Source: Labilibacter marinus (GTDB taxonomy: Bacteria > Bacteroidota > Bacteroidia > Bacteroidales > Marinilabiliaceae). From it: a DNA stretch of 64,000 bases. The stretch's first letter is position 1. Each line of letters opens with the position of its first letter. Of this stretch, positions 1-64,000 are shown one piece after another. The stretch is from contig NZ_LXYE02000029.1 in NCBI RefSeq assembly GCF_001659685.2, positions 1 through 64,000 of the forward strand, written 5' to 3'. The position numbers and the translations under genes were made by a program. The notes beneath the pieces are model-generated. The model saw only the letters and a list, made by a program, of their open reading frames with translations, was not told the DNA's origin and made no database searches.

Positions 1-75
1 TTTATTACAAAACAGGAGTTCGCTGAGTATTCTGGAATTTCAATTGAAGTGATTAGCGAGTATTTGATTGACTAG
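1..75 (+). CDS. 3' end of a plus-strand gene, C-terminal fragment
   Basis: An open frame enters from the left edge and stops with TAG at 73-75, leaving the last 24 residues (ending EYLID). The fragment reads like the end of a small helical domain, possibly a helix-turn-helix (EFAEYSGISIEVISEYL resembles two helices around a turn), but this is too short to assign a family. It may be a non-coding frame that is open by chance, although no start is needed for a fragment this close to the edge. Function unknown. Confidence 0.4.
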   Translation, partial: FITKQEFAEYSGISIEVISEYLID

Positions 76-329
76 ATTAAGATCGTGTTGTCATGTAATA
101 ATCCTTACCAATATCTCATATAATTTGATTCCATTTAGTTTACAAAGTAAATGTCATTTCGTATCTTTGCAACAGTCAAAGGACTATAAAACAAATCATT
201 GAACATCAAACTACAGGTGAGCAATTGGTGAGTAAGGCTTTCTACAATATCCCTTACCTACAAATAACCAACGACTTACAAGCATAAGTTATAATCCACC
301 CAGGATTCCTTGTTCAAACTTTGCCATGA
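76..329. other. intergenic region with a promoter-like box
   Basis: About 250 bases without a supportable gene. A TATCTTTG box at 172-179 fits the Bacteroidota -7 consensus TAnnTTTG on the plus strand, but I see no convincing TTTG/TTG about 20 bases upstream and no plus-strand start codon soon after it. An open frame of about 30 codons ends at 287 without an ATG; it could be a gene remnant. Confidence 0.3.
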
Positions 330-593
330 CTATTGATTTTTTAAATTTTCGTTTGTTGCTTTTTTAGAATCATTTTGTTGAGAGGCTACATTTTTTTCTG
401 TGCGGTTTTTCTTTCCTTTTTTAAACCATCTAGAAAAAAGTGTAGTTAGCGCACCTGCTACCAGGGTAATGACGGTACGGATAATCAAACTTTCTAAATC
501 CGTCTCTTGAGGGGCGAGTAATTGCGTATCCGCTGCCTCCATTATGCCCAGCGTCCCTAATGAACCCAAGGCGAAATTCTTTAACTCATTCAT
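330..593 (-). CDS. small single-TM hypothetical protein
   Basis: An 87-residue protein with an ATG start and one likely membrane helix (about residues 36-56, LIIRTVITLVAGALTTLFSRW) followed by a strongly basic, Lys/Asn-rich tail (KKGKKNRTEKN). The N-terminal 30 residues are mildly hydrophobic. I do not recognise the family. Composition and topology, a short lumenal or periplasmic N-terminus plus a basic cytoplasmic tail, are compatible with small phage-like or holin-like membrane proteins found in Bacteroidota genomes, but nothing nearby is clearly phage. It stands alone, downstream of a non-coding stretch rich in repeats. Confidence 0.55.
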   Translation of the reverse strand: MNELKNFALGSLGTLGIMEAADTQLLAPQETDLESLIIRTVITLVAGALTTLFSRWFKKGKKNRTEKNVASQQNDSKKATNENLKNQ

Positions 594-1372
594 GATTTCT
601 GTTTTGTGATGCTCCTATGATTGATCAGATCATAAGGAGAATCGGGTTAAACATGATATCGGACCGATTTTTGATTTTGTATGAGCTAAAGTAGAGCAGC
701 AGTAGTAAGAAAAAAATAGCAGTAATATTACTGTAACTTTTTGGGCGTGTAAGATGCAGTTGTGTAGTGATATAGGTTTTTTGCCTGTATAGAAGGAGGG
801 TAATGTTTGTAAGAAAATACGGCTAGGATTCCATTTTAAGCCCTAAAACGACAAAATGATACCGTTTTTTGGCGTTTAGCTTAAAAATCATCCCACTTTT
901 TCGCGTTTTTCCATTTTATGATACCTTTCTTCGGGACCGCTTCGCAAATGCCTCGGAACCGCTTCGCAATTCTTCGCAGCTTGTTCGCAAAATGTACACG
1001 ATGGCTTCGCATTATGTTTGTGGAGAAATTGTGAAGAGTGGGTGGGGGTGATGTGATGTTTTAGGAGGTGGTGTTGGAGTGGGGTGGTGGATAGTAGTCA
1101 GTGGTCAATGGTTATTAGTCAATAGTCAGTGGTCAATAGTAGGCAGTCAATGGTCAATGGTCAATGGTCAATGGTCAATAGTAGGCAGATTATTAAATTC
1201 AGCGCAGCATCCAATGGTATTGCAAAAGGGAGTTCATTCCTTAATTTATTGTCTACTTTTTTGTTGCAAGTTCAATTTGATAGTTTATATGAAAGTGTTT
1301 TCATAAGAATGAATAATTAAAGTACTTTGCTTTTTCCAACAGGCATAACTTAAGTATTTGTTCTCATGTTGT
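594..1372. other. intergenic region, repeat-rich
   Basis: About 780 bases without a believable gene. At 930-1010 the motif GCTTCGCA or TTCGCA recurs at least five times (for example CCGCTTCGCAA twice). At 1092-1188 there is a tandem heptamer array listed separately. The short frames that are open here are made of repeats and show no protein-like composition. The segment lies downstream of the last gene of the polysaccharide operon; I see no clear hairpin terminator for that operon. Confidence 0.5.
1092..1188. repeat. tandem heptamer array, GGTCAAT family
   Basis: The 7-mer TCAATGG occurs four times in perfect tandem at 1147-1174 and continues as degenerate copies (GTCAATA, GTCAGTG, TTATTAG, GTAGGCA) over about 97 bases. 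Because 7 is not a multiple of 3, all frames read as pseudo-heptapeptides such as QWSMVNG, giving false open frames in this stretch. Related short copies occur at 3340-3359, 9001-9020, 33805-33820 and 56900-56960, all outside or at the ends of genes. Confidence 0.85.
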
Positions 1373-2263
1373 TTAAATAGTAGGTAAAGAAATCCATTCT
1401 TTGAATTGTTTGTAGGACAGCTTGTTTAAACTGAGAATTATAGAAGGAATAAAATAGGAGAATCGTAGGATTCCATAAATAAAACCTATGAAATGACCTT
1501 TTTTAACAGCATACTGCCAAAAGCGTTTGATAATATAGAGACCTATAAAAGCTATATCTAAACCCAAGGGGTAGTGTTTTAAAGCAATGATAAGATTGGC
1601 CGAAAAACCATTGGCTGATCTCCATATTTTACCATATTTGCCCCAGCGTTTTAAGTTTCTTTTGTTCCAATCTACTCTATGATGAATGATTATATCGTCT
1701 CGGGTAATTACATTGTAATTTTTCTTAAATGCTCTGATAGAACAATCAAGTTCTTCACCATGGAAGAATAATCTTTCCCAAGCGTAATACTTTAAACTTT
1801 TTAAGACTTCCTGCTTAAATATACATCCACATGCGGTAAAGAGGCGAATAGGCCTAAGATTTGTTTCTGAAGGTAGTTCTATTGGAGCATTAGGAGATTC
1901 GTGTAAAGCAAAAGCAAAAATCCCTGCATTAGGTTTTGAAGATAAAGTTTTAATGGCTTCAATAATATCTTCCTTTTTTATAGGAGCTGAGTCATCATCT
2001 AAGGAAAGTACATAAGGTTGTGAAGTGCATGACCATAGGTAGTTGCGTGCTTTGATTACACCGTTGCCTTTGGTTGAAGGCCGAAAGTAATGAACCTCAG
2101 GAAATAGTGCTAAGATATTTTTCTCTGTTTCATTGTTAGAGCTGTCATCATATATAAATATTTGCTCTTGTTGTATGCGAAAAGTTAGTAAAACATTCAG
2201 TGTTGTATGTAATTCTTTCCATCTGTTAAATGTAGGAATGATGATATCTAATTTATCCAACAT
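1373..2263 (-). CDS. glycosyltransferase family 2 protein
   Basis: A 296-residue inverting GT-A glycosyltransferase, expected to add one sugar to the growing surface glycan at the cytoplasmic face of the membrane. The N-terminus has the GT2 nucleotide-binding start (DIIIPTFNRWKEL), and a DDD motif near residues 93-95 follows the pattern VLSLDDDS for metal and nucleotide-sugar binding. The acceptor part contains FFHGEELDCSIRA (the ED-type catalytic region), and the C-terminal 90 residues carry hydrophobic, amphipathic helices suggesting membrane association. It overlaps the gene upstream by 11 bases, so the two are translationally coupled. It is the last gene of the long minus-strand operon. 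Donor and acceptor cannot be told from sequence. Confidence 0.85.
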   Translation of the reverse strand: MLDKLDIIIPTFNRWKELHTTLNVLLTFRIQQEQIFIYDDSSNNETEKNILALFPEVHYFRPSTKGNGVIKARNYLWSCTSQPYVLSLDDDSAPIKKEDIIEAIKTLSSKPNAGIFAFALHESPNAPIELPSETNLRPIRLFTACGCIFKQEVLKSLKYYAWERLFFHGEELDCSIRAFKKNYNVITRDDIIIHHRVDWNKRNLKRWGKYGKIWRSANGFSANLIIALKHYPLGLDIAFIGLYIIKRFWQYAVKKGHFIGFIYGILRFSYFIPSIILSLNKLSYKQFKEWISLPTI

Positions 2264-3359
2264 ATTTTCCTAATTGTGCTTTTTGTTGTTCAGCTCGTTT
2301 CTTTTGTAATTCACTCTTTCTAAAGTAGCCTTTGAAATAGCCATTTAGGTAGCTCCACCTTAAATGTTCGGTCATATAAAAGGAGTAAAAGAGCACTCCA
2401 ACATGATATTTGGATGATTTTAGTTTTAACCAGTTTTTGAATGACCATAGATAAGAACGAAGTCCCGCTATGGAGATTAAAGTTATAAAAATTAGGAAAT
2501 AGAATATAGGTTTTAGGGTATAGGAATCTTGAGGAATTGAGGAATTGACTAATCCTGGATAGATCATTACACAAAGCCACGTAATTAAAGAAATAAAGAA
2601 AGTATACCTTAATCCTGTTTCGATTAGGTGAGAGATGGTGTTTTTTACATTGATGACACTTTCTCCATCGCCCAATCCGTAACGATATGCTTCTTTTTTA
2701 AATCCAATTAATGATTCATGACGTTGCCAAAAGACATGCACATCTTCGCTGATTTTGTATTTAAAACCTTTTCTCAGTATTAATTTCCAAAAGGTGCTAT
2801 CATCACCAGCAAGAGTAAGCCATTCCGGGTAACCATTGAGTTGCTGCCAAACTTGCTTTTTATAAGCGATAGATCTGGAAGAAACAATAAAAGTTTTGTC
2901 TAAGGGGATATTATATCCATTTTGAATGATGTATTCAGCTTTAGCTGAAGTTGTGTTTACATCTTTTTCTAAAACGCCATATGCTCCTCCAACTACTTCA
3001 AGTTGTTTATCTTCATTAAAAGGAGAAATGATACTTCTTAGCCAATTTGGAGAATGAAAGCAGCCGAAATCTGTAGATACAATAATATCTGTATGAGCTT
3101 CTTTTATGGCCAGATTACGTCCACGGGCTACATTGCAGCCTTTCTCCTGAAGTATGGTAATTTTTATTAGGCTTTCCTTTTTCCATCGAAGTAATTGTTG
3201 GTATGTGCCATCGTTACTGCCAGCATCAGTGATAATAATTTCTGCAGGCAATAGGGTTTGGGCTTCTATATTGCTTATTGTTTTGGAAAGCCTACCTACT
3301 TCGTTAAAAACGGTGGATACTAATGAGAATGGTATGTTTGTTAACTGGTCAATGGTCAT
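2253..3359 (-). CDS. glycosyltransferase family 2 with C-terminal membrane helices
   Basis: A 368-residue GT2 protein. The fold starts with IPFSLVSTVFNEVGRLSKTI, followed by IIITDAGSNDGT and GCNVARGRNLAI, then STDFGC as the DxD equivalent. LTLAGDDSTFW carries the likely catalytic acid. Two strong membrane segments near residues 255-300 anchor it. The first codons (M-T-I-D-Q) lie inside a copy of the intergenic GGTCAATGGTCAT repeat, and no other in-frame ATG precedes the conserved domain, so the repeat appears to supply the start codon. It overlaps the next gene by 11 bases and lies 79 repeat-rich bases downstream of a sulfotransferase. Confidence 0.85.
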   Translation of the reverse strand: MTIDQLTNIPFSLVSTVFNEVGRLSKTISNIEAQTLLPAEIIITDAGSNDGTYQQLLRWKKESLIKITILQEKGCNVARGRNLAIKEAHTDIIVSTDFGCFHSPNWLRSIISPFNEDKQLEVVGGAYGVLEKDVNTTSAKAEYIIQNGYNIPLDKTFIVSSRSIAYKKQVWQQLNGYPEWLTLAGDDSTFWKLILRKGFKYKISEDVHVFWQRHESLIGFKKEAYRYGLGDGESVINVKNTISHLIETGLRYTFFISLITWLCVMIYPGLVNSSIPQDSYTLKPIFYFLIFITLISIAGLRSYLWSFKNWLKLKSSKYHVGVLFYSFYMTEHLRWSYLNGYFKGYFRKSELQKKRAEQQKAQLGKYVG

Positions 3360-3376
3360 TTGTTAATGTTAATTGT

Positions 3377-3430
3377 AGGGTGGTAAGGGTATAAAGTATA
3401 AAGGTACAAGGGTTTAAAGGTATAAGGTTT
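3377..3430. repeat. tandem heptamer-like array, AAAGGTA family
   Basis: Purine-rich iterations of AAAGGTA / AAGGGTT / AAAGGTATAAGG fill the 79-base gap between a sulfotransferase and a GT2 gene. The same family recurs at 26683-26722, 27478-27528, 30936-31000 and 32953-32982. It is not coding; each copy lies in a gap of, or next to, the polysaccharide operon. Confidence 0.7.
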
Positions 3431-3438
3431 AATGAGGT

Positions 3439-4128
3439 TTATTTGTTTAAAGAAACTGCGTAATCATATATTAGATATTCTAATTCATGTTTTTCTTTAA
3501 ATATTTTAATGGCTTCATCCGAAGCTTGTTGGAATCTTTCTGATTTATTGAGATGAGGTATCTGTACTGTTTTTTTGTTGAGTTTTTCGGCGAATATGTC
3601 AATACTTTTTTGCAGATATTCTGTTACGCCAATATGTATAAAATGTTGGTTAAGTACTTCTTTATAGTTTTCTTTGGTGATATCCCAAGGTAAAAATTTC
3701 ATTAAAAATGAAGGACGTTCTTTCACCCAGGTATCCAGATCACTATCAAACTCCATTTCTACTTTTTCTCCTTTCCAGTACAACGCACCCGTATCTTTTA
3801 ATCTACGTTGATGATCGAAGAATAATGAGATTTGTAATTCTAAAGGGTCACGGAGCAGAGTAATGAATTGTTTGGCGTTGGGATAGGTTTCGTAAACTCC
3901 ACATTCTTCTTCGAAATGACCATGAATACACATAGGATATATACCCAGTTTGTGCAAGGGCGGTTTAAACTTACGAATGGGTAAAGGCATACGGTTAAAC
4001 TGATGATCGAAATAATGGGCATGAAAACCAGGCCAAAACCATTTTTTTAAGGTTTCAGTAAAGCTTGTGCCTCCAGATTTGGGGATATGTAAGGAGAATA
4101 CATATTCTTTGGGGTTATATTGTCTCAT
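3439..4128 (-). CDS. sulfotransferase family protein
   Basis: A 229-residue PAPS-dependent carbohydrate sulfotransferase, predicted to move a sulfo group from 3'-phosphoadenylyl sulfate to a hydroxyl of the glycan. The 5'-phosphosulfate-binding loop is clear at residues 14-22 (HIPKSGGTS), and the 3'-phosphate-binding motif follows near residue 90 (LLRDPLELQISLFF, with the usual Arg and Ser-equivalent). A HGHF segment lies between them, as in several bacterial and animal Golgi-type sulfotransferases. It is soluble with no signal peptide. Two more sulfotransferases lie just upstream in the operon, and an APS kinase near the operon start could supply PAPS. The acceptor sugar is unknown. Confidence 0.82.
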   Translation of the reverse strand: MRQYNPKEYVFSLHIPKSGGTSFTETLKKWFWPGFHAHYFDHQFNRMPLPIRKFKPPLHKLGIYPMCIHGHFEEECGVYETYPNAKQFITLLRDPLELQISLFFDHQRRLKDTGALYWKGEKVEMEFDSDLDTWVKERPSFLMKFLPWDITKENYKEVLNQHFIHIGVTEYLQKSIDIFAEKLNKKTVQIPHLNKSERFQQASDEAIKIFKEKHELEYLIYDYAVSLNK

Positions 4129-4189
4129 TTTTTACAAGTTTAAAATATTGTGAGTTGAAAGTTTTCTTTCCGTAATTTAAAGCAGATTA

Positions 4190-5008
4190 TTATTCAGATA
4201 AGTTTGTCAACGTTATCTCCCTGTATTTACCTAATTTCTCATAAATATTTAGAACTTGTTTTTTGTATTTTTTTGAAAAGTTAAAATGGTATTTCCTTTG
4301 TTGAAGGTTTCCTTTTTTATATACAGATGAAATTGGATTTTCAACAATTGAATTAACATTAATTTTCTTCTTTAAAAAAGAAGTGATTTTCATATCATTA
4401 TCAAAAAGATCGTAATTGTCTAACACAAGATAGTTACTTTTGTTATCAAGATATTTTATTATTTCTTCATTGTGCCTTATCCATATTGAAAGGTATAGGT
4501 TTAGTAGTCTTTTTCTTCTATAGAGCAAGGCAAGCTTACCTCTTATTCTTTGGGTAAGAGGTTTATTGTTCCACCATCTGAAATCTCTTCTGTATAAGGA
4601 GTCAACTACTTCCTTATGGTTTCGGTATATAACTATAGGAAATGCTTTTGGAACTAACCTGTTGTACTCATTGAGAAAAAGGCATGTTCTTGGCTCTTTC
4701 CAGCCCCAATAAGTATCTTTGTTTTTTTTTATTTTACTATCAATATTTTGCTTTAATTGGGAAATATCATTTTTTGTTAGCTTAAGCTTAGTTTCTGTTC
4801 CTACCTTATAGGGTAAATTATGGCTTTCTAATATGTTAATGTGGGTATTTAAAAAATCCATATCTTCATAATGGCCAGTAGAATTACTCATATCGGCACC
4901 TAAAAGGTTTTCTCCAATATTTAACCCACAATGATGCAACCATTTGGCAAGGAGGGATGTGCCTGACCGATGCATGCCCAGTAAAAGAATAATATTATTT
5001 GTTTTCAT
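4190..5008 (-). CDS. sulfotransferase family protein
   Basis: A 272-residue sulfotransferase of a different subfamily from its neighbours. The 5'-phosphosulfate loop is GMHRSGTSLL at residues 11-20, the variant common in bacterial proteins annotated 'sulfotransferase family' with a MHRSGTS loop. GHYEDMDFL near residue 46 and WGWKEPRTC near residue 100 match that subfamily; the segment IVIYRNHKEVVDSLYRR (about 125-141) is the 3'-phosphate motif. A basic C-terminal third completes it. Its start lies inside the end of the GT14-like gene (14-base overlap), so they are coupled. A nucleotide-dependent kinase is unlikely because the loop lacks the Walker Gly-Lys-Ser/Thr pattern. Confidence 0.78.
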   Translation of the reverse strand: MKTNNIILLLGMHRSGTSLLAKWLHHCGLNIGENLLGADMSNSTGHYEDMDFLNTHINILESHNLPYKVGTETKLKLTKNDISQLKQNIDSKIKKNKDTYWGWKEPRTCLFLNEYNRLVPKAFPIVIYRNHKEVVDSLYRRDFRWWNNKPLTQRIRGKLALLYRRKRLLNLYLSIWIRHNEEIIKYLDNKSNYLVLDNYDLFDNDMKITSFLKKKINVNSIVENPISSVYKKGNLQQRKYHFNFSKKYKKQVLNIYEKLGKYREITLTNLSE

Positions 5009-5894
5009 AAAGTATTTCTGAATTTAATTTATTAATCAAAGTAGCACTTTGTGTTGAATCGAATTTTCTACCCCAAAGGGCATTTGATTTTTTAATTTCA
5101 ATCCAATCTTTAAATGTTAGGTTTAAAGGCGACCAATTATTCTCTTCCCATTTAATAAAGCGATTGTACTTATGTTTTATATTGCAGTTGGTTTCATTGG
5201 CAATAAAGGTTTGTAGTATTACTTCTTGTGGGCATGGGTGCATATCTTCTGCAAGTAACTCTTCTTGATAAAATTTAATTAAGGGGTGGTCTAATGATAA
5301 ACGATTATTGATTTCTTTCATAACTTTTCGGTTAATTGATAACCAATTGGAACCATGCCATAGGGGATAATTCTTAGAGAAAGGTATTCTATTTTTATCC
5401 CTATTGATAAATATTGTTTTTGATTTGTTAATGGGGGTAGGCAGTTTAATATTGAATAAGGGCTTTTTAAATATCTTGTTATTAAAATTTTTCTCCCTAA
5501 CAGTATTCGGGGAAGTTACATTTAACTGGTTCATTTCAATAAAACCATCAAACTCAGTGTCATTATAAAATTTTAGAATATGTTCTATTGATTTTATCGG
5601 GTAACAATTGGGTGTTATGGTAATGCACCAATCTGGTTTAGATTGGAGGTTGTAAATGTAATGGATACCATCAATGGTTGCTTTTACGTTATTGATATGC
5701 GACCAATAGGTTTTATAATGCTTTGGTAACAGATTTATATTGTATTCTTTAATAATTTCATCAGGAAAATTTGATTGATTAAAATCATGATGCAATACAA
5801 CCTCAACTGATGGAAACCGTTTAAGTACATCTAATAAGTTGATAAAATGCTGATCCGGTTTTTGGTATGTCAGGAATAGAAACGCTATTGTCAT
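4995..5894 (-). CDS. core-2/I-branching-type glycosyltransferase (GT14-like)
   Basis: A 299-residue protein with the layout of the GT14 core-2/I-branching enzymes, which in animals add beta-1,6-GlcNAc or xylose. It starts IAFLFLTYQKPDQHFINLLDVL, contains HHDFNQSNF, then TITPNCYPIKSI (position of the GT14 'SGqdyPl' segment), GSNWLSINRKVM, and CPQEVILQTFIAN (position of the family's 'pDE.ffqTll' motif). Bacterial members occur in capsule and exopolysaccharide loci and are usually unassigned. The assignment is by motif order and not by identity, so the sugar added is unknown. It overlaps the downstream sulfotransferase by 14 bases. Confidence 0.65.
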   Translation of the reverse strand: MTIAFLFLTYQKPDQHFINLLDVLKRFPSVEVVLHHDFNQSNFPDEIIKEYNINLLPKHYKTYWSHINNVKATIDGIHYIYNLQSKPDWCITITPNCYPIKSIEHILKFYNDTEFDGFIEMNQLNVTSPNTVREKNFNNKIFKKPLFNIKLPTPINKSKTIFINRDKNRIPFSKNYPLWHGSNWLSINRKVMKEINNRLSLDHPLIKFYQEELLAEDMHPCPQEVILQTFIANETNCNIKHKYNRFIKWEENNWSPLNLTFKDWIEIKKSNALWGRKFDSTQSATLINKLNSEILYENK

Positions 5895-5989
5895 TTTTTT
5901 AGAGAAAGTTATTTTAAATTGAGTCTTTCATTCACACCATAAAACTACTATGTATGATAGCTAAGTGTTAATTATTATATTAATAAATA

Positions 5990-6604
5990 TTATTTTGACA
6001 AAGGATTTGCTGCTGTTTCATAAATTTCAAAATCTTGATAATAAATACTTTCTATTTTCTTTCGTTGAATTTCGTTTGGTATATAATGTCCTCTGTTTTT
6101 ATTTCTATTTCGAAATTCATTTAAATTGAGTGTATTATTTAATCCACACTTTTCGTATACTTGATTTATGCCTTCAATTAAATCTAAAAACATATCAAAA
6201 TCATAAGAAGTAGATAAACCTAGCCTTTTGTCATATTTTAAGTTTTTTACGGCGGTATAAATCTTCCTTGGAAAGCTTCTTTTTGTGTAGTGTAAATAAT
6301 AAAACATACTTACACATCTATCCACTGGTTCTCTTGCAAAGGCAAAGGAAAAGACTGAATTCCAATTATCAGGGTATAAGTATTTTTTAGCAAATAGTAC
6401 TCTTTTGAATTGATATTCACCTAATAAGGTGCGGTCATTATTTAAGATGTCATTATATTCAGTTGGTGATGACTGAATGAAATTTTTTGGTTTTTTACCC
6501 CTGTCAATCTCTTTATAGTATGGTTGCAATAGCTTTCTGGTTGTTGTTCCTGCAGATTTTTTGATGTGTAACCAAAAGAAAGCATCGTAGTCTTTTTTAT
6601 ACAT
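5990..6604 (-). CDS. sulfotransferase family 2-like protein
   Basis: A 204-residue protein with the PAPS-binding signatures of the sulfotransferase family 2 / heparan-type group: HIKKSAGTTTRKLL at residues 13-26 (5'-phosphosulfate loop) and FAFAREPVDRCVSMFYYLHY about residues 107-126 (3'-phosphate motif with Arg and Ser). It ends with HYIPNEIQRKKIESIYYQDFEIYE, which resembles the conserved end of the family, where a Tyr-x-x-Asp-Phe segment is common. It is short but appears complete. It lies 3 bases from the GT92 gene upstream. Third sulfotransferase of the operon; the acceptor is unknown. Confidence 0.78.
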   Translation of the reverse strand: MYKKDYDAFFWLHIKKSAGTTTRKLLQPYYKEIDRGKKPKNFIQSSPTEYNDILNNDRTLLGEYQFKRVLFAKKYLYPDNWNSVFSFAFAREPVDRCVSMFYYLHYTKRSFPRKIYTAVKNLKYDKRLGLSTSYDFDMFLDLIEGINQVYEKCGLNNTLNLNEFRNRNKNRGHYIPNEIQRKKIESIYYQDFEIYETAANPLSK

Positions 6605-6607
6605 ATA

Positions 6608-7711
6608 TTACGGCAATTTTTTAAGTTTTGCTAATACCCTAGATACCAACTTTAGTAGTTGGCTTTGGTAATTATATTGTAAATGTTTAAAGTAGGATAT
6701 TTGCGTTATTGCCTTGTGGTATTCTTCTAATTTAAAATGATATGGAAAGACAAATTTTTTAAATTTTTCTTTCAGTTTAAAAGAAGAAATATTTTCATCC
6801 TTAAGGTCTGTTTTAAATAAAGTTTTGAATTTGTTTATTAACAAATCCTTCTCAGCCTCAATATCTCTTTGATATTTTTGAATAGGTAAATTTTCTAGTT
6901 TGATATTAACTAAAGGGAAACTGTCGTACATTTTTAAAAGGAAAAACTTTAAGGGAATATTATTTTGGGTAATTTTTTTCCGCTTTAATATCTTTTTTAC
7001 CTTTTTTATTTCATCAGATGTTTTCCAACGATGAACAACCCTTTGATGAATTATTTTATTGAGAATATCATAAAACCCTCTACTTACTAGATGAATAACA
7101 AACGGGTGGTTTTGGAAGTAAGTTGTATCTAACTGAAATGTATTGTGGTATGGCCTGTTAGCATGCTCTTTACCCGAACTTAACCTTGAAGTTGTAGATG
7201 AATTGGTTAGATGATTGTGTGCAGAAAAAGCTTTAACTTCTGATTTTTTCACCATGCTTTTACAATGGTCGCTGGCATATAAATTTGAAGAATTAATGTT
7301 TTGTTTTATGGTGCTATGTGAATATTCCCAAGAAGGAGCCAATAACCATGGAAATTGTATATGTCCTGTATTATCCGGCATGGATTTTAGATAATCCTTA
7401 ATATTATTATATTTATTAAGATATATAAATTCATCTAAGTCAATAACTAATATCCAATCTTCTTTTATATATTCTTGTGCATGCTTGTATGCTACAAATT
7501 GGAGTTTATCTTGATTTCTGTCAATATGTAATAGTTTTACTTTGTCAGCAAAAGGTTGTAAGTACTTATCATACTTAGTCGGATTATCATCTGTACTTAC
7601 TATATAAAACTTATCTACTCCAATAATAATATGATATTCAAGCCATTCTTGAATATAAGCTTCTTCGTTTAAAACGTATGTGAGTATTGCTACATTTTGA
7701 TTATTATTCAC
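6608..7711 (-). CDS. glycosyltransferase family 92 protein
   Basis: A 367-residue protein with the GT92 (former DUF23) signature: VAILTYVLNEEAYIQEWLEYHIIIGVDKFYI at the N-terminus, DWILVIDLDEFIYL with the DxD at residues 91-93, and HIQFPWLLAPS after it. GT92 enzymes include animal beta-1,4-galactosyltransferases acting on core fucose; bacterial members occur in capsule and LPS loci. The start is GTG, since no earlier or nearby in-frame ATG exists, and it overlaps the upstream GT2 gene by 8 bases. The C-terminal half is Lys-rich and of unknown role. Donor unassigned. Confidence 0.8.
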   Translation of the reverse strand: MNNNQNVAILTYVLNEEAYIQEWLEYHIIIGVDKFYIVSTDDNPTKYDKYLQPFADKVKLLHIDRNQDKLQFVAYKHAQEYIKEDWILVIDLDEFIYLNKYNNIKDYLKSMPDNTGHIQFPWLLAPSWEYSHSTIKQNINSSNLYASDHCKSMVKKSEVKAFSAHNHLTNSSTTSRLSSGKEHANRPYHNTFQLDTTYFQNHPFVIHLVSRGFYDILNKIIHQRVVHRWKTSDEIKKVKKILKRKKITQNNIPLKFFLLKMYDSFPLVNIKLENLPIQKYQRDIEAEKDLLINKFKTLFKTDLKDENISSFKLKEKFKKFVFPYHFKLEEYHKAITQISYFKHLQYNYQSQLLKLVSRVLAKLKKLP

Positions 7712-8687
7712 AGTTTATGAAATTAGTATAATTTGAAACCATAACTTTATCTAAATTTACACCATGAAAAGGCTGCCAGTCTGTTTTTGTTTTAATTCTT
7801 CCCCATTTCATTTTTAAACGATAAAGTTGCCAAATAATTTTGGAAAAATTACCAGAAATAGATAATAGTTCTTGTTTAAAACAGGGATCGATACAGACTC
7901 TCGCAGTTTGGTAAAATTTATTTATAAAGATTTGTTTTTGCCACCATGTATATTTGTCGGATGGTTTTATATCGCTTTCAAATATATTTTTTAAAATTTT
8001 AAATTTTTCTTTATCCCTTTTTAAATTATCAAAGTTATTGCCTACACTTTGTTCTCCATGCAAACGATAAATAAAAGCACAACGGCTATCGTGGGCAGGA
8101 TAGGGCTCTTTTTGTGCTATACGCCAAAGATAGAGCCAATCCTCACTTGTAATGATATCTTCTGGCCATGGGCCAACACTGTCTAGAAAATCTCTACGGA
8201 ATAACATTCCTGGAATAGTGATAAACAATCCCCAAATCATCCAGTGCCATAAAGGTTTATTTTGCGGGAAGTTATGGTAGTTTAATATGACATTATCCTT
8301 AGGAATCCATTGTTCATTCTCCTCCGAGGCATAAAAATAGGGGCCTGTTATATATCCTTTATCTGATTTTTCCAGAGTTTCAACTTGCACCTCTAAGGTA
8401 TTGGAAGTCATCAGGTCGTCGGAGTCAAAGAACTTGATATAGCTGCCCGTGGCTATTTTTAGTCCGGTATTGCGTGCTGCCCCGGGGCCTTTACCATCGT
8501 TGGTCAATAGAATTAATTTGTCACCGTAGGTTTCCTTTAGCCACTCTAAGGTTTCGTCGGTACTATGGTCGTCTACTACGATAATTTCGTGAACGGGTAG
8601 GGTTTGACGAAGGATATTGTCAATGGTGGTGCCGATGAGGTGGCGGCGGTTGTATGTAGGTATGATAATAGAGACGGTTTTTTCCAC
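7704..8687 (-). CDS. glycosyltransferase family 2 protein
   Basis: A 327-residue GT2 enzyme with classic motifs: VSIIIPTYNRRHLIGTTI (residues 5-22), IIVVDDHSTDET, GPGAARNTGL, and the DSDD metal-binding motif at residues 88-91. SEDWLYLWRIA about residues 180-190 carries the predicted catalytic acid and the usual W. It is soluble or peripherally membrane-bound. The start codon is GTG. It sits at the 5' end of a coupled block (this gene, GT92, sulfotransferase), with a 446-base non-coding stretch upstream that separates it from the RhuM gene and may hold a local promoter. Confidence 0.87.
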   Translation of the reverse strand: MEKTVSIIIPTYNRRHLIGTTIDNILRQTLPVHEIIVVDDHSTDETLEWLKETYGDKLILLTNDGKGPGAARNTGLKIATGSYIKFFDSDDLMTSNTLEVQVETLEKSDKGYITGPYFYASEENEQWIPKDNVILNYHNFPQNKPLWHWMIWGLFITIPGMLFRRDFLDSVGPWPEDIITSEDWLYLWRIAQKEPYPAHDSRCAFIYRLHGEQSVGNNFDNLKRDKEKFKILKNIFESDIKPSDKYTWWQKQIFINKFYQTARVCIDPCFKQELLSISGNFSKIIWQLYRLKMKWGRIKTKTDWQPFHGVNLDKVMVSNYTNFINCE

Positions 8688-9133
8688 AAATTATAAGTTT
8701 TACTGCTTCGCAGACTTTTGAACCGCGAATTTAACGAAATGAATGAAATGAATTCAATAATGCCTTTAAAACAGACTTTTAATTGTTAATTTAGCGAATT
8801 GTTACTGTTGTGCAGTTAATGTTACTTTAAGTTCTTTGTAAATCACTGCTTACTGTCCACTGAGTACGTAGTTATTTTTTGTACGCGAAACGACTTAAAG
8901 GAGTTCAGTAATACCTTATAAAGTCAAGTTTATATTATTAATTATACAGATTAATACGAATTTATATTACTGCTATGTGGGTTTGTAATGGTAATAAGAT
9001 CATTGGTCAGTAGTCATTAGTTATGATGGATTGTAGCATTTAGGTGAAGGGATTTATAGGTATAAAAGTAACATGTTTCAGAGTGTATAAAGGTCGTTAA
9101 GTTGAAAGGGCACTTCGCTTTTAGGTTAATAAA
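8688..9133. other. intergenic region with several short repeat families
   Basis: A 446-base gap inside the glycan operon. It contains a small perfect hairpin CTGCTTCGCAG at 8702-8712, degenerate GCGAATTTAACGAA-type repeats (8719-8800), CTGCTTACTGTCCACTGAGTA (8846-8866, the CTACTGT family) and GGTCAGTAGTCATTAGTTATG (9004-9024). AAAGGTA-type words follow at 9052-9095. No gene, promoter pair or factor-independent terminator is convincing here. Confidence 0.45.
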
Positions 9134-10123
9134 CTATTTTCCTTTTAAACGTTTTATTTCTTTGTCGAAATCGGATTCATAGTTTTTATCCTGAATTCTC
9201 CTGTATTTGTTATATTCTAGTTCTGCTTTTAGTTTTGCTTCTAATGTAGAAATTTTTCCCTTGTCTTTGAGTATAGGGAAACTCGATAATTCCAAGAACT
9301 GATGCAAAAAAATAATCCATTCTTCCATAGAAGTTGGAATTTGCCTTTGAGCCCTACTCTCAGCTAAGTCGAGATATGCAGACACAATTCGGTTAAGTTC
9401 TTTAATATGCTGCTCATTGAGATAGTTCTTTGCTATCACAACATCTGATTTTAGTATTTTTCCATCAGGAGCATGTTTCCAGTTAGACAAGCCCATATAT
9501 AACTTTGTTGCATCTGCCGATGAGTATATTATCTCAGCAGCTGTTTTTCCGGTTATTGCCCAATGCAATTTGTTTTGAACTGTTGCGAAGAAATCTTTTG
9601 TAACCCCATCCGATTTACTATAGTCAATGGATAGTGCATAAATATCTGTTATTTTTTGATAGAACCTTCGTTCACTTGCACGAATTTCTCGAATTCTTTC
9701 AATTAATTCATCGAAATAATCTTTCCCGAATTTTTTTCCTTGTTTTAACCGTTCATCATCTAAAACAAATCCTTTGGTTATAAACTCTGTGAGTACTTTA
9801 GTTGCCCATATTCTAAATTTTGTTGCTTTGCTTGAGTTTACCCGGTATCCAACAGCTATTATTGCATCTAAATTGTAAAATCTAGTTTTGTATTTTTTAC
9901 CATCTTCAGCAGTATGTTCCAAAATGGAACTAACTGAATTATCCTCCAATTCACCACTTTCAAAAATGTTTTTTAGGTGTTTTGTTACGGCAGGCCTTTG
10001 AACACCAAAAAGTTCTGCTAACTTCTTTTGTGTCATCCAAAAAGTTTCATCATGATATAGTACCTCAATCCGGAGGTTACCATCATCTGCCTGATAAAAT
10101 ATTATTTCAGATTCCTTTGCCAT
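9134..10123 (-). CDS. RhuM family protein
   Basis: A 329-residue member of the virulence-protein RhuM family, widespread in bacteria near defence islands, mobile elements and fimbrial loci; the biochemical role is unknown. Visible features are an N-terminal strand pair (IIFYQADDGNLRIEVLYHDETFWMTQKKLAELFGV, a helix-turn-helix-like Bro-N/ANT-type segment), a stretch AIIAVGYRVNSSKATKFRIWAT typical of RhuM and Bro-like proteins, and a conserved KDFFATVQNKLHWAITGKTAAEII block. The length is full. The gene interrupts the row of glycosyltransferases and is bordered by repeats, so it is probably a hitchhiker and not part of glycan synthesis. Confidence 0.85.
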   Translation of the reverse strand: MAKESEIIFYQADDGNLRIEVLYHDETFWMTQKKLAELFGVQRPAVTKHLKNIFESGELEDNSVSSILEHTAEDGKKYKTRFYNLDAIIAVGYRVNSSKATKFRIWATKVLTEFITKGFVLDDERLKQGKKFGKDYFDELIERIREIRASERRFYQKITDIYALSIDYSKSDGVTKDFFATVQNKLHWAITGKTAAEIIYSSADATKLYMGLSNWKHAPDGKILKSDVVIAKNYLNEQHIKELNRIVSAYLDLAESRAQRQIPTSMEEWIIFLHQFLELSSFPILKDKGKISTLEAKLKAELEYNKYRRIQDKNYESDFDKEIKRLKGK

Positions 10124-10177
10124 AAAAAATAATTTTCAGTTTAGTTTCAATTCCTCAGATACTCGTATGGAATATAA

Positions 10178-10936
10178 TTACTTCCCTTTAAAACAATACA
10201 CCGCCCATAAATATACCTGCTCTTTTATTGGAAGATGGGATATGTAATTACGTGCAATTTTTCTGTTTTCTTTATGAAAAGCTTCTTTTGTGGAAACAGT
10301 TTTACTTTCATCATGCAATCTGAAAGCCGACAGATTTTTGTTGATTACATTTGGCTTTCCAAATTGTAAATACATTCTTAAAAAGTATTCGTGATCGAAA
10401 GAGTAATGTAATTTTTGGTTTAATAATCCCACTTTATCAATAATTTCTTTCTTCCAAAAGGTAGAGGGCTGCAGTATGGCAAAACTTGCTCCCCTCGCAA
10501 AATGGTTTAACCACTCTTTGTTTGAGGGGGGGATATTACAGGTATAACTACCTATTGTTTTACTTTGGGCATCAATAGTAGAGCAATTACCAGTTAGCCA
10601 ATTGGTTTGTTTGTTTTTAAATTGATCACTTACTAGCTTTAAAGTGTCGGGTTGTAACAGGTCGTCGCTATTGAGCCAACAGATAATATCTCCTGTTGCT
10701 TTTTGAAAACCTTTGTTAATCGCATGACTTTGTCCATCATCTTTTTCACTTATCCAGTAGGCCAGTTTATCTTGGTGTTTTTTGATGATATCAACAGAGT
10801 TATCGGTACTGCCTCCATCAATAATGATATATTCTAATTTTGGATAGTTCTGATCTAAAACCGATAGAATGGTTTCTTCTAAGAATTTACCTTGGTTAAA
10901 ACTGGGGGTAATGATGCTTATTTTTAGGTTTTTCAC
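10178..10936 (-). CDS. glycosyltransferase family 2 protein
   Basis: A 252-residue GT2 protein of the WcaA-like group. Motifs are [18 protein letters not shown] (start), [29 protein letters not shown] and CWLNSDDLL (DxD equivalent NSDD). SFDHEYFLRMYLQFGK near residue 180 is the usual catalytic and acceptor region. The start codon is GTG. It is short, with no membrane helix, so it works as a cytoplasmic enzyme. The same GGSTDNS-plus-NSDD type recurs in two other GT2 genes of the cluster, suggesting duplication. It lies 142 bases downstream of a GT4 gene. Confidence 0.85.
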   Translation of the reverse strand: MKNLKISIITPSFNQGKFLEETILSVLDQNYPKLEYIIIDGGSTDNSVDIIKKHQDKLAYWISEKDDGQSHAINKGFQKATGDIICWLNSDDLLQPDTLKLVSDQFKNKQTNWLTGNCSTIDAQSKTIGSYTCNIPPSNKEWLNHFARGASFAILQPSTFWKKEIIDKVGLLNQKLHYSFDHEYFLRMYLQFGKPNVINKNLSAFRLHDESKTVSTKEAFHKENRKIARNYISHLPIKEQVYLWAVYCFKGK

Positions 10937-11078
10937 TTATTAGTATATTTGTCCGCGGATTCAGCAGATTTTACAGATTGTAATTGTGTGTGCAGCTCGA
11001 TTGATCATTTGCTCAAATTGTTAGTTACTCTTATTAGAGCCCTAAACTCATATGACCTAAATTCAAAAATTAAACATT

Positions 11079-12392
11079 CTAAAGTCTAGCTCCTAAAACC
11101 TTATTGTAAAGTTCCCAATATGCTTCAACCTCTCTCTCCTTATTAAAATTTTTTCTTACAAAGGGGATTGCAGATTGGGCGATTGCTTCTACTTCTTTTC
11201 TATTTTTTTCCAGATAGAGTATTTTATCGGCTAATGCTAGACTGTTTCCTTTTTCTACCAACCAACCACTGATTCCTTCTTTTACAGAATCAGGAATACC
11301 ACCTGTGTTGAAACCAATAACGGGAGTTCCGCAGGCCATAGATTCAATGGCTGTTAGACCAAAGGCTTCGTATAAGGATGGAATAATAAATATGTCGGTA
11401 GCACCATAAACTTCTGCCAGTTCATTGGCATTTAACCTGCCAGTAAAATGGATGGGAGGGAGGTGAGAGGTATCTGTATCCAGCTTTCCTGCTCCAAATA
11501 CCAGGCAATGAATATTGTTGTTTTTTTCTTTTATCAGCCTTAGGGCCACCATTAGTTCAAGAAAACCTTTTCTTCGGTTTGTAAAATCAGCTGCACCAAA
11601 ACAGATAACAAAGGCATTTTTCGGAATGTTATACTTCGCCAATAAACTATTCCTATTGTTCGATGGTTTAAAGGTGTTGAAATCGATACTATAGTGGATG
11701 GTCTGGAAACTTTTTGCTGAAGCAAACAATGGACTAAGTTGTGCTTCGTGTGTAATCCATGTGCTGTCGCCCACAATATGCAGGTTCTTATTTTTTAAAG
11801 CGTTGAATTTTGTTTCCCAGTTTTTTAAAGCCAGATCACCTTTGCTATTGGTTCCGAGTTGAGGGCAGGTATTGCACTCCTTTTTATATCTTTTGCATTC
11901 CCAGCTATAATGACAGCCTCCTGTCATCGGGTTTTGGTCGTGCAATGTCCATATAATAGGTGTGTTATCAGGGATAGAATTAAAAAAAGAGGGATAGTCT
12001 ATCCATTTAGCTACCCAATGCAGGTGGATAATATCTGGTAATTTATTTGAGAACCATTTATAAGGACTTTTATAATATTGCCAGGCAGTATGAAACTGCT
12101 CAAATTCCTTTGGGCAATCCTTTATGTGTTTTTTAATAGCAGCATAATATTTTCTTGCTTTAAAGGAGTTGCTTAGTTTGGTTAAAGGATTTTTGTTTAA
12201 TGTTATTGGGTGAAAGGCCTGATAGTGACCTTTATGTTTTAACCTTTGTTGCTTCTGACCATTAGTAAGGTCTTGCATATAGTTAAAGCGGCCTACAATA
12301 TGGTCATTTTGAGTTAAGAGGTTTGTAAAGAGGTTTATGGCTCCGTAGGCGGCTCCTCCTTGTAAAAAGGTATTAAAAAATGAAACTCTCAT
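11079..12392 (-). CDS. glycosyltransferase family 4 protein
   Basis: A 437-residue retaining GT-B glycosyltransferase. The N-terminal domain begins MRVSFFNTFLQGGAAYGAINLF; the C-terminal donor domain carries the GT4 signature LYEAFGLTAIESMACGTPVIGFNTGGIPDSV with the EX7E motif. A WTLHDQNPMTGGCHYSWECKRYKKECNTCPQLG block is typical of a GT4 subfamily found in O-antigen and exopolysaccharide loci, and its Cys residues may bind zinc. I chose the ATG at 12392 over an in-frame TTG 12 bases upstream because it leaves one base after the upstream stop. It is followed by GT2 10178-10936. Confidence 0.88.
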   Translation of the reverse strand: MRVSFFNTFLQGGAAYGAINLFTNLLTQNDHIVGRFNYMQDLTNGQKQQRLKHKGHYQAFHPITLNKNPLTKLSNSFKARKYYAAIKKHIKDCPKEFEQFHTAWQYYKSPYKWFSNKLPDIIHLHWVAKWIDYPSFFNSIPDNTPIIWTLHDQNPMTGGCHYSWECKRYKKECNTCPQLGTNSKGDLALKNWETKFNALKNKNLHIVGDSTWITHEAQLSPLFASAKSFQTIHYSIDFNTFKPSNNRNSLLAKYNIPKNAFVICFGAADFTNRRKGFLELMVALRLIKEKNNNIHCLVFGAGKLDTDTSHLPPIHFTGRLNANELAEVYGATDIFIIPSLYEAFGLTAIESMACGTPVIGFNTGGIPDSVKEGISGWLVEKGNSLALADKILYLEKNRKEVEAIAQSAIPFVRKNFNKEREVEAYWELYNKVLGARL

Positions 12393-12393
12393 T

Positions 12394-13311
12394 TTAATCT
12401 TCAAGGTATTTTACCGGGTTAAACTCATTTTTTTTAAAGCCAAAGATACAACGTTGTAATAGGCCCCAAAACCATTTTTCTTTTATAGAATCTGGATGTG
12501 CAGTTGTAAAATTAATAAGTAGGTTTAGACTATTAAATACTTTTTTTTCAAGTCTTGCATTGTAGGTTTTGTATTTAACTAGTTCAATATCTAATTCTTT
12601 TATTTTGCGTTTAAAAGATTCTAATGAGTTTAAGCTATTGGTTATAGCAAACTTAATAAGCGTATTTCTTATTTCTTCAGATAAATTAACGTAATTAAAA
12701 CTTTTACAATCGGAATGAAACCTTAGTCCAGCTATATATTCCTTAAATATTACTGGTTTATATCCTGCTTTTTCCATACGTAACCAATAGTCCAAATCAA
12801 CAACATTAACTGGTGCAAAAACTCCTGTTTTCTGATAAATTTCTTTTTTGATAAAGGTACAAGGATGATATATCCAGCAACCGTTTAGAAAAGAATACCC
12901 TCCTATTGGCTTAGGGAGTGTTGGTATTATTTCTGCTTTAACCTTAGAATTTTCGTTAAGCACATAAATGCCTCCTGTTACCCAATCAGGACACTCATTA
13001 TTTATGATAAATTGTTTAAGCTTTGTTAAAGCGCCATCCAGTAATATATCATCAGAATTAACTACTCCAATATAGTCACCGGTACAATGCTGCAAACCAA
13101 TATTTAATGCATCATAAGTCCCATTGTCTTTTTTTGATTGCCAATATCTAATGTTATTTTCAAATTGTCGTATTACTTCAACAGAAGTATCTGTACTGCC
13201 TCCATCTATAATAATTATCTCAATCTCTTCATTCTGATTAATTAAAGAGGTGAGATTTTCTTTTAAATATTTTCCCTGGTTATAGCTTGGGACTATGATT
13301 GAAAACTTCAT
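12394..13311 (-). CDS. glycosyltransferase family 2 protein
   Basis: A 305-residue GT2 of the same subtype as the two genes on either side of its block: [63 protein letters not shown]-terminal region of about 90 residues, rich in Lys and Leu, is probably helical and peripheral. The protein ends close to the GT4 start (1-base gap) and starts 14 bases after the GT61 gene, so it belongs to a compact transcription block. Donor unknown. Confidence 0.86.
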   Translation of the reverse strand: MKFSIIVPSYNQGKYLKENLTSLINQNEEIEIIIIDGGSTDTSVEVIRQFENNIRYWQSKKDNGTYDALNIGLQHCTGDYIGVVNSDDILLDGALTKLKQFIINNECPDWVTGGIYVLNENSKVKAEIIPTLPKPIGGYSFLNGCWIYHPCTFIKKEIYQKTGVFAPVNVVDLDYWLRMEKAGYKPVIFKEYIAGLRFHSDCKSFNYVNLSEEIRNTLIKFAITNSLNSLESFKRKIKELDIELVKYKTYNARLEKKVFNSLNLLINFTTAHPDSIKEKWFWGLLQRCIFGFKKNEFNPVKYLED

Positions 13312-13325
13312 AATCAGATTATAGG

Positions 13326-14315
13326 TTATAAATGAAGTTCTTTAAGTTTTCTATTAAATTGTTGAACATCAACCTCTATATCATTAAAATTATCTACTTT
13401 ACCAATAGCTTTGGAGGAAATATAATTCCAAGTTATACTAAAAATATTAGATAATTCGAAATAGCAGAAAGGTTGACTATCAATTTTTTTGTTACGAATT
13501 TCAAGAACGGTACTGTGGGGTGGCATAAACATTAAGTTAGTATGGCCTGCTCCATGCAGTGCAATTAAAGAAGTTGTTTCGCTGAACAGTTTAATTTGTT
13601 GAGTGAATGTCAAATCTTCAGCATTAATAATTTCATAGTTGAATTGATTAAGTATGGGTATAATTTTGTCTTCATTTACAACTTTCCGATATTTTGCTTT
13701 TTTTCTTGAAATATAGATTCGTCTTCCACAATCTTCCTGTGAAACCAGGGCATTCTTCTTTAGGTTAAACGCAAGTTCCTGCTGAAATTCAGGGTTAATG
13801 ATTCCCCAATAAGGTTCAGTTTTAATGGTATAAACTTTATCTGCAATTAAGGTGGTCGTTTCATCTATAAAAGTAGGTTCAATCTCTAATAAATGGAGGG
13901 ATTCTTTTATATACGTAAACTTCTTAAAACGATTGGGTATAATTACAGAGGCTATGGGGTTATGTTTATGCAAATGCCAAATTCTTGGTAGGGTTTCGCA
14001 TAACCAATGATAGTAATTGCCACTCCAACTGTCGTATACCCATATTATGTTATCGTTAAATCTTATTTTTTTATTGATGTATTTACTCTTAATATAAAGG
14101 TAGGTTTTCTGAATAAAGGATAGTTGTTTATTGTCGAATGATTTATAAAGCCCAGTAGGAATGTATCTTCCTTTAACAAAAAGGTGATTTGTTGGAGTTA
14201 TTAGAGTTTTGTTATATGGTACAATTTTATGGCTTGGAATATTTATATTCCAGTAATTGTTAATTTCCGGAACTTTTAAATGATGATTGTTTTTCTTGTA
14301 TAAATATTGTTGCAT
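13326..14315 (-). CDS. glycosyltransferase family 61 protein
   Basis: A 329-residue protein with the GT61 (former DUF563) pattern: WVYDSWSGNYYHWLCETLPRIW near residue 92, and a C-terminal IALHGAGHTNLMFMPPHSTVLEI signature that forms the nucleotide-sugar site. In plants and animals GT61 enzymes add xylose, arabinose or GlcNAc; bacterial ones occur in capsule clusters with unknown donors. YISRKKAKYRKVVNE fits the family's conserved middle. It sits 15 bases after one GT2 gene and 14 bases before the next. Confidence 0.83.
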   Translation of the reverse strand: MQQYLYKKNNHHLKVPEINNYWNINIPSHKIVPYNKTLITPTNHLFVKGRYIPTGLYKSFDNKQLSFIQKTYLYIKSKYINKKIRFNDNIIWVYDSWSGNYYHWLCETLPRIWHLHKHNPIASVIIPNRFKKFTYIKESLHLLEIEPTFIDETTTLIADKVYTIKTEPYWGIINPEFQQELAFNLKKNALVSQEDCGRRIYISRKKAKYRKVVNEDKIIPILNQFNYEIINAEDLTFTQQIKLFSETTSLIALHGAGHTNLMFMPPHSTVLEIRNKKIDSQPFCYFELSNIFSITWNYISSKAIGKVDNFNDIEVDVQQFNRKLKELHL

Positions 14316-14330
14316 TGCATTGCTTTGGTT

Positions 14331-15287
14331 CTAATTTTCGTTCCAGTTAGCATTACTTGGGTTCGATATGCCTACTGTTTTGAGTGGGTCGGAGGAATTA
14401 ATACTAAAAAAAGCTCTTTTGATGGCACCTAAAAACCATCTTTTTCTCATTAATAGTGGGTGCTTTAAAACATGTAATAGGATTAATTTAATTGAATTTA
14501 GTCGATCAGAACCGGATATTGACTGATGTATTTTTCTTTGAATTATTAATTGCTTGATAAAGCATATAATTGATTTAACTTCCTTTTTACTCTGAATGCC
14601 TTTTTTGTTTGTGAAGTCCTGTATTATTCTCAAATGTTCTTCTGTTAATTTAATTCGATCATTGCTTTTACAATTTTGATGCAGCCTTAAGTTTGCTATT
14701 GTTTTATCTATAACGAATGGTTTTATCTTATTATCTTCAAGTTTTAACCAATATGCTAGATCCATCATATGGTATTTATCAAAACCACCAAATTTGTAAT
14801 ATAAATCAATACTAAGACAGACAGTTGGGTGAGAAATCCAACACTCGGCAAGAAATGTATAACCTAACACAGGCTTTGGACTAGTAGGTTGGTAAGTACC
14901 TGTAATAGTACTTTTTTTATTTATATAATTTATGCCTCCACAAAACCATTTTGTATCAGGATAAGATTCAATTTTATTAGCTAAAATTTCTAAAGCGTCT
15001 GGTGTTAAAGTATCATCTGAATTAACAACCATCCAATAATCCCCTGTAGCTTTTGCTAAACCTTTATTGTCGGCATCATATGTACCTTTGTCAGGTTCAC
15101 AAACCCAATATTCTATTTCTGTGTTATATTTCTTTAAAATTTCAACTGTATTATCAGTACTGCCACCATCAATAATTATTAATTCGTAGTTTTTATAACT
15201 TTGATTAATAATAGATAAAATAGTTTCTTCTATATATTGCCCTTGGTTGAAACTTGGAGTTATTATTGAGAATTTAGGATTAATCAT
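14331..15287 (-). CDS. glycosyltransferase family 2 protein
   Basis: A 318-residue GT2 enzyme. I chose the ATG at 15285-15287 because it begins the domain directly ([16 protein letters not shown]) and overlaps the upstream stop in an ATGATTAA arrangement (8 bases). A further upstream ATG would add 23 residues and overlap the upstream gene by 77 bases. Motifs are [41 protein letters not shown] and [11 protein letters not shown]. It is close in layout to 12394-13311, including the C-terminal basic Leu-rich extension and the final [14 protein letters not shown], so the two are probable paralogues. Confidence 0.86.
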
Positions 15288-15969
15288 GTGTGTCTTGGTT
15301 ATCTTTAATTGTATACTTTGAAATAAAATCTTCAACATTGTAGAAGAATTTTTCAATCTCCTGAAGATTTTCTTTAGCTTCCCATTCCCACCATTTTATT
15401 TTATTAAGCTGTGATATTTGTTCAGCTGAATATCGGTATTTTATTATTTGTATAGGACAACCTACTGCAATAGCGTACGGAGGGATGTCTTTTGAAACAA
15501 CTGCTCCTGCACCAATAATAGCTCCATTTCCAATTTTAACTCCATCTAACACAGTTACATTAGCACCAATAAACACATCGCTCCCAATTTCAATTGGTTT
15601 AAATTCTTCAATTTTATTTTCTTTCGAAAGAGCAATTTTGTTCGGGCTGTAGGTTGAATAAAACATAGGATGAGTAGATAAGCCATTTGTTGGATGAATT
15701 CCTAAGCCACTTCGAAAATTAGGTCCAATTGAACAAAAATTGCCTATGGATGTAAATTGGATAAATGAATTATGAGCTAAATAAGTATAATTGCCAATTG
15801 ATACCTCGTTCATGTAGGAGGGAGAAAGTATATTGGCCGTATTATTAACTCGTGTATTGTTAAGGTTTTTTCTGATTGTAAAAAAGCAAGTTTTACCATC
15901 TCTTAAATTTTTAAGATCAGGATAAAATTTCTCTGCAAAGTAATATACTATTGCTTTTATAAACTTCAT
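15280..15969 (-). CDS. CatB-type hexapeptide acyltransferase
   Basis: A 229-residue left-handed beta-helix acyltransferase of the xenobiotic/CatB-related O-acetyltransferase type. Hexapeptide repeats run from [17 protein letters not shown] to [40 protein letters not shown] loop containing [18 protein letters not shown] between the coils holds the predicted catalytic His. It probably acetylates a hydroxyl or amino group of a sugar of the glycan. It is also a candidate to N-acetylate an amino-sugar nucleotide, but NeuD/PglD-type sequence features are absent. It is coupled to the downstream GT2 by 8 bases and lies 12 bases after the DUF115-like gene. Confidence 0.82.
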
Positions 15970-15981
15970 TTTAAATATAAG

Positions 15982-16857
15982 TTATGATAACTCAAGCCGT
16001 TCAAATGCATCTATAAAAGAGTTTGGAGTAGCATTATATATTTTTGAATCCAAATACTTGGAATACATTTCAAGTATCTGAAACCCCTCAAACATTAAGG
16101 CGAAAGCACGAAGTAATTCATGCATTTTAAAGGTGATGTTGGAAGAGCCTTTTATAAAAGGGGAAGGCATGACTTTATTTATTGAGTAGAAATGTGGTGT
16201 GTTGTGATATACAATATTATCATTCCCAACAAACGCATGATTATGCAAGGACATATCTGCTCCGATTAAAAAAATAGTTTTAAATCCTAGGTTCAAAGCT
16301 TGGAATATAGCTGCAATTAGTACATTTTGATAATGCGGGTGGGATTGGTTTTTTTTATATGAATTAAATGTTGAAGATGTAATGTTATTGCAGCCATTAT
16401 TTCTATAAAAATAAACGCTTATGTTTTTATTTTGGCTTAGATCTAGAATGTTCCAATCTTTAGCTTGATGTGGTAATAATAAGTTTATTTTCCAAGTGGC
16501 CTTTTGTAATGCGTTTATTGTAGGTGCATATTCTTGATATTTCGAATCAGAAATGTTTTTATCCCAAAAAATTGGGTCTGCTATCACGTAAAAATTAGGT
16601 TTATAAGCTGTAAATTCCTTTGAAGCACCAAATGTGTTTAGGCAAAAGAGAACCTTATCCTTCAAAAAAGAAGATTGTTGATTTATTGTTTTAGTTAGGG
16701 ATGGACCATTACCCAGTATAAGTGCACTATTATTACTATTTATATTTATTTCTTTTGTTAGTATTGAAATATCTTCTACTATGTAGTCGTTATTTTTTTT
16801 ATTTAACGAAACTACAAGTTTTAGTAATATAGGTGGAAGGAAATCTTTAAAATTCAT
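15982..16857 (-). CDS. DUF115/GT42-like protein, candidate nonulosonate transferase
   Basis: A 291-residue protein with the GNGPSL loop at residues 49-54 (LILGNGPSLTKTI), a YVIADPIFW strand near 90, and a LIAAIFQALNLGFKTIFLIGADMS segment at about 180-203. The same order (GNGPSL, then a late SGxxMCAxAIALGYKEIYLSGIDF-type segment) is known in Campylobacter CST-I/II sialyltransferases (GT42), and GNGPSL is shared by DUF115/Maf proteins that act on flagellin nonulosonates. It lies 117 bases downstream of the CMP-nonulosonate synthetase gene. I therefore infer that it moves the nonulosonic acid onto the glycan, as an alternative to a DUF115 protein of unknown role. Identity to either family was not measured. 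Confidence 0.6.
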   Translation of the reverse strand: MNFKDFLPPILLKLVVSLNKKNNDYIVEDISILTKEININSNNSALILGNGPSLTKTINQQSSFLKDKVLFCLNTFGASKEFTAYKPNFYVIADPIFWDKNISDSKYQEYAPTINALQKATWKINLLLPHQAKDWNILDLSQNKNISVYFYRNNGCNNITSSTFNSYKKNQSHPHYQNVLIAAIFQALNLGFKTIFLIGADMSLHNHAFVGNDNIVYHNTPHFYSINKVMPSPFIKGSSNITFKMHELLRAFALMFEGFQILEMYSKYLDSKIYNATPNSFIDAFERLELS

Positions 16858-16974
16858 TTATTTTATGGTATTAAACTTTGATCAAATAGTGTATTTGTTT
16901 TCTTTAATCCAATAGTTAACTATAACTTATAGATTGATTTAGTAACTGTTGTGAGTGCGCGTGTTATATTTTTT

Positions 16975-17667
16975 TTAGAATATTAATTGTTCTGCATTCT
17001 TAAAATCATTCAAATTGTCGATATCACAAGAAGAGGATTCATCCATGATATATTTTTTAATTCGCTTAAGGTTTGAAATGGTTTTATGTGTTTTCAAACT
17101 AGAAGTGGCAATTATATATATCGCACCATTAAATTCGTAAATAGGAGGGCAGTCTTGCCTCCTCGTATAAGTGCTTTCTTTTGATATTTTTAAATAACCA
17201 TTTTGTTGTTCTTCAAATAAGTTAAAGTATGGATTGGATTTACTTATTTTAACTGAAACTACCATATCAAGATTATTATTCCAAAGTAAAAATGCTTCTT
17301 TTATATGGCTTGAGTTTCTTAATGGACTTGTTGGCTGTAGTAGGCAAACGCATTTATATTCTTTGCCTAATTGAGCTTTATAGTAATTGATTGCGTGCAA
17401 TAAAACATCAACAGACGAAGCAGTGTCTGTTGATAATGATGTTGGTCGGATAAATGGTACTTCTAAATTATATTTTTCAACAACCTGTTTTATCTCAACA
17501 TCATCAGTACTAACACAAATGTTTTCATCTTCTGAAATTTCCCTTGCCGCATCAATAGTATAATGAATTAAAGGTTTACCTGCTAAAGGAAGTATGTTTT
17601 TTCTAGGTAATCCTTTTGATCCACCTCTTGCGGGAATTATAAACAGCACATCTTTACTTATATCCAT
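16975..17667 (-). CDS. legF: CMP-nonulosonate (N-acylneuraminate/legionaminate) cytidylyltransferase
   Basis: A 230-residue cytidylyltransferase that activates a nonulosonic acid with CTP to CMP-sugar. The signature LFIIPARGGSKGLPRKN occupies residues 8-24, followed by ICVSTDDVEI, PFIRP, CLLQPTSPLR and FNGAIYI in the family order. I start at the ATG 17665-17667; an upstream ATG would add 36 residues overlapping the ptmE-like gene. The chosen start overlaps that gene by 14 bases (coupled). Last enzyme of the nonulosonate block. legF versus neuA cannot be settled from sequence alone; the neighbours (legB, legC) favour legionaminic-type. Confidence 0.86.
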   Translation of the reverse strand: MDISKDVLFIIPARGGSKGLPRKNILPLAGKPLIHYTIDAAREISEDENICVSTDDVEIKQVVEKYNLEVPFIRPTSLSTDTASSVDVLLHAINYYKAQLGKEYKCVCLLQPTSPLRNSSHIKEAFLLWNNNLDMVVSVKISKSNPYFNLFEEQQNGYLKISKESTYTRRQDCPPIYEFNGAIYIIATSSLKTHKTISNLKRIKKYIMDESSSCDIDNLNDFKNAEQLIF

Positions 17668-18709
17668 TATCAATGTGTTTAGCAAGATCTTGTGCTTTTT
17701 TATAATCTTCATGTTTCCCAATATCAATCCAGTGGCCTGTAATCGGATAACGAATAACCTTGTGTCCTTTTTCAATCATTAATTCCAGAAAATCAGTGGC
17801 ATTATAAAAGGTATCCTTGGGCACCATATTTAGCAGTTCTGCTTTAATCAAATAGATGCCGGCATTGGCATAATAATTATGGCTTGGCTTTTCTTTAAGA
17901 CCGGTGATATTTCTACCGTCCAAATTAAATATACCATAAGGAATATTTACAGTATAGGGCACTGCGGCCACCGAAATATCTGCATCATTCTCTGTAAAAT
18001 GGATAAAGAAATCTTCATAGTCGATATTTGTAAAAAGATCCGAATTCATGACCAAGACTGTTGGGTTATTGAAAGACGGTATGTTTTTAACAGCACCTAT
18101 AGTTCCCAGGTAATTATTTTCTCTGATGCATTGGATGGTTGTATTGTTTCGAGGTTCTTTAAAATGTTGTTCAAGCTGTTCTTTCAGGTAGTTGACAGTA
18201 ACATGGATGTGTTCCAGTCCATGAGTCAATAAGCTGTCGATATTTATGTCTATTATTGCTTTGTTTCCTATTTTTAATAGGGGTTTAGGCGTGTTTTGTG
18301 TTAAAGGGCGTAGACGCTCTCCTTTTCCTCCTGCCATTAAAACGGCATCAATTGGCAAACGAGTTTTATGTTTTTTTAGATTAATTACCCTTATGATTTC
18401 ATTGTCATTGTTTAAGCAAGGCAAAAGGCCAATGTTGAGGTTGCGGCATTTTTTTATCTCAGCTACATTCATGTCACCATCGCGGATAAATTTGAAATGG
18501 TCACACATAACAGTTTCAACGGGATCTTGTATGTCAATGCCGGCTATCAAATGTCTTCTGATATCACCGTCAGTTAAAGTGCCAACCATTTTTTCTGCCT
18601 CATTAACCACGAAAAGAGTCAATACATCATCGGACAGTTTATTCAGTTTGACTAAGGCATCGTGTATGGATGCTGCCGGTGAGATAATATATTTAGATAT
18701 ATCAGTCAT
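17654..18709 (-). CDS. ptmE: CBS-domain nucleotidyltransferase, PtmE-like (GlcN-1-P guanylyltransferase type)
   Basis: A 351-residue protein with a CBS pair (about residues 8-115) followed by a sugar-phosphate nucleotidyltransferase domain (LMAGGKGERLRPLTQNTPKPLL from residue 124). In Campylobacter jejuni the PtmE enzyme with this architecture makes GDP-glucosamine for legionaminic acid synthesis, and it defines the GDP route. The gene lies between legG and legF in the same operon with 1-base and 14-base junctions, which supports that role. GDP rather than UDP specificity is inference from homology of architecture. The CBS pair may bind a regulatory nucleotide. Confidence 0.75.
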   Translation of the reverse strand: MTDISKYIISPAASIHDALVKLNKLSDDVLTLFVVNEAEKMVGTLTDGDIRRHLIAGIDIQDPVETVMCDHFKFIRDGDMNVAEIKKCRNLNIGLLPCLNNDNEIIRVINLKKHKTRLPIDAVLMAGGKGERLRPLTQNTPKPLLKIGNKAIIDINIDSLLTHGLEHIHVTVNYLKEQLEQHFKEPRNNTTIQCIRENNYLGTIGAVKNIPSFNNPTVLVMNSDLFTNIDYEDFFIHFTENDADISVAAVPYTVNIPYGIFNLDGRNITGLKEKPSHNYYANAGIYLIKAELLNMVPKDTFYNATDFLELMIEKGHKVIRYPITGHWIDIGKHEDYKKAQDLAKHIDNGYK

Positions 18710-18710
18710 T

Positions 18711-19865
18711 TTATAAATCGTAAAATCGTTTGGGGATAAGCGCGCTGAAAGTTGTTTTTTTTATGACAGTAAGTATGTTTTCAGCTGTGCCTTCCTTTTC
18801 ATAAGGGTTTTTTGTTGTTAAAGCTGTCTGCTTGAAATTATCTGATAAGATGTGATTTAGGCCGGCACTGATTGATTCGTAACTTGCTTTGCAGTTAAAG
18901 ACACTACTTGCATATATTCTGCCTTTTTGCCTGTCACCAATATTAAGAGTAGGCTTTCCAAAACTAGGAGCTTCTATAATGCCGCTGGAAGAATTACCTA
19001 TGACTGCGGAGCAATGGCTTAAGGCAGATAAATACCTCATCAGACCCAATGATTTATATGCAGTGCAGCGCTTTTTATTGAGGTTAACATATTCGTGTAT
19101 CATTTGGGTTATAGCATAGCTGCCTGTGTCTGAATTGGGCATTGTGAATAGAACTTTATAGTCTTTGTGTTCGTCCAATGCAGAAAGCAGATTTTTCATT
19201 TGGTCTTCAGCAGAACTATCGGATAAAGTTTCCGGATGAAAGGTAACCAAGAAGAACTGAGTAGTCACTTCAAAATCGATGGCGGTTTCAAAATCGTTAA
19301 ATTTTAAAAGTTCATAATTTTTTGTGTTTTCTACGCCAAGTGCACCCACATTAATAACCTTATTCGGATTTTCACCTAATTGAATAACTCGCTTACGATA
19401 AGCTTCTGTTGAGGTGAAATGAAGATGGCTCATCTTTGTGATAGCGTGCCGAATAGCATCGTCGTACGCACCTTCTGTAATCTCACCGCCATGGATATGT
19501 GCTACCGGTATTTTATATATTAATGCTGCATTTACGGCCGATAACAATTCATACCGATCGCCAAGAGCCAATAATAAATTCGGTTTCAACTGTTCCAGCG
19601 CTTCTGCAAAACCTATCGTTCCAATGCCAATGGATTTAACCGTTCCATTCGCTGAACCGGACGATAACATCATTTCTACCTTGGAGTTAATGGTAAAACC
19701 ATCTTTTTCTATTTCCAGATAGGTTGATCCGTACTCCGGTGACAAATGCATATTGCATGCGATTATTTGAAGTTCCAGATCTGAAGAGGCTTGAATTAAC
19801 TTCATCAGATGGCTCAATAATCCATATTCGGCACGAGTACCGGTGACTACACAAATGCGCTTCAT
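18711..19865 (-). CDS. legG: hydrolysing NDP-sugar 2-epimerase (LegG/NeuC type)
   Basis: A 384-residue GT-B-fold enzyme that hydrolyses NDP-2,4-diacylamino-trideoxyhexose and inverts C2, giving the free sugar for condensation. It opens ICVVTGTRAEYGLLSHLM, contains HIHGGEITEGAYDDAIRHAITKMSHLHF and VTFHPET, and ends its active site with GNSSSGIIEAPSFGKPTLNIGDRQKGR, all standard for NeuC/LegG/NeuC-like hydrolysing epimerases. The start ATG overlaps the stop of legI by four bases (ATGA). LegG rather than NeuC is chosen by the surrounding legB/legC genes; no sequence feature I can see separates them reliably. Confidence 0.85.
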   Translation of the reverse strand: MKRICVVTGTRAEYGLLSHLMKLIQASSDLELQIIACNMHLSPEYGSTYLEIEKDGFTINSKVEMMLSSGSANGTVKSIGIGTIGFAEALEQLKPNLLLALGDRYELLSAVNAALIYKIPVAHIHGGEITEGAYDDAIRHAITKMSHLHFTSTEAYRKRVIQLGENPNKVINVGALGVENTKNYELLKFNDFETAIDFEVTTQFFLVTFHPETLSDSSAEDQMKNLLSALDEHKDYKVLFTMPNSDTGSYAITQMIHEYVNLNKKRCTAYKSLGLMRYLSALSHCSAVIGNSSSGIIEAPSFGKPTLNIGDRQKGRIYASSVFNCKASYESISAGLNHILSDNFKQTALTTKNPYEKEGTAENILTVIKKTTFSALIPKRFYDL

Positions 19866-20869
19866 AGTGTTATAAGTTCATCAATATTGAAATCTTTTGG
19901 AGCAATTTTACCGATTACCTCGTCCCAATTCATGGGCGATAACCCTGTTCCGGGCCGTTTGACATCTAAGTTATCCTCGGTGAATAGATCTCCTTTACTT
20001 ATTTCTTTTGCCGCCACAATACTTTTGCGGGCAACTTTTCTATTTTTTAATTCACTTTTTGTGGGTGCTTTAATCCCGGTACCTGCAATTGCTTTTTCAA
20101 TATTTCGTATGCACTTTACCATCTCTTTCAGCTCAGTAGGCTCTAATGATGCAATATGATCCGGCCCGGGTAATGTGCAGTCTAAAGTAAAATGTTTTTC
20201 AATTACTTTGGCACCCAGAGCAACTGCAGCAACAGGGACTTCAATACCTTGTGTGTGATCGGAGTAACCGATGGATGTATTAAAGTATTTCTCTATTTGA
20301 AGCATGGCATTTAAATTTACCTCTTCCATCGGAGTCGGATATTCTGTAGTGCAATGCAGTATGGTTATGTTACTTTTTGCAATGCCATTTTCGCTTAATA
20401 CAGTAAGGGCATCTTCTATTTCTTGTATGGTTGCCATTCCTGTTGATAGGATGACCGGTTTTTGCTTACTCGCTACCCTTTTTAAATAAGGTTTGTTGGT
20501 GATTTCACCGGATGGGATCTTAAAAAGTTCCATACCCAGGTTATCCAAAAACTCAATACTGGCCAAATCAAAAGCTGTGGAAAAGAATTTTATACCACAT
20601 GTGTTCGCCCAACTTATAAGGTCCGGATACCATTCTTTAGGTATTTCCAAAGCCTTTAGCATTTTATATTGAGAACTATCACCGTCCTTCATGTTGGCCG
20701 TTTGATAGTCTGCTTTTGGTGCATTTAGAGTAACAAGCTTTTCTGCTGAAAATGTCTGAAACTTTACATAATCTGCTCCTGCTAGCGCAGCTTTCTGTAT
20801 TAATTGTTTTGCTAGTTTAAGATTACCATTATGGTTCACTCCAGCTTCTGCTATTATTAGTGTTCTCAT
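19862..20869 (-). CDS. legI: legionaminate/N-acylneuraminate synthase with SAF domain
   Basis: A 335-residue condensing enzyme joining the free 2,4-diacylamino sugar with phosphoenolpyruvate to give a nonulosonic acid. The TIM barrel begins LIIAEAGVNHNGNLKLAKQL and contains AGADYVKFQTF, FFSTAFDLASI, IPSGEITN, LSTGMAT, LHCTTEYPTP, GYSDHTQGIEVPVAAVALGAKVIEKHFTLD. A C-terminal SAF/antifreeze-like domain (about residues 275-335, RKSIVAAKEISKGDLFTEDNLDVKRPGTGLSP) closes the active site. It is coupled to both neighbours by four-base overlaps. The name is by operon context. Confidence 0.88.
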   Translation of the reverse strand: MRTLIIAEAGVNHNGNLKLAKQLIQKAALAGADYVKFQTFSAEKLVTLNAPKADYQTANMKDGDSSQYKMLKALEIPKEWYPDLISWANTCGIKFFSTAFDLASIEFLDNLGMELFKIPSGEITNKPYLKRVASKQKPVILSTGMATIQEIEDALTVLSENGIAKSNITILHCTTEYPTPMEEVNLNAMLQIEKYFNTSIGYSDHTQGIEVPVAAVALGAKVIEKHFTLDCTLPGPDHIASLEPTELKEMVKCIRNIEKAIAGTGIKAPTKSELKNRKVARKSIVAAKEISKGDLFTEDNLDVKRPGTGLSPMNWDEVIGKIAPKDFNIDELITL

Positions 20870-21771
20870 AAATCAAATTTGTCTCCAATTTTAATTTTGG
20901 AATTACTTACAACCTCCTGAATTTCGATAGTTGAATCTAGAGTTTTTACAATATAGCCGAGTTCTGTTTTTCCAACAACTTGCCCGACTCTATTTTTATA
21001 AATAGGTGCATTTTCAATTAGTCTAGCCTTGTTTATTTTTATTTGTTGTCCCTTAAGATAGCATTGAGCCATGGGGCCAGGCGTACAGATTGCACGAATA
21101 AAATTGAAAATATCTCTACTATTATGCTGCCAGTTTATAATTTCATCACCATTACCTCTTATCCCACAATAAAAGCCTACTGGATGTATGTCGTTTTGTT
21201 TTATCAAATTTATCTTATTCTCTTGTACTAGCTTTACAGAATCATATAAAATTTGAGCACATTCAGTGTATGATTTTTCAAGAAGAGTCTTATATGTGTC
21301 ATTATCAGTTATAGGATATGTTCGTTGCAAAATTATATCTCCTGTATCGATTCCTTCATCTACATAATGTACAGTAATGCCAAATTCTTTTTCATCATTA
21401 ATTAAAACCCAATTTAGGATGTTACGACCTCTGTAATATGGTAATTTTCCAGCATGACAGTTTATTGTTCGTAATTTGGGGAGTTCTAAAATTCTTCTTT
21501 TGAAGATTTGGTTGTAGCTCATCGAAATAAAAAGGTCACAATTATATTTTGCCACTAATTGATAAAATTCATTTGAATTAATATTATGACCAATTATATA
21601 GGGAATATTATTTTTTGAAGCAGCATTTTTTAAGGTTAAATCTGCAGTGTCATTTCTTGGTACGATGAATTTTATTTCAATAGAAGTATCTTTAATTAGC
21701 TTCTCAAATGCTTTATGTGACCAAGGGCCATCTGCAAAATAACCTACTTTTAAAATTTTGTTTATTTTCAT
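20866..21771 (-). CDS. formyltransferase-family protein (predicted sugar N-formyltransferase)
   Basis: A 301-residue enzyme with the N-terminal formyltransferase domain of methionyl-tRNA formyltransferase, ArnA and VioF-type sugar N-formyltransferases. The catalytic trio is visible: N104 and H106 in TINCHAGKLPYYRGR and D142 in GIDTGD, with the 36-residue His-Asp spacing of E. coli Fmt as I recall it. A C-terminal beta-rich region of about 85 residues follows (KINKARLIENAPIYKNRVGQVVGKTELGYIV), as in Fmt-like proteins. It sits between legC and legI, where the legH N-acetyltransferase is expected, so I infer that N10-formyl-THF donates a formyl group to the 4-amino sugar nucleotide (C7 of the final sugar). 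The donor/acceptor pair is unproven. Confidence 0.72.
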   Translation of the reverse strand: MKINKILKVGYFADGPWSHKAFEKLIKDTSIEIKFIVPRNDTADLTLKNAASKNNIPYIIGHNINSNEFYQLVAKYNCDLFISMSYNQIFKRRILELPKLRTINCHAGKLPYYRGRNILNWVLINDEKEFGITVHYVDEGIDTGDIILQRTYPITDNDTYKTLLEKSYTECAQILYDSVKLVQENKINLIKQNDIHPVGFYCGIRGNGDEIINWQHNSRDIFNFIRAICTPGPMAQCYLKGQQIKINKARLIENAPIYKNRVGQVVGKTELGYIVKTLDSTIEIQEVVSNSKIKIGDKFDL

Positions 21772-21789
21772 GTATGTAATGTTAATGCA

Positions 21790-22938
21790 TTATAATAATG
21801 AACTGCTCGGTATATTAACGACTCTGTCAGCAAGCCATTCTGTATTACTTAAATCACCGCACATACAGTTTTGAAACATTGGCAGACGGTTTATCAACTC
21901 CCATACAGGGCGAGTCATAACACCTTTTTTGTTGGTTTCTTCAAGAAAGGAATCACGTTCTTCTTTGTTTTTTAGAACAAGGCAGTTTAACCAATAGTTC
22001 GATTGTGCATCCTTGGGTTCCACAAAATAGTCAATCTTGTTATCAGTAAAAAAAGCAGCATATTTGTGGGCTAGCTTACGTTTTGCCTTTATAATTTCAT
22101 TGAGCTTTTCTAATTGGGCCAAGCCAATGGCTGCATTTATATTAGGCATACGATAGTTATAACCAATCTCATCGTGTAAAAATGCCCAAGGATGAGATGT
22201 TTTGGCTTGTGTTGAAAGATGTTTAGCTCTTGTGGCAAGGGCTTCATCATTGAACAGAAGCATTCCACCACCGCCTGTAGTAATGGTTTTATTACCGTTA
22301 AAACTTAGTATACCGATAGGGGCAAAGGTTCCTGTGTGTTTGCTCTTATAATAACTGCCTAAACTCTCTGCCGCATCTTCAATGAGAGCAATGTGAAATT
22401 GTTCACAGATGGTTTTTATTTCATCTATTCTACACGGATGTCCAAAGGTGTGCATGGGTACACAAGCTTTAATCGTGTTACCTGTTGTCTTGTTTATGCA
22501 GTTGTTATTTATTATTTCACAATGTTCGTTAAGAAATGCTCTTAAGGCATCTGGACTTAATCCCATGGTTTCTTTATCCACATCCACAAATACAGGTTTG
22601 GCACCACAGTAACTAATGGCATTTGCCGTAGCAATAAAGGTCAGTGGTTGGGTAATGACTTCGTGGTTTTGTTCAACGCCGCTTAGTACTAACGCAAGAT
22701 GTAGTGCATTGGTGCCATTCACACAGGCCACCGCTTTTGTAGAACCGGTATAGATTGCTATTTTTGTTTCAAACTGGTCAACAAATTTGCCTACACTTGA
22801 AACAAAAGTGGTATCGATGCATTCATTGAGATACTTTTTCTCGTTACCAGAAAATACAGGCGCGTGAAGGGGGATAAATGCTTCCGGTTCGTTGAATACT
22901 TGCCTTATATATTGGATAGTCTTTTTGAAGTTGGCCAT
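21790..22938 (-). CDS. legC: LegC-family PLP aminotransferase
   Basis: A 382-residue DegT/DnrJ/EryC1 aminotransferase. It starts FIPLHAPVFSGNEKKYLNECIDTTFVSSVGKFVDQFE, which is characteristic of LegC sugar aminotransferases, and carries AVACVNGTNALHLAL, IEDAAESLGS (Asp of the PLP N1 contact) and SFNGNKTITTGGGGM, whose Lys (NGNK) is the Schiff-base residue. It converts the 4-keto-6-deoxy product of legB to a 4-amino sugar nucleotide. It begins two bases after the legB stop and ends 18 bases before the formyltransferase gene, so it is co-translated with them. Confidence 0.9.
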   Translation of the reverse strand: MANFKKTIQYIRQVFNEPEAFIPLHAPVFSGNEKKYLNECIDTTFVSSVGKFVDQFETKIAIYTGSTKAVACVNGTNALHLALVLSGVEQNHEVITQPLTFIATANAISYCGAKPVFVDVDKETMGLSPDALRAFLNEHCEIINNNCINKTTGNTIKACVPMHTFGHPCRIDEIKTICEQFHIALIEDAAESLGSYYKSKHTGTFAPIGILSFNGNKTITTGGGGMLLFNDEALATRAKHLSTQAKTSHPWAFLHDEIGYNYRMPNINAAIGLAQLEKLNEIIKAKRKLAHKYAAFFTDNKIDYFVEPKDAQSNYWLNCLVLKNKEERDSFLEETNKKGVMTRPVWELINRLPMFQNCMCGDLSNTEWLADRVVNIPSSSLL

Positions 22939-22940
22939 AA

Positions 22941-23921
22941 CTATACGTTATAAATATTGGCTTTATATTTCAATAGGTTGGCCGGTAAGCAAAACCAGTC
23001 ACAGGTTTCTTTCAATCCTTTTTCTATGTCATAATCGGGCGTAAAACCTGTTAATTCAGTTATGAGGCTATTGTCGCCCCAGAGTCGGAATACTTCTGAT
23101 TTTTCTGGGCGCAATCGCTGTTCATCAGTGATAAACCTGACATCCGATTTCATTATTTTTTTAATTAAATCAAGGGTGTCTTTCATGGATATTTCAAAAT
23201 TGGAACTAATGTTAATTTCTTTTCCAATTGTCTTATCGTTTTCGGCTAGGGCAATAAACCCTTTACAAGTATCTTTTACAAAATTAAAATCACGCGTAGG
23301 AGATAAGTCTCCCAGTTTTATTTCTTTAACCCCGTTGGCTATTTGTGTAATAATAGTTGGTATTATTGCTCTTGCCGACTGTCGAGGACCATAAGTATTA
23401 AATGGTCGAGCGATGGTAAGGGGCAGATTAAATGCATTAAAGAAACTCATGGCCATGGCATCAGCACCAATTTTAGATGCAGAATAGGGTGATTGTGCTT
23501 GTTTCGGGTGCTTTTCATCAATAGGCACGTATTGTGCAGTGCCATAAACTTCTGATGTAGAAGTATGAATTACCCTAATGTTACCGTTTTCTTTTGCTGC
23601 CTGACATATATTTAGTGTGCCGGTAACATTGGTGTCAACATAACTACTTGGCGCAATATAGGAGTAGGGAATCGCTATAAGTGCAGCCAAATGAAAAATA
23701 ATATCAACTCCTTTGGTTATTTCTTTGCAAAAGTGAGGATCGCGGATATCTCCGGATACAACCTCAAGCTTGTTATTCTCATCTATATCTTCTAACCATC
23801 CCCAATTATTAAATGAATTATATTGCGAAAGGGCTTTTACTTTATGGCCTTTTCGTAGTAAAGCCTCTGTTAAATGTGAGCCGATAAAACCATCAGCACC
23901 TGTAACTAATATTTTTTTCAC
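22941..23921 (-). CDS. legB: LegB-type sugar-nucleotide 4,6-dehydratase
   Basis: A 326-residue extended SDR enzyme predicted to remove water from NDP-GlcNAc to the 4-keto-6-deoxy sugar. Rossmann signature KKILVTGADGFIGSHLTEAL, then HLAALIAIPYSYIAP, STSEVYGTAQYVPIDEKHP, SPYSASKIGADAMA (Tyr-x-x-x-Lys) and RPFNTYGPRQSARAIIPTII. I place the start at the GTG 23919-23921, which forms a GTGA overlap with the wzt stop; an ATG 21 bases upstream (23942) is the alternative and would add MGKNKIT. First gene of the nonulosonate block. GDP- versus UDP-linked substrate is inference. Confidence 0.83.
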   Translation of the reverse strand: MKKILVTGADGFIGSHLTEALLRKGHKVKALSQYNSFNNWGWLEDIDENNKLEVVSGDIRDPHFCKEITKGVDIIFHLAALIAIPYSYIAPSSYVDTNVTGTLNICQAAKENGNIRVIHTSTSEVYGTAQYVPIDEKHPKQAQSPYSASKIGADAMAMSFFNAFNLPLTIARPFNTYGPRQSARAIIPTIITQIANGVKEIKLGDLSPTRDFNFVKDTCKGFIALAENDKTIGKEINISSNFEISMKDTLDLIKKIMKSDVRFITDEQRLRPEKSEVFRLWGDNSLITELTGFTPDYDIEKGLKETCDWFCLPANLLKYKANIYNV

Positions 23922-25207
23922 AGTAATTTTGTTTTTTCCCATTTAAGCAATGTGCTTAAGTGCCCAAGTCGCTTGTTGCCTCTTGGAGTTGTTGTATCTA
24001 TTACTTCAAAAGAACAAGCGTATTCATGTTTGTCTATTTGAAAGCCACTAAAGTTTTGACGACTGGTAAATGATAACGTTATGAGATACTTACCATGCCC
24101 AATAGTTCTTCGTGGAATCTTTAATTGAAAACAATATTGACCAGGTTCTAAAGAGTCCATGCAATTTGGTTGGAAATCATAGGTATCAGACATTAAAACC
24201 ATGGTTCCGTTATCTTTTGTTAAATCAAACCAACCGTATAAACCTGGTATTGCTTGTCGTGAAGTGCAAATTATTTCAATATTTATTTCCTCATCGCATT
24301 CAAAGGATGTTTGTATCTGATGAGTTTTATCTAATACTCTAATAGAATCTACTTGAAAGGGTTTGCTTTTGTCTTCAGGAAAGCTTGATGTAGAACCAAC
24401 TTGACTATTAATCTGTTCTTTCAGATACTCGTCAATTATGTCATTAGTATTTCCGCTTTTGTGCAACATGCCTTGTTGCATCCATATGGTGTTTGGGCAT
24501 AGGGTTCTTATTGATGGCATATTATGACTCACAAAAAGCACAGTCCTACCTTGATTGGTACTCACATCCTGCATCTTACCAATGGCTTTTTTCTGGAATT
24601 CAGCATCACCAACAGCCAATACTTCATCCACCACTAGTATTTCAGGCTCCAAGTGTGCCGCAATGGCAAAACCCAGACGTACCGTCATACCGCTAGAGTA
24701 TCGTTTAGTAGGGGTGTCTAGATATTTGGCTACACCAGCAAAATCAACGATGGCGTCGAGCTGTTTGTCTATTTCCCATTTACGCATACCCATAATAGTA
24801 CCGTTCATATAAATATTTTCGCGGCCTGTCATCTCGGGATGGAAACCTGTACCTACCTCTAATAAGGATGCTAATCGGCCTTTTACTTTGATACTACCAG
24901 TAGTAGGGGAGGTTACACGGCTGAGGAGTTTTAGTAGGGTACTTTTACCTGCACCGTTTTTACCTATAATACCCAGTACTTCACCTTCTTTTACCTCAAG
25001 ATTTATATCTTGTAAGGCGGCTACCAGTTCTCCTTTTTCGGCTTTTTGGGTGCGGTCGTTTACATGACCTATCTTGGCGTAGGGGTCGTCTTGTCCGAGG
25101 ATGTTCATTCGTACAAAGCGGTTAAGGTCATGGGAGAGGGTACCTGTGCCTACTTCGCCGAGGCGGTATATTTTACTGAGGTTTTCTATTTTGATTACAG
25201 TCTTCAT
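23918..25207 (-). CDS. wzt: ABC transporter ATPase for polysaccharide export, Wzt type
   Basis: A 429-residue protein. Residues 1-260 are the ATPase domain: Walker A GKNGAGKST at 82-90, the polysaccharide-exporter loop RYSSGMTVRLGFAIAAHLEP and Walker B EILVVDEVLAVGD at about 189-201. Residues 290-425 are a beta-rich C-terminal extension (CDEEINIEIICTSRQAIPGLYGWFDL) like the carbohydrate-binding domain that makes Wzt recognise the non-reducing end of a completed glycan. It works with the permease encoded at 25749-26594, though a GxxExxY gene lies between them. It overlaps legB by four bases through the GTG start. Confidence 0.9.
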   Translation of the reverse strand: MKTVIKIENLSKIYRLGEVGTGTLSHDLNRFVRMNILGQDDPYAKIGHVNDRTQKAEKGELVAALQDINLEVKEGEVLGIIGKNGAGKSTLLKLLSRVTSPTTGSIKVKGRLASLLEVGTGFHPEMTGRENIYMNGTIMGMRKWEIDKQLDAIVDFAGVAKYLDTPTKRYSSGMTVRLGFAIAAHLEPEILVVDEVLAVGDAEFQKKAIGKMQDVSTNQGRTVLFVSHNMPSIRTLCPNTIWMQQGMLHKSGNTNDIIDEYLKEQINSQVGSTSSFPEDKSKPFQVDSIRVLDKTHQIQTSFECDEEINIEIICTSRQAIPGLYGWFDLTKDNGTMVLMSDTYDFQPNCMDSLEPGQYCFQLKIPRRTIGHGKYLITLSFTSRQNFSGFQIDKHEYACSFEVIDTTTPRGNKRLGHLSTLLKWEKTKLL

Positions 25208-25277
25208 GTCATCTAATTTTCACGAATTAACGCGAATTTTATTTTATTGCTGCTTGCGCAGTCTTATTTGTCGCGAA
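25208..25277. repeat. short GCGAATT-type interspersed repeat
   Basis: This 70-base gap contains CACGAATTAACGCGAATTT and TCGCGAATTAATG, separated by TGCTTGCGCAG. The pattern recalls the GCGAATT words at 8719-8800. It is non-coding and sits between the wzt gene and the GxxExxY gene. Confidence 0.45.
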
Positions 25278-25679
25278 TTAATGAAAGGTATTTATGATTC
25301 GCTTATATTGTAAACTGGTCTTTCCAAAATTAATTAAAACACCTAGTTTCTTATTTGTTGCTTTTAGGTAGTTAATCAATTGAGATTCATGAGCAGATGT
25401 TAAATCACTCAATGCCTTAAGTTCAATAATTATTTCATTATAGCAAACGAAATCAGCCTTATAGTATTTATCAAGTTTTTCACCCTTGTAATAAATGTGA
25501 ATAAGACTTTCTCTTTCAAATGGTATGTTTTGTAGCTTAAGTTCTTTTTCTAAGGCTTCTTGATATACAGGTTCCAAGAAGCCATTTTTTAGTTCTTTGT
25601 GAACCTCCATTGCGGCTCCAATAATCCGATAGGATTCATTTTTGAATAAAAGATCATGTTGCTTAAGAAGTTCGGGCAT
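25278..25679 (-). CDS. GxxExxY family protein
   Basis: A 133-residue protein of the GxxExxY family (PF13366), named for GFLEPVYQEAL, seen here at residues 33-43. Other family marks are IIGAAMEVHKELKNG, YKADFVCYNEIIIELKAL (a PD-(D/E)xK-like strand pattern) and LINYLKATNKKLGVLINFGKTSLQYKRI. Its role is unknown; a nuclease-like fold has been suggested for the family. It is commonly found as a solitary gene inside Bacteroidota glycan loci. It separates wzt and wzm, which otherwise belong together, so it looks inserted. Confidence 0.9.
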   Translation of the reverse strand: MPELLKQHDLLFKNESYRIIGAAMEVHKELKNGFLEPVYQEALEKELKLQNIPFERESLIHIYYKGEKLDKYYKADFVCYNEIIIELKALSDLTSAHESQLINYLKATNKKLGVLINFGKTSLQYKRIINTFH

Positions 25680-25748
25680 TTCATATTCGATTAATAAATT
25701 ATCGCTAATTATTTTATTCGAGTAAATTAGTAATAATTAGGTGACAGA

Positions 25749-26594
25749 CTATACAGTATCTATAAAGTTACGTTCTGTTTTATGGAAGATGACTATTCCT
25801 GATACGAGTAATACGATAGCTACAACAACGCTATATAATAGGTTTGGCCAGCTAAAGTGTCCTGCGCCTAAAAAGGCATATTTAAAACCTTCAAGTATAG
25901 GGGTGAAGGGATTGTATAAAGCAATGGTTTGTAAACGAGGATCTTCGATGGTACTTACCGGGTAAATCACCGGACTGGCATACATTAATAATTGAACCCC
26001 AAAGGCCAATAAAAAGGTTAAGTCGCGGTATTTAGTTGTAAGACTTGTAAAGATGATACCAGCTCCCAAACCGTATGCAGCCATGAGTAGGATATATACC
26101 GGTAATAAAGCGATGTTCCAGTTAGGGTTTACGCTAACATCTCCCACAATGATATAATAGGCATAAACGGCCAAGAATAATACAAACTGTATCAAGAATT
26201 TGATGAGGCCACTGGTGACCTTAGCAAAAGGCATGATGAGCCGCGGGAAATATACCTTGCCAAATATGCCGGCATTTTCGGTAAATGTTTTGGCGGTGGT
26301 GTTAAAGCTCTCTGCAAAATAGTTCCAGATAGTGATACCTGCTAAGTAGAATAAGGGCTGCGGAACACCATCGGTAGATATTTTAGCAATATTACCAAAG
26401 ACAACAATATATATTAAGGTTGTCATGATGGGTTGCACTATAAACCAGATAGGGCCAAGTACGGTCTGTTTGTATACGGTGATGATATCTCGTTTTACAA
26501 ACATGCTGAGCAAATCGCGGTAAGCCCATATCTCTTTAAAGTTGATGTCGAATGCGTGCCTTTTGGGGCGTATAATTAAATCGTAATCTTTCAA
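25749..26594 (-). CDS. wzm: ABC-2 type polysaccharide exporter permease, Wzm type
   Basis: A 281-residue integral membrane protein with six predicted helices, of the ABC2_membrane family that forms the Wzm channel. The N-terminal amphipathic segment KEIWAYRDLLSMFVKRDIITVYKQTVLGPIWF and the sequence YASPVIYPVSTI before the final helices are characteristic. It exports a finished undecaprenyl-linked glycan in partnership with the ATPase at 23918-25207. The start codon is TTG, since no in-frame ATG is available before the conserved domain. Upstream there is a 134-base gap with repeats, and the toxin-antitoxin pair follows further upstream. Confidence 0.9.
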   Translation of the reverse strand: MKDYDLIIRPKRHAFDINFKEIWAYRDLLSMFVKRDIITVYKQTVLGPIWFIVQPIMTTLIYIVVFGNIAKISTDGVPQPLFYLAGITIWNYFAESFNTTAKTFTENAGIFGKVYFPRLIMPFAKVTSGLIKFLIQFVLFLAVYAYYIIVGDVSVNPNWNIALLPVYILLMAAYGLGAGIIFTSLTTKYRDLTFLLAFGVQLLMYASPVIYPVSTIEDPRLQTIALYNPFTPILEGFKYAFLGAGHFSWPNLLYSVVVAIVLLVSGIVIFHKTERNFIDTV

Positions 26595-26623
26595 TGTTGC
26601 GGTGTTTAATTGTTCAAATGTTG

Positions 26624-26673
26624 ATTAGTGGTTGATAGCTAATTTGTGATTAGGTTATTAGTTGTGTTGTGAT
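26624..26673. repeat. direct repeat, left copy, flanking toxin-antitoxin pair
   Basis: Left copy of a 50-base repeat starting ATTAGTGGTT and ending GTTGTGTTGTGAT. It differs from the right copy at 27415-27464 at two positions (GA versus AT at offsets 11-12) and shares a 38-base perfect block. The copies start 791 bases apart. Confidence 0.85.
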
Positions 26674-26728
26674 ATGGTTTTAAGGTATAGGGTTCAGGGT
26701 ATAAAGGTGCTACGATTTAACGGTTTAT

Positions 26729-27034
26729 CTAATTGAATGTTAGTTTCTGTGGGTCTTGCCTCGAATCGTAGATTCTTAGTATTTCAATGTGCTTTCTATT
26801 TGTTCGGTAATATAGCGAGTTGTGTTTTGTTAATACACACTTTCTAATTTTCAACGATTTATATATTACTGGAAATTGTTTTGGGTTTTCAGCAATTTGA
26901 TTCAGTAGAAACGTTGTTTTGTTGATAAATTGTAAAGCAACTTTATTGTTCCATTTTCTACTCAAATAATTCAGTATTCCTGCAAAATCATGTTCGGAAG
27001 AGGGAGACCAAACTATTTGTTTACTCATCCGCAT
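26729..27034 (-). CDS. RelE/ParE-family toxin
   Basis: A 101-residue type II toxin of the RelE/ParE superfamily. Family marks are IVWSPSSEHDFAGILNYLSRKWNNKVALQFINK at the N-terminus (ParE-like helical hairpin), LLNQIAENPKQFPVIYKSLKIRKCVLTKHNSLYYR, and the end HIEILRIYDSRQDPQKL (RIxxxRQ-type active strand). Such toxins act on translation or on gyrase; which applies is not visible. It starts inside the antitoxin (14-base overlap) and is the distal gene of the pair. Confidence 0.9.
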   Translation of the reverse strand: MRMSKQIVWSPSSEHDFAGILNYLSRKWNNKVALQFINKTTFLLNQIAENPKQFPVIYKSLKIRKCVLTKHNSLYYRTNRKHIEILRIYDSRQDPQKLTFN

Positions 27035-27269
27035 GTAATTTTTTATACTTTTTTATTATATCCTCATTCAAGATATGTTGTCCTTCATCGAGTTCATCAA
27101 TGGCTTTATAGATTCCTTTTTTTTGAGTTTCAGATAGTAATTTCCAGTCAGAGGTGTCTTTTTGTCCATTTATGTAATTACTTAATAGCCCATAAATATC
27201 CTCTAAGCTACTATTGTCAAGCGTATCAACTTGTCGGAAAATCATTAATTTGAGTTCTGCAGCATTCAT
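27021..27269 (-). CDS. cognate antitoxin of the RelE/ParE pair
   Basis: An 82-residue acidic protein (MNAAELKLMIFRQVDTLDNSSLEDIYGLLSNYING..., ending DIIKKYKKLHADE) of a type that precedes RelE/ParE toxins in Bacteroidota. It has no recognisable DNA-binding motif; the sequence DELDEGQHILNEDIIKKY near the C-terminus is the likely toxin-wrapping helix. Being first in the operon, with the toxin overlapping its end, fits the standard antitoxin-toxin order. Confidence 0.85.
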   Translation of the reverse strand: MNAAELKLMIFRQVDTLDNSSLEDIYGLLSNYINGQKDTSDWKLLSETQKKGIYKAIDELDEGQHILNEDIIKKYKKLHADE

Positions 27270-27604
27270 GTTGTTGTAATTTTAACTTCTATAAATTTAA
27301 CGATTAAAAGTTGCTTCGCAGTTGTTTTTGTCCACAGATTAAGAGGATTATACCATTTTTTTTTAGCGTCTACTATTAGCCGAAAGGTGATATAATTCGT
27401 TTGATTTAGGGTTAATTAGTGGTTATTAGCTAATTTGTGATTAGGTTATTAGTTGTGTTGTGATTTAGTGTTAAAATTCAAAGGTGTAAAGGTATAAGGT
27501 TTAATTGTGTAACGGTACAATGGTTTAAAATGATTGGTTGTTGTTTACTGCCCACTACCTACTACTTTTCTGTCTACTATCTCCGTGTTCCTTTCTCCTA
27601 TTTT
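27270..27604. other. intergenic region with composite repeats
   Basis: A 335-base gap between the antitoxin and the nucleotide-sugar dehydrogenase. It contains a CTTCGCAG word (27313-27320), TCCACAGATTAAGAGGATTA, the right 50-base direct repeat (27415-27464), an AAAGGTATAAGG array (27478-27528) and a pyrimidine-rich stretch made of ACTACCTACTACT and CTGTCTACTATCTCC words (27550-27625). No gene. A promoter for the dehydrogenase is not evident. Confidence 0.45.
27415..27464. repeat. direct repeat, right copy, flanking toxin-antitoxin pair
   Basis: Right copy of the 50-base direct repeat at 26624-26673 (48 of 50 bases identical). It ends GTTGTGTTGTGAT. Between the two copies lies the whole toxin-antitoxin pair with about 55 bases of flanking DNA on the left and about 145 on the right. 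Confidence 0.85.
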
Positions 27605-28909
27605 CTATAGTCTATAATCTACTGTTTCTTTTGGTAATACTGCTTTTATATCATAGATGATGGATGATTGATCTGTTTTATATTTTTCCAGGTCCATCTC
27701 TAGGAACTCGCTATGTGCTACGGCCAGAATAATGGCATTGTATCTTTTATCGTTAAGGTCGCTTTCATTGTTGATGCAGTCTAGCTGATATTCCTTGTTT
27801 ACTTCCGTAATACTGGCCTGTGGGTCGTAAATGTCTACCTTGCACCCTAACAAGTTTAATTCATTGATTAAATCAACCACCTTGGTATTTCTAATGTCAG
27901 GACAATTCTCTTTAAAGGTAATGCCTAAACAAAGTACTTTACTGTCTTTGATGGTATGACCAGCCAGTAGCATTTTTCTGATGATTTGTGAAGCGATCCA
28001 AACGCCCATACCATCGTTCATTTTTCTGCCTGCTAAAATAATATCTGGCGAATAACCTGTTTCTTGTGCTTTTTGTGCCAGATAATAAGGATCTACACCA
28101 ATGCAATGTCCACCTACTAAACCTGGTCGGAAGGGTAGGAAATTCCACTTGGTGCCAGCTGCTTCCAATACCTCATTGGTATCGATGTTTAGCTTTGAAA
28201 ATATGATGGCCAACTCATTTACAAAAGCAATGTTTATATCGCGCTGACTATTTTCGATCACTTTAGCAGCTTCTGCTACTTTAATAGATGAAGCTTTGAA
28301 GGTTCCTGCTGTGATGATCGATTTATATAAGCGGTCAACTCTTTCTGCTGTTTCAGGGGTTGAACCTGAAGTCAGCTTTAATATTTTTGTTAATGTTCTG
28401 ACTTTATCACCTGGGTTAATTCTCTCTGGAGAATAACCAACAAAAAAATCACTGTTAAAATTTAAGCCACTTACACGCTCTAGTTCTGGTATACATTCCT
28501 CTTCGGTTACACCAGGATAAACCGTAGATTCATAAATCACCAAATCGCCCTTTTCTAAATTTAAGCCCACTGTTTCACTGGCTTTTATCAACGGACTTAA
28601 ATCAGGGTGATGATTTTTGTCGGTAGGCGTAGGTACCGTAACAATAAAAACATTGCAGTCTGAAATAAAATTTCTGTCGCTGGTCAGTTTTAGATAGTTA
28701 TTATTGGTTTTATTATCAATAACAGATTCTAATTCTTCACTACTGATTTCAAGTGTGCTATCATTGCCTTTTTGTAGTTCGGATACTCTATTGGAGTCAA
28801 TGTCGAGTCCAATTGTACGGTATTTTTTAGCAAATTCTACCGCTAACGGAAGCCCTACATATCCTAATCCTACAATGGCAATTTTTGTTTTTTCGTTATT
28901 AGTACTCAT
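27605..28909 (-). CDS. nucleotide-sugar dehydrogenase (UDP-sugar 6-dehydrogenase, TviB/WbpO type)
   Basis: A 434-residue four-electron dehydrogenase that oxidises C6 of a UDP-sugar to a uronate. The NAD site is VGLGYVGLPLA at residues 13-23, followed by VTVPTPTDKNHHPDLSPL and ESTVYPGVTEEECIPELE. LVGGHCIGVDPYYLA carries the catalytic Cys. ITFKENCPDIRNTKVVDL and VDIYDPQA complete the C-terminal domain. The layout matches the TviB/WbpO group acting on UDP-GlcNAc or UDP-GalNAc, so the glycan probably contains an amino-uronic acid; UDP-ManNAc or UDP-glucose are alternatives. Confidence 0.87.
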   Translation of the reverse strand: MSTNNEKTKIAIVGLGYVGLPLAVEFAKKYRTIGLDIDSNRVSELQKGNDSTLEISSEELESVIDNKTNNNYLKLTSDRNFISDCNVFIVTVPTPTDKNHHPDLSPLIKASETVGLNLEKGDLVIYESTVYPGVTEEECIPELERVSGLNFNSDFFVGYSPERINPGDKVRTLTKILKLTSGSTPETAERVDRLYKSIITAGTFKASSIKVAEAAKVIENSQRDINIAFVNELAIIFSKLNIDTNEVLEAAGTKWNFLPFRPGLVGGHCIGVDPYYLAQKAQETGYSPDIILAGRKMNDGMGVWIASQIIRKMLLAGHTIKDSKVLCLGITFKENCPDIRNTKVVDLINELNLLGCKVDIYDPQASITEVNKEYQLDCINNESDLNDKRYNAIILAVAHSEFLEMDLEKYKTDQSSIIYDIKAVLPKETVDYRL

Positions 28910-29047
28910 GAAATTAGTAGAGGAATGTTTTTAAGTTTTTAGTTATTAGGGATTAGTTGTTAGTAACTAGCTCTTACTTACAGGCTATTTGCTAAACTCT
29001 AAAAGCGGAGCGCACTAATTACCTATTGACCGGAGGCTGCGCCTCCT
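28910..29047. other. intergenic region with a perfect hairpin
   Basis: Holds TTAG-family words (28926-28975, TTAGTTATTAGGGATTAGTTGTTAG) and a perfect hairpin GGAGGCTGCGCCTCC at 29032-29046 immediately after the cysC stop on the minus strand. The hairpin is not followed by a T-run, so it is unlikely to be an efficient factor-independent terminator. A processing or stabilising element is possible. Confidence 0.4.
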
Positions 29048-29638
29048 TTACCACCTCACCGCAGCTTTTACATATTCAAAAGCTCTTTCAATTCCTTCGT
29101 CAATAGTGAGCTGATCGGTATCGATAGTGAGCTCAGCATCATCAGGTCTATCAAAGGGAGCATCTAGCCCTGTAAAGTTTTTTATTTCACCTGCCAGGGC
29201 TTTTTTATACAAACCTTTAGGGTCTCGTTTGCTACAAGTATCAAAGCTGGCATCTACAAATATTTCAATAAAGTTCTCTGTTCCAATGATCTCACGGGCC
29301 ATATGGCGTATGTCGTTGGTAGGCGATACAAAAGCATTGATGGTAATGATACCACAGTTTAAGAATAACTTGTTAACTTCTGCTATACGACGAATGTTTT
29401 CTGTTCTGTCATCGTTGCTAAAACCTAGGTTTTTATTGATTCCGGAACGTATATTGTCTCCATCCAGCACCTGTGTAAAATAACCTTTCTCGGCCAGTTT
29501 CTTTTCCAGACCACTTGCCAAGGTACTCTTGCCCGATCCAGAAAGACCTGTGATCCAAACTACTTTTGCATTTTGTCGGAGGTAATGTTCCTTCTCAGAA
29601 CGACTAAGGTATATGTTGGTTGGATGGATGTTAGTCAT
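29048..29638 (-). CDS. cysC: adenylylsulfate (APS) kinase
   Basis: A 196-residue kinase that phosphorylates adenylyl sulfate to PAPS, the sulfo donor used by the three sulfotransferases of this operon. The P-loop is GLSGSGKST at residues 31-39; DGDNIRSGINKNLGFSNDDRTENIRRIAEV and the later KRDPKGLYKKALAGEIKNFTGLDAPF are family signatures. No ATP sulfurylase (cysD/cysN or sat) or PAPS reductase is present in the window, so APS must come from elsewhere. Its position in a glycan operon suggests dedicated PAPS supply. Confidence 0.93.
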   Translation of the reverse strand: MTNIHPTNIYLSRSEKEHYLRQNAKVVWITGLSGSGKSTLASGLEKKLAEKGYFTQVLDGDNIRSGINKNLGFSNDDRTENIRRIAEVNKLFLNCGIITINAFVSPTNDIRHMAREIIGTENFIEIFVDASFDTCSKRDPKGLYKKALAGEIKNFTGLDAPFDRPDDAELTIDTDQLTIDEGIERAFEYVKAAVRW

Positions 29639-29680
29639 ACATTTAGTTGTTAGTGATTAGTTTTTAGCTCTTAGGAATGT

Positions 29681-30046
29681 TTATTTTAGACTATTTATTA
29701 AGCCGTTCAACATTTTTCCAATTTCATCAGCTTTCATTTCTAATTCCACAAGAGTTTCTCTCGTAATCCAATTTCTTAAATAAAATAGATTTAAAACAGT
29801 AATTGTTTCGTACAATGAACCTCTCGAATAATAGAGGAATTGTTTGAATTCTTTCGGGGAATACCTTCCTTTTCCTTCTGCAATGTTTTGAGCAACAGAA
29901 GCTGAAGACGCTTCAATTTGTTCTATTAAACGAAAATGTTTCTTCTGAGAGTTTAGTGATTCCGTGGTTTTTATTACTTCGTTTGCAAAATTCAGAGATT
30001 TTTGCCAAACTAATAAGTCTTTAAAACCAAAATTACAGTTACTCAT
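29681..30046 (-). CDS. four-helix-bundle protein (S23/IVP type)
   Basis: A 121-residue all-helical protein of the four-helix-bundle family PF05635 (S23 ribosomal-type intervening-sequence proteins). Marks are FKDLLVWQKSLNFANEVIKTT, LIEQIEASSASVAQNIAEGKGRYSPKEFKQFLYYSRGSLYETITVL. These proteins were first seen encoded in 23S rRNA intervening sequences and are common as solitary genes in Bacteroidota glycan loci; function unknown. The same fold occurs in Avd proteins of diversity-generating retroelements, but no reverse transcriptase or template repeat is seen here. Confidence 0.9.
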   Translation of the reverse strand: MSNCNFGFKDLLVWQKSLNFANEVIKTTESLNSQKKHFRLIEQIEASSASVAQNIAEGKGRYSPKEFKQFLYYSRGSLYETITVLNLFYLRNWITRETLVELEMKADEIGKMLNGLINSLK

Positions 30047-30212
30047 GAATATTTTTTAACTCTAGAGCCTAAAGCGTAGCGTCCTAATATCTAACATTTC
30101 CTGCCCTTCAGGCAGTGCTTCGCCACCCTCAGTCCCAATTACGAGATGAGTATGTGGTATTTATATGTGATTGACTTCCTCTTATGATGACAAAAAGGAG
30201 TCAAGGTTTAAA
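30047..30212. other. intergenic region between antiterminator and four-helix gene
   Basis: A 166-base gap with a small hairpin CTGCCCTTCAGGCAG (30107-30121) followed by TGCTTCGCCACC. No gene and no T-run terminator are seen, which fits continuous transcription from the antiterminator into the operon. Confidence 0.4.
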
Positions 30213-30743
30213 TCATGTTTTTTCTATGGTAGCGTCGTTTAAATCGACGACCAAAGTATAACCAATGTTCGAAATATTCAGATATAGTTTTTTTGTCCCC
30301 TGCACAGAATTAACAACGCCTTGTATACCTTTTAGCGGGCCAGAGGTTACAGTAATTTGCTCTCCTTTTTTAATATTTCTGGCTTCTATATTAAATTCAA
30401 TTTTATTATCGATGGTACGTTGCATGGCAAGCATCTCATGCTCAGGTATGGCCAAGGCATTTCCCTTGTTTGCTACATAGGCTACGATGCCATTCACTTC
30501 AAATACAGTGCGATATTGGTCGGGTGTAATTTTAACAAATATATAAGAACTTATAGCTGGTGTTTCTACCCATTTTTTGCGGTCGCTCCATTGTTTAAGC
30601 TCCCTTTTCATAGGTAGGTAATTGGTTATTCCAAGTTTGTTGAGCCCTTCTGCTGCTTTCTTCTCAGCTCTTGACTTGGTATAAAGGGCGTACCAAGTAA
30701 ATGTTGTTGTGTCTTCTTTCAAAATTCTTCGATTTTCGAACAA
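30213..30743 (-). CDS. UpxY-type NusG-like transcription antiterminator
   Basis: A 176-residue NusG/RfaH paralogue of the UpxY family that heads capsule and glycan operons in Bacteroidales and lets RNA polymerase read through long loci. The NGN domain starts TTTFTWYALYTKSRAEKKAAEGL, followed by MKRELKQWSDRKKWVETPAISSYIFVKI; a KOW-like C-terminal segment KKGEQITVTSGPLKGIQGVVN follows. The start is a TTG: either the one used here or another TTG 21 bases downstream, which would remove seven residues. It is the first gene of the 29-kb minus-strand operon, so it probably regulates it. Confidence 0.88.
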   Translation of the reverse strand: MFENRRILKEDTTTFTWYALYTKSRAEKKAAEGLNKLGITNYLPMKRELKQWSDRKKWVETPAISSYIFVKITPDQYRTVFEVNGIVAYVANKGNALAIPEHEMLAMQRTIDNKIEFNIEARNIKKGEQITVTSGPLKGIQGVVNSVQGTKKLYLNISNIGYTLVVDLNDATIEKT

Positions 30744-30935
30744 GCAAATGTATAAATTTTTTGATAGTTGAGTAGAATAATAGGCTAAAAAAGCGCTGTT
30801 TTTGGGTGGTTTAAAAGTTGCGTTTGAATATCAGGGGGTTGGCAGGAGGTGGTATGGTGATGTTGAGGATTGCAGGTGTATAGGTAAATGGTGATGTAGG
30901 TTAATAGGTTTTTAGATCATTGGGTTGATGGGGTA

Positions 30936-31000
30936 GAGGTACAAAAGTTAAAGGTACAAAGGTTAAAGGTTAAAGGTTAAAAGTACAAAGGTGCAAGTGT
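30936..31000. repeat. tandem heptamer array, AAAGGTT/AAAGGTA family
   Basis: The 7-mer AAAGGTT occurs in tandem (AAAGGTTAAAGGTTAAAGGTT) with AAAGGTAC variants over about 65 bases upstream of the antiterminator gene. Same family as at 3377-3430 and 27478-27528. Confidence 0.75.
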
Positions 31001-31176
31001 GTAGTGGTTCAGAGCTTGCTAATGACTGTGTACTGATGATTGCCTACTAATAGCTGCTCACTCCTTCCTCCGTTCTCCGATTTCCCTTCTCCTTTTATCA
31101 ACTTTTATTGTCGAAACCCTGTTCCAAAACATCAAATATAATTCATTGCTAAGCGATACCATTTGGCATTCTTTGC

Positions 31177-31184
31177 TAACTTTG
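31177..31184 (+). promoter_or_regulatory. candidate -7 box for fumarase
   Basis: TAACTTTG matches the Bacteroidota primary-sigma -7 consensus TAnnTTTG, about 79 bases before the fumarase start. A TTTG at 31162-31165 is too close (11 bases) to serve as a standard -33 element, so confidence is low. Confidence 0.35.
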
Positions 31185-31262
31185 GCGGACTTAAAAACAA
31201 GAAGGATAATTTCTATCCACATTGAAGAATTTTAAATACTAATCATAAAATATTTAGATAAG

Positions 31263-32870
31263 ATGTCAGAGTTTATCTACCAAAAGCCTTTTCCAATTAA
31301 GGCTGACACTACAGAGTATAGGTTATTGACCAAAGATTACGTATCAACCATTGATGTTGATGGCAGAAAGATTCTAAAAGTAGATCCTAAAGGACTTGAA
31401 TTGTTGGCTAAAGAAGCGATTGGTGATGTTTCATTTTATTTACGTCCGGCTCACTTACAAAAGCTAAGCAATATTTTAGAAGATAAAGAAGCTTCTGATA
31501 ATGATAAGTTTGTGGCACATACCATGTTGATGAACCAAGTGGTAGCTGCTGAAGGTGAATTACCTACTTGTCAGGATACAGGTACAGCTATTGTGGTAGC
31601 TAAAAAAGGGGAAGATGTATATACGGGTGCTTGTGATGCAGAATATCTTTCAAAAGGAATTTACGAAACATATAAAGATAGAAACTTACGTTATTCGCAG
31701 GTAGTTCCTCAAACAATGTTTCAGGAAAAAAATACGGGTAATAACCTTCCTGCACAAATCGATATTTATGCCGAGCAAGGTAATAAGTATGAGTTTCTAT
31801 TTTTAACTAAAGGTGGTGGTTCTGGTAACAAAACATTTTTGTATCAGCAAACTAAGAGTCTTTTGACAGAGGAGAACTTAACTAAGTTTGTTGAAGATAA
31901 ATTAAAGGATTTAGGAACATCAGCTTGTCCGCCATACCATTTAGCTTTGGTTATTGGAGGTTCATCTGCTGAGACTACTTTGGCTACTGTTAAAAAAGCT
32001 TCAGCAGGATATTTAGATCATTTACCAACAGAAGGTAATGATTCTGGACAGGCTTTCCGCGATTTAGAGTGGGAGCAAAAAGTATTGAAGATTTGTCAGG
32101 AGAGTAAGATTGGTGCGCAGTTTGGCGGTAAGTATTTTGTACATGATGTACGTGTGATTCGTTTGCCTCGTCACGCCGCTTCTTGTCCTGTTGGATTAGG
32201 CGTGAGCTGTAGTGCAGATAGAAACGTAAAAGGTAAGATTACCGAAGAAGGAATCTTTGTGGAGCAGTTAGAGAAGAATCCATCTAAGTTTGTGCCAGAA
32301 AGAGCGCCTGAATTAGCTCCTGCGGTAGATATTGACCTGGATCAACCGATGGAAGATATCTTAAAGGAGTTAACCAAGTATCCTATTAAAACCAGATTGA
32401 ATCTATCGGGTACTTTAATTGTAGCGCGTGATATTGCCCATGCTAACATCAAAAAAATGTTGGATGAAGGCAAGGAAATGCCAGAGTACATGAAAAATCA
32501 TCCTGTATATTACGCTGGTCCTGCAAAAACGCCTAAAGGAATGGCTTCAGGAAGTTTTGGGCCAACTACGGCGGGTCGTATGGATCCTTATGTAGGACCT
32601 TTTCAAAGTAAAGGTGGTTCTATGATTATGGTAGCCAAAGGAAACCGTTCGCAACAAGTTACCGATGCTTGTAAAGAGCATGGTGGTTTTTACGTAGGTT
32701 CTATCGGAGGTCCTGCTGCTATCTTAGCTAAAACAAGTATTAAGTCGGTGGAAGTAGTTGATTTTCCAGAGTTAGGAATGGAAGCGGTTCGAAAAATTCG
32801 TATCGAGAATTTCCCTGCTTTTATTATCGTAGATGATAAAGGAAACGACTTCTTTGCAGATATGAAGTAG
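31263..32870 (+). CDS. class I fumarate hydratase (iron-sulfur)
   Basis: A 535-residue protein of the [4Fe-4S] class I fumarase family, interconverting fumarate and malate, the oxygen-sensitive form typical of anaerobes. Features include [20 protein letters not shown] (first cluster Cys), [37 protein letters not shown] (Gly-Ser-Ser substrate loop) and [22 protein letters not shown] (cluster Cys); the C-terminal half (residues 340-535) is the swivel domain with [29 protein letters not shown]. It is followed by a hairpin terminator. Cytosolic. Confidence 0.95.
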
Positions 32871-32916
32871 ACTAGCTGTTGCTTATTAGCTAATAGTTAA
32901 ATTACAATATAATAGA

Positions 32917-32949
32917 ACCGTGCTTTCGAAAGAGAGTACGGTTTTTTTT
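32917..32949 (+). terminator. factor-independent terminator after fumarase
   Basis: An 11-bp stem ACCGTGCTTTC / GAGAGTACGGT (two G-U pairs) closed by a GAAA loop and followed by eight T residues, 47 bases after the fumarase stop. Confidence 0.9.
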
Positions 32950-33150
32950 GTTTAAGGGTACAATGGTACAAAGGTATAAAGAAATATGGGGCGCTTAGTT
33001 TGGGTTAATCGTCATTGTTACAGTAGTCAACGCTTGTTATGTTATCTGAATATCTGATTATTTGTAATGCAAGGTATTAGGATGAATGATAGTGTTTTAA
33101 CCTTTTATCTTTCACCCATAGTACCTTTCGTCCTTTCACCCTTTTTTCTT
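32950..33150. other. intergenic region, short repeat words
   Basis: Contains AAGGGTACAATGGTACAAAGGTATAAAG (32954-32981) and, near 33097-33140, reverse-orientation words TTTTAACCTTTTATCTTTCACC. No gene or promoter is convincing. Confidence 0.4.
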
Positions 33151-33552
33151 TTAATTGCAACTTCCAGAGGATGAACAAGACGAGCAAGCATCGGGAGAAC
33201 AGTCTTTCTTCGATTCTATCATAGCCTCGGTAAAATCTCTGAGTAGGCCGCGTTTTAAATGGTCTATGTTTTCATCTACCACATTACCTCCTGCTTGGTA
33301 GACTTCAATTTCGTTCTCGAATAAAATTTTAGCAGCCATAGGGCGTAGGTTGGGCGTTATAATGGCTTGTATCTCCAGTTTTTTAATTTCACTGATAGAC
33401 ATGTAAATGCTATTGGCATCATTGAGTGAGTATATGGATGAAGAATTATTCTTCATATCGTAGATACAATAGTGTTGCGCTTTGTAAAAGTCTCCTGCTA
33501 ATAGCTCTTTTTTTAGGCTTGTTTCGCCCATAATTGGTAAGCATACTTTCAT
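33151..33552 (-). CDS. NifX/NafY-like metal-cluster protein with Cys-rich tail
   Basis: A 133-residue member of the dinitrogenase iron-molybdenum cofactor (NifX/NafY/MTH1175) fold. It starts MKVCLPIMGETSLKKELLAGDFYKAQHYCIYDM, with a middle IQAIITPNLRPMAAKILFENEIEVYQAGGNVVDENI that follows the family pattern, though the usual His/Cys metal-binding loop near the start is altered. The last 20 residues hold five Cys (CSPDACSSCSSSGSC), a probable metal-binding tail absent from the standard members at 47689-48006 and 48308-48649. It is a single gene, convergent with fumarase and far from the other NifX-like genes. Confidence 0.78.
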   Translation of the reverse strand: MKVCLPIMGETSLKKELLAGDFYKAQHYCIYDMKNNSSSIYSLNDANSIYMSISEIKKLEIQAIITPNLRPMAAKILFENEIEVYQAGGNVVDENIDHLKRGLLRDFTEAMIESKKDCSPDACSSCSSSGSCN

Positions 33553-34324
33553 CTTGTCTTTTATTTAGAGGTTAATAATAATACGACTAAATCGTGGTTC
33601 TTTTTTCTGGTTTTCTACAAAAATGTAGGATGATCTTATGATGACTATCATTCTATCTTGTTGAAAAACAGTATTGAAACCTGTTTTTAGTCATTTGCCT
33701 ATGATATATGGTTCAAGCGCTGTGCCATTTACAAATAGGAAGTGTGAAGATGGTAGCGGGGAGATTTAAGAGTGTAAAATTGTAGGGCAATAGAAACTAA
33801 GGTCAATAGTCATTGAACATTGGTGGTTTTTAATGCAAAAATCCTGAAAGAATTAAATCTAAATAGCTCTGTACAAAGTGCCGGGTTATGATTCTAATAC
33901 TATTAACAACCACAAAGTAGTTGCATTTTAAAACCACCTCCCCACTCATTCTTCGCGGTACTCCTCCTTAAAAATGAGAACTCCGTAGCACTTTTCCCTC
34001 CTGAATTTTAAGAGGGGTGCCGAAGGCAGGGTGGTATATTAAATATTTGTATAAATGCGATTGCCGTGCGGTATAAGGTAGCAAAGGTGATGTAGCGGTT
34101 TTTGAAATGGTAATTTTGAAATGGTGAATTGAAAGAATAACTACAATGAGATTACGATACCACGTGTTATGCTGATACCACGATTACTTCAACTCATCAT
34201 TTTCTAGGCTTTTTAATATCTAGGCAAACCTATTTTCAAAAAAAGTAAAAATAGAGTAGGGGTAAAACTTCATCACTATTGTCCTTATAACAGAAACAGG
34301 AAGTCAAACTTAAAATATAGCATC
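33553..34324. other. long intergenic region with palindromic element
   Basis: 772 bases with no believable gene. It holds GGTCAATAGTCATTG words (33805-33819), a long palindromic element (33933-34035), and two copies of GATACCACG 22 bases apart (near 34160 and 34182) in the promoter region of the next gene, a possible operator. A standard -7/-33 pair for that gene is not obvious; TTGTCC (34281) and TTATAA (34287) lie close together, 40 bases before the start. Confidence 0.45.
33933..34035. repeat. palindromic interspersed element
   Basis: About 103 bases with an imperfect inverted repeat: left arm ACCACC...CTCCTCCTTAAAA (33933-33974), right arm TTTTAAGAGGGGTGCCGAAGGCAGGGTGGT read as complement (34005-34035). 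Ends ACCACC/GGTGGT match exactly. It is like palindromic intergenic units found dispersed in Bacteroidota; no other copy is seen in this window. Confidence 0.6.
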
Positions 34325-35635
34325 ATGAAAAATTTAAATAATCAATTTCGCATTTTAATGGTTTGTACCATTTTATTTATGATGATTGGTATTATACCAA
34401 CTTCGTTGCACGCATCACCATGGGCTGCTGAAGATGTTTTACCAGATACATTGAACACGGTTCAGTATAGAGGTAAAATTATGGATAGTAAATCAGGAGA
34501 TCCTCTGGTGTTTTCAACGGTAACTATTGAAGGAACTAATATTGCCACTGTATCTAACTCTGAAGGTCGTTTTTTACTGAAGGTTCCTAAGGATATGCCA
34601 GTGAGCACTAAAATAATGATTTCTTACCTAGGGTATAAAAGTATGGACATTCCTTTGTCGGATTTAAAGCCAGATAATAATAAAATTCGTTTGGAGTTGT
34701 TGTCTATTTCTTTGTCGGAAGTGAACGTAGCGCCTAAAGATGCCCACCAAATCATTCGAGAGGTAATTTATAAGAAACGAGAAAATTATATGCAAGATCC
34801 TGTTCGTATGACTGCCTTTTATCGTGAAACTATTAAGAGAAGGCGTACCTATGTTTCATTGGCCGAAGCTGTTATAGATGTTCATAAACAACCTTATTCA
34901 GGGTATAAACTGGATGGATTAAAGTTGTATAAAGCACGTAAGGATGCTGATTATAGCAAGATGGATACAGTAACATTTAAATTGCAAGGTGGGCCATATT
35001 CCACGCTCATGTTGGATATAATGAAAGATCCTTATAGTATTTTATCTACAGAGGAATTGGATTATTACGATTTCAAATTAGATAATATCACGAAGGTGAA
35101 TAATAAGATCATTTACGTGGTAAACTTCAAGCAAAAAGAATATATCGAAGATCCATTGTTCTATGGTAAATTATATATTGATGTAGATGATATGGCCATT
35201 ACCAGTGCCAATTACAGCATTAATATTGAGGATAAAAACAAAGCATCGTCTATGTTTATTAAACGTAAGCCTGTTGGTGCCGAGGTGTATCCTACCGAAG
35301 CTAGTTATTTGGTGAATTATAGAAAACAAGATGGTCGTTACATGTATAGCTATTCTCGCGGACAGATTACCTTTAAAATTAATTGGAAGAAGAAAGTGTT
35401 TAACACCTTCTACACTTCAACTATAGAAATGGTATCTACCGATTGGAAAAAAGCAGAAGAAAAGCAGTTTAGAGTAAAAGATCGCATTAAGCACAATATT
35501 ATATTACAAGATCAACAAGAAGGTTTTAACGATCCCCAGTTTTGGGGCGACTATAACGTTATTGAACCTGAAGCATCTATTGAGTCTGTGGTGAAAAAGA
35601 TTAAGAAGCGTTTAGAGAAAAGAGAAGATAAATAG
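34325..35635 (+). CDS. secreted CarboxypepD_reg-like domain protein
   Basis: A 436-residue exported protein. Residues 1-30 form a signal peptide (ILMVCTILFMMIGIIPTSLHASP). A CarboxypepD_reg-like beta-sandwich follows at about 50-130 (YRGKIMDSKSGDPLVFSTVTIEGTNIATVSNSEGRFLLKVP...). The rest, to residue 436, is a soluble, mostly beta region (about 135-400) with a Lys-rich helical end; it resembles the C-terminal domain of a large Bacteroidota family with the same N-terminal domain. Likely periplasmic or outer-membrane attached; role unknown. A terminator follows. Confidence 0.8.
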   Translation: MKNLNNQFRILMVCTILFMMIGIIPTSLHASPWAAEDVLPDTLNTVQYRGKIMDSKSGDPLVFSTVTIEGTNIATVSNSEGRFLLKVPKDMPVSTKIMISYLGYKSMDIPLSDLKPDNNKIRLELLSISLSEVNVAPKDAHQIIREVIYKKRENYMQDPVRMTAFYRETIKRRRTYVSLAEAVIDVHKQPYSGYKLDGLKLYKARKDADYSKMDTVTFKLQGGPYSTLMLDIMKDPYSILSTEELDYYDFKLDNITKVNNKIIYVVNFKQKEYIEDPLFYGKLYIDVDDMAITSANYSINIEDKNKASSMFIKRKPVGAEVYPTEASYLVNYRKQDGRYMYSYSRGQITFKINWKKKVFNTFYTSTIEMVSTDWKKAEEKQFRVKDRIKHNIILQDQQEGFNDPQFWGDYNVIEPEASIESVVKKIKKRLEKREDK

Positions 35636-35668
35636 GTGTTCCCCCATAGTTAAATCCGAACATTCAAT

Positions 35669-35708
35669 AAACCGTTCTTATAGGTATTGTGCCTTGAGAG
35701 CGGTTTTT
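35669..35708 (+). terminator. hairpin terminator after CarboxypepD_reg protein gene
   Basis: An imperfect stem AAACCGTTCT / AGAGCGGTTT (one mismatch) with an 18-20-base loop, followed by a run of T, 34 bases after the stop codon. Confidence 0.7.
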
Positions 35709-35861
35709 ATTCTTAAAACTGAACAATTATGTTTTAAGAGATTGTTAAAAGAATAGAAAATAAAAATCTTAAGCTCAGATAAACCATGATTTTATTAACT
35801 TCGCAGCGAAATAGGTAATGAACGATGTTACCTGACGATTAAACACTAAAGACATACTACA

Positions 35862-37013
35862 TTGAAACTGATTGCAAAAACATTTCATGGGCTAGAAGGT
35901 GTTCTGGCTGAGGAGTTAAAGGGAATTGGAGCTCAGAATATTAAGGAAGTAAACAGAGCTGTTGAGTTTGAAGGAGATAAAGAAATTTTGTACAAGGCTA
36001 ACTTAAACCTACGTACTGCAATCAGGATATTGCTTCCTATCCATCATTTTAATGCTAAAAACGACCAGGAGTTGTACGACGGCGTTCAGCAGTTCGATTG
36101 GTCTACCATCATGGGTGTTGACGAAACATTAGCTATCGATCCTGTGGTATATTCAGAAGTTTTTACCCACTCGTTGTACGTAGCCCTTAAAGCTAAAGAT
36201 GCTATTGTAGATCAGTTTAGGGAAAAGCTGGGTAAGCGACCTAATGTAGATGTTGAAAATCCTAGCGTACGCTTGGTTATTCATATCGCCAAAGATAAAG
36301 CAACCATATCTATGGATAGCTCTGGTGATTCCTTGCATAAGAGAGGTTATCGCACAGGGCATCATAAAGCACCATTAAATGAAGTGTTGGCTGCAGGTAT
36401 GATAATGCTTTCGGGCTGGGATAAAAAAATGCCATTGATTGATCCCATGTGTGGTTCAGGTACCATTTTAATGGAAGCTGTTATGTATGCTCGTAATTAT
36501 CCGCCAAACTTGCATAAAAAGCGTTTTGGCTTTATGGGGTGGAAAGAGTATGATGAAGCACTTTGGAATAAGGTAGTTGAAGAAGCTAAAGATAAAATAG
36601 AACATCCTCGTTTAAAAATATTTGGTAGTGATGCCGATATAAAAGCCATTGATATTGCTAGAGAGTCAGCATTACAATTTAGGTTTAATAGAGATATTAA
36701 TTTTTCTGTAGAGCGATACGAAAAGTTGGATCCACTGTATCCTAAAGGAATGATCATTATGAATCCTCCTTATGGTGAGCGATTGATGAAAGAGAAGAAT
36801 GTGGTGGACTTTTATAAAATGATTGGAAATCAATTGAAGCAAACTTTTGTTGGATATGATGCCTGGGTAATTACTTCGGATAAAGAAGCCTTGAAAAATG
36901 TTGGTTTGAAGCCGTTGGAGAAATTGAAGTTATATAATGGAGGTTTAGAGTGCGGATATCATAAGTTTAATATCTATGATGGAACCATGAAGAAGATTAT
37001 TAAGTTCAGATAG
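35862..37013 (+). CDS. THUMP-domain rRNA guanine-N2 methyltransferase (RlmL-type)
   Basis: A 383-residue class I SAM-dependent methyltransferase with an N-terminal THUMP domain (residues 40-155) and a C-terminal RlmL-type catalytic domain. The SAM site is LIDPMCGSGTILMEAV, and the catalytic NPPYGERL motif follows near residue 300, matching enzymes that modify 23S rRNA guanine N2. The RlmK half of the fused E. coli enzyme is absent. The start is a TTG (no in-frame ATG nearby), 40 bases after TGAACGATG-type sequences. A bidirectional terminator follows. Confidence 0.87.
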   Translation: MKLIAKTFHGLEGVLAEELKGIGAQNIKEVNRAVEFEGDKEILYKANLNLRTAIRILLPIHHFNAKNDQELYDGVQQFDWSTIMGVDETLAIDPVVYSEVFTHSLYVALKAKDAIVDQFREKLGKRPNVDVENPSVRLVIHIAKDKATISMDSSGDSLHKRGYRTGHHKAPLNEVLAAGMIMLSGWDKKMPLIDPMCGSGTILMEAVMYARNYPPNLHKKRFGFMGWKEYDEALWNKVVEEAKDKIEHPRLKIFGSDADIKAIDIARESALQFRFNRDINFSVERYEKLDPLYPKGMIIMNPPYGERLMKEKNVVDFYKMIGNQLKQTFVGYDAWVITSDKEALKNVGLKPLEKLKLYNGGLECGYHKFNIYDGTMKKIIKFR

Positions 37014-37100
37014 TTTTTTGTAATACCGAGTTGAAAGTTAAAAGTGTCGAGTGTGACTAATTTACAATGAGTAATCGCAATTGACTAACTTACAAAATAG

Positions 37101-37137
37101 AAAAAGGTTGTTTCCTATATAGGAAACAACCTTTTTT
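37101..37137. terminator. bidirectional terminator between rRNA methyltransferase and PfkB gene
   Basis: A near-perfect palindrome, AAAAAGGTTGTTTCC-TATATA-GGAAACAACCTTTTTT, with T-runs on both strands; serves both convergent genes. Confidence 0.93.
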
Positions 37138-37159
37138 ATTTGATTCATCAATTGAATTC

Positions 37160-38260
37160 TTATCTATCTACACGAGCGCTTCCGCCACCCATGATTTTCT
37201 CTACCTCAGCTAAGGTAACCATGGTAGTATCGCCCGGAGTAGTCATAGCTAATGCACCGTGAGCAGCTCCATATTCAACAGCTTTTGCGCCATCGTTATG
37301 CTCTAAGAAACCATAGATTAAACCAGAAGCAAAGCTATCTCCACCTCCAACACGGTCCATAATTTCAAGATCCTCTCTGTGTTCCGCTTCATGAATTTGT
37401 CCATCTGCATAACAGATTGCACCCCAAGAGTTAATCGTTGCAGACTTCACTGTACGTAAAGTAGTCGCAATCACATTAAAGTTAGGGAATTCTTTAACGG
37501 CATTGTTGATCATGCTCTTGTATCCAGTAAGATCCAACTCTTTTAAGTTTTCGTCGTTACCTTCTACCTCAAGACCTAAACAAGCTGTAAAGTCCTCTTC
37601 GTTACCAATCATTACGTCCACGTATTTGGCAATCTCGCGGTTTACTTCTTGCGCTTTAGCTTCTCCACCAATCGCTTTCCAAAGAGAAGGACGATAGTTT
37701 AAATCGTAAGAAACAATAGTGCCGTATTTTTTAGCAATCTTAACTGCTTCAATAACTGTTTCCGCTGCCGATTCTGAAAGAGCAGCAAAGATACCACCTG
37801 TATGAATCCAACGTACACCTAATGTTCCAAAAATATATTCCCAGTCAATATCACCTGGTTTCAATTGCGAAGCAGCAGTATTTCCACGGTCAGAAACTCC
37901 TTTAGCACCACGTATTCCGAATCCTCTTTCAGTAAAGTTTAATCCGTTACGTACGGTACGACCACATCCATCATAGTCAATCCACTTTACAAATTGAGTA
38001 TCTAAGCCTCCTTGTAACATAAAGTCTTCCACTAATGCACCCACTTCGTTATCCGCTAAAGCAGTGACGATAGCTGTTTTCTTTCCAAAACATCTTCTTA
38101 AGCCACGAGATACGTTATATTCTCCACCGCCTTCCCAAGCACGGAACTGACGTGTTGTTCTAATTCTTCCTTCACCTGGATCCAATCTTAACATTACTTC
38201 TCCCAACGAAATACAATCGTATGCACACTCAGATGCAGGCTTAACATTCAATGTTGCCAT
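37160..38260 (-). CDS. PfkB-family sugar kinase (KDG kinase-like)
   Basis: A 366-residue ribokinase/PfkB-family kinase. SLGEVMLRLDPGEGRIRTTRQFRAWEGGGEYNVSRGLRRCFG is the N-terminal signature of 2-keto-3-deoxygluconate (KDG) kinases, and GGGDSFASGLIYGFLE near residue 312 is the PfkB signature 2 with the catalytic Asp. The stretch YDLNYRPSLWKA fits the KDG subfamily (KdgK). It probably phosphorylates KDG from uronate breakdown, which may relate to algal-type polysaccharide use. No other pathway gene is adjacent. Cytosolic. Confidence 0.82.
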   Translation of the reverse strand: MATLNVKPASECAYDCISLGEVMLRLDPGEGRIRTTRQFRAWEGGGEYNVSRGLRRCFGKKTAIVTALADNEVGALVEDFMLQGGLDTQFVKWIDYDGCGRTVRNGLNFTERGFGIRGAKGVSDRGNTAASQLKPGDIDWEYIFGTLGVRWIHTGGIFAALSESAAETVIEAVKIAKKYGTIVSYDLNYRPSLWKAIGGEAKAQEVNREIAKYVDVMIGNEEDFTACLGLEVEGNDENLKELDLTGYKSMINNAVKEFPNFNVIATTLRTVKSATINSWGAICYADGQIHEAEHREDLEIMDRVGGGDSFASGLIYGFLEHNDGAKAVEYGAAHGALAMTTPGDTTMVTLAEVEKIMGGGSARVDR

Positions 38261-38681
38261 CTTAAATTTATTTATGAATTAAAAATATAGAATAATTAAG
38301 GCTAGAGACCGGACCTTAAATCGAGTACAATATTAAAACATGTATTGTATAAGTGCAAGTTCATTTAAAGAAATATTAGGTGGTATTTGATGTATAGCGG
38401 TTTTACTTTAACTAGACGCTAGCTGAAAAGGAAGGTTTTTCTCTAGATGACCAGCTATAATCTTGAAAAAAAGTATAGAAAAAAACTAAACAAGTGCTAT
38501 TATTAATCTATACATCAATGTTTAGGTAATTTCTGAGGTAAGGTAAAGGTGTTTTGGAGTTGATGTAAGGAGCGTATGATTTATAATAAAAAAACCTGAA
38601 AAGCGAGCTTTTCAGGTTTTTGTGTAAAATTTATCTTATAACAATCCCTTTTCGGGGTTTCTTGTATCTTAAAATATTTTG
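38261..38681. other. intergenic region
   Basis: 421 bases between the PfkB gene and serB. Apart from the terminator at 38587-38621 nothing was recognised. No convincing promoter for the PfkB gene is visible; TGTATTGTATAAG near 38341 is AT-rich but does not fit TAnnTTTG. Confidence 0.4.
38587..38621. terminator. bidirectional terminator downstream of serB
   Basis: A perfect 12-bp stem AACCTGAAAAGC / GCTTTTCAGGTT with a two-base GA loop and T-runs on both strands; 61 bases after the serB stop. Confidence 0.93.
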
Positions 38682-39902
38682 CTACGAATTAATTTCTCTA
38701 TCTCTAAAACCAAGCATATATAAAATTGCATCAAGGCCAATCGTAGAAATAGAATTATCAGCTCCTGCAATCACCTTTGGTTTTGCATGGAAAGCAATTC
38801 CTAAGCCAGCTAATTGTAGCATAGGTAAATCATTTGATCCATCACCTACAGCAATTACCTGATCTAAATGAATATCTTCTTTAAAAGCTAAAAGTTTTAA
38901 TAATTCTGCTTTTCTGCTTCCATCTACAATATCACCAACGTGTTTTCCGGTTAGTTTACCTTTTTTAATTTCCAATTCATTGGAGAAAACGTAATCCACA
39001 CCTAATTTAGATTTAAGGTGATTTCCGAAATAGTTAAAACCTCCCGACAGAATAGCCGTTCTGTAACCATATTTATTTAACGTTCTCATCAAGCGTTCAG
39101 CACCTTCCGTAATGGGTAAGTTATCAGCCACTTCCTTCATTACGTTTTCGTTAAGTCCCTTCAATAGAGAAACGCGCTTGATAAAACTCTCGTTAAAATC
39201 AATTTCTCCACGCATGGCAGCTTCAGTAATCTTTTTTACTTTAGCTCCAACGCCAGCTTTTTCAGCTAGTTCGTCAATTACTTCGGTCTGAATCAAAGTT
39301 GAGTCCATATCAAAACAAACTAAACGACGATTTCTGCGGAATATATTATCTTCTTGGAAAGCGATGTCTACACCAATTTTGCCCGAAAGCTCCATGAAGT
39401 CACTCTTCATTATTTCGGCATCAATAGGTGTACCACGTACCGAAAATTCAACCACAGCTTTATTTAACGTTGGTTCGCTATTTAAATCAATTCTACCCGA
39501 TAAACGAGTGATAGTATCAATATTTAACTGTTGCGAAGAAATAACCCTAGTTACTTTAGCTAAATGTTCCGCGTTAATTTTACGTGCTAATAGAGTAATA
39601 ATATATCTCTCTTTTCCTTGATGCGTTACCCAGTCAGCATAGCGTTCTTCAGAAATAGGCGTAAATTTAATTTTAACGCCAATCTCGTACGACTTAAATA
39701 ATAAGTCCTTTAGGATAGGAGCAGACTCGTATGCTTGTGGTACTTCAAATAAAATACCTAAACCAAGGTCGTCATGAATAACTGCTTGTCCGATATCTAA
39801 AATTTGAACGTTGTAATGCGATAATATTTCTGTAAGGGAAGAGGTTAATCCTGGTTTGTCATCACCAGAAATATTGACAAGAATTATTTCTCTGTTAGCC
39901 AT
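38682..39902 (-). CDS. serB: phosphoserine phosphatase with N-terminal ACT domains
   Basis: A 406-residue L-serine biosynthesis enzyme. Residues 1-180 form two ACT-like regions (EIILVNISGDDKPGLTSSLTEIL; RYIITLLARKINAEHLAKV). Residues 190-400 are the HAD phosphatase domain with motif I CFDMDSTLIQTEVIDELAEKAGV (D198, D200), motif II LSGGFNYF and motif IV VGDGSNDLPMLQLAGLGIAF. I start at ATG 39900-39902, because an in-frame upstream ATG lies before a TACATTTG -7 box (39934-39927) that predicts a transcript beginning near 39920. Confidence 0.9.
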   Translation of the reverse strand: MANREIILVNISGDDKPGLTSSLTEILSHYNVQILDIGQAVIHDDLGLGILFEVPQAYESAPILKDLLFKSYEIGVKIKFTPISEERYADWVTHQGKERYIITLLARKINAEHLAKVTRVISSQQLNIDTITRLSGRIDLNSEPTLNKAVVEFSVRGTPIDAEIMKSDFMELSGKIGVDIAFQEDNIFRRNRRLVCFDMDSTLIQTEVIDELAEKAGVGAKVKKITEAAMRGEIDFNESFIKRVSLLKGLNENVMKEVADNLPITEGAERLMRTLNKYGYRTAILSGGFNYFGNHLKSKLGVDYVFSNELEIKKGKLTGKHVGDIVDGSRKAELLKLLAFKEDIHLDQVIAVGDGSNDLPMLQLAGLGIAFHAKPKVIAGADNSISTIGLDAILYMLGFRDREINS

Positions 39903-39926
39903 GTTTAATATAATATTTACGGTAAA

Positions 39927-39934
39927 CAAATGTA
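39927..39934 (-). promoter_or_regulatory. candidate -7 box for serB
   Basis: TACATTTG on the minus strand, 25 bases before the chosen serB start. Matches TAnnTTTG; no clear -33 element. Its position argues against the longer N-terminal reading. Confidence 0.4.
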
Positions 39935-40057
39935 ACAAATCATTGCTTATGCCCTGTTGAAAGCAGCTTAAATAGTGATTTATTTCATGTTTTTTAACAT
40001 TGATATGATAGATAGCATATCCTTATATATAAAATTGCAGGAATTTAGGATGAATTT

Positions 40058-40273
40058 TTACAGTTTTCGTAACTCCTTCAATAAATATTCTAAACCATTT
40101 AGTTTTATCTCATATAAGGTGCCTAGGAGTATTCCTATTTTTCCTTCAGGGAAGCCTTTTTGATGATACCAAGCCAAATAAAACTCTGGCAGATCGCATA
40201 TAACCCTTCCTTTGTATTTACCATAGGGCATTCTGGTTTTAACCAAATCGAGAAGTATGTTTTTGTCAAACAT
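40058..40273 (-). CDS. DUF3820 family protein
   Basis: A 71-residue protein of the DUF3820 family. It starts MFDKNILLDLVKTRMPYGKYKGRVICDLPEFYLAWYHQKGFP, whose MPYGKYKG and LPEYLxW-type segments are the family core, also seen in exonuclease-associated or DNA-related contexts. Function unknown; the name 'putative quorum-sensing-regulated virulence factor' appears for homologues. Short but complete with an ATG start. It stands alone on the minus strand. Confidence 0.88.
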   Translation of the reverse strand: MFDKNILLDLVKTRMPYGKYKGRVICDLPEFYLAWYHQKGFPEGKIGILLGTLYEIKLNGLEYLLKELRKL

Positions 40274-40404
40274 AAAAAAGTAATGTTTTTTAGATGTTGG
40301 GCAAAGATAACTTTATAGCCGAATTCTAAACTTAATGAAAGTAGAATATTTAACGGATACTTAAAGTAATTTATCGAGAACTAACAACTGTAAAACTTAG
40401 GCCA

Positions 40405-40510
40405 TAAAAAACCTCCACAAACTTTCATATGTGGAGGTTAAGATTCCCAACAAAGGTTGTCATCCCTATAGATATTTTAAAAATCGATGTTTCTGATTAT
40501 TTCTGCGTTT
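40405..40510 (-). ncRNA. candidate small RNA with factor-independent terminator
   Basis: On the minus strand a stem AACCTCCACA / TGTGGAGGTT (40408-40440, loop about 12 bases) runs into TTTTTT, a normal terminator, but no minus-strand gene ends there. Upstream, TAACTTTG (40522-40515) fits the -7 box and TTG (40545-40543) lies 20 bases before it, so a transcript of about 100 nt is predicted. I do not recognise an RNA family. Not supported by any conserved secondary structure that I can check. Confidence 0.3.
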
Positions 40511-40618
40511 CTATCAAAGTTATAAAACTTATCTGTTGTTAGCAATGAATACTTGAAAAAACTTGAATTTTACTGCGTTTAATTTAAACTTTCAGAAGAG
40601 TTGGTATGTTGTTATAAT

Positions 40619-40626
40619 TAGGTTTG
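40619..40626 (+). promoter_or_regulatory. candidate -7 box for thioredoxin-domain gene
   Basis: TAGGTTTG matches TAnnTTTG, 53 bases before the start; a TTG at 40601-40603 leaves a 15-base spacer, shorter than usual. Confidence 0.3.
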
Positions 40627-40678
40627 AAGTGATAAACGTTAAATGTAAGCAGGCCAGAATACTTATAAAAGAAGATAA

Positions 40679-42694
40679 ATGACAACACATATATATACAA
40701 ATGCATTGTTAAATGAAACCAGTCCTTACCTACTTATGCATGCGCATAATCCTGTTAAGTGGTATCCGTGGGGCAGAGAGGCCTTAAAGCTGGCCAAGGA
40801 ATCGAATAAATTAATGGTGATTTCTATTGGTTATGCGGCTTGTCATTGGTGCCATGTGATGGAGAAGGAGAGTTTCAGCGATAATTTTGCCGCAGGAATA
40901 ATGAATGAACACTTTGTATCTATAAAAATAGACAGAGAAGAACGTCCTGATTTAGACCAATTGTTTATGGATGTAGCACATCTAACAACTGGAAAAGGAG
41001 GTTGGCCACTAAATATTATAGCACTACCAGATGGCAGACCCGTTTTTGCGGGTACGTATTTTCAAAAACGCCAATGGTTAAATTTATTAAACGAAATTCA
41101 GCAACTTTTTATTCAATCGCCCGAAAAGTTAAATGACCTAGCAGATCAAATAAAGCAAGGTATTGAGCGAATGGATTTTGTTGGCTTGGTAAAGGATTCT
41201 GCTTTGTTTACGGCAAAACGAATGGATAATATTGTTGACTCGTGGAAACAGAATCTTGATTTTGATTGGGGAGGAAATAAAGGAGCTCCGAAGTTTCCTA
41301 TGCCAGTGGAGTTTAAGTTTTTACTAACATACTTATCTAAAAAATCAAATGCGGATATTGAGCAATATGTAAATCTATCGCTTTCGCGTATTGCTTGGGG
41401 TGGAATATATGATCATGTAGGAGGAGGATTTTCAAGATATTCGGTGGATGAGTATTGGAAAGTACCTCATTTCGAAAAGATGTTGTACGACCAAGGTCAG
41501 TTGCTGGAAGTATATGCCAATGCCTTTCAGCTAACGCAGAATCCTTTGTTTAAAAAAGTGATTGAAGAAACTATTGAATTTGCTAATCGGGAATTGAAAT
41601 CTCCAGAAGGAGGTTATTACGCTTCTATTGATGCCGATAGCGAAGGAGAAGAAGGGCGTTTCTACGTTTGGAATAAAAATGAGGTTGAAGAGTTATTGGG
41701 CGATGAGGCTGAGTTATTTTGCGCATTTTATAATATCACAGAGAAGGGAAATTGGGAATCTGGAAAGAATGTCTTGTTTCAAACCGTTTCGCTGGAGCAA
41801 TTTGTATTTGACCATGGACTGATATTAGAGGATTTATCGGAGTTATTACAAAAAGGTAAAGAAATTCTTTTTGCGGCGCGTAATAAAAGAGTTCGCCCAG
41901 GTTTAGATGATAAAATTTTAACGGCTTGGAATGCCATCATGATCAAAGGTTTGGTGCATGCATATCGAGCTACTGGAAATCCTGAATATCTAAATAATGC
42001 CATTGAAACTTCCAAATTCATTCAAGGAAAAGCTATACAGGAAGATGGTGGATTATGGCGTAGCTTAAAAGCTGAAAAAGCTACCATCAATGCATTTTTA
42101 GATGATTATGCTCTATTGATTGATGCTTGGATTGATTTGTACCAAGTTACTTTTGATGAGCAGTGGTTAGTAGGAGCCCATGAATTATGTGAGTATGCTT
42201 CGTGTCATTTCTTTAACGATGACAATCAGCTTTATTATTATACCTCCATTTTAGATGATCCATTGATGATTCGTAAGTCTGAATTATCCGATAATGTCAT
42301 TCCTGCGTCCAATTCGGTAATGGCCATGAACCTGTTTAGATTAAGTAAGTATTTTCTGAATAAGGAAGGATATCATACTTCATTGCAGATGCTTAAAAAC
42401 TTGTCGGGAAGAATTGATGATCATGGAAAATATTATGCTAATTGGCAACGGTTAAAGCTGTTTTTTATTCATGAAAATTATGAGCTTGTTATTGCAGGCG
42501 AAGGCAAGGAACAGGCTCGTGATGAGTTTTTAATGGATTTTAATCCTTTTGTGTTTGTGGCAGGAGAAAGTGAGCAGGTTCCTATTGCACAAGGTAAAAC
42601 TAGCAAACAGCTGGCTTTTTATTTATGTAAAAATAATACTTGCAAACTGCCTATTCGTTCTATATTAGGATTGAAACGTATGATGGTTAACTAA
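40679..42694 (+). CDS. thioredoxin-domain protein, YyaL/SSP411 type
   Basis: A 671-residue protein of the YyaL (spermatogenesis-associated protein 20-like) family. Residues 10-170 are a thioredoxin-like domain with a C-H-W-C active site at 55-58 ([16 protein letters not shown]), and the rest forms an (alpha/alpha)6-barrel similar to glycosidases such as N-acylglucosamine 2-epimerases ([41 protein letters not shown]). Function unknown; the family is widespread and often linked to redox handling. Family length is 640-750. No signal peptide, so cytosolic. Confidence 0.93.
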
Positions 42695-43072
42695 CGCTGA
42701 CTCCCAAAGTCTAATTTTTTCATTACGCTCATTTTGAAAATAATCATTGACGAAAGTAAACTCATTGATTTACAAAAAAAAACAAGCCCTGCCTATCATC
42801 GGGTAGGTTTGAACTTAAACTTTTCTTTACAAACATGTGAAGAAGCTATATGTCCATGATGTTATAGTTTTTTTGTGGTTGTAATTGATAGGCTACTAGG
42901 TTTTTAGGTTTTAAATATGAAAGATGCTAATCACCCGCCACAAAAAACTAACAAACGATTATTTGAGACAATAGCTACTTTATATATGGGATTTGTTATT
43001 TTTGAATGTCTTTAGTTTTACATTTTAGCCTTCTATTTTATTATGGGGGTGAGTTATAAATAACAGCTATAT
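42695..43072. other. intergenic region
   Basis: 378 bases. A weak 6-bp hairpin CCTGCC/GGTAGG (42788-42807) is next to an A-run on its left. TATTTTTG at 42997-43004 fits the -7 box for the downstream TonB-receptor gene, though a good -33 element is missing. Nothing else recognised. Confidence 0.4.
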
Positions 43073-45520
43073 ATGAATAAGGTATTGGTATTGTTGGGGG
43101 TGATGGTGTTTTTTTGTGCGGAAATTTCCGCTTATGGAGAAAAACCATCAGGGACGATTCAAGGAAAAGTAGTTGCTTTTCAAAATAGTGCTCCTTTAGA
43201 ATATGTAACAGTCGCCATTTACCATACTTCAAATAATGAACTGCAAGGCGGCGTAATCACGAAGCCTAATGGTATTTTTCAATTAAAACAATTGCCCAAC
43301 GATACTTATTATCTAGATATTAGTTTTGTAGGTTATAAAACCAAACGAATCAATAATATTATTATCAATGAAGCAAACCGACATGTAGATTTAGGTCAGA
43401 TAGAGTTGGGTGAGGAAGCTAAAAGTATTGATGAGGTTGAAGTGGTGGCCGAACGTTCTTTTGTTGAATTCAAGCTGGATAAAAAGATAATTAACGTTAG
43501 TAAGCAATTTACTTCTCTTTCGGGTACTGCGGTGAATGTGTTAGAGAATGTTCCATCTGTTACCGTGGATATTGAAGGAAACGTTGAGCTGCGTGGAAGT
43601 GGAGGTTTTTCGGTGTTGATAGATGGTGTGCCGTCTGTCTTGGAACCCTCAGAAGCGCTGCAGCAAATACCCGCATCTACCATCGAAAATATTGAAATTA
43701 TCACTAACCCTTCGGCCAAGTATAATCCAGATGGGACAGCTGGAATCATCAATATCATTACCAAAAAAAATAGAATGAATGGTTTCAATGGGGTAATTAA
43801 TCTCAAGGCTGGAAGCAATAATTTTGGTAGCGATTTTCTATTTAATTTTCAGCGTAAAAAGGTATTGTGGTTTGTAAGTGCAGATTATAATCTTTCCGAT
43901 TATTCTGGAGAAAAGTATGGCACCAGAGAAACGTATAATGAAGCTACTACTTTTACTGTTTCCAACGATGGAAGTATTCGAACGAAGTATACCCGATATA
44001 ATGTAAAAGGGGGTATGGAAATGCGCTTTGATAGTCTGAATACTTTTAATGTTGAGTTAGGATATGGCAATAGAGGTCGTAATAGTTATTCAGACTTAAA
44101 GTATGAAGAGTACGATAACATTGGAGGACCATATAATAGTTATTTAAGTGATGAAGATGGTTATAGAGGAGGAGATGGCTTATCTATAAATACTTTTTTT
44201 ATCCATCGATTTGCGGATAAAGGACATGAGTTAAATGCTTCAATTACTTATCGAGGGCGAGAGGCGGATGAGTATAGTCGTAATGTGCTCAAGGATGATT
44301 CTGGAGTTGCACTTAATGGTAGAGAAAGCACTGAGAAAGGCCCCATGGGGCGTTGGCAAACCAAATTAGATTATACAAAACCGCTTACAGAGAACTCTAC
44401 ATTGGAATTGGGTTATCAAAGTACCTTTGCTCGAAGTACTGATTTTACGGGATTATTGGAAGATGAAGATGGCTCGGGAGATTATGAAGAAAATCCGTTG
44501 TATAAAAATGAGGTGGAATTTAGTCAAGATATTCATGCCTTGTACGCTACTTATGGAAATCAAGTGGCCAAGTTTGGTTATCAGGTGGGGTTAAGAGGAG
44601 AGTATAATAATAGAATTGTTCGCTTGGTTGAAACAGGAAGTGAAGAGCCAACATGGGATGATGAAACGATTGTTGAAAAGCTAGATTTATTTCCGTCTAT
44701 TCATATGTCTTATAAACTACCTTCCAATCAGGAATTAATGGGTAGCTATTCGCGCAGGATAGAAAGGTCGAGAAGTTACTATCTAGAACCCTTTTATACT
44801 TGGCAGGATGCCTATAATATAAGACGCGGTAATAGTGCTTTACAGCCAGAGTATATCGATTCGTATGAGCTTAATTACCTGAAAAAGTTCGGTAGTTCGT
44901 ATTTCTCATTCGAAACCTATTACCGTGTAACAAACAATAAAGTAGAGTGGGTACGGCAAGTGTATGAAGGAAATTATGAGGATAATATTATTGAACGTTA
45001 TCCAGAAAATGTAGGTAAGGATTATTCTTTGGGTATAGATGCTTCTATCGACTTTAATATTGTAAAATGGTGGAAGATGGGCGTAACAGGAACTTTGTAC
45101 AATTACAAAGTGAAAGGAGAGTGGGGAGGCCTGAATTATGACGAAGAGCAGTTGACTTGGAATTATAAATGGAATCAAACCATAAAAATGGGACCCTTGG
45201 CTCAATTTCAGAGTAACTGGCGTTATTATAGCAAAAGAATTACTTCACAAGGAGTATACGAGCCGGTGTATACTTTAGATATTGCCTTTAAAAGAGAAAT
45301 GATGAAGCGAAAGCTAAGCGCAGTAGTTGAGCTTCGCGATGTTTTTGCCACTAACAATAGAGAAAATACCAACAAAGGCATCGACTTTAAGGATCATTAT
45401 TTTCAGAAAATTCATACCCCAATTCTAACTTTTACATTTACCTACAGGTTTAATAATTATAAACCAGAACGAAGACGTGGAGGTGGTGAAGGTTTTAGCG
45501 ATGGAGAATCGATGGATTAG
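43073..45520 (+). CDS. TonB-dependent outer-membrane beta-barrel protein
   Basis: An 815-residue outer-membrane protein. Residues 1-22 form a signal peptide (VLVLLGVMVFFCAEISAYG). A CarboxypepD_reg domain follows (about 28-110, GTIQGKVVAFQNSAPLEYVTVAIYH). A plug domain is at about 130-225 (LENVPSVTVDIEGNVELRGSGGFSVLIDGVPS... ASTIENIEIITNPSAKYNPDGTAGIINIITKK). A 22-strand-type barrel of the OMP_b-brl_3 kind fills the rest, ending with a Phe-rich strand (PILTFTFTYRFNNY) and a short Gly/Arg tail. No SusD partner is adjacent, so it is not a standard PUL; the substrate may be a siderophore or peptide. Confidence 0.9.
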   Translation: MNKVLVLLGVMVFFCAEISAYGEKPSGTIQGKVVAFQNSAPLEYVTVAIYHTSNNELQGGVITKPNGIFQLKQLPNDTYYLDISFVGYKTKRINNIIINEANRHVDLGQIELGEEAKSIDEVEVVAERSFVEFKLDKKIINVSKQFTSLSGTAVNVLENVPSVTVDIEGNVELRGSGGFSVLIDGVPSVLEPSEALQQIPASTIENIEIITNPSAKYNPDGTAGIINIITKKNRMNGFNGVINLKAGSNNFGSDFLFNFQRKKVLWFVSADYNLSDYSGEKYGTRETYNEATTFTVSNDGSIRTKYTRYNVKGGMEMRFDSLNTFNVELGYGNRGRNSYSDLKYEEYDNIGGPYNSYLSDEDGYRGGDGLSINTFFIHRFADKGHELNASITYRGREADEYSRNVLKDDSGVALNGRESTEKGPMGRWQTKLDYTKPLTENSTLELGYQSTFARSTDFTGLLEDEDGSGDYEENPLYKNEVEFSQDIHALYATYGNQVAKFGYQVGLRGEYNNRIVRLVETGSEEPTWDDETIVEKLDLFPSIHMSYKLPSNQELMGSYSRRIERSRSYYLEPFYTWQDAYNIRRGNSALQPEYIDSYELNYLKKFGSSYFSFETYYRVTNNKVEWVRQVYEGNYEDNIIERYPENVGKDYSLGIDASIDFNIVKWWKMGVTGTLYNYKVKGEWGGLNYDEEQLTWNYKWNQTIKMGPLAQFQSNWRYYSKRITSQGVYEPVYTLDIAFKREMMKRKLSAVVELRDVFATNNRENTNKGIDFKDHYFQKIHTPILTFTFTYRFNNYKPERRRGGGEGFSDGESMD

Positions 45521-45672
45521 ATTGTTCATGCTTTATTTTACTGGATTCAGTAATATATTATACCGTTATAAAACCTATCTTTCTTAAAAGTAAAATACTT
45601 GAACTACCTTAGTGCGCTTTATGCTTAAGTATAGCTAATGATAGCTTGCTTTATATTACGATAAACTTTAAA

Positions 45673-47043
45673 ATGAATAACAACACAGGAAAGGTAAAAG
45701 AGTTAGAGTTTGAGTCCATTCCAAAATTATTGTGGCGCTATTTTTTACCTGCCTTTGCTGGGGTAATCATTAATTCCTTATATAATATAGTTGACAGAAT
45801 TTTTATTGGGCAAGGTGTTGGTTCATTGGCGCTAGCAGGTTTAAGTGCTGTTTTTCCTGTGATGATTATTGTAATGGCTTTTGGTATGATGGTGGGCATG
45901 GGAGCTGGCGTTCGTATTTCAATTAATCTGGGTAAAAAGGATTTTAAGCGAGCCGAAAAAGTATTAGGTAATGCCTTCGTTCTAATGATCATTGTTTCGG
46001 GTATTATTACTTTAATAGGTTTTCTTATTAGTGACCCTCTACTTACATTTTTTGGAGTAAATGACGAAACTTATGCCTATGCTCAGGAATATTTGCATAT
46101 TATTTTAGCAGGAACCATTTTTAATATCTTGGGTTATGCCTTGAATAACCTTATTCGCTCCGAGGGCAGTGCAAACATTGCCATGATATCCATGCTGATT
46201 AGTGCAGGTTTAAATATCATACTCGATTACCTTTTTATTATTGTATGGGGAATGGGCGTAAAAGGAGCTGCTTATGCAACTGTTTTGTCGCAAGTGGCCT
46301 TGACTATTTGGGTAATAGCACATTTTAAAAGTAATCGCTCCGTTATAAAATTACATACTAAAAACCTAAAGCTTAAGGGCGATATTGTTTGGTATATTAT
46401 TAGCATTGGCTTTGCGCCGTTTAGCATGCAGATAGCTTCGAGCATAGTTTTTGGACTTTATAATATTCAATTAATAAAGTATGGAAATGATATGGCAGTG
46501 GGTGCCATGGGCGTCATTATTAGTATTGCTATGTTGTTGGTAATGACAATTATGGCCATTACTATGGCCAATCAGCCCATTATTGGCTTTAATCATGGAG
46601 CTAAGAATTTTAAAAGAGTACGGGAAACGCTGAAGGTTTCAATGTTGGCTGCCACCGCTATCTCTCTTATTGGCTTTGCAGTAAGTCAGTTATTTCCTGT
46701 TCCTATTATTAAAATGTTTAATAGTGAAGATCCTGAATTATTAAGAATAGGAGTTGAAGGTTTAAGGATTTTTCTATTTGCCTTACCCTTAATCGGTTTT
46801 CAAATTGTATTGGGTAATTATTACCAATCAATCGGTCGAGCAGGTATCTCAGCTATACTGTCCTTACTTCGTCAGGTTATTATGCTTATTCCATTGTTGG
46901 TTATTTTGCCAAAATACTTCGGCCTGTCAGGTGTTTGGTTATCTGCTCCAATATCGGATACGACTTCGGCCATGGTGTGTTTTGTATTTGTCATAATTGA
47001 GTTCCGAAAACTAAATAAAGCTATTTCATTATCCTCATCATAA
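45673..47043 (+). CDS. MATE family efflux transporter
   Basis: A 456-residue polytopic membrane protein of the MATE/MatE family, 12 predicted helices in two repeats (RYFLPAFAGVIINSLYNIVDRIFIGQGVGSLALAGLSAVFP; KMNDEKxx-type loop replaced by GMMVGMGAGVRISINLGKKDFKRAEKVLGNAFVL). It probably exports cationic compounds with Na+ or H+ coupling. I chose the ATG at 45673; an upstream ATG would add MLYITINFK. It is close to, but separate from, the 'orange protein'-like operon, whose promoter starts 119 bases after its stop. Another MATE transporter is at 60449. Confidence 0.88.
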   Translation: MNNNTGKVKELEFESIPKLLWRYFLPAFAGVIINSLYNIVDRIFIGQGVGSLALAGLSAVFPVMIIVMAFGMMVGMGAGVRISINLGKKDFKRAEKVLGNAFVLMIIVSGIITLIGFLISDPLLTFFGVNDETYAYAQEYLHIILAGTIFNILGYALNNLIRSEGSANIAMISMLISAGLNIILDYLFIIVWGMGVKGAAYATVLSQVALTIWVIAHFKSNRSVIKLHTKNLKLKGDIVWYIISIGFAPFSMQIASSIVFGLYNIQLIKYGNDMAVGAMGVIISIAMLLVMTIMAITMANQPIIGFNHGAKNFKRVRETLKVSMLAATAISLIGFAVSQLFPVPIIKMFNSEDPELLRIGVEGLRIFLFALPLIGFQIVLGNYYQSIGRAGISAILSLLRQVIMLIPLLVILPKYFGLSGVWLSAPISDTTSAMVCFVFVIIEFRKLNKAISLSSS

Positions 47044-47161
47044 GAACATTCTATATATTTTTTTCATACTGCGTTGGTTTGTAGGTGTCATCATATAAGT
47101 ATTTTACGAATGTTATGATAGCCAAAGACTAAATTCAGATCGTCTCTTTCTGGTTAAAATA

Positions 47162-47193
47162 TTTGCTTAATGAGAATATTCTCAATATGTTTG
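47162..47193 (+). promoter_or_regulatory. promoter of the DUF134/NifX-like operon
   Basis: A TTTG at 47162-47165 and TATGTTTG at 47186-47193, separated by 20 bases, match the Bacteroidota -33/-7 consensus TTTG-N(19-21)-TAnnTTTG. The predicted transcript starts near 47200, 30 bases before the DUF134 gene. Confidence 0.8.
47171..47184. promoter_or_regulatory. palindromic operator 1, within the promoter spacer
   Basis: TGAGAATATTCTCA, a perfect 14-bp palindrome lying between the -33 and -7 elements. Confidence 0.8.
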
Positions 47194-47196
47194 TAG

Positions 47197-47210
47197 TGAG
47201 AATATTCTCA
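47197..47210. promoter_or_regulatory. palindromic operator 2, at the predicted transcript start
   Basis: An identical 14-bp palindrome TGAGAATATTCTCA centred 26 bases from the first, overlapping the predicted start of transcription. Two sites on opposite sides of the -7 box indicate repression by a dimeric regulator. The cognate regulator is unknown; DUF134, encoded just downstream, is the nearest candidate. Confidence 0.8.
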
Positions 47211-47230
47211 TTATTGAATGTTTTATATCC

Positions 47231-47638
47231 ATGCCACGAAAAAAGAGGTTAAGAAAAGTAGTTGCACCACCACGATTTCAGGGTTACAAGCCATATGGTT
47301 CACGATTAGAAGGAAATGGCTCTGTTGATTTGCTGTACGAAGAATATGAAGCGATCAAACTAGCTGATTACGATTTAATGAATCACAACGAAGCCGCTGT
47401 TCTAATGGGTGTTTCGCGTCCTACATTTGCCCGTATCTACGAAAGTGCACGACGAAAAATTGCCGTAGCCTTAGTTGAAACAAAGGAAATAAAGTCGGTG
47501 TTTGGAAATGCTGAATTACAAGATAATTGGTTTCTGTGTACGAGTTGTGAAGCTAAGTTTAATAAGCCAGAAAGTGTAATTAGTGAGGATTGCCCTATTT
47601 GTAAATCCTCAAAAATTAAACTTCTACAGGCAGAGTAG
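47231..47638 (+). CDS. DUF134 family putative regulator
   Basis: A 135-residue protein of the DUF134 family. It has an N-terminal basic stretch (PRKKRLRKVVAPPRFQGYKPYG), a sigma-factor-like helix-turn-helix (YEAIKLADYDLMNHNEAAVLMGVSRPTFARIYESARRKIAVAL) and a C-terminal zinc ribbon with two CxxC pairs (FLCTSCEAKF... EDCPICKSSKIK). DUF134 proteins occur with NifX-like and MinD/Mrp ATPases in anaerobes and are taken as metal or redox regulators. It begins an operon and may bind the two palindromes upstream. Confidence 0.88.
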   Translation: MPRKKRLRKVVAPPRFQGYKPYGSRLEGNGSVDLLYEEYEAIKLADYDLMNHNEAAVLMGVSRPTFARIYESARRKIAVALVETKEIKSVFGNAELQDNWFLCTSCEAKFNKPESVISEDCPICKSSKIKLLQAE

Positions 47639-47688
47639 TGCTATTTAAGCGGATGATACTTATGAAATTGTAAAATAAAACTATAAAC

Positions 47689-48006
47689 ATGAAAACTGTA
47701 ATTACATCATCAGGAAAAGATATACAAACTTTATTTGATATGAGGTTTGGTAGGGCAGCTTATTTCTGTTTACTAAATCCTGAGAATGACACCATTGAAT
47801 TTATTGAGAATGTTTATAAAGATGATGATTCTGGAGCAGGGACTAAAGTCGCGGAGCAACTGATTGAGCTTGGCGTAAAAAAAGTTGTTTCAGGAGATTT
47901 TGGGCCCAAAGCCAAAGAACTGTTGGAGAAGTTCAATGTTCAAATGGTAGTTCTGCAAAATGCGGGTTTAACCGTTGATGATATCGTTAATAAGTTAAAA
48001 GATTAA
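47689..48006 (+). CDS. NifX/MTH1175-like metal-cluster-binding protein
   Basis: A 105-residue protein of the dinitrogenase Fe-Mo cofactor family (MTH1175, NifX, ORP). Sequence VITSSGKDIQTLFDMRFGRAAYFCLLNPENDTIEFIENVYKDDDSGAGTKVAEQLIELGVKKVVSGDFGPKAKELLEKFNVQMVVL follows the family layout; no His/Cys-rich tail. In Desulfovibrio the ORP homologue binds an unusual Mo-Cu sulfide cluster. Second gene of the DUF134 operon, 50 bases after it. Confidence 0.88.
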   Translation: MKTVITSSGKDIQTLFDMRFGRAAYFCLLNPENDTIEFIENVYKDDDSGAGTKVAEQLIELGVKKVVSGDFGPKAKELLEKFNVQMVVLQNAGLTVDDIVNKLKD

Positions 48007-48017
48007 AACGAAAGAAA

Positions 48018-48188
48018 ATGAGAGGTTTTAATAAACAAATGGAAGGGTTACAATTATCAGGTTGCCAAGGAAGAGGCAGAAATAAAAAAGGAAGAAAAGC
48101 TCAATGTATGTCAGAGGAGGGCCGAGGTTTGCGTGGCATGGGTGCTAAAAATGGCATGGGGCGCAGAAGAAGAAATCAACAAGATTAG
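48018..48188 (+). CDS. small Arg/Gly-rich protein in the NifX-like operon
   Basis: A 56-residue protein, start ATG at 48018, stop TAG at 48186-48188, 11 bases after the preceding NifX-like gene. It is basic and Gly/Met/Arg-rich (MRGFNKQMEGLQLSGCQGRGRNKKGRKAQCMSEE...LRGMGAKNGMGRRRRNQQD) with two Cys. A Gly/Met-rich small protein of DUF5320 type is common in operons of this kind; I am not sure this one belongs to it. It is too short to be called with certainty, but its position and spacing are those of an operon gene. Confidence 0.65.
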   Translation: MRGFNKQMEGLQLSGCQGRGRNKKGRKAQCMSEEGRGLRGMGAKNGMGRRRRNQQD

Positions 48189-48307
48189 TATTGGTTTGCT
48201 ATATAAATGAGGTTGCAGTTAACTGACCCATCCCGTTACTCGGTGCTGTTTCCTCGTTTTTAAAGGAAACGAATCTCCTACGTGTATAAATTAACAAAGT
48301 AAAAAAG
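48189..48307. other. intra-operon spacer with hairpin
   Basis: 119 bases between the small protein and the next NifX-like gene. It contains an imperfect stem GTTTCCT / AGGAAAC (about 48249-48271) without a T-run. It may stabilise or modulate the distal mRNA; not called a terminator. Confidence 0.35.
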
Positions 48308-48649
48308 ATGAATCAAAAAATAGCTATCCCAGTTGATGACAATGGAGTATTAGATGCTCATTTTGGTCATTGTAAATTATTACATGTTGCAACGATTAAA
48401 AATGGAGCTGTTATACAAACCGAAAAGTTGGTGCCACCTCCACATGAGCCTGGTTTATTGCCTAAATGGCTTGCAGAAAAAAATGTGACAGATATTATTG
48501 CTGGAGGAATGGGGCAAAAGGCCATTAGCTTATTTAATAATAATAAGATAAGTGCTTATGTGGGTGCTCCAAAAAATAAAGCAGAGGATCTTCTGGAGTC
48601 TTTTATGCAAGACTCATTAAGCTACACGGCAAACTATTGCGATCATTAA
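48308..48649 (+). CDS. NifX/MTH1175-like metal-cluster-binding protein
   Basis: A 113-residue second NifX-like protein: KIAIPVDDNGVLDAHFGHCKLLHVATIKNGAVIQTEKLVPPPHEPGLLPKWLAEKNVTDIIAGGMGQKAISLFNNNKISAYVGAP. The DAHFGHCKLL segment contains the His/Cys residues thought to ligate the cluster in this family, and LPPxHEPG is typical of the MTH1175 group. It ends with YTANYCDH. It precedes the MinD-type ATPase by 33 bases. Confidence 0.9.
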   Translation: MNQKIAIPVDDNGVLDAHFGHCKLLHVATIKNGAVIQTEKLVPPPHEPGLLPKWLAEKNVTDIIAGGMGQKAISLFNNNKISAYVGAPKNKAEDLLESFMQDSLSYTANYCDH

Positions 48650-48682
48650 TAACTTATTATAATAGTTCTGAAACTAATATGA

Positions 48683-49576
48683 ATGGCGTATAATATTGCA
48701 ATAGCAAGTGGAAAAGGCGGAACTGGTAAAACAACTGTTGCTGTTGGCATCTATCAATTGTTACTCAATAAATATAATTATACGGTGCAATTGGTGGATT
48801 GCGATGTGGAGGAGCCCAATGATGTTATTTTTTTTGAAGGTATAGATAAGGTTTGGCAAGAGGATGCGGTGCAGATGATTCCTACGATTAATACAGACAA
48901 TTGCGACTTTTGTAGAAAATGTGCTGATTATTGCGAGTATAATGCCATTACATTAATTCCAAGTACCCAATTTGCTGAAATAAATACTTCTCTGTGCCAC
49001 TCTTGTGGAGCTTGTTTGGTGGCATGCTCCAATAACGCTATTGGCGAAGCTCCTCATAAAATTGGAGAAATCGCACAGTTTAAAGGACATAATGGTGAGC
49101 TTGTGCAAGAAGGGAAACTTAAGGTGGGTTCTCCTATGCAAACTTTGTTGATAAAGCAACTCAAAAAAAGTGTGCTATTGAATTCTGAAATCAATATTTA
49201 TGATGCACCCCCAGGTACTAGTTGTTCCGTGGTAGAATCTACTATTGATGCAGACTATGTGCTCTTGGTTACTGAACCTACTCCCTTTGGTTTACACGAT
49301 TTAAAACTGGCAGTAAACCTAATGGATGATTTAAAAAAAGATTTTGGTGTAATAATAAATAAGGCGGGCTTAGGCAGTGATAATATTTATCAATTTATAC
49401 GTGATAATAATGTTGATTTAGTGGGTGAGATACCTTTTTCAAAGTCGATGGCTTCCTATTATGCGGTTGGCGATCTATCCAATAAATGGCCTATTCATGT
49501 AGAACAAAGTATAAATAATATTGCTGAAAAGTTGCATTCTAAAGTAACGTTGCATGAAAGAAATTACCATACTTAG
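48683..49576 (+). CDS. MinD/Mrp-type ATPase with inserted 2x[4Fe-4S] ferredoxin domain
   Basis: A 297-residue P-loop ATPase with the deviant Walker A GKGGTGKTT at residues 10-18. A bacterial ferredoxin-like insertion contains two cluster motifs, CDFCRKCADYCEYNAITL and CHSCGACLVACSNNAIGE (each C-x2-C-x2-C-x3-C). The switch and Walker B follow (NIYDAPPGTSC; YVLLVTEPTPFGLHDLKLA). Orthologues form part of the 'orange protein' complex in Desulfovibrio and of Fe-S cluster transfer systems. The next ATPase gene overlaps its end by 23 bases. Confidence 0.88.
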   Translation: MAYNIAIASGKGGTGKTTVAVGIYQLLLNKYNYTVQLVDCDVEEPNDVIFFEGIDKVWQEDAVQMIPTINTDNCDFCRKCADYCEYNAITLIPSTQFAEINTSLCHSCGACLVACSNNAIGEAPHKIGEIAQFKGHNGELVQEGKLKVGSPMQTLLIKQLKKSVLLNSEINIYDAPPGTSCSVVESTIDADYVLLVTEPTPFGLHDLKLAVNLMDDLKKDFGVIINKAGLGSDNIYQFIRDNNVDLVGEIPFSKSMASYYAVGDLSNKWPIHVEQSINNIAEKLHSKVTLHERNYHT

Positions 49577-50441
49577 CGGTAAAGGAGGAACAGGAAAAAC
49601 AACAGTTACGGCTGCTTTGGCTTCATTAGCTCAAAACATTGTTTTATGCGATAATGATGTGGATGCTGCAGATTTGCATTTACTGATGAAGCCGGTGGTG
49701 CAAAAAGAATTTGTATTTGCGGGAGCATGGCAGGCGAGTGTCAACGAAAAAGAGTGTATACAGTGTAATATTTGTATCGATGCTTGTCGTTTTGATGCTA
49801 TTAAAATAAATGTAAATGGCTTTGTAGAGGTGCAACCATTTAAATGTGAAGGGTGTAGGTTGTGCGAGAAAGTCTGCCCTGTTGCAGCCATAGATGCAGA
49901 ACGTAGCACCAATAATCATTGGTATATTTCCAATACTCGTTATGGAACTATGGTTCATGCAACAATGGGGCCGGGGGAGGAAAATTCAGGAAAACTGGTT
50001 TCAACTCTTCGGAAAGAGGCCAGAAGAATAGCTGTAGATAATGAGCTTGAGTTTATTATTAACGACGGACCTCCTGGGATTGGGTGTTCTGCTATTTCTG
50101 CGTTAACAGGCACAAACCTAGTTGTTTTGGTTACGGAACCATCAAAGTCTGGTTTAATGGATGCCTCGCGTTTGGTTGAATTAACCCAGTCTTTTGAAAT
50201 ACCTATAGTGGCCGCTATCAATAAAGCAGATATTAATGAAAGTATATGTTTATCTATGGAAAACTATTTTGTAAATCAAGGTATTCCATTGTTGGCCAAA
50301 ATTCCATTTAGCAAGGATGTGGTAAAAGCAATGATACAAGGAGAAACTATTTTAGAATATAAACCATATTCCGAATTAAGTAGAGCGCTAATTGAGGTTT
50401 GGGATTACATTAATATGCAACAGTTAGAAAAGAAACTATGA
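49554..50441 (+). CDS. MinD/Mrp-type ATPase with inserted 2x[4Fe-4S] ferredoxin domain
   Basis: A 295-residue paralogue of the preceding ATPase, with GKGGTGKTTVTAAL at its N-terminus, cluster motifs CIQCNICIDACRFDAIKI and CEGCRLCEKVCPVAAIDA, FIINDGPPGIGCSAISA and VVLVTEPSKSGLMDASRLVEL. The tandem pair is the standard arrangement of this complex. Overlap with the upstream gene is 23 bases and with the thioesterase downstream 4 bases (ATGA). Likely a heteromeric ATPase working on metal-cluster carriers. Confidence 0.88.
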   Translation: MKEITILSGKGGTGKTTVTAALASLAQNIVLCDNDVDAADLHLLMKPVVQKEFVFAGAWQASVNEKECIQCNICIDACRFDAIKINVNGFVEVQPFKCEGCRLCEKVCPVAAIDAERSTNNHWYISNTRYGTMVHATMGPGEENSGKLVSTLRKEARRIAVDNELEFIINDGPPGIGCSAISALTGTNLVVLVTEPSKSGLMDASRLVELTQSFEIPIVAAINKADINESICLSMENYFVNQGIPLLAKIPFSKDVVKAMIQGETILEYKPYSELSRALIEVWDYINMQQLEKKL

Positions 50442-50869
50442 TAGAATCAATATATCAAATAAGACCTCGTTACGATGAGGTGGATCAGATGGGGTATGTG
50501 TATCATGCCAATCATATAAGTTATTGCCATCAAGCGCGAACAGAGCTTTTAAGAACATATGGTTTAAATGATAAGGTATTGGAAGCAAATGGAATTATGC
50601 TACCCGTAATTTCTTTTGATATTAAGTATAAAACTCCTGCTCAATATGATGAATTATTGACGATTACCACAAGAATTAAGGAGTTGCCCAAGGTTAGATT
50701 TTCTTTTGAATTTGAAATAAGAAAAGAGCAAGGTCAGCTGGTCAGTCATTCTCATTCGGAAGTAGTATTTGTAGATTTAAAGACTCGTAAGCCAATGTTA
50801 GCTCCTGGTTTTGTAATGCAAAAGTTAAAGCCAATTTTTCAAGAAAGTATGATTTCAACAGAAGTTTAA
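50438..50869 (+). CDS. YbgC-type acyl-CoA thioesterase (4HBT family)
   Basis: A 143-residue hotdog-fold thioesterase of the 4-hydroxybenzoyl-CoA thioesterase family. Sequence IRPRYDEVDQMGYVYHANHISYCHQARTELLRTYGL carries the catalytic Asp/Asn-type stretch (YDEVDQMGYVYHANHI); GIMLPVISFDIKYKTPAQYDELLTITTRI follows. It releases CoA from short acyl or hydroxyacyl groups. It is the last gene of the NifX/ATPase operon; the link to metal clusters is not clear and may be only operon convenience. It converges on the aquaporin gene with a 4-base overlap of stops. Confidence 0.9.
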   Translation: MIESIYQIRPRYDEVDQMGYVYHANHISYCHQARTELLRTYGLNDKVLEANGIMLPVISFDIKYKTPAQYDELLTITTRIKELPKVRFSFEFEIRKEQGQLVSHSHSEVVFVDLKTRKPMLAPGFVMQKLKPIFQESMISTEV

Positions 50870-51525
50870 TCAATGGAGGTTTGCTGTGGTTTAACCATTA
50901 TTTTGTATACCATGATGGCTAACAGCGCACCAATAATAGGAGCGGAAAGATAAACCCAAATATGCTGTAGTTTACCTGAAACAATGGCAGGAGCAAGCGA
51001 TCGTATTGGGTTCATAGAAGCACCTGTTATTGGACCAAAGACGAGGGCTTCAAGTAATACAATGCCACCAATGGCTATTCCAGCCAATGTTCCCACTTCC
51101 TTAGAACCTGTAGCTACATTAATAACCACAAGCATTAAAAAGAAAGTAAGTATTATTTCAATAACAAAAGATTGCATGGCAGTACCTGCGGGTAAAGTTC
51201 CTCCCAAAAATTCCTGATCAGGAAATAGAATTTTAAGCGTTAAGCTGGCTAGGAATGCACCTATAGCTTGAAAAATGATATAGGGTAGAACTTGCTTGCC
51301 AGGAAATGTGCCTGCATACCAAAAAGCCAATGTTACAGCTGGGTTAATATGGCAGCCAGAAGTTTCACCAAAACCATATATAAGCGCCATAACTACTACG
51401 CCAAAGGCAATAGCAACTCCTAAGTGAGTAAGTAAGCCTCCTGAGGTTGTATTTATAATAATGGCTCCTGATCCAAAGAAAATAAGTGCGTAGGTAGCTA
51501 TTAATTCAGAGATATATTTATTCAT
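50866..51525 (-). CDS. MIP-family aquaporin/glycerol facilitator
   Basis: A 219-residue six-helix channel. The first half-helix motif is normal (GCHINPAVTLAFW); the second reads GASMNPIRSLAPAIV, with Ile in place of the Ala of the standard NPA. ALIYGFGETS and PITGASMNP are the loop B/E regions. The Ala-to-Ile change near the pore may alter selectivity. Aquaporin is more likely than glycerol facilitator given the short length, but this is unproven. Its end overlaps the thioesterase gene by 4 bases. Confidence 0.85.
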   Translation of the reverse strand: MNKYISELIATYALIFFGSGAIIINTTSGGLLTHLGVAIAFGVVVMALIYGFGETSGCHINPAVTLAFWYAGTFPGKQVLPYIIFQAIGAFLASLTLKILFPDQEFLGGTLPAGTAMQSFVIEIILTFFLMLVVINVATGSKEVGTLAGIAIGGIVLLEALVFGPITGASMNPIRSLAPAIVSGKLQHIWVYLSAPIIGALLAIMVYKIMVKPQQTSID

Positions 51526-51624
51526 TATAAAGTAAAGTCAGTGTAATATCCGCGGTCTCATTTTAAATTTTAATTTAATCTGCGACCAAGCATAAAAGAA
51601 TATTAGCTGCCTTTTGTTTCAAAA

Positions 51625-52638
51625 TTAAATGACATTTACTTCTTTTTCTATTTGAATGCCAAATTCTGTTTTTACTGATTCTTCAATTTTTTTAGCTAGT
51701 TGAAGAATATCCTCGCCTTTCGCTTTGCCAGTTTTATTCACCAATACCAAGGCCTGGTTTTCATGTACTCCAGCGTTACCTATTGTTTTGCCTTTCCATC
51801 CGCACTGGTCAATCATCCAACCTGCAGGAATCTTAAGTTCATTTTCGCTTACCTTATAATGAGGAGCTTCTGGGTATTTAGCTATGATCTTATCCGCTAT
51901 AGATTTATCAACTATGGGGTTTTTAAAGAAGCTACCCACATTACCGATAATCTCTGGATCGGGTAATTTTGATTCACGAATGTTAATGATAGCTCTTCTT
52001 AAATTAGCCAGATTAAGCTCTCCTAGGTTTTCAAGCTCTTCTTTTATTCCGATATAATCCGTAGAGAGTTCGCCCTGTTTATGTAGCAGAAATTGCACAG
52101 AAGTAATAATGGTTTTGTCCTTCAAAGAATTTTTAAAAACACTATTTCTATAAGAGAATTTACATTCTTTATTTTTAAAACTAAAGGGTTCGAGGGTATC
52201 AAGATAAATGCCATTTACTTGTGTTATAACATCCATTACTTCAACCCCATAAGCACCTATATTTTGCACTGGGGAAGCACCTACATTTCCTGGAATTAAT
52301 GATAGGTTTTCGATTCCGTAATAGCCTTGTTCCACCGTCCAAGCAACAAAATGATCCCAATCAATTCCAGCCCCAGCTTCAACCCAAACACTGTTTTCAT
52401 TTTCATCAATCACTTTAATAGATTGAATGTTTGGTTTAAGAACAAGCCCTTTAAAGTCAGATTTAAACAAAACGTTGCTTCCTCCTCCTAATATAAATAG
52501 TGCTTGGTCTGTAATTCTGACATCACTTAGTACTTCAATAATTTCTTCTTCGTTTTGTGGTGCAGAGAAAAAATCAGTGTAAATATCAAAATGAAAAGTA
52601 TTGTGGTTTCTTAACGAAAAATGTTCTTGTATGAGCAT
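51625..52638 (-). CDS. murB: UDP-N-acetylenolpyruvylglucosamine reductase
   Basis: A 337-residue flavoenzyme of peptidoglycan precursor synthesis reducing UDP-GlcNAc-enolpyruvate to UDP-MurNAc. FAD site LFILGGGSNVLFKSDFKGLVLK, then AGAGIDWDHFVAWTVEQGYYGIENLSLIPGNVGASPVQNIGAYGVEV, YRNSVFK (type I MurB) and GNVGSFFKNPIV. It follows the Wzc-type kinase by 12 bases, so both are probably transcribed together. Confidence 0.93.
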   Translation of the reverse strand: MLIQEHFSLRNHNTFHFDIYTDFFSAPQNEEEIIEVLSDVRITDQALFILGGGSNVLFKSDFKGLVLKPNIQSIKVIDENENSVWVEAGAGIDWDHFVAWTVEQGYYGIENLSLIPGNVGASPVQNIGAYGVEVMDVITQVNGIYLDTLEPFSFKNKECKFSYRNSVFKNSLKDKTIITSVQFLLHKQGELSTDYIGIKEELENLGELNLANLRRAIINIRESKLPDPEIIGNVGSFFKNPIVDKSIADKIIAKYPEAPHYKVSENELKIPAGWMIDQCGWKGKTIGNAGVHENQALVLVNKTGKAKGEDILQLAKKIEESVKTEFGIQIEKEVNVI

Positions 52639-52650
52639 AGTTATTATGAC

Positions 52651-55026
52651 TTATTTAGAGTCGGCATAGTATTTTTCGGAGTAGTATCCGTAACTACTAT
52701 TATTACTGGTTAATCCATTTAATACAATTCCGATTGGACCTATCTTATCGTCGGTTAGGTTTTGGATGGTATGTTTAAAATGGTCTTTTACTGTTTTATT
52801 CATTCGAGTAATAAACAGGTAGCAATTGCTATGTTCCATTAAAAGACGAGCATCTGCAACTACACCTATAGGTGGTGAGTCTACAATAATAATGTCGAAT
52901 AGCTCCTTGGCTTCATTAAAAAGTTTAATGGTGTTTTCATTTGAAATCAGCTCCGAAGGATTGGGAGGGATGGCTCCTGAAGGAATTATACTTAAGTTTT
53001 CTAAATCGCTGCTATAGGTAATTTCATCAATATTGGCTTGTCCAATTAAATAATTAGATAGACCAAGATGGTTATGATGGTTAAACAATTCTGTTAATCG
53101 AGGTTTACGAAGGTCAAAACCAATTAAAGCAGTCTTTTTGCCAGATATAGCAAAGGCAGAAGCTAAGTTTAAAGCACAAAAAGTTTTTCCTTCACCTGTA
53201 TTGGTTGAGGTAACGGTAATGGTTAGTTTTTCTCCTTGTGGTGTTAAGTACTTAAGTCTAGTTCTTAAAGCTCTAAAAGATTCAGAGATACTCGATAAGG
53301 GTTCTGATTCAATTACAAAGTTATCGTTGCCTTTATATTCTGGAATATAGCCTAAAATACTAGCGTTTGGAGCCAGCGATAATAGTTCTTGCTTATCTCT
53401 AATTTTGGTGTTTAAATATTCTTTTAGTACTATAATTCCAATGGGTAGTATAAATGCTAGCAATAAAGATTGACGCGTGTTTTTCTTTTTGTTAGGAGCT
53501 ACAATCCCAGTGATACTCGCGTTATCTAAAATTTCATTGTCAGGAGTGTTGGATGCTTTAGTAATCTGCGTTTCCGATTGCTTTTGAAGCAAGAAGGTAT
53601 AGATGGCATCGTTTAGTTTATGCTCTCTTTCAATATCTAAATACTCCCTTTCTGTTTCTGGAAGGAAATTCATTTTCGCAGCTGCACTATTCATTTGTCC
53701 TTCAAGCTTTTCTTCTTCGATATCTATGTTTTTAATCAGCTTACTTAAAGCTAATAATAGATTTTCTTTACTGATGGCAATTTTTTTGTCCAGTTCGTTA
53801 AGAAGTGGATTGTTAGCACTGGTTTCTGAGGCCATGATGGTTCGCTCGTTGTTGAGCGTTAGCAATTCAGTTACAAAAGAAGATATTAAACTGTTTGCAT
53901 CAAATGAAAATGCTGGTAGCAGGTAATCGTCACTTACTGGGTCTTCAATTAGGTGCTTGCTTAATCGGCTGTAATAGTTTTTGCGAATCTGAATTTTATT
54001 GAGTTCCGATTCGTATTCGAAATATTTATCTGCCAACCGTTGCGATATTTCTGTGGGCGCACTGAAAATATTCTCGCGCCTAAACTCCATGAGTTTTCGT
54101 TGCGTTTCTTTTAGTGTATCCGAAACCTGACATAATTGAATATCTATAAAAGCCAGTGTTTTTTCTGCAATCTCGTTTTTTCGTTCTAAACTTTGTTCTA
54201 TATAAACATCACTTAGAGCTTTAAGAAAGGTGTTGATTTTTTGCGTGTTAGTTCCCGTGGTCGAAATATAAATAATAGAACTTCCCTCTTTGTAGGCATT
54301 CACAGCAACACGCCCCCTAAACGTAGATGTCAACCAATCGTGTGAACGAAAAAAGAAATAAAATTCAGCAGTTGGTGCAGGTCTGTTATTTCTGCTAATG
54401 GTAAATTTACCAAACGAGGTTTCTATTTTATCTCCCCAATTTATCGTCTTTTCAAAAGCTATTTGCCCACTGCCACCATGGTTCTTCTGATCTATAAAGG
54501 TGTGTAATAGTGCATTGTCCGATTGAATACTTACTTTAACCTGTTGTGTTCCTACTGGCTCCAGGTGTATGGCCGTATTTAACGGTTGTACATGGCTAGA
54601 GTCCATCGTAATATTAAACGGGCTTTTATGGTACATATCCGAATCCTTAAAAGTACCATCACTATATATATCTATACCAAAATCAAGCTTATCAATAACC
54701 CTTTTAATCACCTTTTTCGAGCGAAGAATTATGGTTTGGTTTTCGATACTTTTAGTTTCAGGTGAAAGACCAAAACCTTCTATAATACCAGCGCCAGAGG
54801 GAGTTCGTTGGTTGTCGCTTTTCATCATAACCGTAACAGATCCCTTGTATACAACAGGTGTGTATCGGTGATACAGGTAAATAGCCCCAATAAAAAGAGG
54901 AAACGATATCAGAAAGAGGTACCAATTTTTGAGCACCAACATCACAATCTTTCTAATATCAGGCAATCCATCCGACTTGGTTTGCGGATGAGGTATATGA
55001 TTATTGAATTTGTTATTTCTGTCCAC
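52651..55026 (-). CDS. Wzc-type polysaccharide co-polymerase and tyrosine autokinase
   Basis: A 791-residue inner-membrane protein. An N-terminal Wzz domain is bounded by two TM helices (about residues 30-50 and 498-515), with a long periplasmic coiled-coil between (LAFIDIQLCQVSDTLKETQRKLMEFRRENIF). The cytosolic BY-kinase domain has Walker A TSTNTGEGKTF near 575, A' IGFDLRKPRLTELF and Walker B DIIIVDSPPIGVVADARLL. A Tyr-rich tail (SSYGYYSEKYYADSK) is the autophosphorylation cluster. Start codon GTG. The Wza-type outer-membrane protein is not in this window. Far from the ABC-exported glycan locus, it may serve a Wzy-dependent glycan. Confidence 0.9.
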   Translation of the reverse strand: MDRNNKFNNHIPHPQTKSDGLPDIRKIVMLVLKNWYLFLISFPLFIGAIYLYHRYTPVVYKGSVTVMMKSDNQRTPSGAGIIEGFGLSPETKSIENQTIILRSKKVIKRVIDKLDFGIDIYSDGTFKDSDMYHKSPFNITMDSSHVQPLNTAIHLEPVGTQQVKVSIQSDNALLHTFIDQKNHGGSGQIAFEKTINWGDKIETSFGKFTISRNNRPAPTAEFYFFFRSHDWLTSTFRGRVAVNAYKEGSSIIYISTTGTNTQKINTFLKALSDVYIEQSLERKNEIAEKTLAFIDIQLCQVSDTLKETQRKLMEFRRENIFSAPTEISQRLADKYFEYESELNKIQIRKNYYSRLSKHLIEDPVSDDYLLPAFSFDANSLISSFVTELLTLNNERTIMASETSANNPLLNELDKKIAISKENLLLALSKLIKNIDIEEEKLEGQMNSAAAKMNFLPETEREYLDIEREHKLNDAIYTFLLQKQSETQITKASNTPDNEILDNASITGIVAPNKKKNTRQSLLLAFILPIGIIVLKEYLNTKIRDKQELLSLAPNASILGYIPEYKGNDNFVIESEPLSSISESFRALRTRLKYLTPQGEKLTITVTSTNTGEGKTFCALNLASAFAISGKKTALIGFDLRKPRLTELFNHHNHLGLSNYLIGQANIDEITYSSDLENLSIIPSGAIPPNPSELISNENTIKLFNEAKELFDIIIVDSPPIGVVADARLLMEHSNCYLFITRMNKTVKDHFKHTIQNLTDDKIGPIGIVLNGLTSNNSSYGYYSEKYYADSK

Positions 55027-55052
55027 GTAAATTTGCTTTGGCAGTGATCAAA

Positions 55053-55580
55053 TTAAATATTGTAAAACGATTGAACATCATTCTTTAGTGCATCCAAGGC
55101 TCTTTTTACATGATATGCAGCGCCATTGGGGTATTGCTCAAGTATGGTTTTGCCTAAAGCAATGGAAGGATCTGTAGGTTTTACAATTCCAGCTGAAATA
55201 TTGACTGTTCTGATCATTTCTTCTTTTGCATTTCTAACCAATTGCCAGGTAGAGGTTGGCAGGTGCACTTGCATGGCCATATTGTGTTCATATTCGGTTC
55301 TGATGGAACTGAGTAATATAGCTTGAAAATCCTTTACTGTTCGAGCACTTGGTTGTTCTCTTACAATAATAGATTCTGCACTTATTCTTTCTAAAAACAA
55401 GGTTAATCTTTCGTATGCAGCAATCCTTAAAGGTAACGAATCTCTATTCTGACTCAATAGCAATTCTTGTTTTCGTCTGTCATTTTCGCTCTTTAAAAAC
55501 CATCTAACTATAATTAACGTGAATACAAGTACAATTAAACTGGGAATAGTGTACTGTAACACTTCAAGAAAAACTTCCAT
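55053..55580 (-). CDS. membrane-anchored hypothetical protein
   Basis: A 175-residue protein with one N-terminal TM helix (about residues 8-30, YTIPSLIVLVFTLIIVRWF), followed by a cytosolic helical domain (KSENDRRKQELLLSQNRDSLPLRIAAYERLTLFLERISAES). It looks conserved in Bacteroidota as an unnamed protein (DPSIALGKTILEQYPNGAAYHVKRALDALK), but I cannot assign a function. It is 26 bases upstream of the Wzc-type kinase gene and on the same strand, so a related role in glycan or envelope work is possible. Confidence 0.78.
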   Translation of the reverse strand: MEVFLEVLQYTIPSLIVLVFTLIIVRWFLKSENDRRKQELLLSQNRDSLPLRIAAYERLTLFLERISAESIIVREQPSARTVKDFQAILLSSIRTEYEHNMAMQVHLPTSTWQLVRNAKEEMIRTVNISAGIVKPTDPSIALGKTILEQYPNGAAYHVKRALDALKNDVQSFYNI

Positions 55581-55595
55581 AACCGTGAAAAATAT

Positions 55596-55603
55596 TACTT
55601 TTG
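55596..55603 (+). promoter_or_regulatory. candidate -7 box for the aminotransferase gene
   Basis: TACTTTTG fits TAnnTTTG on the plus strand, about 104 bases before the aminotransferase start, just outside the divergent hypothetical gene. No clean -33 element. Confidence 0.4.
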
Positions 55604-55706
55604 CAAAAAGAATAAATTATTATTTCGTGAAAATAGTAATTATAGTTCATTTTTATAGGATATCTGTTTTAAAGATGTCTTTTGTATTACTAATTACACT
55701 TGCATA

Positions 55707-56897
55707 ATGAATATTTCAGAAAGATTAGCCAACGTAAATGAATCGGCGACCTTAGCTATGTCTCAAAAAAGTAGAGAGTTGCAGGCGCAAGGACATGATG
55801 TGATTAACTTAAGCATTGGTCAGCCCGATTTTAATACGCCCGACCATATAAAAGATGCTGCTAAAAAAGCAATTGACGATAACTTTTCAAAATATACACC
55901 TGTACCAGGATTGCCTATTATTAGAGAGGCTGTTTGTACCAAGTTTAAACGCGATAACGACTTGGATTTTAAACCATCACAAATTGTGGTTTCGAACGGA
56001 GCTAAGCAATCTATTGCTAATATTATTTTAAGTTTGGTGGGGCCTGGAGATGAGGTGATAATACCAGCGCCTTATTGGGTTAGCTATATTGAGATTGTTA
56101 ATTTAGCGCAAGCCAATAGTGTGGTTATTGAAGCTGGTTTAGATCAGGATTTTAAAATTACGCCTGCTCAGCTAGAAGCTGCCATTACTCCCAAAACCAA
56201 AGTATTTTTATTCAGCTCTCCATCTAACCCAACGGGTAATTTGTATACCAAAGACGAATTGAAAGCTTTGGCAGATGTTTTTGTAAAACATCCAGATGTT
56301 GTAATTATCTCCGATGAGATTTATGAGTTAATCACCTTCGAAGGAAAGCATGAAAGCATCGCGCAGTTCGATGAACTAAAAGATAGAGTAGTTATTGTAA
56401 ATGGAGTATCTAAAGGATATGCGATGACAGGATGGAGGATTGGTTATATTGCCGCTCCACAATGGCTTGCAGATGCTTGCATTAAACTTCAAGGACAATA
56501 TACTTCTGGCGCATGTTCTATCGCTCAAGTGGCTTCCGCAGCAGCTTTAACTGAAACACAAGAACCATCATTAAAAATGAAAGAAGTATTTTTAAGAAGA
56601 CGCGATTTGGTAGTTAAGATGGCTCAGGAAATTAAAGGTATGAAAGTGAGTGTTCCGCAAGGCGCCTTTTATCTGTTTCCGGAAGTGGATAATTATTTTG
56701 GTAAATCGGCAGAAGGATATACGATTAATACGGCCACTGATTTGGCCATGTATTTATTAGAAACAGTTCATGTTGCTACGGTATCAGGTGAAGCTTTTGG
56801 AAGTCCTAAGTGTTTACGTTTTTCGTATGCTACAGCCGATGAATTATTGGTGGAGGCGATGAATAGAATAAAAACAGCCTTAGATAAGTTGAAATAG
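55707..56897 (+). CDS. pyridoxal-phosphate aminotransferase (aspartate aminotransferase type)
   Basis: A 396-residue fold-type I aminotransferase of class Ib (AspC/AAT-like). Features are INLSIGQPDFNTPDHIKDAAKKAI, YTPVPGLPIIREAV, IVVSNGAKQSIANIIL (PLP phosphate loop), FSSPSNPTGNLYTKDEL and IISDEIYEL (Asp-Tyr). The Schiff-base Lys is in NGVSKGYAMTGWRIGYI near residue 236; CLRFSYATADELL has the carboxylate-binding Arg. Probably aspartate-2-oxoglutarate transaminase; close relatives act on aromatic amino acids. Cytosolic. Confidence 0.93.
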   Translation: MNISERLANVNESATLAMSQKSRELQAQGHDVINLSIGQPDFNTPDHIKDAAKKAIDDNFSKYTPVPGLPIIREAVCTKFKRDNDLDFKPSQIVVSNGAKQSIANIILSLVGPGDEVIIPAPYWVSYIEIVNLAQANSVVIEAGLDQDFKITPAQLEAAITPKTKVFLFSSPSNPTGNLYTKDELKALADVFVKHPDVVIISDEIYELITFEGKHESIAQFDELKDRVVIVNGVSKGYAMTGWRIGYIAAPQWLADACIKLQGQYTSGACSIAQVASAAALTETQEPSLKMKEVFLRRRDLVVKMAQEIKGMKVSVPQGAFYLFPEVDNYFGKSAEGYTINTATDLAMYLLETVHVATVSGEAFGSPKCLRFSYATADELLVEAMNRIKTALDKLK

Positions 56898-56968
56898 TCA
56901 TTGGCTGATTGGTCATTAGTCAGTAGTTTAATAAATATACTATTGACCAATGACTATTCTACTAATCT
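56898..56968. repeat. converging GGTCAAT-family repeats between convergent genes
   Basis: TCATTGGCTGATTGGTCATTAGTCAGTAG (56899-56927) faces CTATTGACCAATGACTATT (56942-56960) in opposite orientation, so the transcript could form an imperfect hairpin (TAGTCATTGG...CCAATGACTA). It lies between the convergent aminotransferase and HAD genes and may act as a weak bidirectional terminator. Confidence 0.5.
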
Positions 56969-57772
56969 CTATTTCAGAATATACTTCTCAACTACCTCAG
57001 CAACGCCATCCTCGTTATTTGAGGACACAATAATATCTGCTCTATCACGTAATTCAGGAGTTACATTATCAACCCAAACACCCAGTCCTGCATATTCTAC
57101 CATGGTTAGGTCGTTGCCTGCATTTCCGACGGCAATCACCTCTTCTTGTTTGATGTTTAGCTTGCTGGCTAATCGTTGAATGCTAGCTGCCTTGTCAATT
57201 CCCTTTGGCATTACTTCTAAAAAGTATGGTTTAGAGATCGCCACACTCAAATGTTGTTTGGCCTCTTTAAGTTTTGGCTCAAAGTTCTTCAAACGAATAG
57301 GGTCATCTAGCAATATGCATTTTACCGCTGATTGATTCATTTCTGATTTAAAGCAGTTTACTTTATTAATAGGCAGGCCAGTTAATTTCTTTTCCACATC
57401 AATAAACTCAGATTCAGTGTCGCTTACTATCTGGTTATCTTTGTACGTAAGAATATGTAGTTGATTATCCTTGCTGTAATCGTGAAGTTCATGGATTTCT
57501 TCCTGAGTTAATGTTTGCTCAAAAATGACCATGTTGTTTTTGATGTCGGTTATGATGGCGCCGTTGTACGAAATAATATACGAGCCATATTTAGCCAACT
57601 TCAATTCTTCGGCATATTGTTGCATGGCTTGCGTTGGTCTTCCTGAAGCTAGAACTACATAGATACCCTTTTCCTGAGCTTCCATTAAGCGAGCTTTATT
57701 TCTTTCAGAAATCTTATAATCGTCCGTCAATAATGTGTCGTCCAAATCCAACACCAACATTTTATATGCCAT
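56969..57772 (-). CDS. Cof-type HAD-IIB phosphatase
   Basis: A 267-residue HAD hydrolase of the Cof/YidA type, dephosphorylating sugar phosphates or flavin intermediates. Motif I is MLVLDLDDTLLTDDYKIS (first Asp nucleophile), motif II is LASGRPTQAMQQY, and motif IV is VIAVGNAGNDLTMVEYAGLGVWVDN. The usual cap domain of type C2B lies between. Substrate not predictable. Divergent from gntR. Confidence 0.92.
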   Translation of the reverse strand: MAYKMLVLDLDDTLLTDDYKISERNKARLMEAQEKGIYVVLASGRPTQAMQQYAEELKLAKYGSYIISYNGAIITDIKNNMVIFEQTLTQEEIHELHDYSKDNQLHILTYKDNQIVSDTESEFIDVEKKLTGLPINKVNCFKSEMNQSAVKCILLDDPIRLKNFEPKLKEAKQHLSVAISKPYFLEVMPKGIDKAASIQRLASKLNIKQEEVIAVGNAGNDLTMVEYAGLGVWVDNVTPELRDRADIIVSSNNEDGVAEVVEKYILK

Positions 57773-57925
57773 AATTGATTTATTTTAAGTCGACAAAAAT
57801 ATAAAAAAAGCAATAGTTAAAGATTAATAGGTACTTAGTTTTTAGTGTATTAAAGATTATTAACACTTGCTTGGAGGAAGGGATATGAAAATGTTGCTTA
57901 TATCAGTATTGACCTATCATCTCTC

Positions 57926-57955
57926 TTGCGCAGAATATTAAAATAATTATTTTTG
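57926..57955 (+). promoter_or_regulatory. promoter of the GntR regulator gene
   Basis: TTG at 57926-57928 and TATTTTTG at 57948-57955 with a 19-base spacer match the consensus. Predicted start near 57962, inside the operator listed next. Confidence 0.7.
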
Positions 57956-57957
57956 CA

Positions 57958-57975
57958 TACTGGTAGGCACCAGTA
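57958..57975. promoter_or_regulatory. GntR operator at its own promoter
   Basis: TACTGGTAGGCACCAGTA, an inverted repeat TACTGGT-AGGC-ACCAGTA, directly after the -7 box. It shares the 12-mer TACTGGTAGGCA with the reverse complement of 59046-59057 at the galT promoter, consistent with auto-repression and control of galT by the same protein. Confidence 0.65.
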
Positions 57976-57989
57976 GGAAAAACACATAC

Positions 57990-58994
57990 ATGGTAAAGAA
58001 AATCATAAAGATAACAACAGAACATGCACAGGCCAAATATCGCCAAATCATTCAGTCTGTTATAAACTCAATTGCAGACGGAATTATTAAAAAAGGAGAT
58101 AAAGTACCCTCTATTAATGAAATAGCCAATGAGTATAACCTATCGCGCGATACCGTTATGTTGGCTTTTAATGAGTTAAAAGCTCGGGGTATTTTAGGAG
58201 CTGTCCCGGGTAAAGGTTATTTTGTTGAGAGCGATAATATTGGTATTGAAAAAAGAGTTTTGTTACTTTTTGATGAGCTAAACACCTTTAAAGAGGAGCT
58301 TTATAATGCTTTTATCGAAAATCTATCGGACGATACGCAAGTAGATATTTATTTTCATCACTTCGATTTAAACGTATTCTCTACACTGATAAAAGAACGA
58401 GTAGGTAAATACTCTTCGTATGTTATTATGCCTGCCAACCTTTCTGGCTTGTCGTCTTTAATTCAGCTTTTACCACAGGATAAGGTGTATATTTTAGATA
58501 GAAAATTGGATGAGCTGAAGGATTATCCAGTAATTTATCAGTCGTTTGACGAGGATATGTATAACGGTTTAAGCGAAGGGTATGAGTTGTTATCTAAATA
58601 TGAAAAAGTAATATTGGCTCATCCAGGAGGTAAGGAGCCAGAAGGTTTTATGACTGGTTTTGAGCGTTTTTGTAAAGATAAAAAGCTGAATTACGAAGTA
58701 TACGACCAAATTAAAAACAGACCTATAAAAAAAGGAGAGGTTTATATTCTGCCAACAGATAGAATGTTGATTAACCTAGTAAAACGCAGTTGGGAAAAAG
58801 GATGGAAGCTGGGTGAAGATGTGGGGGTGATTTCAATTAATGAATCCGCATTAAAGGAAGTTGTAGCCAATGGTATTACTACTATTTCTACTGACTTTAA
58901 ACTGATGGGGAAAACATTGGCAGACTTTGTTGAAAACAAAAAAGTAGGAGAGGTTAAAAACACTTCTAGGTTTACCAAACGAAACTCGCTATAG
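57990..58994 (+). CDS. GntR-family transcriptional regulator with LacI-type effector domain
   Basis: A 334-residue regulator. Residues 10-80 are the GntR winged helix (YRQIIQSVINSIADGIIKKGDKVPSINEIANEYNLSRDTVMLAFNELKARGILGAVPGKGYFVE). Residues 90-330 resemble a periplasmic-binding-protein-like domain (RVLLLFDELNTFKEELYNAFIENL; VILAHPGGKEPEGFMTGFERF; GVISINESALKEVVANGITTISTD), so the effector is probably a sugar. It is on the same strand upstream of galT. Operators for it lie before itself and galT. Confidence 0.88.
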   Translation: MVKKIIKITTEHAQAKYRQIIQSVINSIADGIIKKGDKVPSINEIANEYNLSRDTVMLAFNELKARGILGAVPGKGYFVESDNIGIEKRVLLLFDELNTFKEELYNAFIENLSDDTQVDIYFHHFDLNVFSTLIKERVGKYSSYVIMPANLSGLSSLIQLLPQDKVYILDRKLDELKDYPVIYQSFDEDMYNGLSEGYELLSKYEKVILAHPGGKEPEGFMTGFERFCKDKKLNYEVYDQIKNRPIKKGEVYILPTDRMLINLVKRSWEKGWKLGEDVGVISINESALKEVVANGITTISTDFKLMGKTLADFVENKKVGEVKNTSRFTKRNSL

Positions 58995-59017
58995 GTCAAA
59001 AACTATTTCTCTTTTGC

Positions 59018-59047
59018 TTTGAGGAATAAAAATTTATAGTAATTTTG
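59018..59047 (+). promoter_or_regulatory. promoter of galT
   Basis: TTTG at 59018-59021 and TAATTTTG at 59040-59047 (18-base spacer) fit the consensus; predicted start near 59054, inside the operator. Confidence 0.65.
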
Positions 59048-59078
59048 CCTACCAGTACCTACTAGTTAAAATAGTAGG
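59046..59078. promoter_or_regulatory. operator cluster at the galT promoter
   Basis: TGCCTACCAGTA (59046-59057) is the reverse complement of the 12-mer in the gntR operator. Next to it is a perfect inverted repeat CCTACTA-N7-TAGTAGG at 59058-59078. The GntR-family protein encoded upstream is the likely binder. Confidence 0.6.
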
Positions 59079-59139
59079 ATGTTATAGTAAGATATTTCTA
59101 GTTTTAAGCATAAAATATTGCAACTAAAAAAAGAATAGA

Positions 59140-60183
59140 ATGGCGCAATTTAACATGGAGGATCATCCTCACAAAAGATTAAATGTATTAACAGGAGAGT
59201 GGGTTTTAGTATCTCCGCACAGGGCTAAACGTCCTTGGCAAGGTCAGGTAGAAAAAACTTCAGAAGAAGTTAGGCCTGAGTACGATCCTAAGTGTTACTT
59301 ATGTCCAGGCAACGAGCGTATTGGTGGGCACATGAATCCTCAATACAATGAACCTTTTGTTTTTGTAAATGATTTTTCTGCACTTTTAAAAGATACACCA
59401 GAAGGTGGAGTTGATGAAGAGTTATTTCAAGCAAAGAGTGAAAGCGGAATTTGTAAAGTAATCTGTTTTTCTCCTCGTCATGATTTAACCGTTCCAGAAA
59501 TGGAAGTGTCGGAAATTAAAAAAGTGGTTGATTTATGGACATCAGAATATAAATCAATTGGTGAAAATGATTTCGTAAATTACGTTCAGATTTTTGAAAA
59601 TAAAGGAAGTGTGATGGGATGTAGTAATCCTCACCCACACGGACAAATTTGGTCGAACAGTACTGTACCTAATGAGCCAGCTAAAAAGCAGGTGAAAATG
59701 AAGGAGTACTTCGATAAAAAAGGAAAAAGCTTATTGGCTGATTATGTAGCTGCTGAGTTAGAGAAAAAAGAAAGAGTTTTATTTGAGAATGAACATTTTG
59801 TTGGTTTAGTTCCTTATTGGGCTGTATGGCCATTTGAGGCAATGATTGTTAGTAAACGTCATGTAACTAACTTAACTGAGCTAACGGAAGAGGAGAAAGA
59901 AGCATTTGCAGCTGCTTACAAAGAATTAACAGTGATGTATGATAACCTTTTTGAGGTATCTTTCCCTTATTCGGCTGGTATTCATCAGGCTCCAACCGAT
60001 GGCGAAGAGCATCCTGAGTGGCATTTGCATATGAGTTTTTATCCGCCATTGTTGCGTTCAGCAACAGTGAAGAAGTTTATGGTAGGATATGAAATGTTGG
60101 GTACACCTCAGCGTGACATTACTGCCGAAACTAGCGCAAAAAGGCTTCGTGACCTTTCAAAGGTTCATTATAAGCACAGGTAG
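59140..60183 (+). CDS. galT: UDP-glucose--hexose-1-phosphate uridylyltransferase
   Basis: A 347-residue enzyme of galactose metabolism (Leloir pathway), exchanging UMP between UDP-glucose and galactose-1-phosphate. The zinc pair CYLC is at residues 52-55, and the catalytic H-P-H ([12 protein letters not shown]165-P166-H167) matches E. coli H166. [23 protein letters not shown] and [24 protein letters not shown] complete the signature. No galK or galM is seen in the window. A hairpin terminator follows. Confidence 0.95.
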
Positions 60184-60202
60184 TTTTTTGGTTTTAGAGT
60201 AA

Positions 60203-60235
60203 GAGAGGTTACTGTGGTAGGTAACCTCTTTTTTT
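60203..60235 (+). terminator. terminator after galT
   Basis: A 9-bp stem AGAGGTTAC / GTAACCTCT with an eight-base loop (TGTGGTAG), followed by seven T residues, 20 bases after the galT stop. Confidence 0.93.
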
Positions 60236-60410
60236 ATGCCTTAATTTTCTGATGTAAATTGTCTGCGGTTTGCTTTCTTTATATTTAATACCATTTTAAA
60301 TTAGTATTGGTATAAAATCCAGCCTTGCTGACTGGGCTATTGCTTTTGCTCCGTTGGAGCAAATTATTGAATGAATTGGTTATAGGCCAATGCCTATTGT
60401 TTAGTGCGCA

Positions 60411-60450
60411 CTGTCTACTGTCTACTGTCTACTTTTTTCTACTGCTTACT
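60411..60450. repeat. tandem heptamer array, GTCTACT family
   Basis: TGTCTAC occurs three times in tandem (60412-60432), then ACTGCTTACT. It overlaps the last codon region of the MATE gene on the minus strand, so repeat sequence may have extended the reading frame's C-terminus. The family resembles pyrimidine-rich words at 27550-27625 and 31020-31080. Confidence 0.75.
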
Positions 60451-61867
60451 ATTTCTTGTTCACCGTCATCTGTTGTCTCATTCTATTCGGAATTAAACAC
60501 AGCAGGATATTCTTTCTTGGTCTTCCCGATTTATTACGTAAAACGGTTAGGAACCAGCTGAGTGAAACGATTCCTTTAACTACGCTCGATAGGCTAATGG
60601 CCCACCAAATGCCCAGCATGCCTAGCAATTTTGCCGATGATAAAATATATCCTGCAGGAACTCTTGCGCCAGTAAAAACTATGCCTATGATGGAAGGTGG
60701 AATGGTGCGACCAATGCCGTTGAATGCTCCCCTGGTAATAATTTCGATAATCATAAATATTTGCGAAACAGCCAGAATCTTTAAATAGGTAATGCCCATC
60801 TGCAAGGCTTCAGGCTCTTTTAAAAAGAGAGAGAATATCTGTCTGCCAAAAACAAAGAAGGCTATGGTGGTGAGCGTACCCATAAATACACCAATGCCAA
60901 GCGTGGTGAAATAACCTTTGCGTATGCGCTCCCAATTTTTAGCGCCAAAATTTTGCCCTGTGAAAGATCCAAGTGCTGTCGCAAATCCCGAGGAAGTCAT
61001 CCACGAAAGTGCTTCTATTTGCGCACCTACGCTTTGTACCGCTATGGGCATGTCTCCCCATTTGGTAATCATTCTGGCTAATATCAGTGCAAACACAGCA
61101 AAAAGGGTGCTTTCCATTGCTACAGGTGAGCCAAGTTTAAATATACTTTTTGTGATTTTCTTACTGAGTTTAAAGTTTCGGAACTCAGGTTGTATGATCT
61201 CTTTTTTTATTACAAAACGTATGATAAAGATGATAAATACAATTCCTTGAGCTATTACAGTAGCAATAGCAGCTCCGCTAGTTCCTAATGCAGGAAAAAT
61301 GCTGACTCCAAAAATAAGTAACGGATCTAAAATTATATTTAATCCTAGTCCTACCAATAGATAATAAAACGGAAGTTTGCTATTACCTAAGCCATTGTAT
61401 ATTCCTTGAAAGGTAGGGTTGATAAAAGTGAAAATAAAACCGATGGATACTATCCGTAAATAGCCAATAGCTCCATCTTCGACTGAGCCTTTCGAAAGTC
61501 TGAAAACACCCATTAGTTCATCTGCAAACACAAAGGCTGTCATGGATAATAAGGCCGATAGAATCAAAGCCCAAAATAAGGAGTGGCGAGCATATTTAGC
61601 GGCTTGCTCCGTATCTTTTTTGCCTAGAGATTGAGAAACACCTACTTCGGCTCCAACGCGTGTAATCAGTAATACGGACATACCAAGCCATACGTAAAAC
61701 CCAGCAGAACCAACCGATGCCACAGCTTCGCTTCCTAAACGGCCTAACCAAATCATATCGGTTAGGTTATAGGCCATCTGCATTAAAGACGTTCCAATGA
61801 TTGGAATCGCCAAATTAAGCAACTGTTTAAAAATCGGTCCTTTAGTTAAGTCTTTTGCTTTTTGCAT
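60449..61867 (-). CDS. MATE family efflux transporter
   Basis: A 472-residue polytopic membrane protein of the MatE family with 12 predicted helices. N-terminal LTKGPIFKQLLNLAIPIIGTSLMQMAYNLTDMIWLGRLGSEAVASVGSAGFYVWLGMSVL is characteristic; FGASQSLGKKDTEQAAKYARHSLFWALILSALLSM-like loop follows. Probable Na+- or H+-coupled exporter. The last residues (RPRKNILLCLIPNRMRQQMTVNKK) run into a heptamer repeat array, suggesting that the C-terminus was changed or extended by repeat insertion. It is a paralogue of 45673-47043 in function but not close in sequence. Confidence 0.87.
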   Translation of the reverse strand: MQKAKDLTKGPIFKQLLNLAIPIIGTSLMQMAYNLTDMIWLGRLGSEAVASVGSAGFYVWLGMSVLLITRVGAEVGVSQSLGKKDTEQAAKYARHSLFWALILSALLSMTAFVFADELMGVFRLSKGSVEDGAIGYLRIVSIGFIFTFINPTFQGIYNGLGNSKLPFYYLLVGLGLNIILDPLLIFGVSIFPALGTSGAAIATVIAQGIVFIIFIIRFVIKKEIIQPEFRNFKLSKKITKSIFKLGSPVAMESTLFAVFALILARMITKWGDMPIAVQSVGAQIEALSWMTSSGFATALGSFTGQNFGAKNWERIRKGYFTTLGIGVFMGTLTTIAFFVFGRQIFSLFLKEPEALQMGITYLKILAVSQIFMIIEIITRGAFNGIGRTIPPSIIGIVFTGARVPAGYILSSAKLLGMLGIWWAISLSSVVKGIVSLSWFLTVLRNKSGRPRKNILLCLIPNRMRQQMTVNKK

Positions 61868-62126
61868 ATGGAGGCGAAAATAATAATTTTTTATCTGGAT
61901 AATAATGACATTTGAGAGGGGTGTTTTGTTGATAAAGAGGTAATGATAAGGAGAGTTGTTTTTGTGATTATTTATGAAGAGGGAATTTTAATATCATGCA
62001 TATGTTGAGTATAAGTATAGGTAGATTTGGGAACATTATTGCTAATGATAGTATGGGTGTAGGTCTTTTATTCTATTTTGGTAGTCTAAATCTGAAAAAG
62101 AAAAATCTATAATTATATTCCATATC
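61868..62126. other. divergent intergenic region
   Basis: 259 bases between the MATE gene and the GH43-like gene, AT-rich (for example AATAATAATTTTT). No standard promoter pair or repeat is recognised. Confidence 0.35.
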
Positions 62127-64000
62127 ATGAGTACTATGAAATTATTGTTGGGGGCTGTTATTTTCCTTGTTGAAGTTTGTTGTTTATCTAATATCTGTAT
62201 TGCACAGGTGCCTTATAAACCGAATATAGAAATTGCTAATGGAGGTCAATTTAAGGATATAATACTCCCAATGCCTATTGATAAAAAACTTACAAATAAG
62301 AATATTTGGGGAACGGATGAGGTTAAACCAAGAGATTTGAATAATGGGGTAGAGGATAATACTTGGTGTTATTGGGGAGGTAACCCAATATTGGGTGATG
62401 ATGGAAAATATCATATTGCTATAGCGCGGTGGAAAGAAGAAACAGGGCATTGGGGTTGGCCTAAGTCGGAGGTGGCTCATGCGGTTTCTAAAGAGCCAAC
62501 GGGGCCTTATAAAGTGGAGGGTACAGTATTGGATAAAGCGCATAATCCTGAAGTAATAAAGCTTAATGATGGTACTTATATACTACACATTAGTGGCGGT
62601 CAGATATATGCTTCAAAGAGGTTGCCTGGTGCATGGGAGTTACTTGGGGAAATTGAAATTGATACAAGGGGTTATAAGGGGTTATCTCATTTATATACCA
62701 ACTTAACAGGTCTTCAGCGTAAGGATGGTAGTTTTCTTTTCTTTACCAAACGGGGTGATGTAATGATCTCGAATAATGGGATTTTAGGACCTTTTAAAAT
62801 AGTTTCTGTTGGTAATTACGACAGATATACTGGATATCCAGAAGATCCGATTATATGGAAAAGTCGTCATCAGTATCATGTTATTTTTAATCATGCGGTG
62901 GATAAAAAATCGGTTTACATGCGCTCCTTGGATGGTGTGAATTGGAAAATAGAGCCAGGTGTTGCTTATGATAAAACGGTTTTTAGATATTCGGATGGAA
63001 CTACCAATGAGTGGTGTAAATTCGAAAGGCCAAAGGTAGTGCAAGATAAATTTGGAAGGGCTACGCACCTGTCTTTGGCCGTAATGGACGTAGAGAAAAG
63101 TGAAGAGCTGGGTAATGATAATCATAGTTCGAAGCAAGTTGTTTTACCATTGGCTATTGAGCGTTTGGTTGAGGTAGAGCCTAAGAGTGATGGGCAAAGT
63201 GATAAAGCGGAGTTAAGAATACGTATTAAAGCGGAGGCTGATTTTAACCCTATTACGCAGGTTGATATGGCGTCGTTGCGACTTGGTTCTTCTAATAGTG
63301 TTAACTATGGTGGCGGAGCCAAAGCTACGGGATCATCTATTGATAACAAGGATTTGATCATCGTATTTAATGCGGAAAAGCTCGAAATTTCGGGGAATGA
63401 TTATGATGTAAAACTCTTGGGGAAGGATAAGACTGGTGGATTGTTGTATGGTTATGCATTACTGCCTAATTATACGGATGATCCAGCTGCATTGGTATGC
63501 TTGCCTATTAAAATTGAGGATGAAGAAGGTGTTCAAATATTGAATACTTCAGTAGAAAATTGTGGTTTAAAGAAATCGCCGATAAGTGAACTAAAGATTT
63601 TTAAATACGCCAATCATCAAAGAGAAGAAATAAAATCGTGGCAGATTCCTGTTTTGGAGCCGTACGAAAAGTTTGATGTGGAGCTTTCTGTATCTCTCGA
63701 TGAAAATTCAGTTTATGAAGCTGTAATTGTAGATGCTCAAAGGGAGGTCGAGCTTTGGAATAAGGTGGATGATAATCATTATACGGTGGTGTATAAAGGA
63801 GATTGGATGCAGAATAAGACAGGTAAGGATATTTATATGGGATCGGAACAGGTCTCCGCCCAACAAGGTGCTGCAGCTATTTTTTATTTTTATGGAACTC
63901 AAGCCAGGTGTTACGGACATATTAGTAGGCAGATGGGGAGTTTTAAGGTGTATATTGATGATAGTTTTATTGAAAAGGCGGATTGTTATTTTGGTGCAGA
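62127..64000 (+). CDS. GH43-like secreted glycoside hydrolase, 5' part (runs off window)
   Basis: An ATG at 62127 opens a frame that continues to the right edge (at least 624 codons), so the end is missing. The N-terminus is a signal peptide (MSTMKLLLGAVIFLVEVCCLSNICIA, then QVPYKP). Residues 40-350 look like a five-bladed propeller of the GH43/GH117 sort (WCYWGGNPILGDDGKYHIAIARW; AHNPEVIKLNDGTYILH; YEDPIIWKSRHQYHVIFNHAV-type metal and acid motifs). The later part is beta-sandwich like (LIIVFNAEKLEISGNDYDVKLLG). Probably a polysaccharide-degrading enzyme in the periplasm or outside; the substrate is unknown. Confidence 0.7.
   Translation, partial: MSTMKLLLGAVIFLVEVCCLSNICIAQVPYKPNIEIANGGQFKDIILPMPIDKKLTNKNIWGTDEVKPRDLNNGVEDNTWCYWGGNPILGDDGKYHIAIARWKEETGHWGWPKSEVAHAVSKEPTGPYKVEGTVLDKAHNPEVIKLNDGTYILHISGGQIYASKRLPGAWELLGEIEIDTRGYKGLSHLYTNLTGLQRKDGSFLFFTKRGDVMISNNGILGPFKIVSVGNYDRYTGYPEDPIIWKSRHQYHVIFNHAVDKKSVYMRSLDGVNWKIEPGVAYDKTVFRYSDGTTNEWCKFERPKVVQDKFGRATHLSLAVMDVEKSEELGNDNHSSKQVVLPLAIERLVEVEPKSDGQSDKAELRIRIKAEADFNPITQVDMASLRLGSSNSVNYGGGAKATGSSIDNKDLIIVFNAEKLEISGNDYDVKLLGKDKTGGLLYGYALLPNYTDDPAALVCLPIKIEDEEGVQILNTSVENCGLKKSPISELKIFKYANHQREEIKSWQIPVLEPYEKFDVELSVSLDENSVYEAVIVDAQREVELWNKVDDNHYTVVYKGDWMQNKTGKDIYMGSEQVSAQQGAAAIFYFYGTQARCYGHISRQMGSFKVYIDDSFIEKADCYFGA

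Follow-up and report, generated by a model that had tools for sequence, protein, structure and literature searches.

A formyltransferase in the LegH position of a Labilibacter marinus legionaminate operon and its predicted role in making 7-N-formyl-legionaminic acid

The legionaminic acid pathway proceeds through LegB, LegC, LegH, LegG, LegI and LegF, with PtmE serving a GDP branch. In the window analysed here, a stretch of 64,000 nucleotides from the bacterium Labilibacter marinus, every one of these steps except LegH has a gene in a contiguous, same-strand array; where the pathway employs LegH, which transfers acetyl, the window carries a folate-type formyltransferase (FT). Does FT perform the LegH step? 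An earlier note on this DNA had read the locus in this way, and our analysis supports that reading as far as sequence allows. At a probability that we place a little above three in four, FT is a sugar-nucleotide N-formyltransferase that replaces LegH, the 4-N-formylated LegC product being carried on to CMP-Leg5Ac7Fo. The case is built on the order of the genes and the families of their products, on the catalytic residues, predicted fold and clade of FT, on a neighbourhood conserved among relatives and on the exchange of FT with a NeuD-type enzyme; from it we infer what FT formylates and on which carrier nucleotide, that the product bears formyl, that LegG, LegI and LegF accept it, and the route of export.

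The seven genes form a minus-strand operon in the order legB-legC-FT-legI-legG-ptmE-legF (Table 1). The intergenic distances are 2 bases for legB-legC, 18 for legC-FT, -4 for FT-legI, -4 for legI-legG, +1 for legG-ptmE and -14 for ptmE-legF, so that the open reading frames and measured gaps bear out the earlier description of seven consecutive genes spaced by 18 bases or fewer. LegB, LegC, LegG (NeuC) and LegI (NeuB) all exceed the curated cut-offs of the legionaminate pathway, and neither the PseB nor the PseC model had a match over cut-off within the operon. LegC is the only copy over cut-off in the genome, two more aminotransferases on other contigs matching its model under cut-off, and at E <= 0.001 the genome has no NeuB-family match besides LegI. 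The ptmE-like gene presumably encodes the sugar-1-phosphate guanylyltransferase of the GDP branch. The legF reading frame, 16975-17775, begins at a TTG within ptmE; its true start is likely the ATG at 17667, with the ATG at 17712 possible. At the other end of the operon, the Wzt-type ATPase gene overlaps legB by 25 bases. The MptE-like gene has a 32% identical counterpart that precedes legB in a locus (L160) from the same taxonomic order, and the domain of its product is one that we take to occur in Maf flagellin glycosyltransferases.

Table 1. Genes of the operon and its flanks, with positions in the window and supporting model matches.
Gene	Assignment	Position	Strand	Evidence
CatB-type	CatB/Vat-type hexapeptide acyltransferase	15280..15969	-	25 hexapeptide models shown, all under cut-off
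MptE-like	DUF115-type; candidate nonulosonate glycosyltransferase	15982..16857	-	PF01973 38.4 bits (cut-off 34.6)
legF	CMP-nonulosonate synthetase	16975..17667	-	PF02348 100.7 bits; PseF TIGR03584 159.6, under cut-off 205.7
ptmE-like	CBS + NTP_transferase	17654..18709	-	PF00571 + PF00483
legG	Hydrolysing 2-epimerase (NeuC family)	18711..19865	-	TIGR03568 471.7 bits (cut-off 235.9)
legI	Nonulosonate synthase (NeuB family)	19862..20869	-	TIGR03569 496.7 bits (cut-off 399.65)
FT	Sugar N-formyltransferase, 301 aa; predicted 4-N-formylation of LegC product	20866..21771	-	PF00551 83.5 bits + PF02911 45.5 bits
legC	PLP aminotransferase (makes 4-amine)	21790..22938	-	TIGR04181 565.7 bits (cut-off 420)
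legB	NDP-GlcNAc 4,6-dehydratase	22941..23942	-	TIGR04180 511.8 bits (cut-off 475)
wzt-type	ABC ATPase with C-terminal domain	23918..25207	-	PF00005 + PF14524
wzm-type	ABC permease	25749..26594	-	PF01061

In the pathway that we propose, LegB and LegC would convert NDP-GlcNAc to NDP-2-acetamido-4-amino-2,4,6-trideoxyglucose, and FT would transfer formyl from N10-formyl-tetrahydrofolate to the 4-amine of this product. LegG would then release and 2-epimerise the formylated sugar, LegI would condense the result with phosphoenolpyruvate, whereby C4 of the hexose becomes C7, and LegF would turn the nonulosonate into CMP-Leg5Ac7Fo. Glycosyltransferases of the locus may place Leg5Ac7Fo on a glycan, for which the neighbouring Wzm/Wzt transporter is the candidate exporter.

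The FT protein combines the PF00551 N-domain and N-H-D triad with the fold of sugar-nucleotide N-formyltransferases of the ArnA/WbkC/QdtF kind. The residues N104, H106 and D142 named in the earlier note, which we take to be catalytic, are indeed present and do not vary among 53 aligned sequences, that of the window included. An AlphaFold2 model (pLDDT 96.0, pTM 0.90) found its best fold match in the ArnA N-formyltransferase domain 5j63 (E 3.9e-28, TM 0.84); Fmt folds fit equally well (TM 0.84-0.89), so that the fold does not separate the ArnA kind from Fmt. FT scored under the cut-off of all seven NCBIfam models that it matched, among them the Fmt model TIGR00460 (130.6 bits, cut-off 201.5). 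Clustering with tRNA-Met formyltransferases had been named as an outcome that would count against a sugar substrate; in our tree, E. coli Fmt is joined by the genome's own Fmt (contig C29), and FT lies in a separate clade. We therefore rejected the reading of FT as the housekeeping enzyme. Elsewhere the genome has another two PF00551 genes, with open frames of 193 and 294 aa. FT as PseJ was rejected as well, because its scores to the solved PseJ chains (61.8-62.2 bits) fall below those to Fmt, ArnA, WbkC and 10-formyl-THF dehydrogenase. The formyltransferases found beside PseI-like genes in three loci (L013, L028 and L029) were also set aside as members of the FT family, since they form a clade of their own; that of L013, the one of the three compared with solved structures, is ArnA-like.

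A search for other operons of this type found them in numbers. We collected 80 relatives of FT at 51-67% identity from many phyla, as judged by record titles; one pair in the tree (L009 and L078) is all but identical. The next labelled gene is legI in 66 of the 80 loci; on the upstream side, the closest gene with a label is legC for 35 loci, NeuD for 14 and ptmE for 13. Eleven loci show no legI in the sequence stretch at hand, and two, L112 and L114, show neither legC nor legI. Viral contigs yielded no FT relative, nor did plasmids at 1e-40; phages gave 18 records, 23-36% identical, of which two bear the annotation methionyl-tRNA formyltransferase and the other sixteen have none.

Two metagenome-assembled genomes (MAGs), L035 and L051, have legC-FT-ptmE and no NeuB-family match, the completeness of both being unstated, and their LegB-like genes are 24% identical to LegB of the window. 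A nonulosonate would therefore not be what FT acts on in these genomes, which makes the LegC product its likely substrate. The same loci lend themselves to a further explanation, in which the operon supplies NDP-QuiNAc4NFo hexose to the glycan, alongside or in place of a nonulosonate. For the window we consider this very improbable, as it has intact legI, legG and legF genes that adjoin or overlap one another and FT.

The absence of a GNAT-type legH from the operon is borne out: PF00583 has no match on contig C22, and the operon also lacks a PglD/NeuD-type transferase. A legH elsewhere in the genome had been raised as a further objection; the genome-wide model search returned no NeuD and no PseH homologue over cut-off, and we rejected such a gene on this ground. 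Sixteen NeuD-model matches under cut-off and sixteen GNAT matches do exist, and one of them could in principle serve as LegH. The earlier note had itself offered the CatB-type gene as an alternative acylating enzyme, and this proposal emerges weakened. Counting from legC, the gene comes seventh; it reaches 47.9 bits against the NeuD model (cut-off 160.8). With our NeuD-slot model it scored 47 bits versus 197-286 for loci that carry NeuD in the slot. The models used here and in the survey below were trained on loci from the same two sets, which overlap by one locus or more, L078 and L164 looking alike. What stands is a local alignment of 47-49% over the hexapeptide part with the slot proteins of three relatives (L179, L184 and L186). 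The gene is more likely to serve in O-acetylation.

These observations bear on the possibility that an acyltransferase other than FT, be it the CatB-type protein or an unlinked hexapeptide or GNAT enzyme, acetylates the 4-amine while the target of FT is some other amino sugar in that glycan. The CatB-type gene does lie on the same strand just two genes beyond legF, and the genome also has the NeuD-model and GNAT matches and the LegC-like aminotransferases noted above. However, FT tracks legC and legI across phyla, and in the window it sits directly between them. We regard this alternative as unlikely.

FT as the occupant of the LegH slot is further favoured by a survey anchored on LegC, in which 395 genomes of the phylum gave 40 places over the LegC cut-off. 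Five (L194-L198) were excluded, having no legI that we found and a LegC just 40-43% identical to that of the window, and 35 were counted as Leg-type. The commonest slot enzyme in these sampled loci was a PglD/NeuD-type hexapeptide transferase, not a GNAT. NeuD without FT occurred in 23 of the 35, FT without NeuD in seven, both in one and neither in four, an exchange with a Fisher p of 3.4e-4 when relatedness is ignored. Within the taxonomic order of the window, where the flanking legC and legI genes are similar, the slot holds FT in the window, a PglD/NeuD protein in L161 and an ATP-grasp protein in L160. Among the seven loci with FT and no NeuD, legC of L168 is immediately followed by a GNAT-like gene (PF13527, 25.3 bits, cut-off 25), and L178 also carries PIG-L and a member of a second, distinct formyltransferase clade, FT2.

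NeuD and FT are not strictly exclusive, as a NeuD-type gene lies within 400 bases of FT in 15 of the 80 FT loci. Their co-occurrence would suit a scheme in which FT formylates the other nitrogen (C2 of the hexose, C5 of the nonulosonate), as in the 5-N-formyl-legionaminate reported for Halorubrum, whose cluster includes a candidate gene for a formyltransferase (PMC6137143). Formylation at C5 would nevertheless require loss of the C2 acetyl. A PIG-L-type deacetylase gene is found paired with FT2 in 10 of the 80 loci, and neither PIG-L nor FT2 has a match in the window stretch 12001-28000. Moreover, FT occurs without NeuD in seven of the eight FT loci of the LegC-anchored sample. This scheme thus appears distinctly improbable.

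The loci that combine both genes revealed a second feature, seen in relatives and not in the window. A poly-G tract marks the NeuD/FT junction in 11 of the 15 FT loci with an adjoining NeuD versus 4 of the 65 others. Runs of more than 16 bases were excluded from this count, as was the whole of L089, whose runs lie at a contig end; the count ignores relatedness and tract-rich genomes, and its tract lengths from MAGs are unsure. Such a tract is as expected if NeuD and FT are two alternatives for one amine, and its recurrence suggests an acetyl/formyl phase switch in these relatives. More broadly, the LegH step may be an exchangeable acyl slot, where in many lineages poly-G slippage changes the sugar from 7-N-acetyl to 7-N-formyl and back, at certain loci because the acetyltransferase frame then reads on as an acetyltransferase-formyltransferase fusion, and of which the window represents a fixed-formyl form; we give this wider picture even odds. 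In the open-licence literature we found no report of an FT-type leg operon or of an acetyl/formyl switch.

If correct, the proposed role of FT provides a function open to experiment for a widespread clade whose member in the window is easily misread as a methionyl-tRNA formyltransferase. It predicts formylated, rather than acetylated, sialic acid-like sugars across many bacterial phyla, and implies that pathway searches requiring LegH would miss or misassign operons of the FT type. The NeuD/poly-G/FT junction, if real, would be a surface switch of a single acyl group.

Several known systems resemble parts of this picture. PseJ (PDB 6ci2, 6ci4), presumably the N-formyltransferase of pseudaminate biosynthesis, likewise places a formyltransferase where a nonulosonate precursor is acylated and matches part of the PF00551-type domain; it differs in chain length (192-217 residues against 301 for FT), in belonging to the Pse rather than the Leg branch, and in showing no close homology. 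The N-terminal UDP-Ara4N formyltransferase domain of ArnA and the enzymes WbkC, QdtF, FdtF and WlaRD share the fold of FT at 21-26% identity but act on other sugar substrates; the ArnA domain and FT have in common a stretch, RGR..LNWVL.N, not seen in the aligned Fmt chain 4iqf. Halorubrum sp. PV6 is reported to make N-formyl-legionaminate, assigned as 5-N-formyl and not 7-N-formyl, with the candidate formyltransferase gene HrrPV6_1050 in its leg cluster and, unlike the operon of the window, with LegH and NeuD also present (PMC6137143). In Campylobacter and Helicobacter canadensis, catalogued phase-variable genes include formyltransferases that carry homopolymeric tracts (G 8-10 and G 9-10; HCAN_0643), and the passages seen link these genes neither to LegC/NeuD nor to a choice between acetyl and formyl (PMC6321876, PMC2823697). 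Formyl-legionaminate and PseJ being already known, the proposed exchange of acetyl for formyl in a leg operon is a variant of these established themes.

All seven open reading frames that the earlier note had claimed on the minus strand (legB, legC, a formyltransferase gene, legI, legG, ptmE-like and legF) were found where it had placed them, packed with intergenic gaps of -14 to +18 bases, and the observation as a whole, a seven-gene operon with the formyltransferase (FT) in the place of legH, is confirmed. The only correction concerns the start of legF: the long frame opens at a TTG inside ptmE, and a likely start is listed in the table. LegB, LegC, LegI (NeuB) and LegG (NeuC) each scored above the cut-off of the curated model. 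LegF matched CMP-sugar synthetase families, with the PseF model below cut-off, and the ptmE-like gene encodes CBS and nucleotidyltransferase domains. Residues N104, H106 and D142 of FT are at the positions first reported and are invariant across 53 aligned sequences, the window protein among them.

Upstream of legB, overlapping it by 25 bases, lies a gene for a Wzt-type ATPase with a C-terminal domain, preceded by a Wzm-type permease and, beyond that, by a UDP-sugar dehydrogenase-type gene, an APS kinase and a NusG-like gene. The operon is followed by an MptE-like gene, a CatB/Vat-type hexapeptide transferase, and GT61, GT2-type and GT1/4-type glycosyltransferase genes. With Wzt/Wzm genes upstream and glycosyltransferase genes downstream, the surroundings resemble a surface glycan locus of the ABC-transporter type. 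In L160, a locus from the same taxonomic order, a relative 32% identical to the MptE-like gene stands before legB (L numbers denote loci of relatives).

Features of the window and of related loci
Feature	Sequence	Position	Strand	Remarks
FT	window	20866-21771	minus	third gene of operon, 301 residues, PF00551 + PF02911
legF start	window	17667	minus	ATG, likely
MptE-like (DUF115-type) gene	window	15982-16857		directly after legF; candidate nonulosonate transferase
CatB-type gene	window	15280-15969		
legC-legI slot	L160	8104-9358		ATP-grasp protein (PF15632, 318 aa) + 104-residue ORF
~395-aa protein	L091	6580-7770		before legC
Large protein	L111	6998-9001		667 aa, upstream of FT
Large protein	L114	87-2309		740 aa, upstream of FT

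The genome holds four PF00551 genes, FT included. In a tree of 73 proteins, from which the PF00551 gene of contig C17 was left out, FT was placed in a 33-row clade, with support of 94/97, that contains only relatives fetched with it, and not with the tRNA-Met formyltransferases. The gene on contig C29 joined E. coli Fmt and, from other genomes, 18 Fmt-like proteins; that on C65 formed a very long branch of unsure placement. FT scored 130.6 bits against the Fmt model (cut-off 201.5), and on this score and its separate clade the possibility that FT is the housekeeping Fmt was rejected. The predicted structure of FT (pLDDT 96.0, pTM 0.90) gave the N-formyltransferase domain of ArnA as its top-ranked match (TM 0.84), with FdtF, WlaRD, QdtF and WbkC following. 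Because Fmt chains fit the model equally well (TM 0.84-0.89), the predicted fold confirms the superfamily but does not tell the substrate.

Scanning one genome per species with an eight-protein alignment gave 228 stretches encoding FT relatives, of which the best 80 loci, at 51-67% identity, were kept. From their record titles we take these to span Bacteroidota, Bacillota, Campylobacterota, Planctomycetota, Pseudomonadota, Desulfobacterota, Spirochaetota, Elusimicrobiota and other phyla. Other leg-linked FT operons, which the earlier note had proposed looking for, proved numerous: the next labelled gene after FT was legI in 66 of the best 80 loci (60/71 without contig-edge loci), and the nearest one upstream was legC in 35, a PglD/NeuD-type hexapeptide acetyltransferase (NeuD) in 14 and ptmE in 13. 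Anywhere in the locus, legI occurred in 69 and legC in 63 of these 80. The models that supplied these gene labels were built here and trained on the same 80 loci, so that the counts characterise this collection and do not amount to an independent test. Within the window's own order FT was found in 2/295 genomes, the window's included (E <= 1e-50), and in 8/395 of the genomes sampled from the phylum (E <= 1e-75); this sporadic occurrence suggests lateral spread.

To avoid selecting on FT, we used LegC as the anchor in the 395 genomes of the phylum. LegC exceeded its curated cut-off at 40 places, the window among them, and the other 39 were fetched. With L194-L198 set aside (no legI, distant LegC), 35 loci remained: 23 with NeuD and without FT, seven with FT and without NeuD, one with both and four with neither (Fisher p = 3.4e-4, relatedness ignored). 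Two of the 23 (L166, L183) carry NeuD within the locus but not immediately after legC; among the seven, a weak GNAT-like gene follows legC in L168, and L178 additionally has the FT2 + PIG-L pair described below. The four slot proteins examined with Pfam (L161, L164, L173, L184) were PglD_N + Hexapep. In L161 and L160, both from the window's order, the legB/legC and legI genes are 57-74% identical to the window's, and the slot holds a PglD/NeuD protein in the former and an ATP-grasp protein in the latter, which may be an amide-forming ligase that attaches a different acyl or aminoacyl group. Since such similar flanking genes enclose FT, PglD/NeuD or ATP-grasp, the exchangeable part of the operon, as judged from gene content, is the gene between legC and legI. 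In several LegC loci a protein of ~395 aa occupies the place expected for LegB, and the one tested, from L091, is PF02719, a CapD/PglF-like dehydratase.

Eleven of the best 80 loci lack legI, and the genomes of nine (all but L056 and L112) were searched for NeuB. No NeuB-family match was obtained in L035 (Owenweeksia MAG) or L051 (Bacteroidia MAG), and L075, a 1.4 Mb genome, gave only one of 19 bits; the other six had a match, as did all three control genomes with a normal operon. The FT relatives of L035, L051 and L075 are 58-63% identical to FT. L035 and L051 both read legC-FT-ptmE, with a LegB-like gene, 24% identical to window LegB, before legC. Given this order without NeuB, FT must in these two act on the LegC product rather than on a nine-carbon sugar, provided that the MAGs are near complete, which suggests a formamido hexose as the putative end product.

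We further asked whether any ACETYLTRANSFERASE lies elsewhere in the window's genome, using NeuD, PseH and GNAT models. None of 16 matches to the NeuD model reached its cut-off of 160.8 bits (the highest scored 58.6 bits and the window CatB-type gene 47.9), nor did any of four to PseH reach that of 93.1 (highest 48.5), but these sub-cut-off matches exist, as do 16 GNAT (PF00583) matches, none on contig C22. An unlinked enzyme supplying the LegH step is thus possible. With one NeuB and one LegC over cut-off genome-wide, we see no apparent second nonulosonate operon. The interpretation first put forward, with a 7-N-formyl legionaminate (Leg5Ac7Fo or similar) as the predicted product, is supported by the sequence evidence.

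A second formyltransferase clade (FT2) accompanies a PIG-L-type de-N-acetylase in ten of the best 80 loci (L046, L054, L062, L081, L094, L095, L096, L099, L104, L105), and the PIG-L type occurs alone in four more. The pair is also present in L166, L174, L178, L183 and L191. In nine of the ten loci, which were compared, FT2 and FT share 22-33% identity, and the pair follows legG in eight. In the tree, 13 of the 14 FT2 rows grouped in a clade of their own, separate from that of FT (support 100/99); the remaining row sat next to the FT clade as a long branch. Pfam confirmed PIG-L (PF02585) in L166, L178 and L183 of the LegC-anchored set; the other calls are based on a motif and a model built here. 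The pair likely removes the C2 acetyl and puts formyl there, which would give 5-N-formyl sugars such as that reported for Halorubrum (PMC6137143). The module was not found in the window stretch examined, 12001-28000. In two Helicobacter species (L111 and L114) a large protein resembles the FT2 model weakly, at 62-63 bits, and several 10-14 G tracts lie nearby.

In 15 of the best 80 loci (L045, L048, L054, L055, L059, L062, L069, L076, L078, L084, L085, L086, L094, L111, L112) the 200 bases before the conserved FT start motif include a run of 8-11 G; over 1.30 Mb, 37 tracts of 8 to 16 bases, of G or of C, were counted. The upstream partner is a NeuD-type acetyltransferase in 11 and another gene in four. 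Such a tract was present in 11/15 loci with NeuD beside FT versus 4/65 others (Fisher p = 1.4e-7, relatedness ignored). In six of the 11 (L045, L059, L076, L078, L084, L085) no ATG precedes the conserved motif in the FT frame; four also lack GTG/TTG, and L045 and L084 have TTG. In these six, NeuD and FT occupy different frames, both open through the tract, so that a change in tract length would shift reading from the NeuD end into FT. Their titles name Desulfobacterales, Clostridia, Sulfurimonas, Chlorobiaceae, Turneriella and Aliarcobacter, and within the FT clade L045, L078 and L076/L084/L085 occupy three different places (L059 was left out of the tree). Several Lachnospiraceae loci have FT with its own ATG, and there the tract may set where the upstream frame ends. 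In the NeuD-only LegC-anchored loci, no G tract reaching 8 bases was present at the NeuD end; this set comes from one phylum only, and taxon thus confounds the comparison. The junction could possibly serve as an acetyl/formyl phase switch. The window operon has no NeuD, and positions 15001-27000 contain no G or C run of seven or more.

The idea that formyl may replace acetyl is not new. PseJ is a pseudaminate N-formyltransferase. N-formyl is among the groups that naturally substitute Pse and Leg at C5/C7 (PMC6388019), 5-N-formyl-Leg is made by Halorubrum, which carries a candidate formyltransferase gene (PMC6137143), and flagellin glycosylation islands carry formyltransferase genes in Geobacillus, where one replaces the acetyltransferase gene fdtC (PMC5109656), and in Enterobacteriaceae (PMC4875605). 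A 2026 Clostridium paper assigned LegH by acetyltransferase domain, the word formyl being absent from it (PMC13317340). Our analysis adds the leg-linked FT clade, its breadth and the evidence for slot exchange. The more surprising part is the recurrent poly-G junction, found in relatives and absent from the window. Although the accessible parts of the reports state no link to the nonulosonate acetyl/formyl choice, poly-G at formyltransferases is recorded in Campylobacter (PMC6321876), and H. canadensis has one formyltransferase with a homopolymeric tract as well as slippage merging two other coding regions (PMC2823697).
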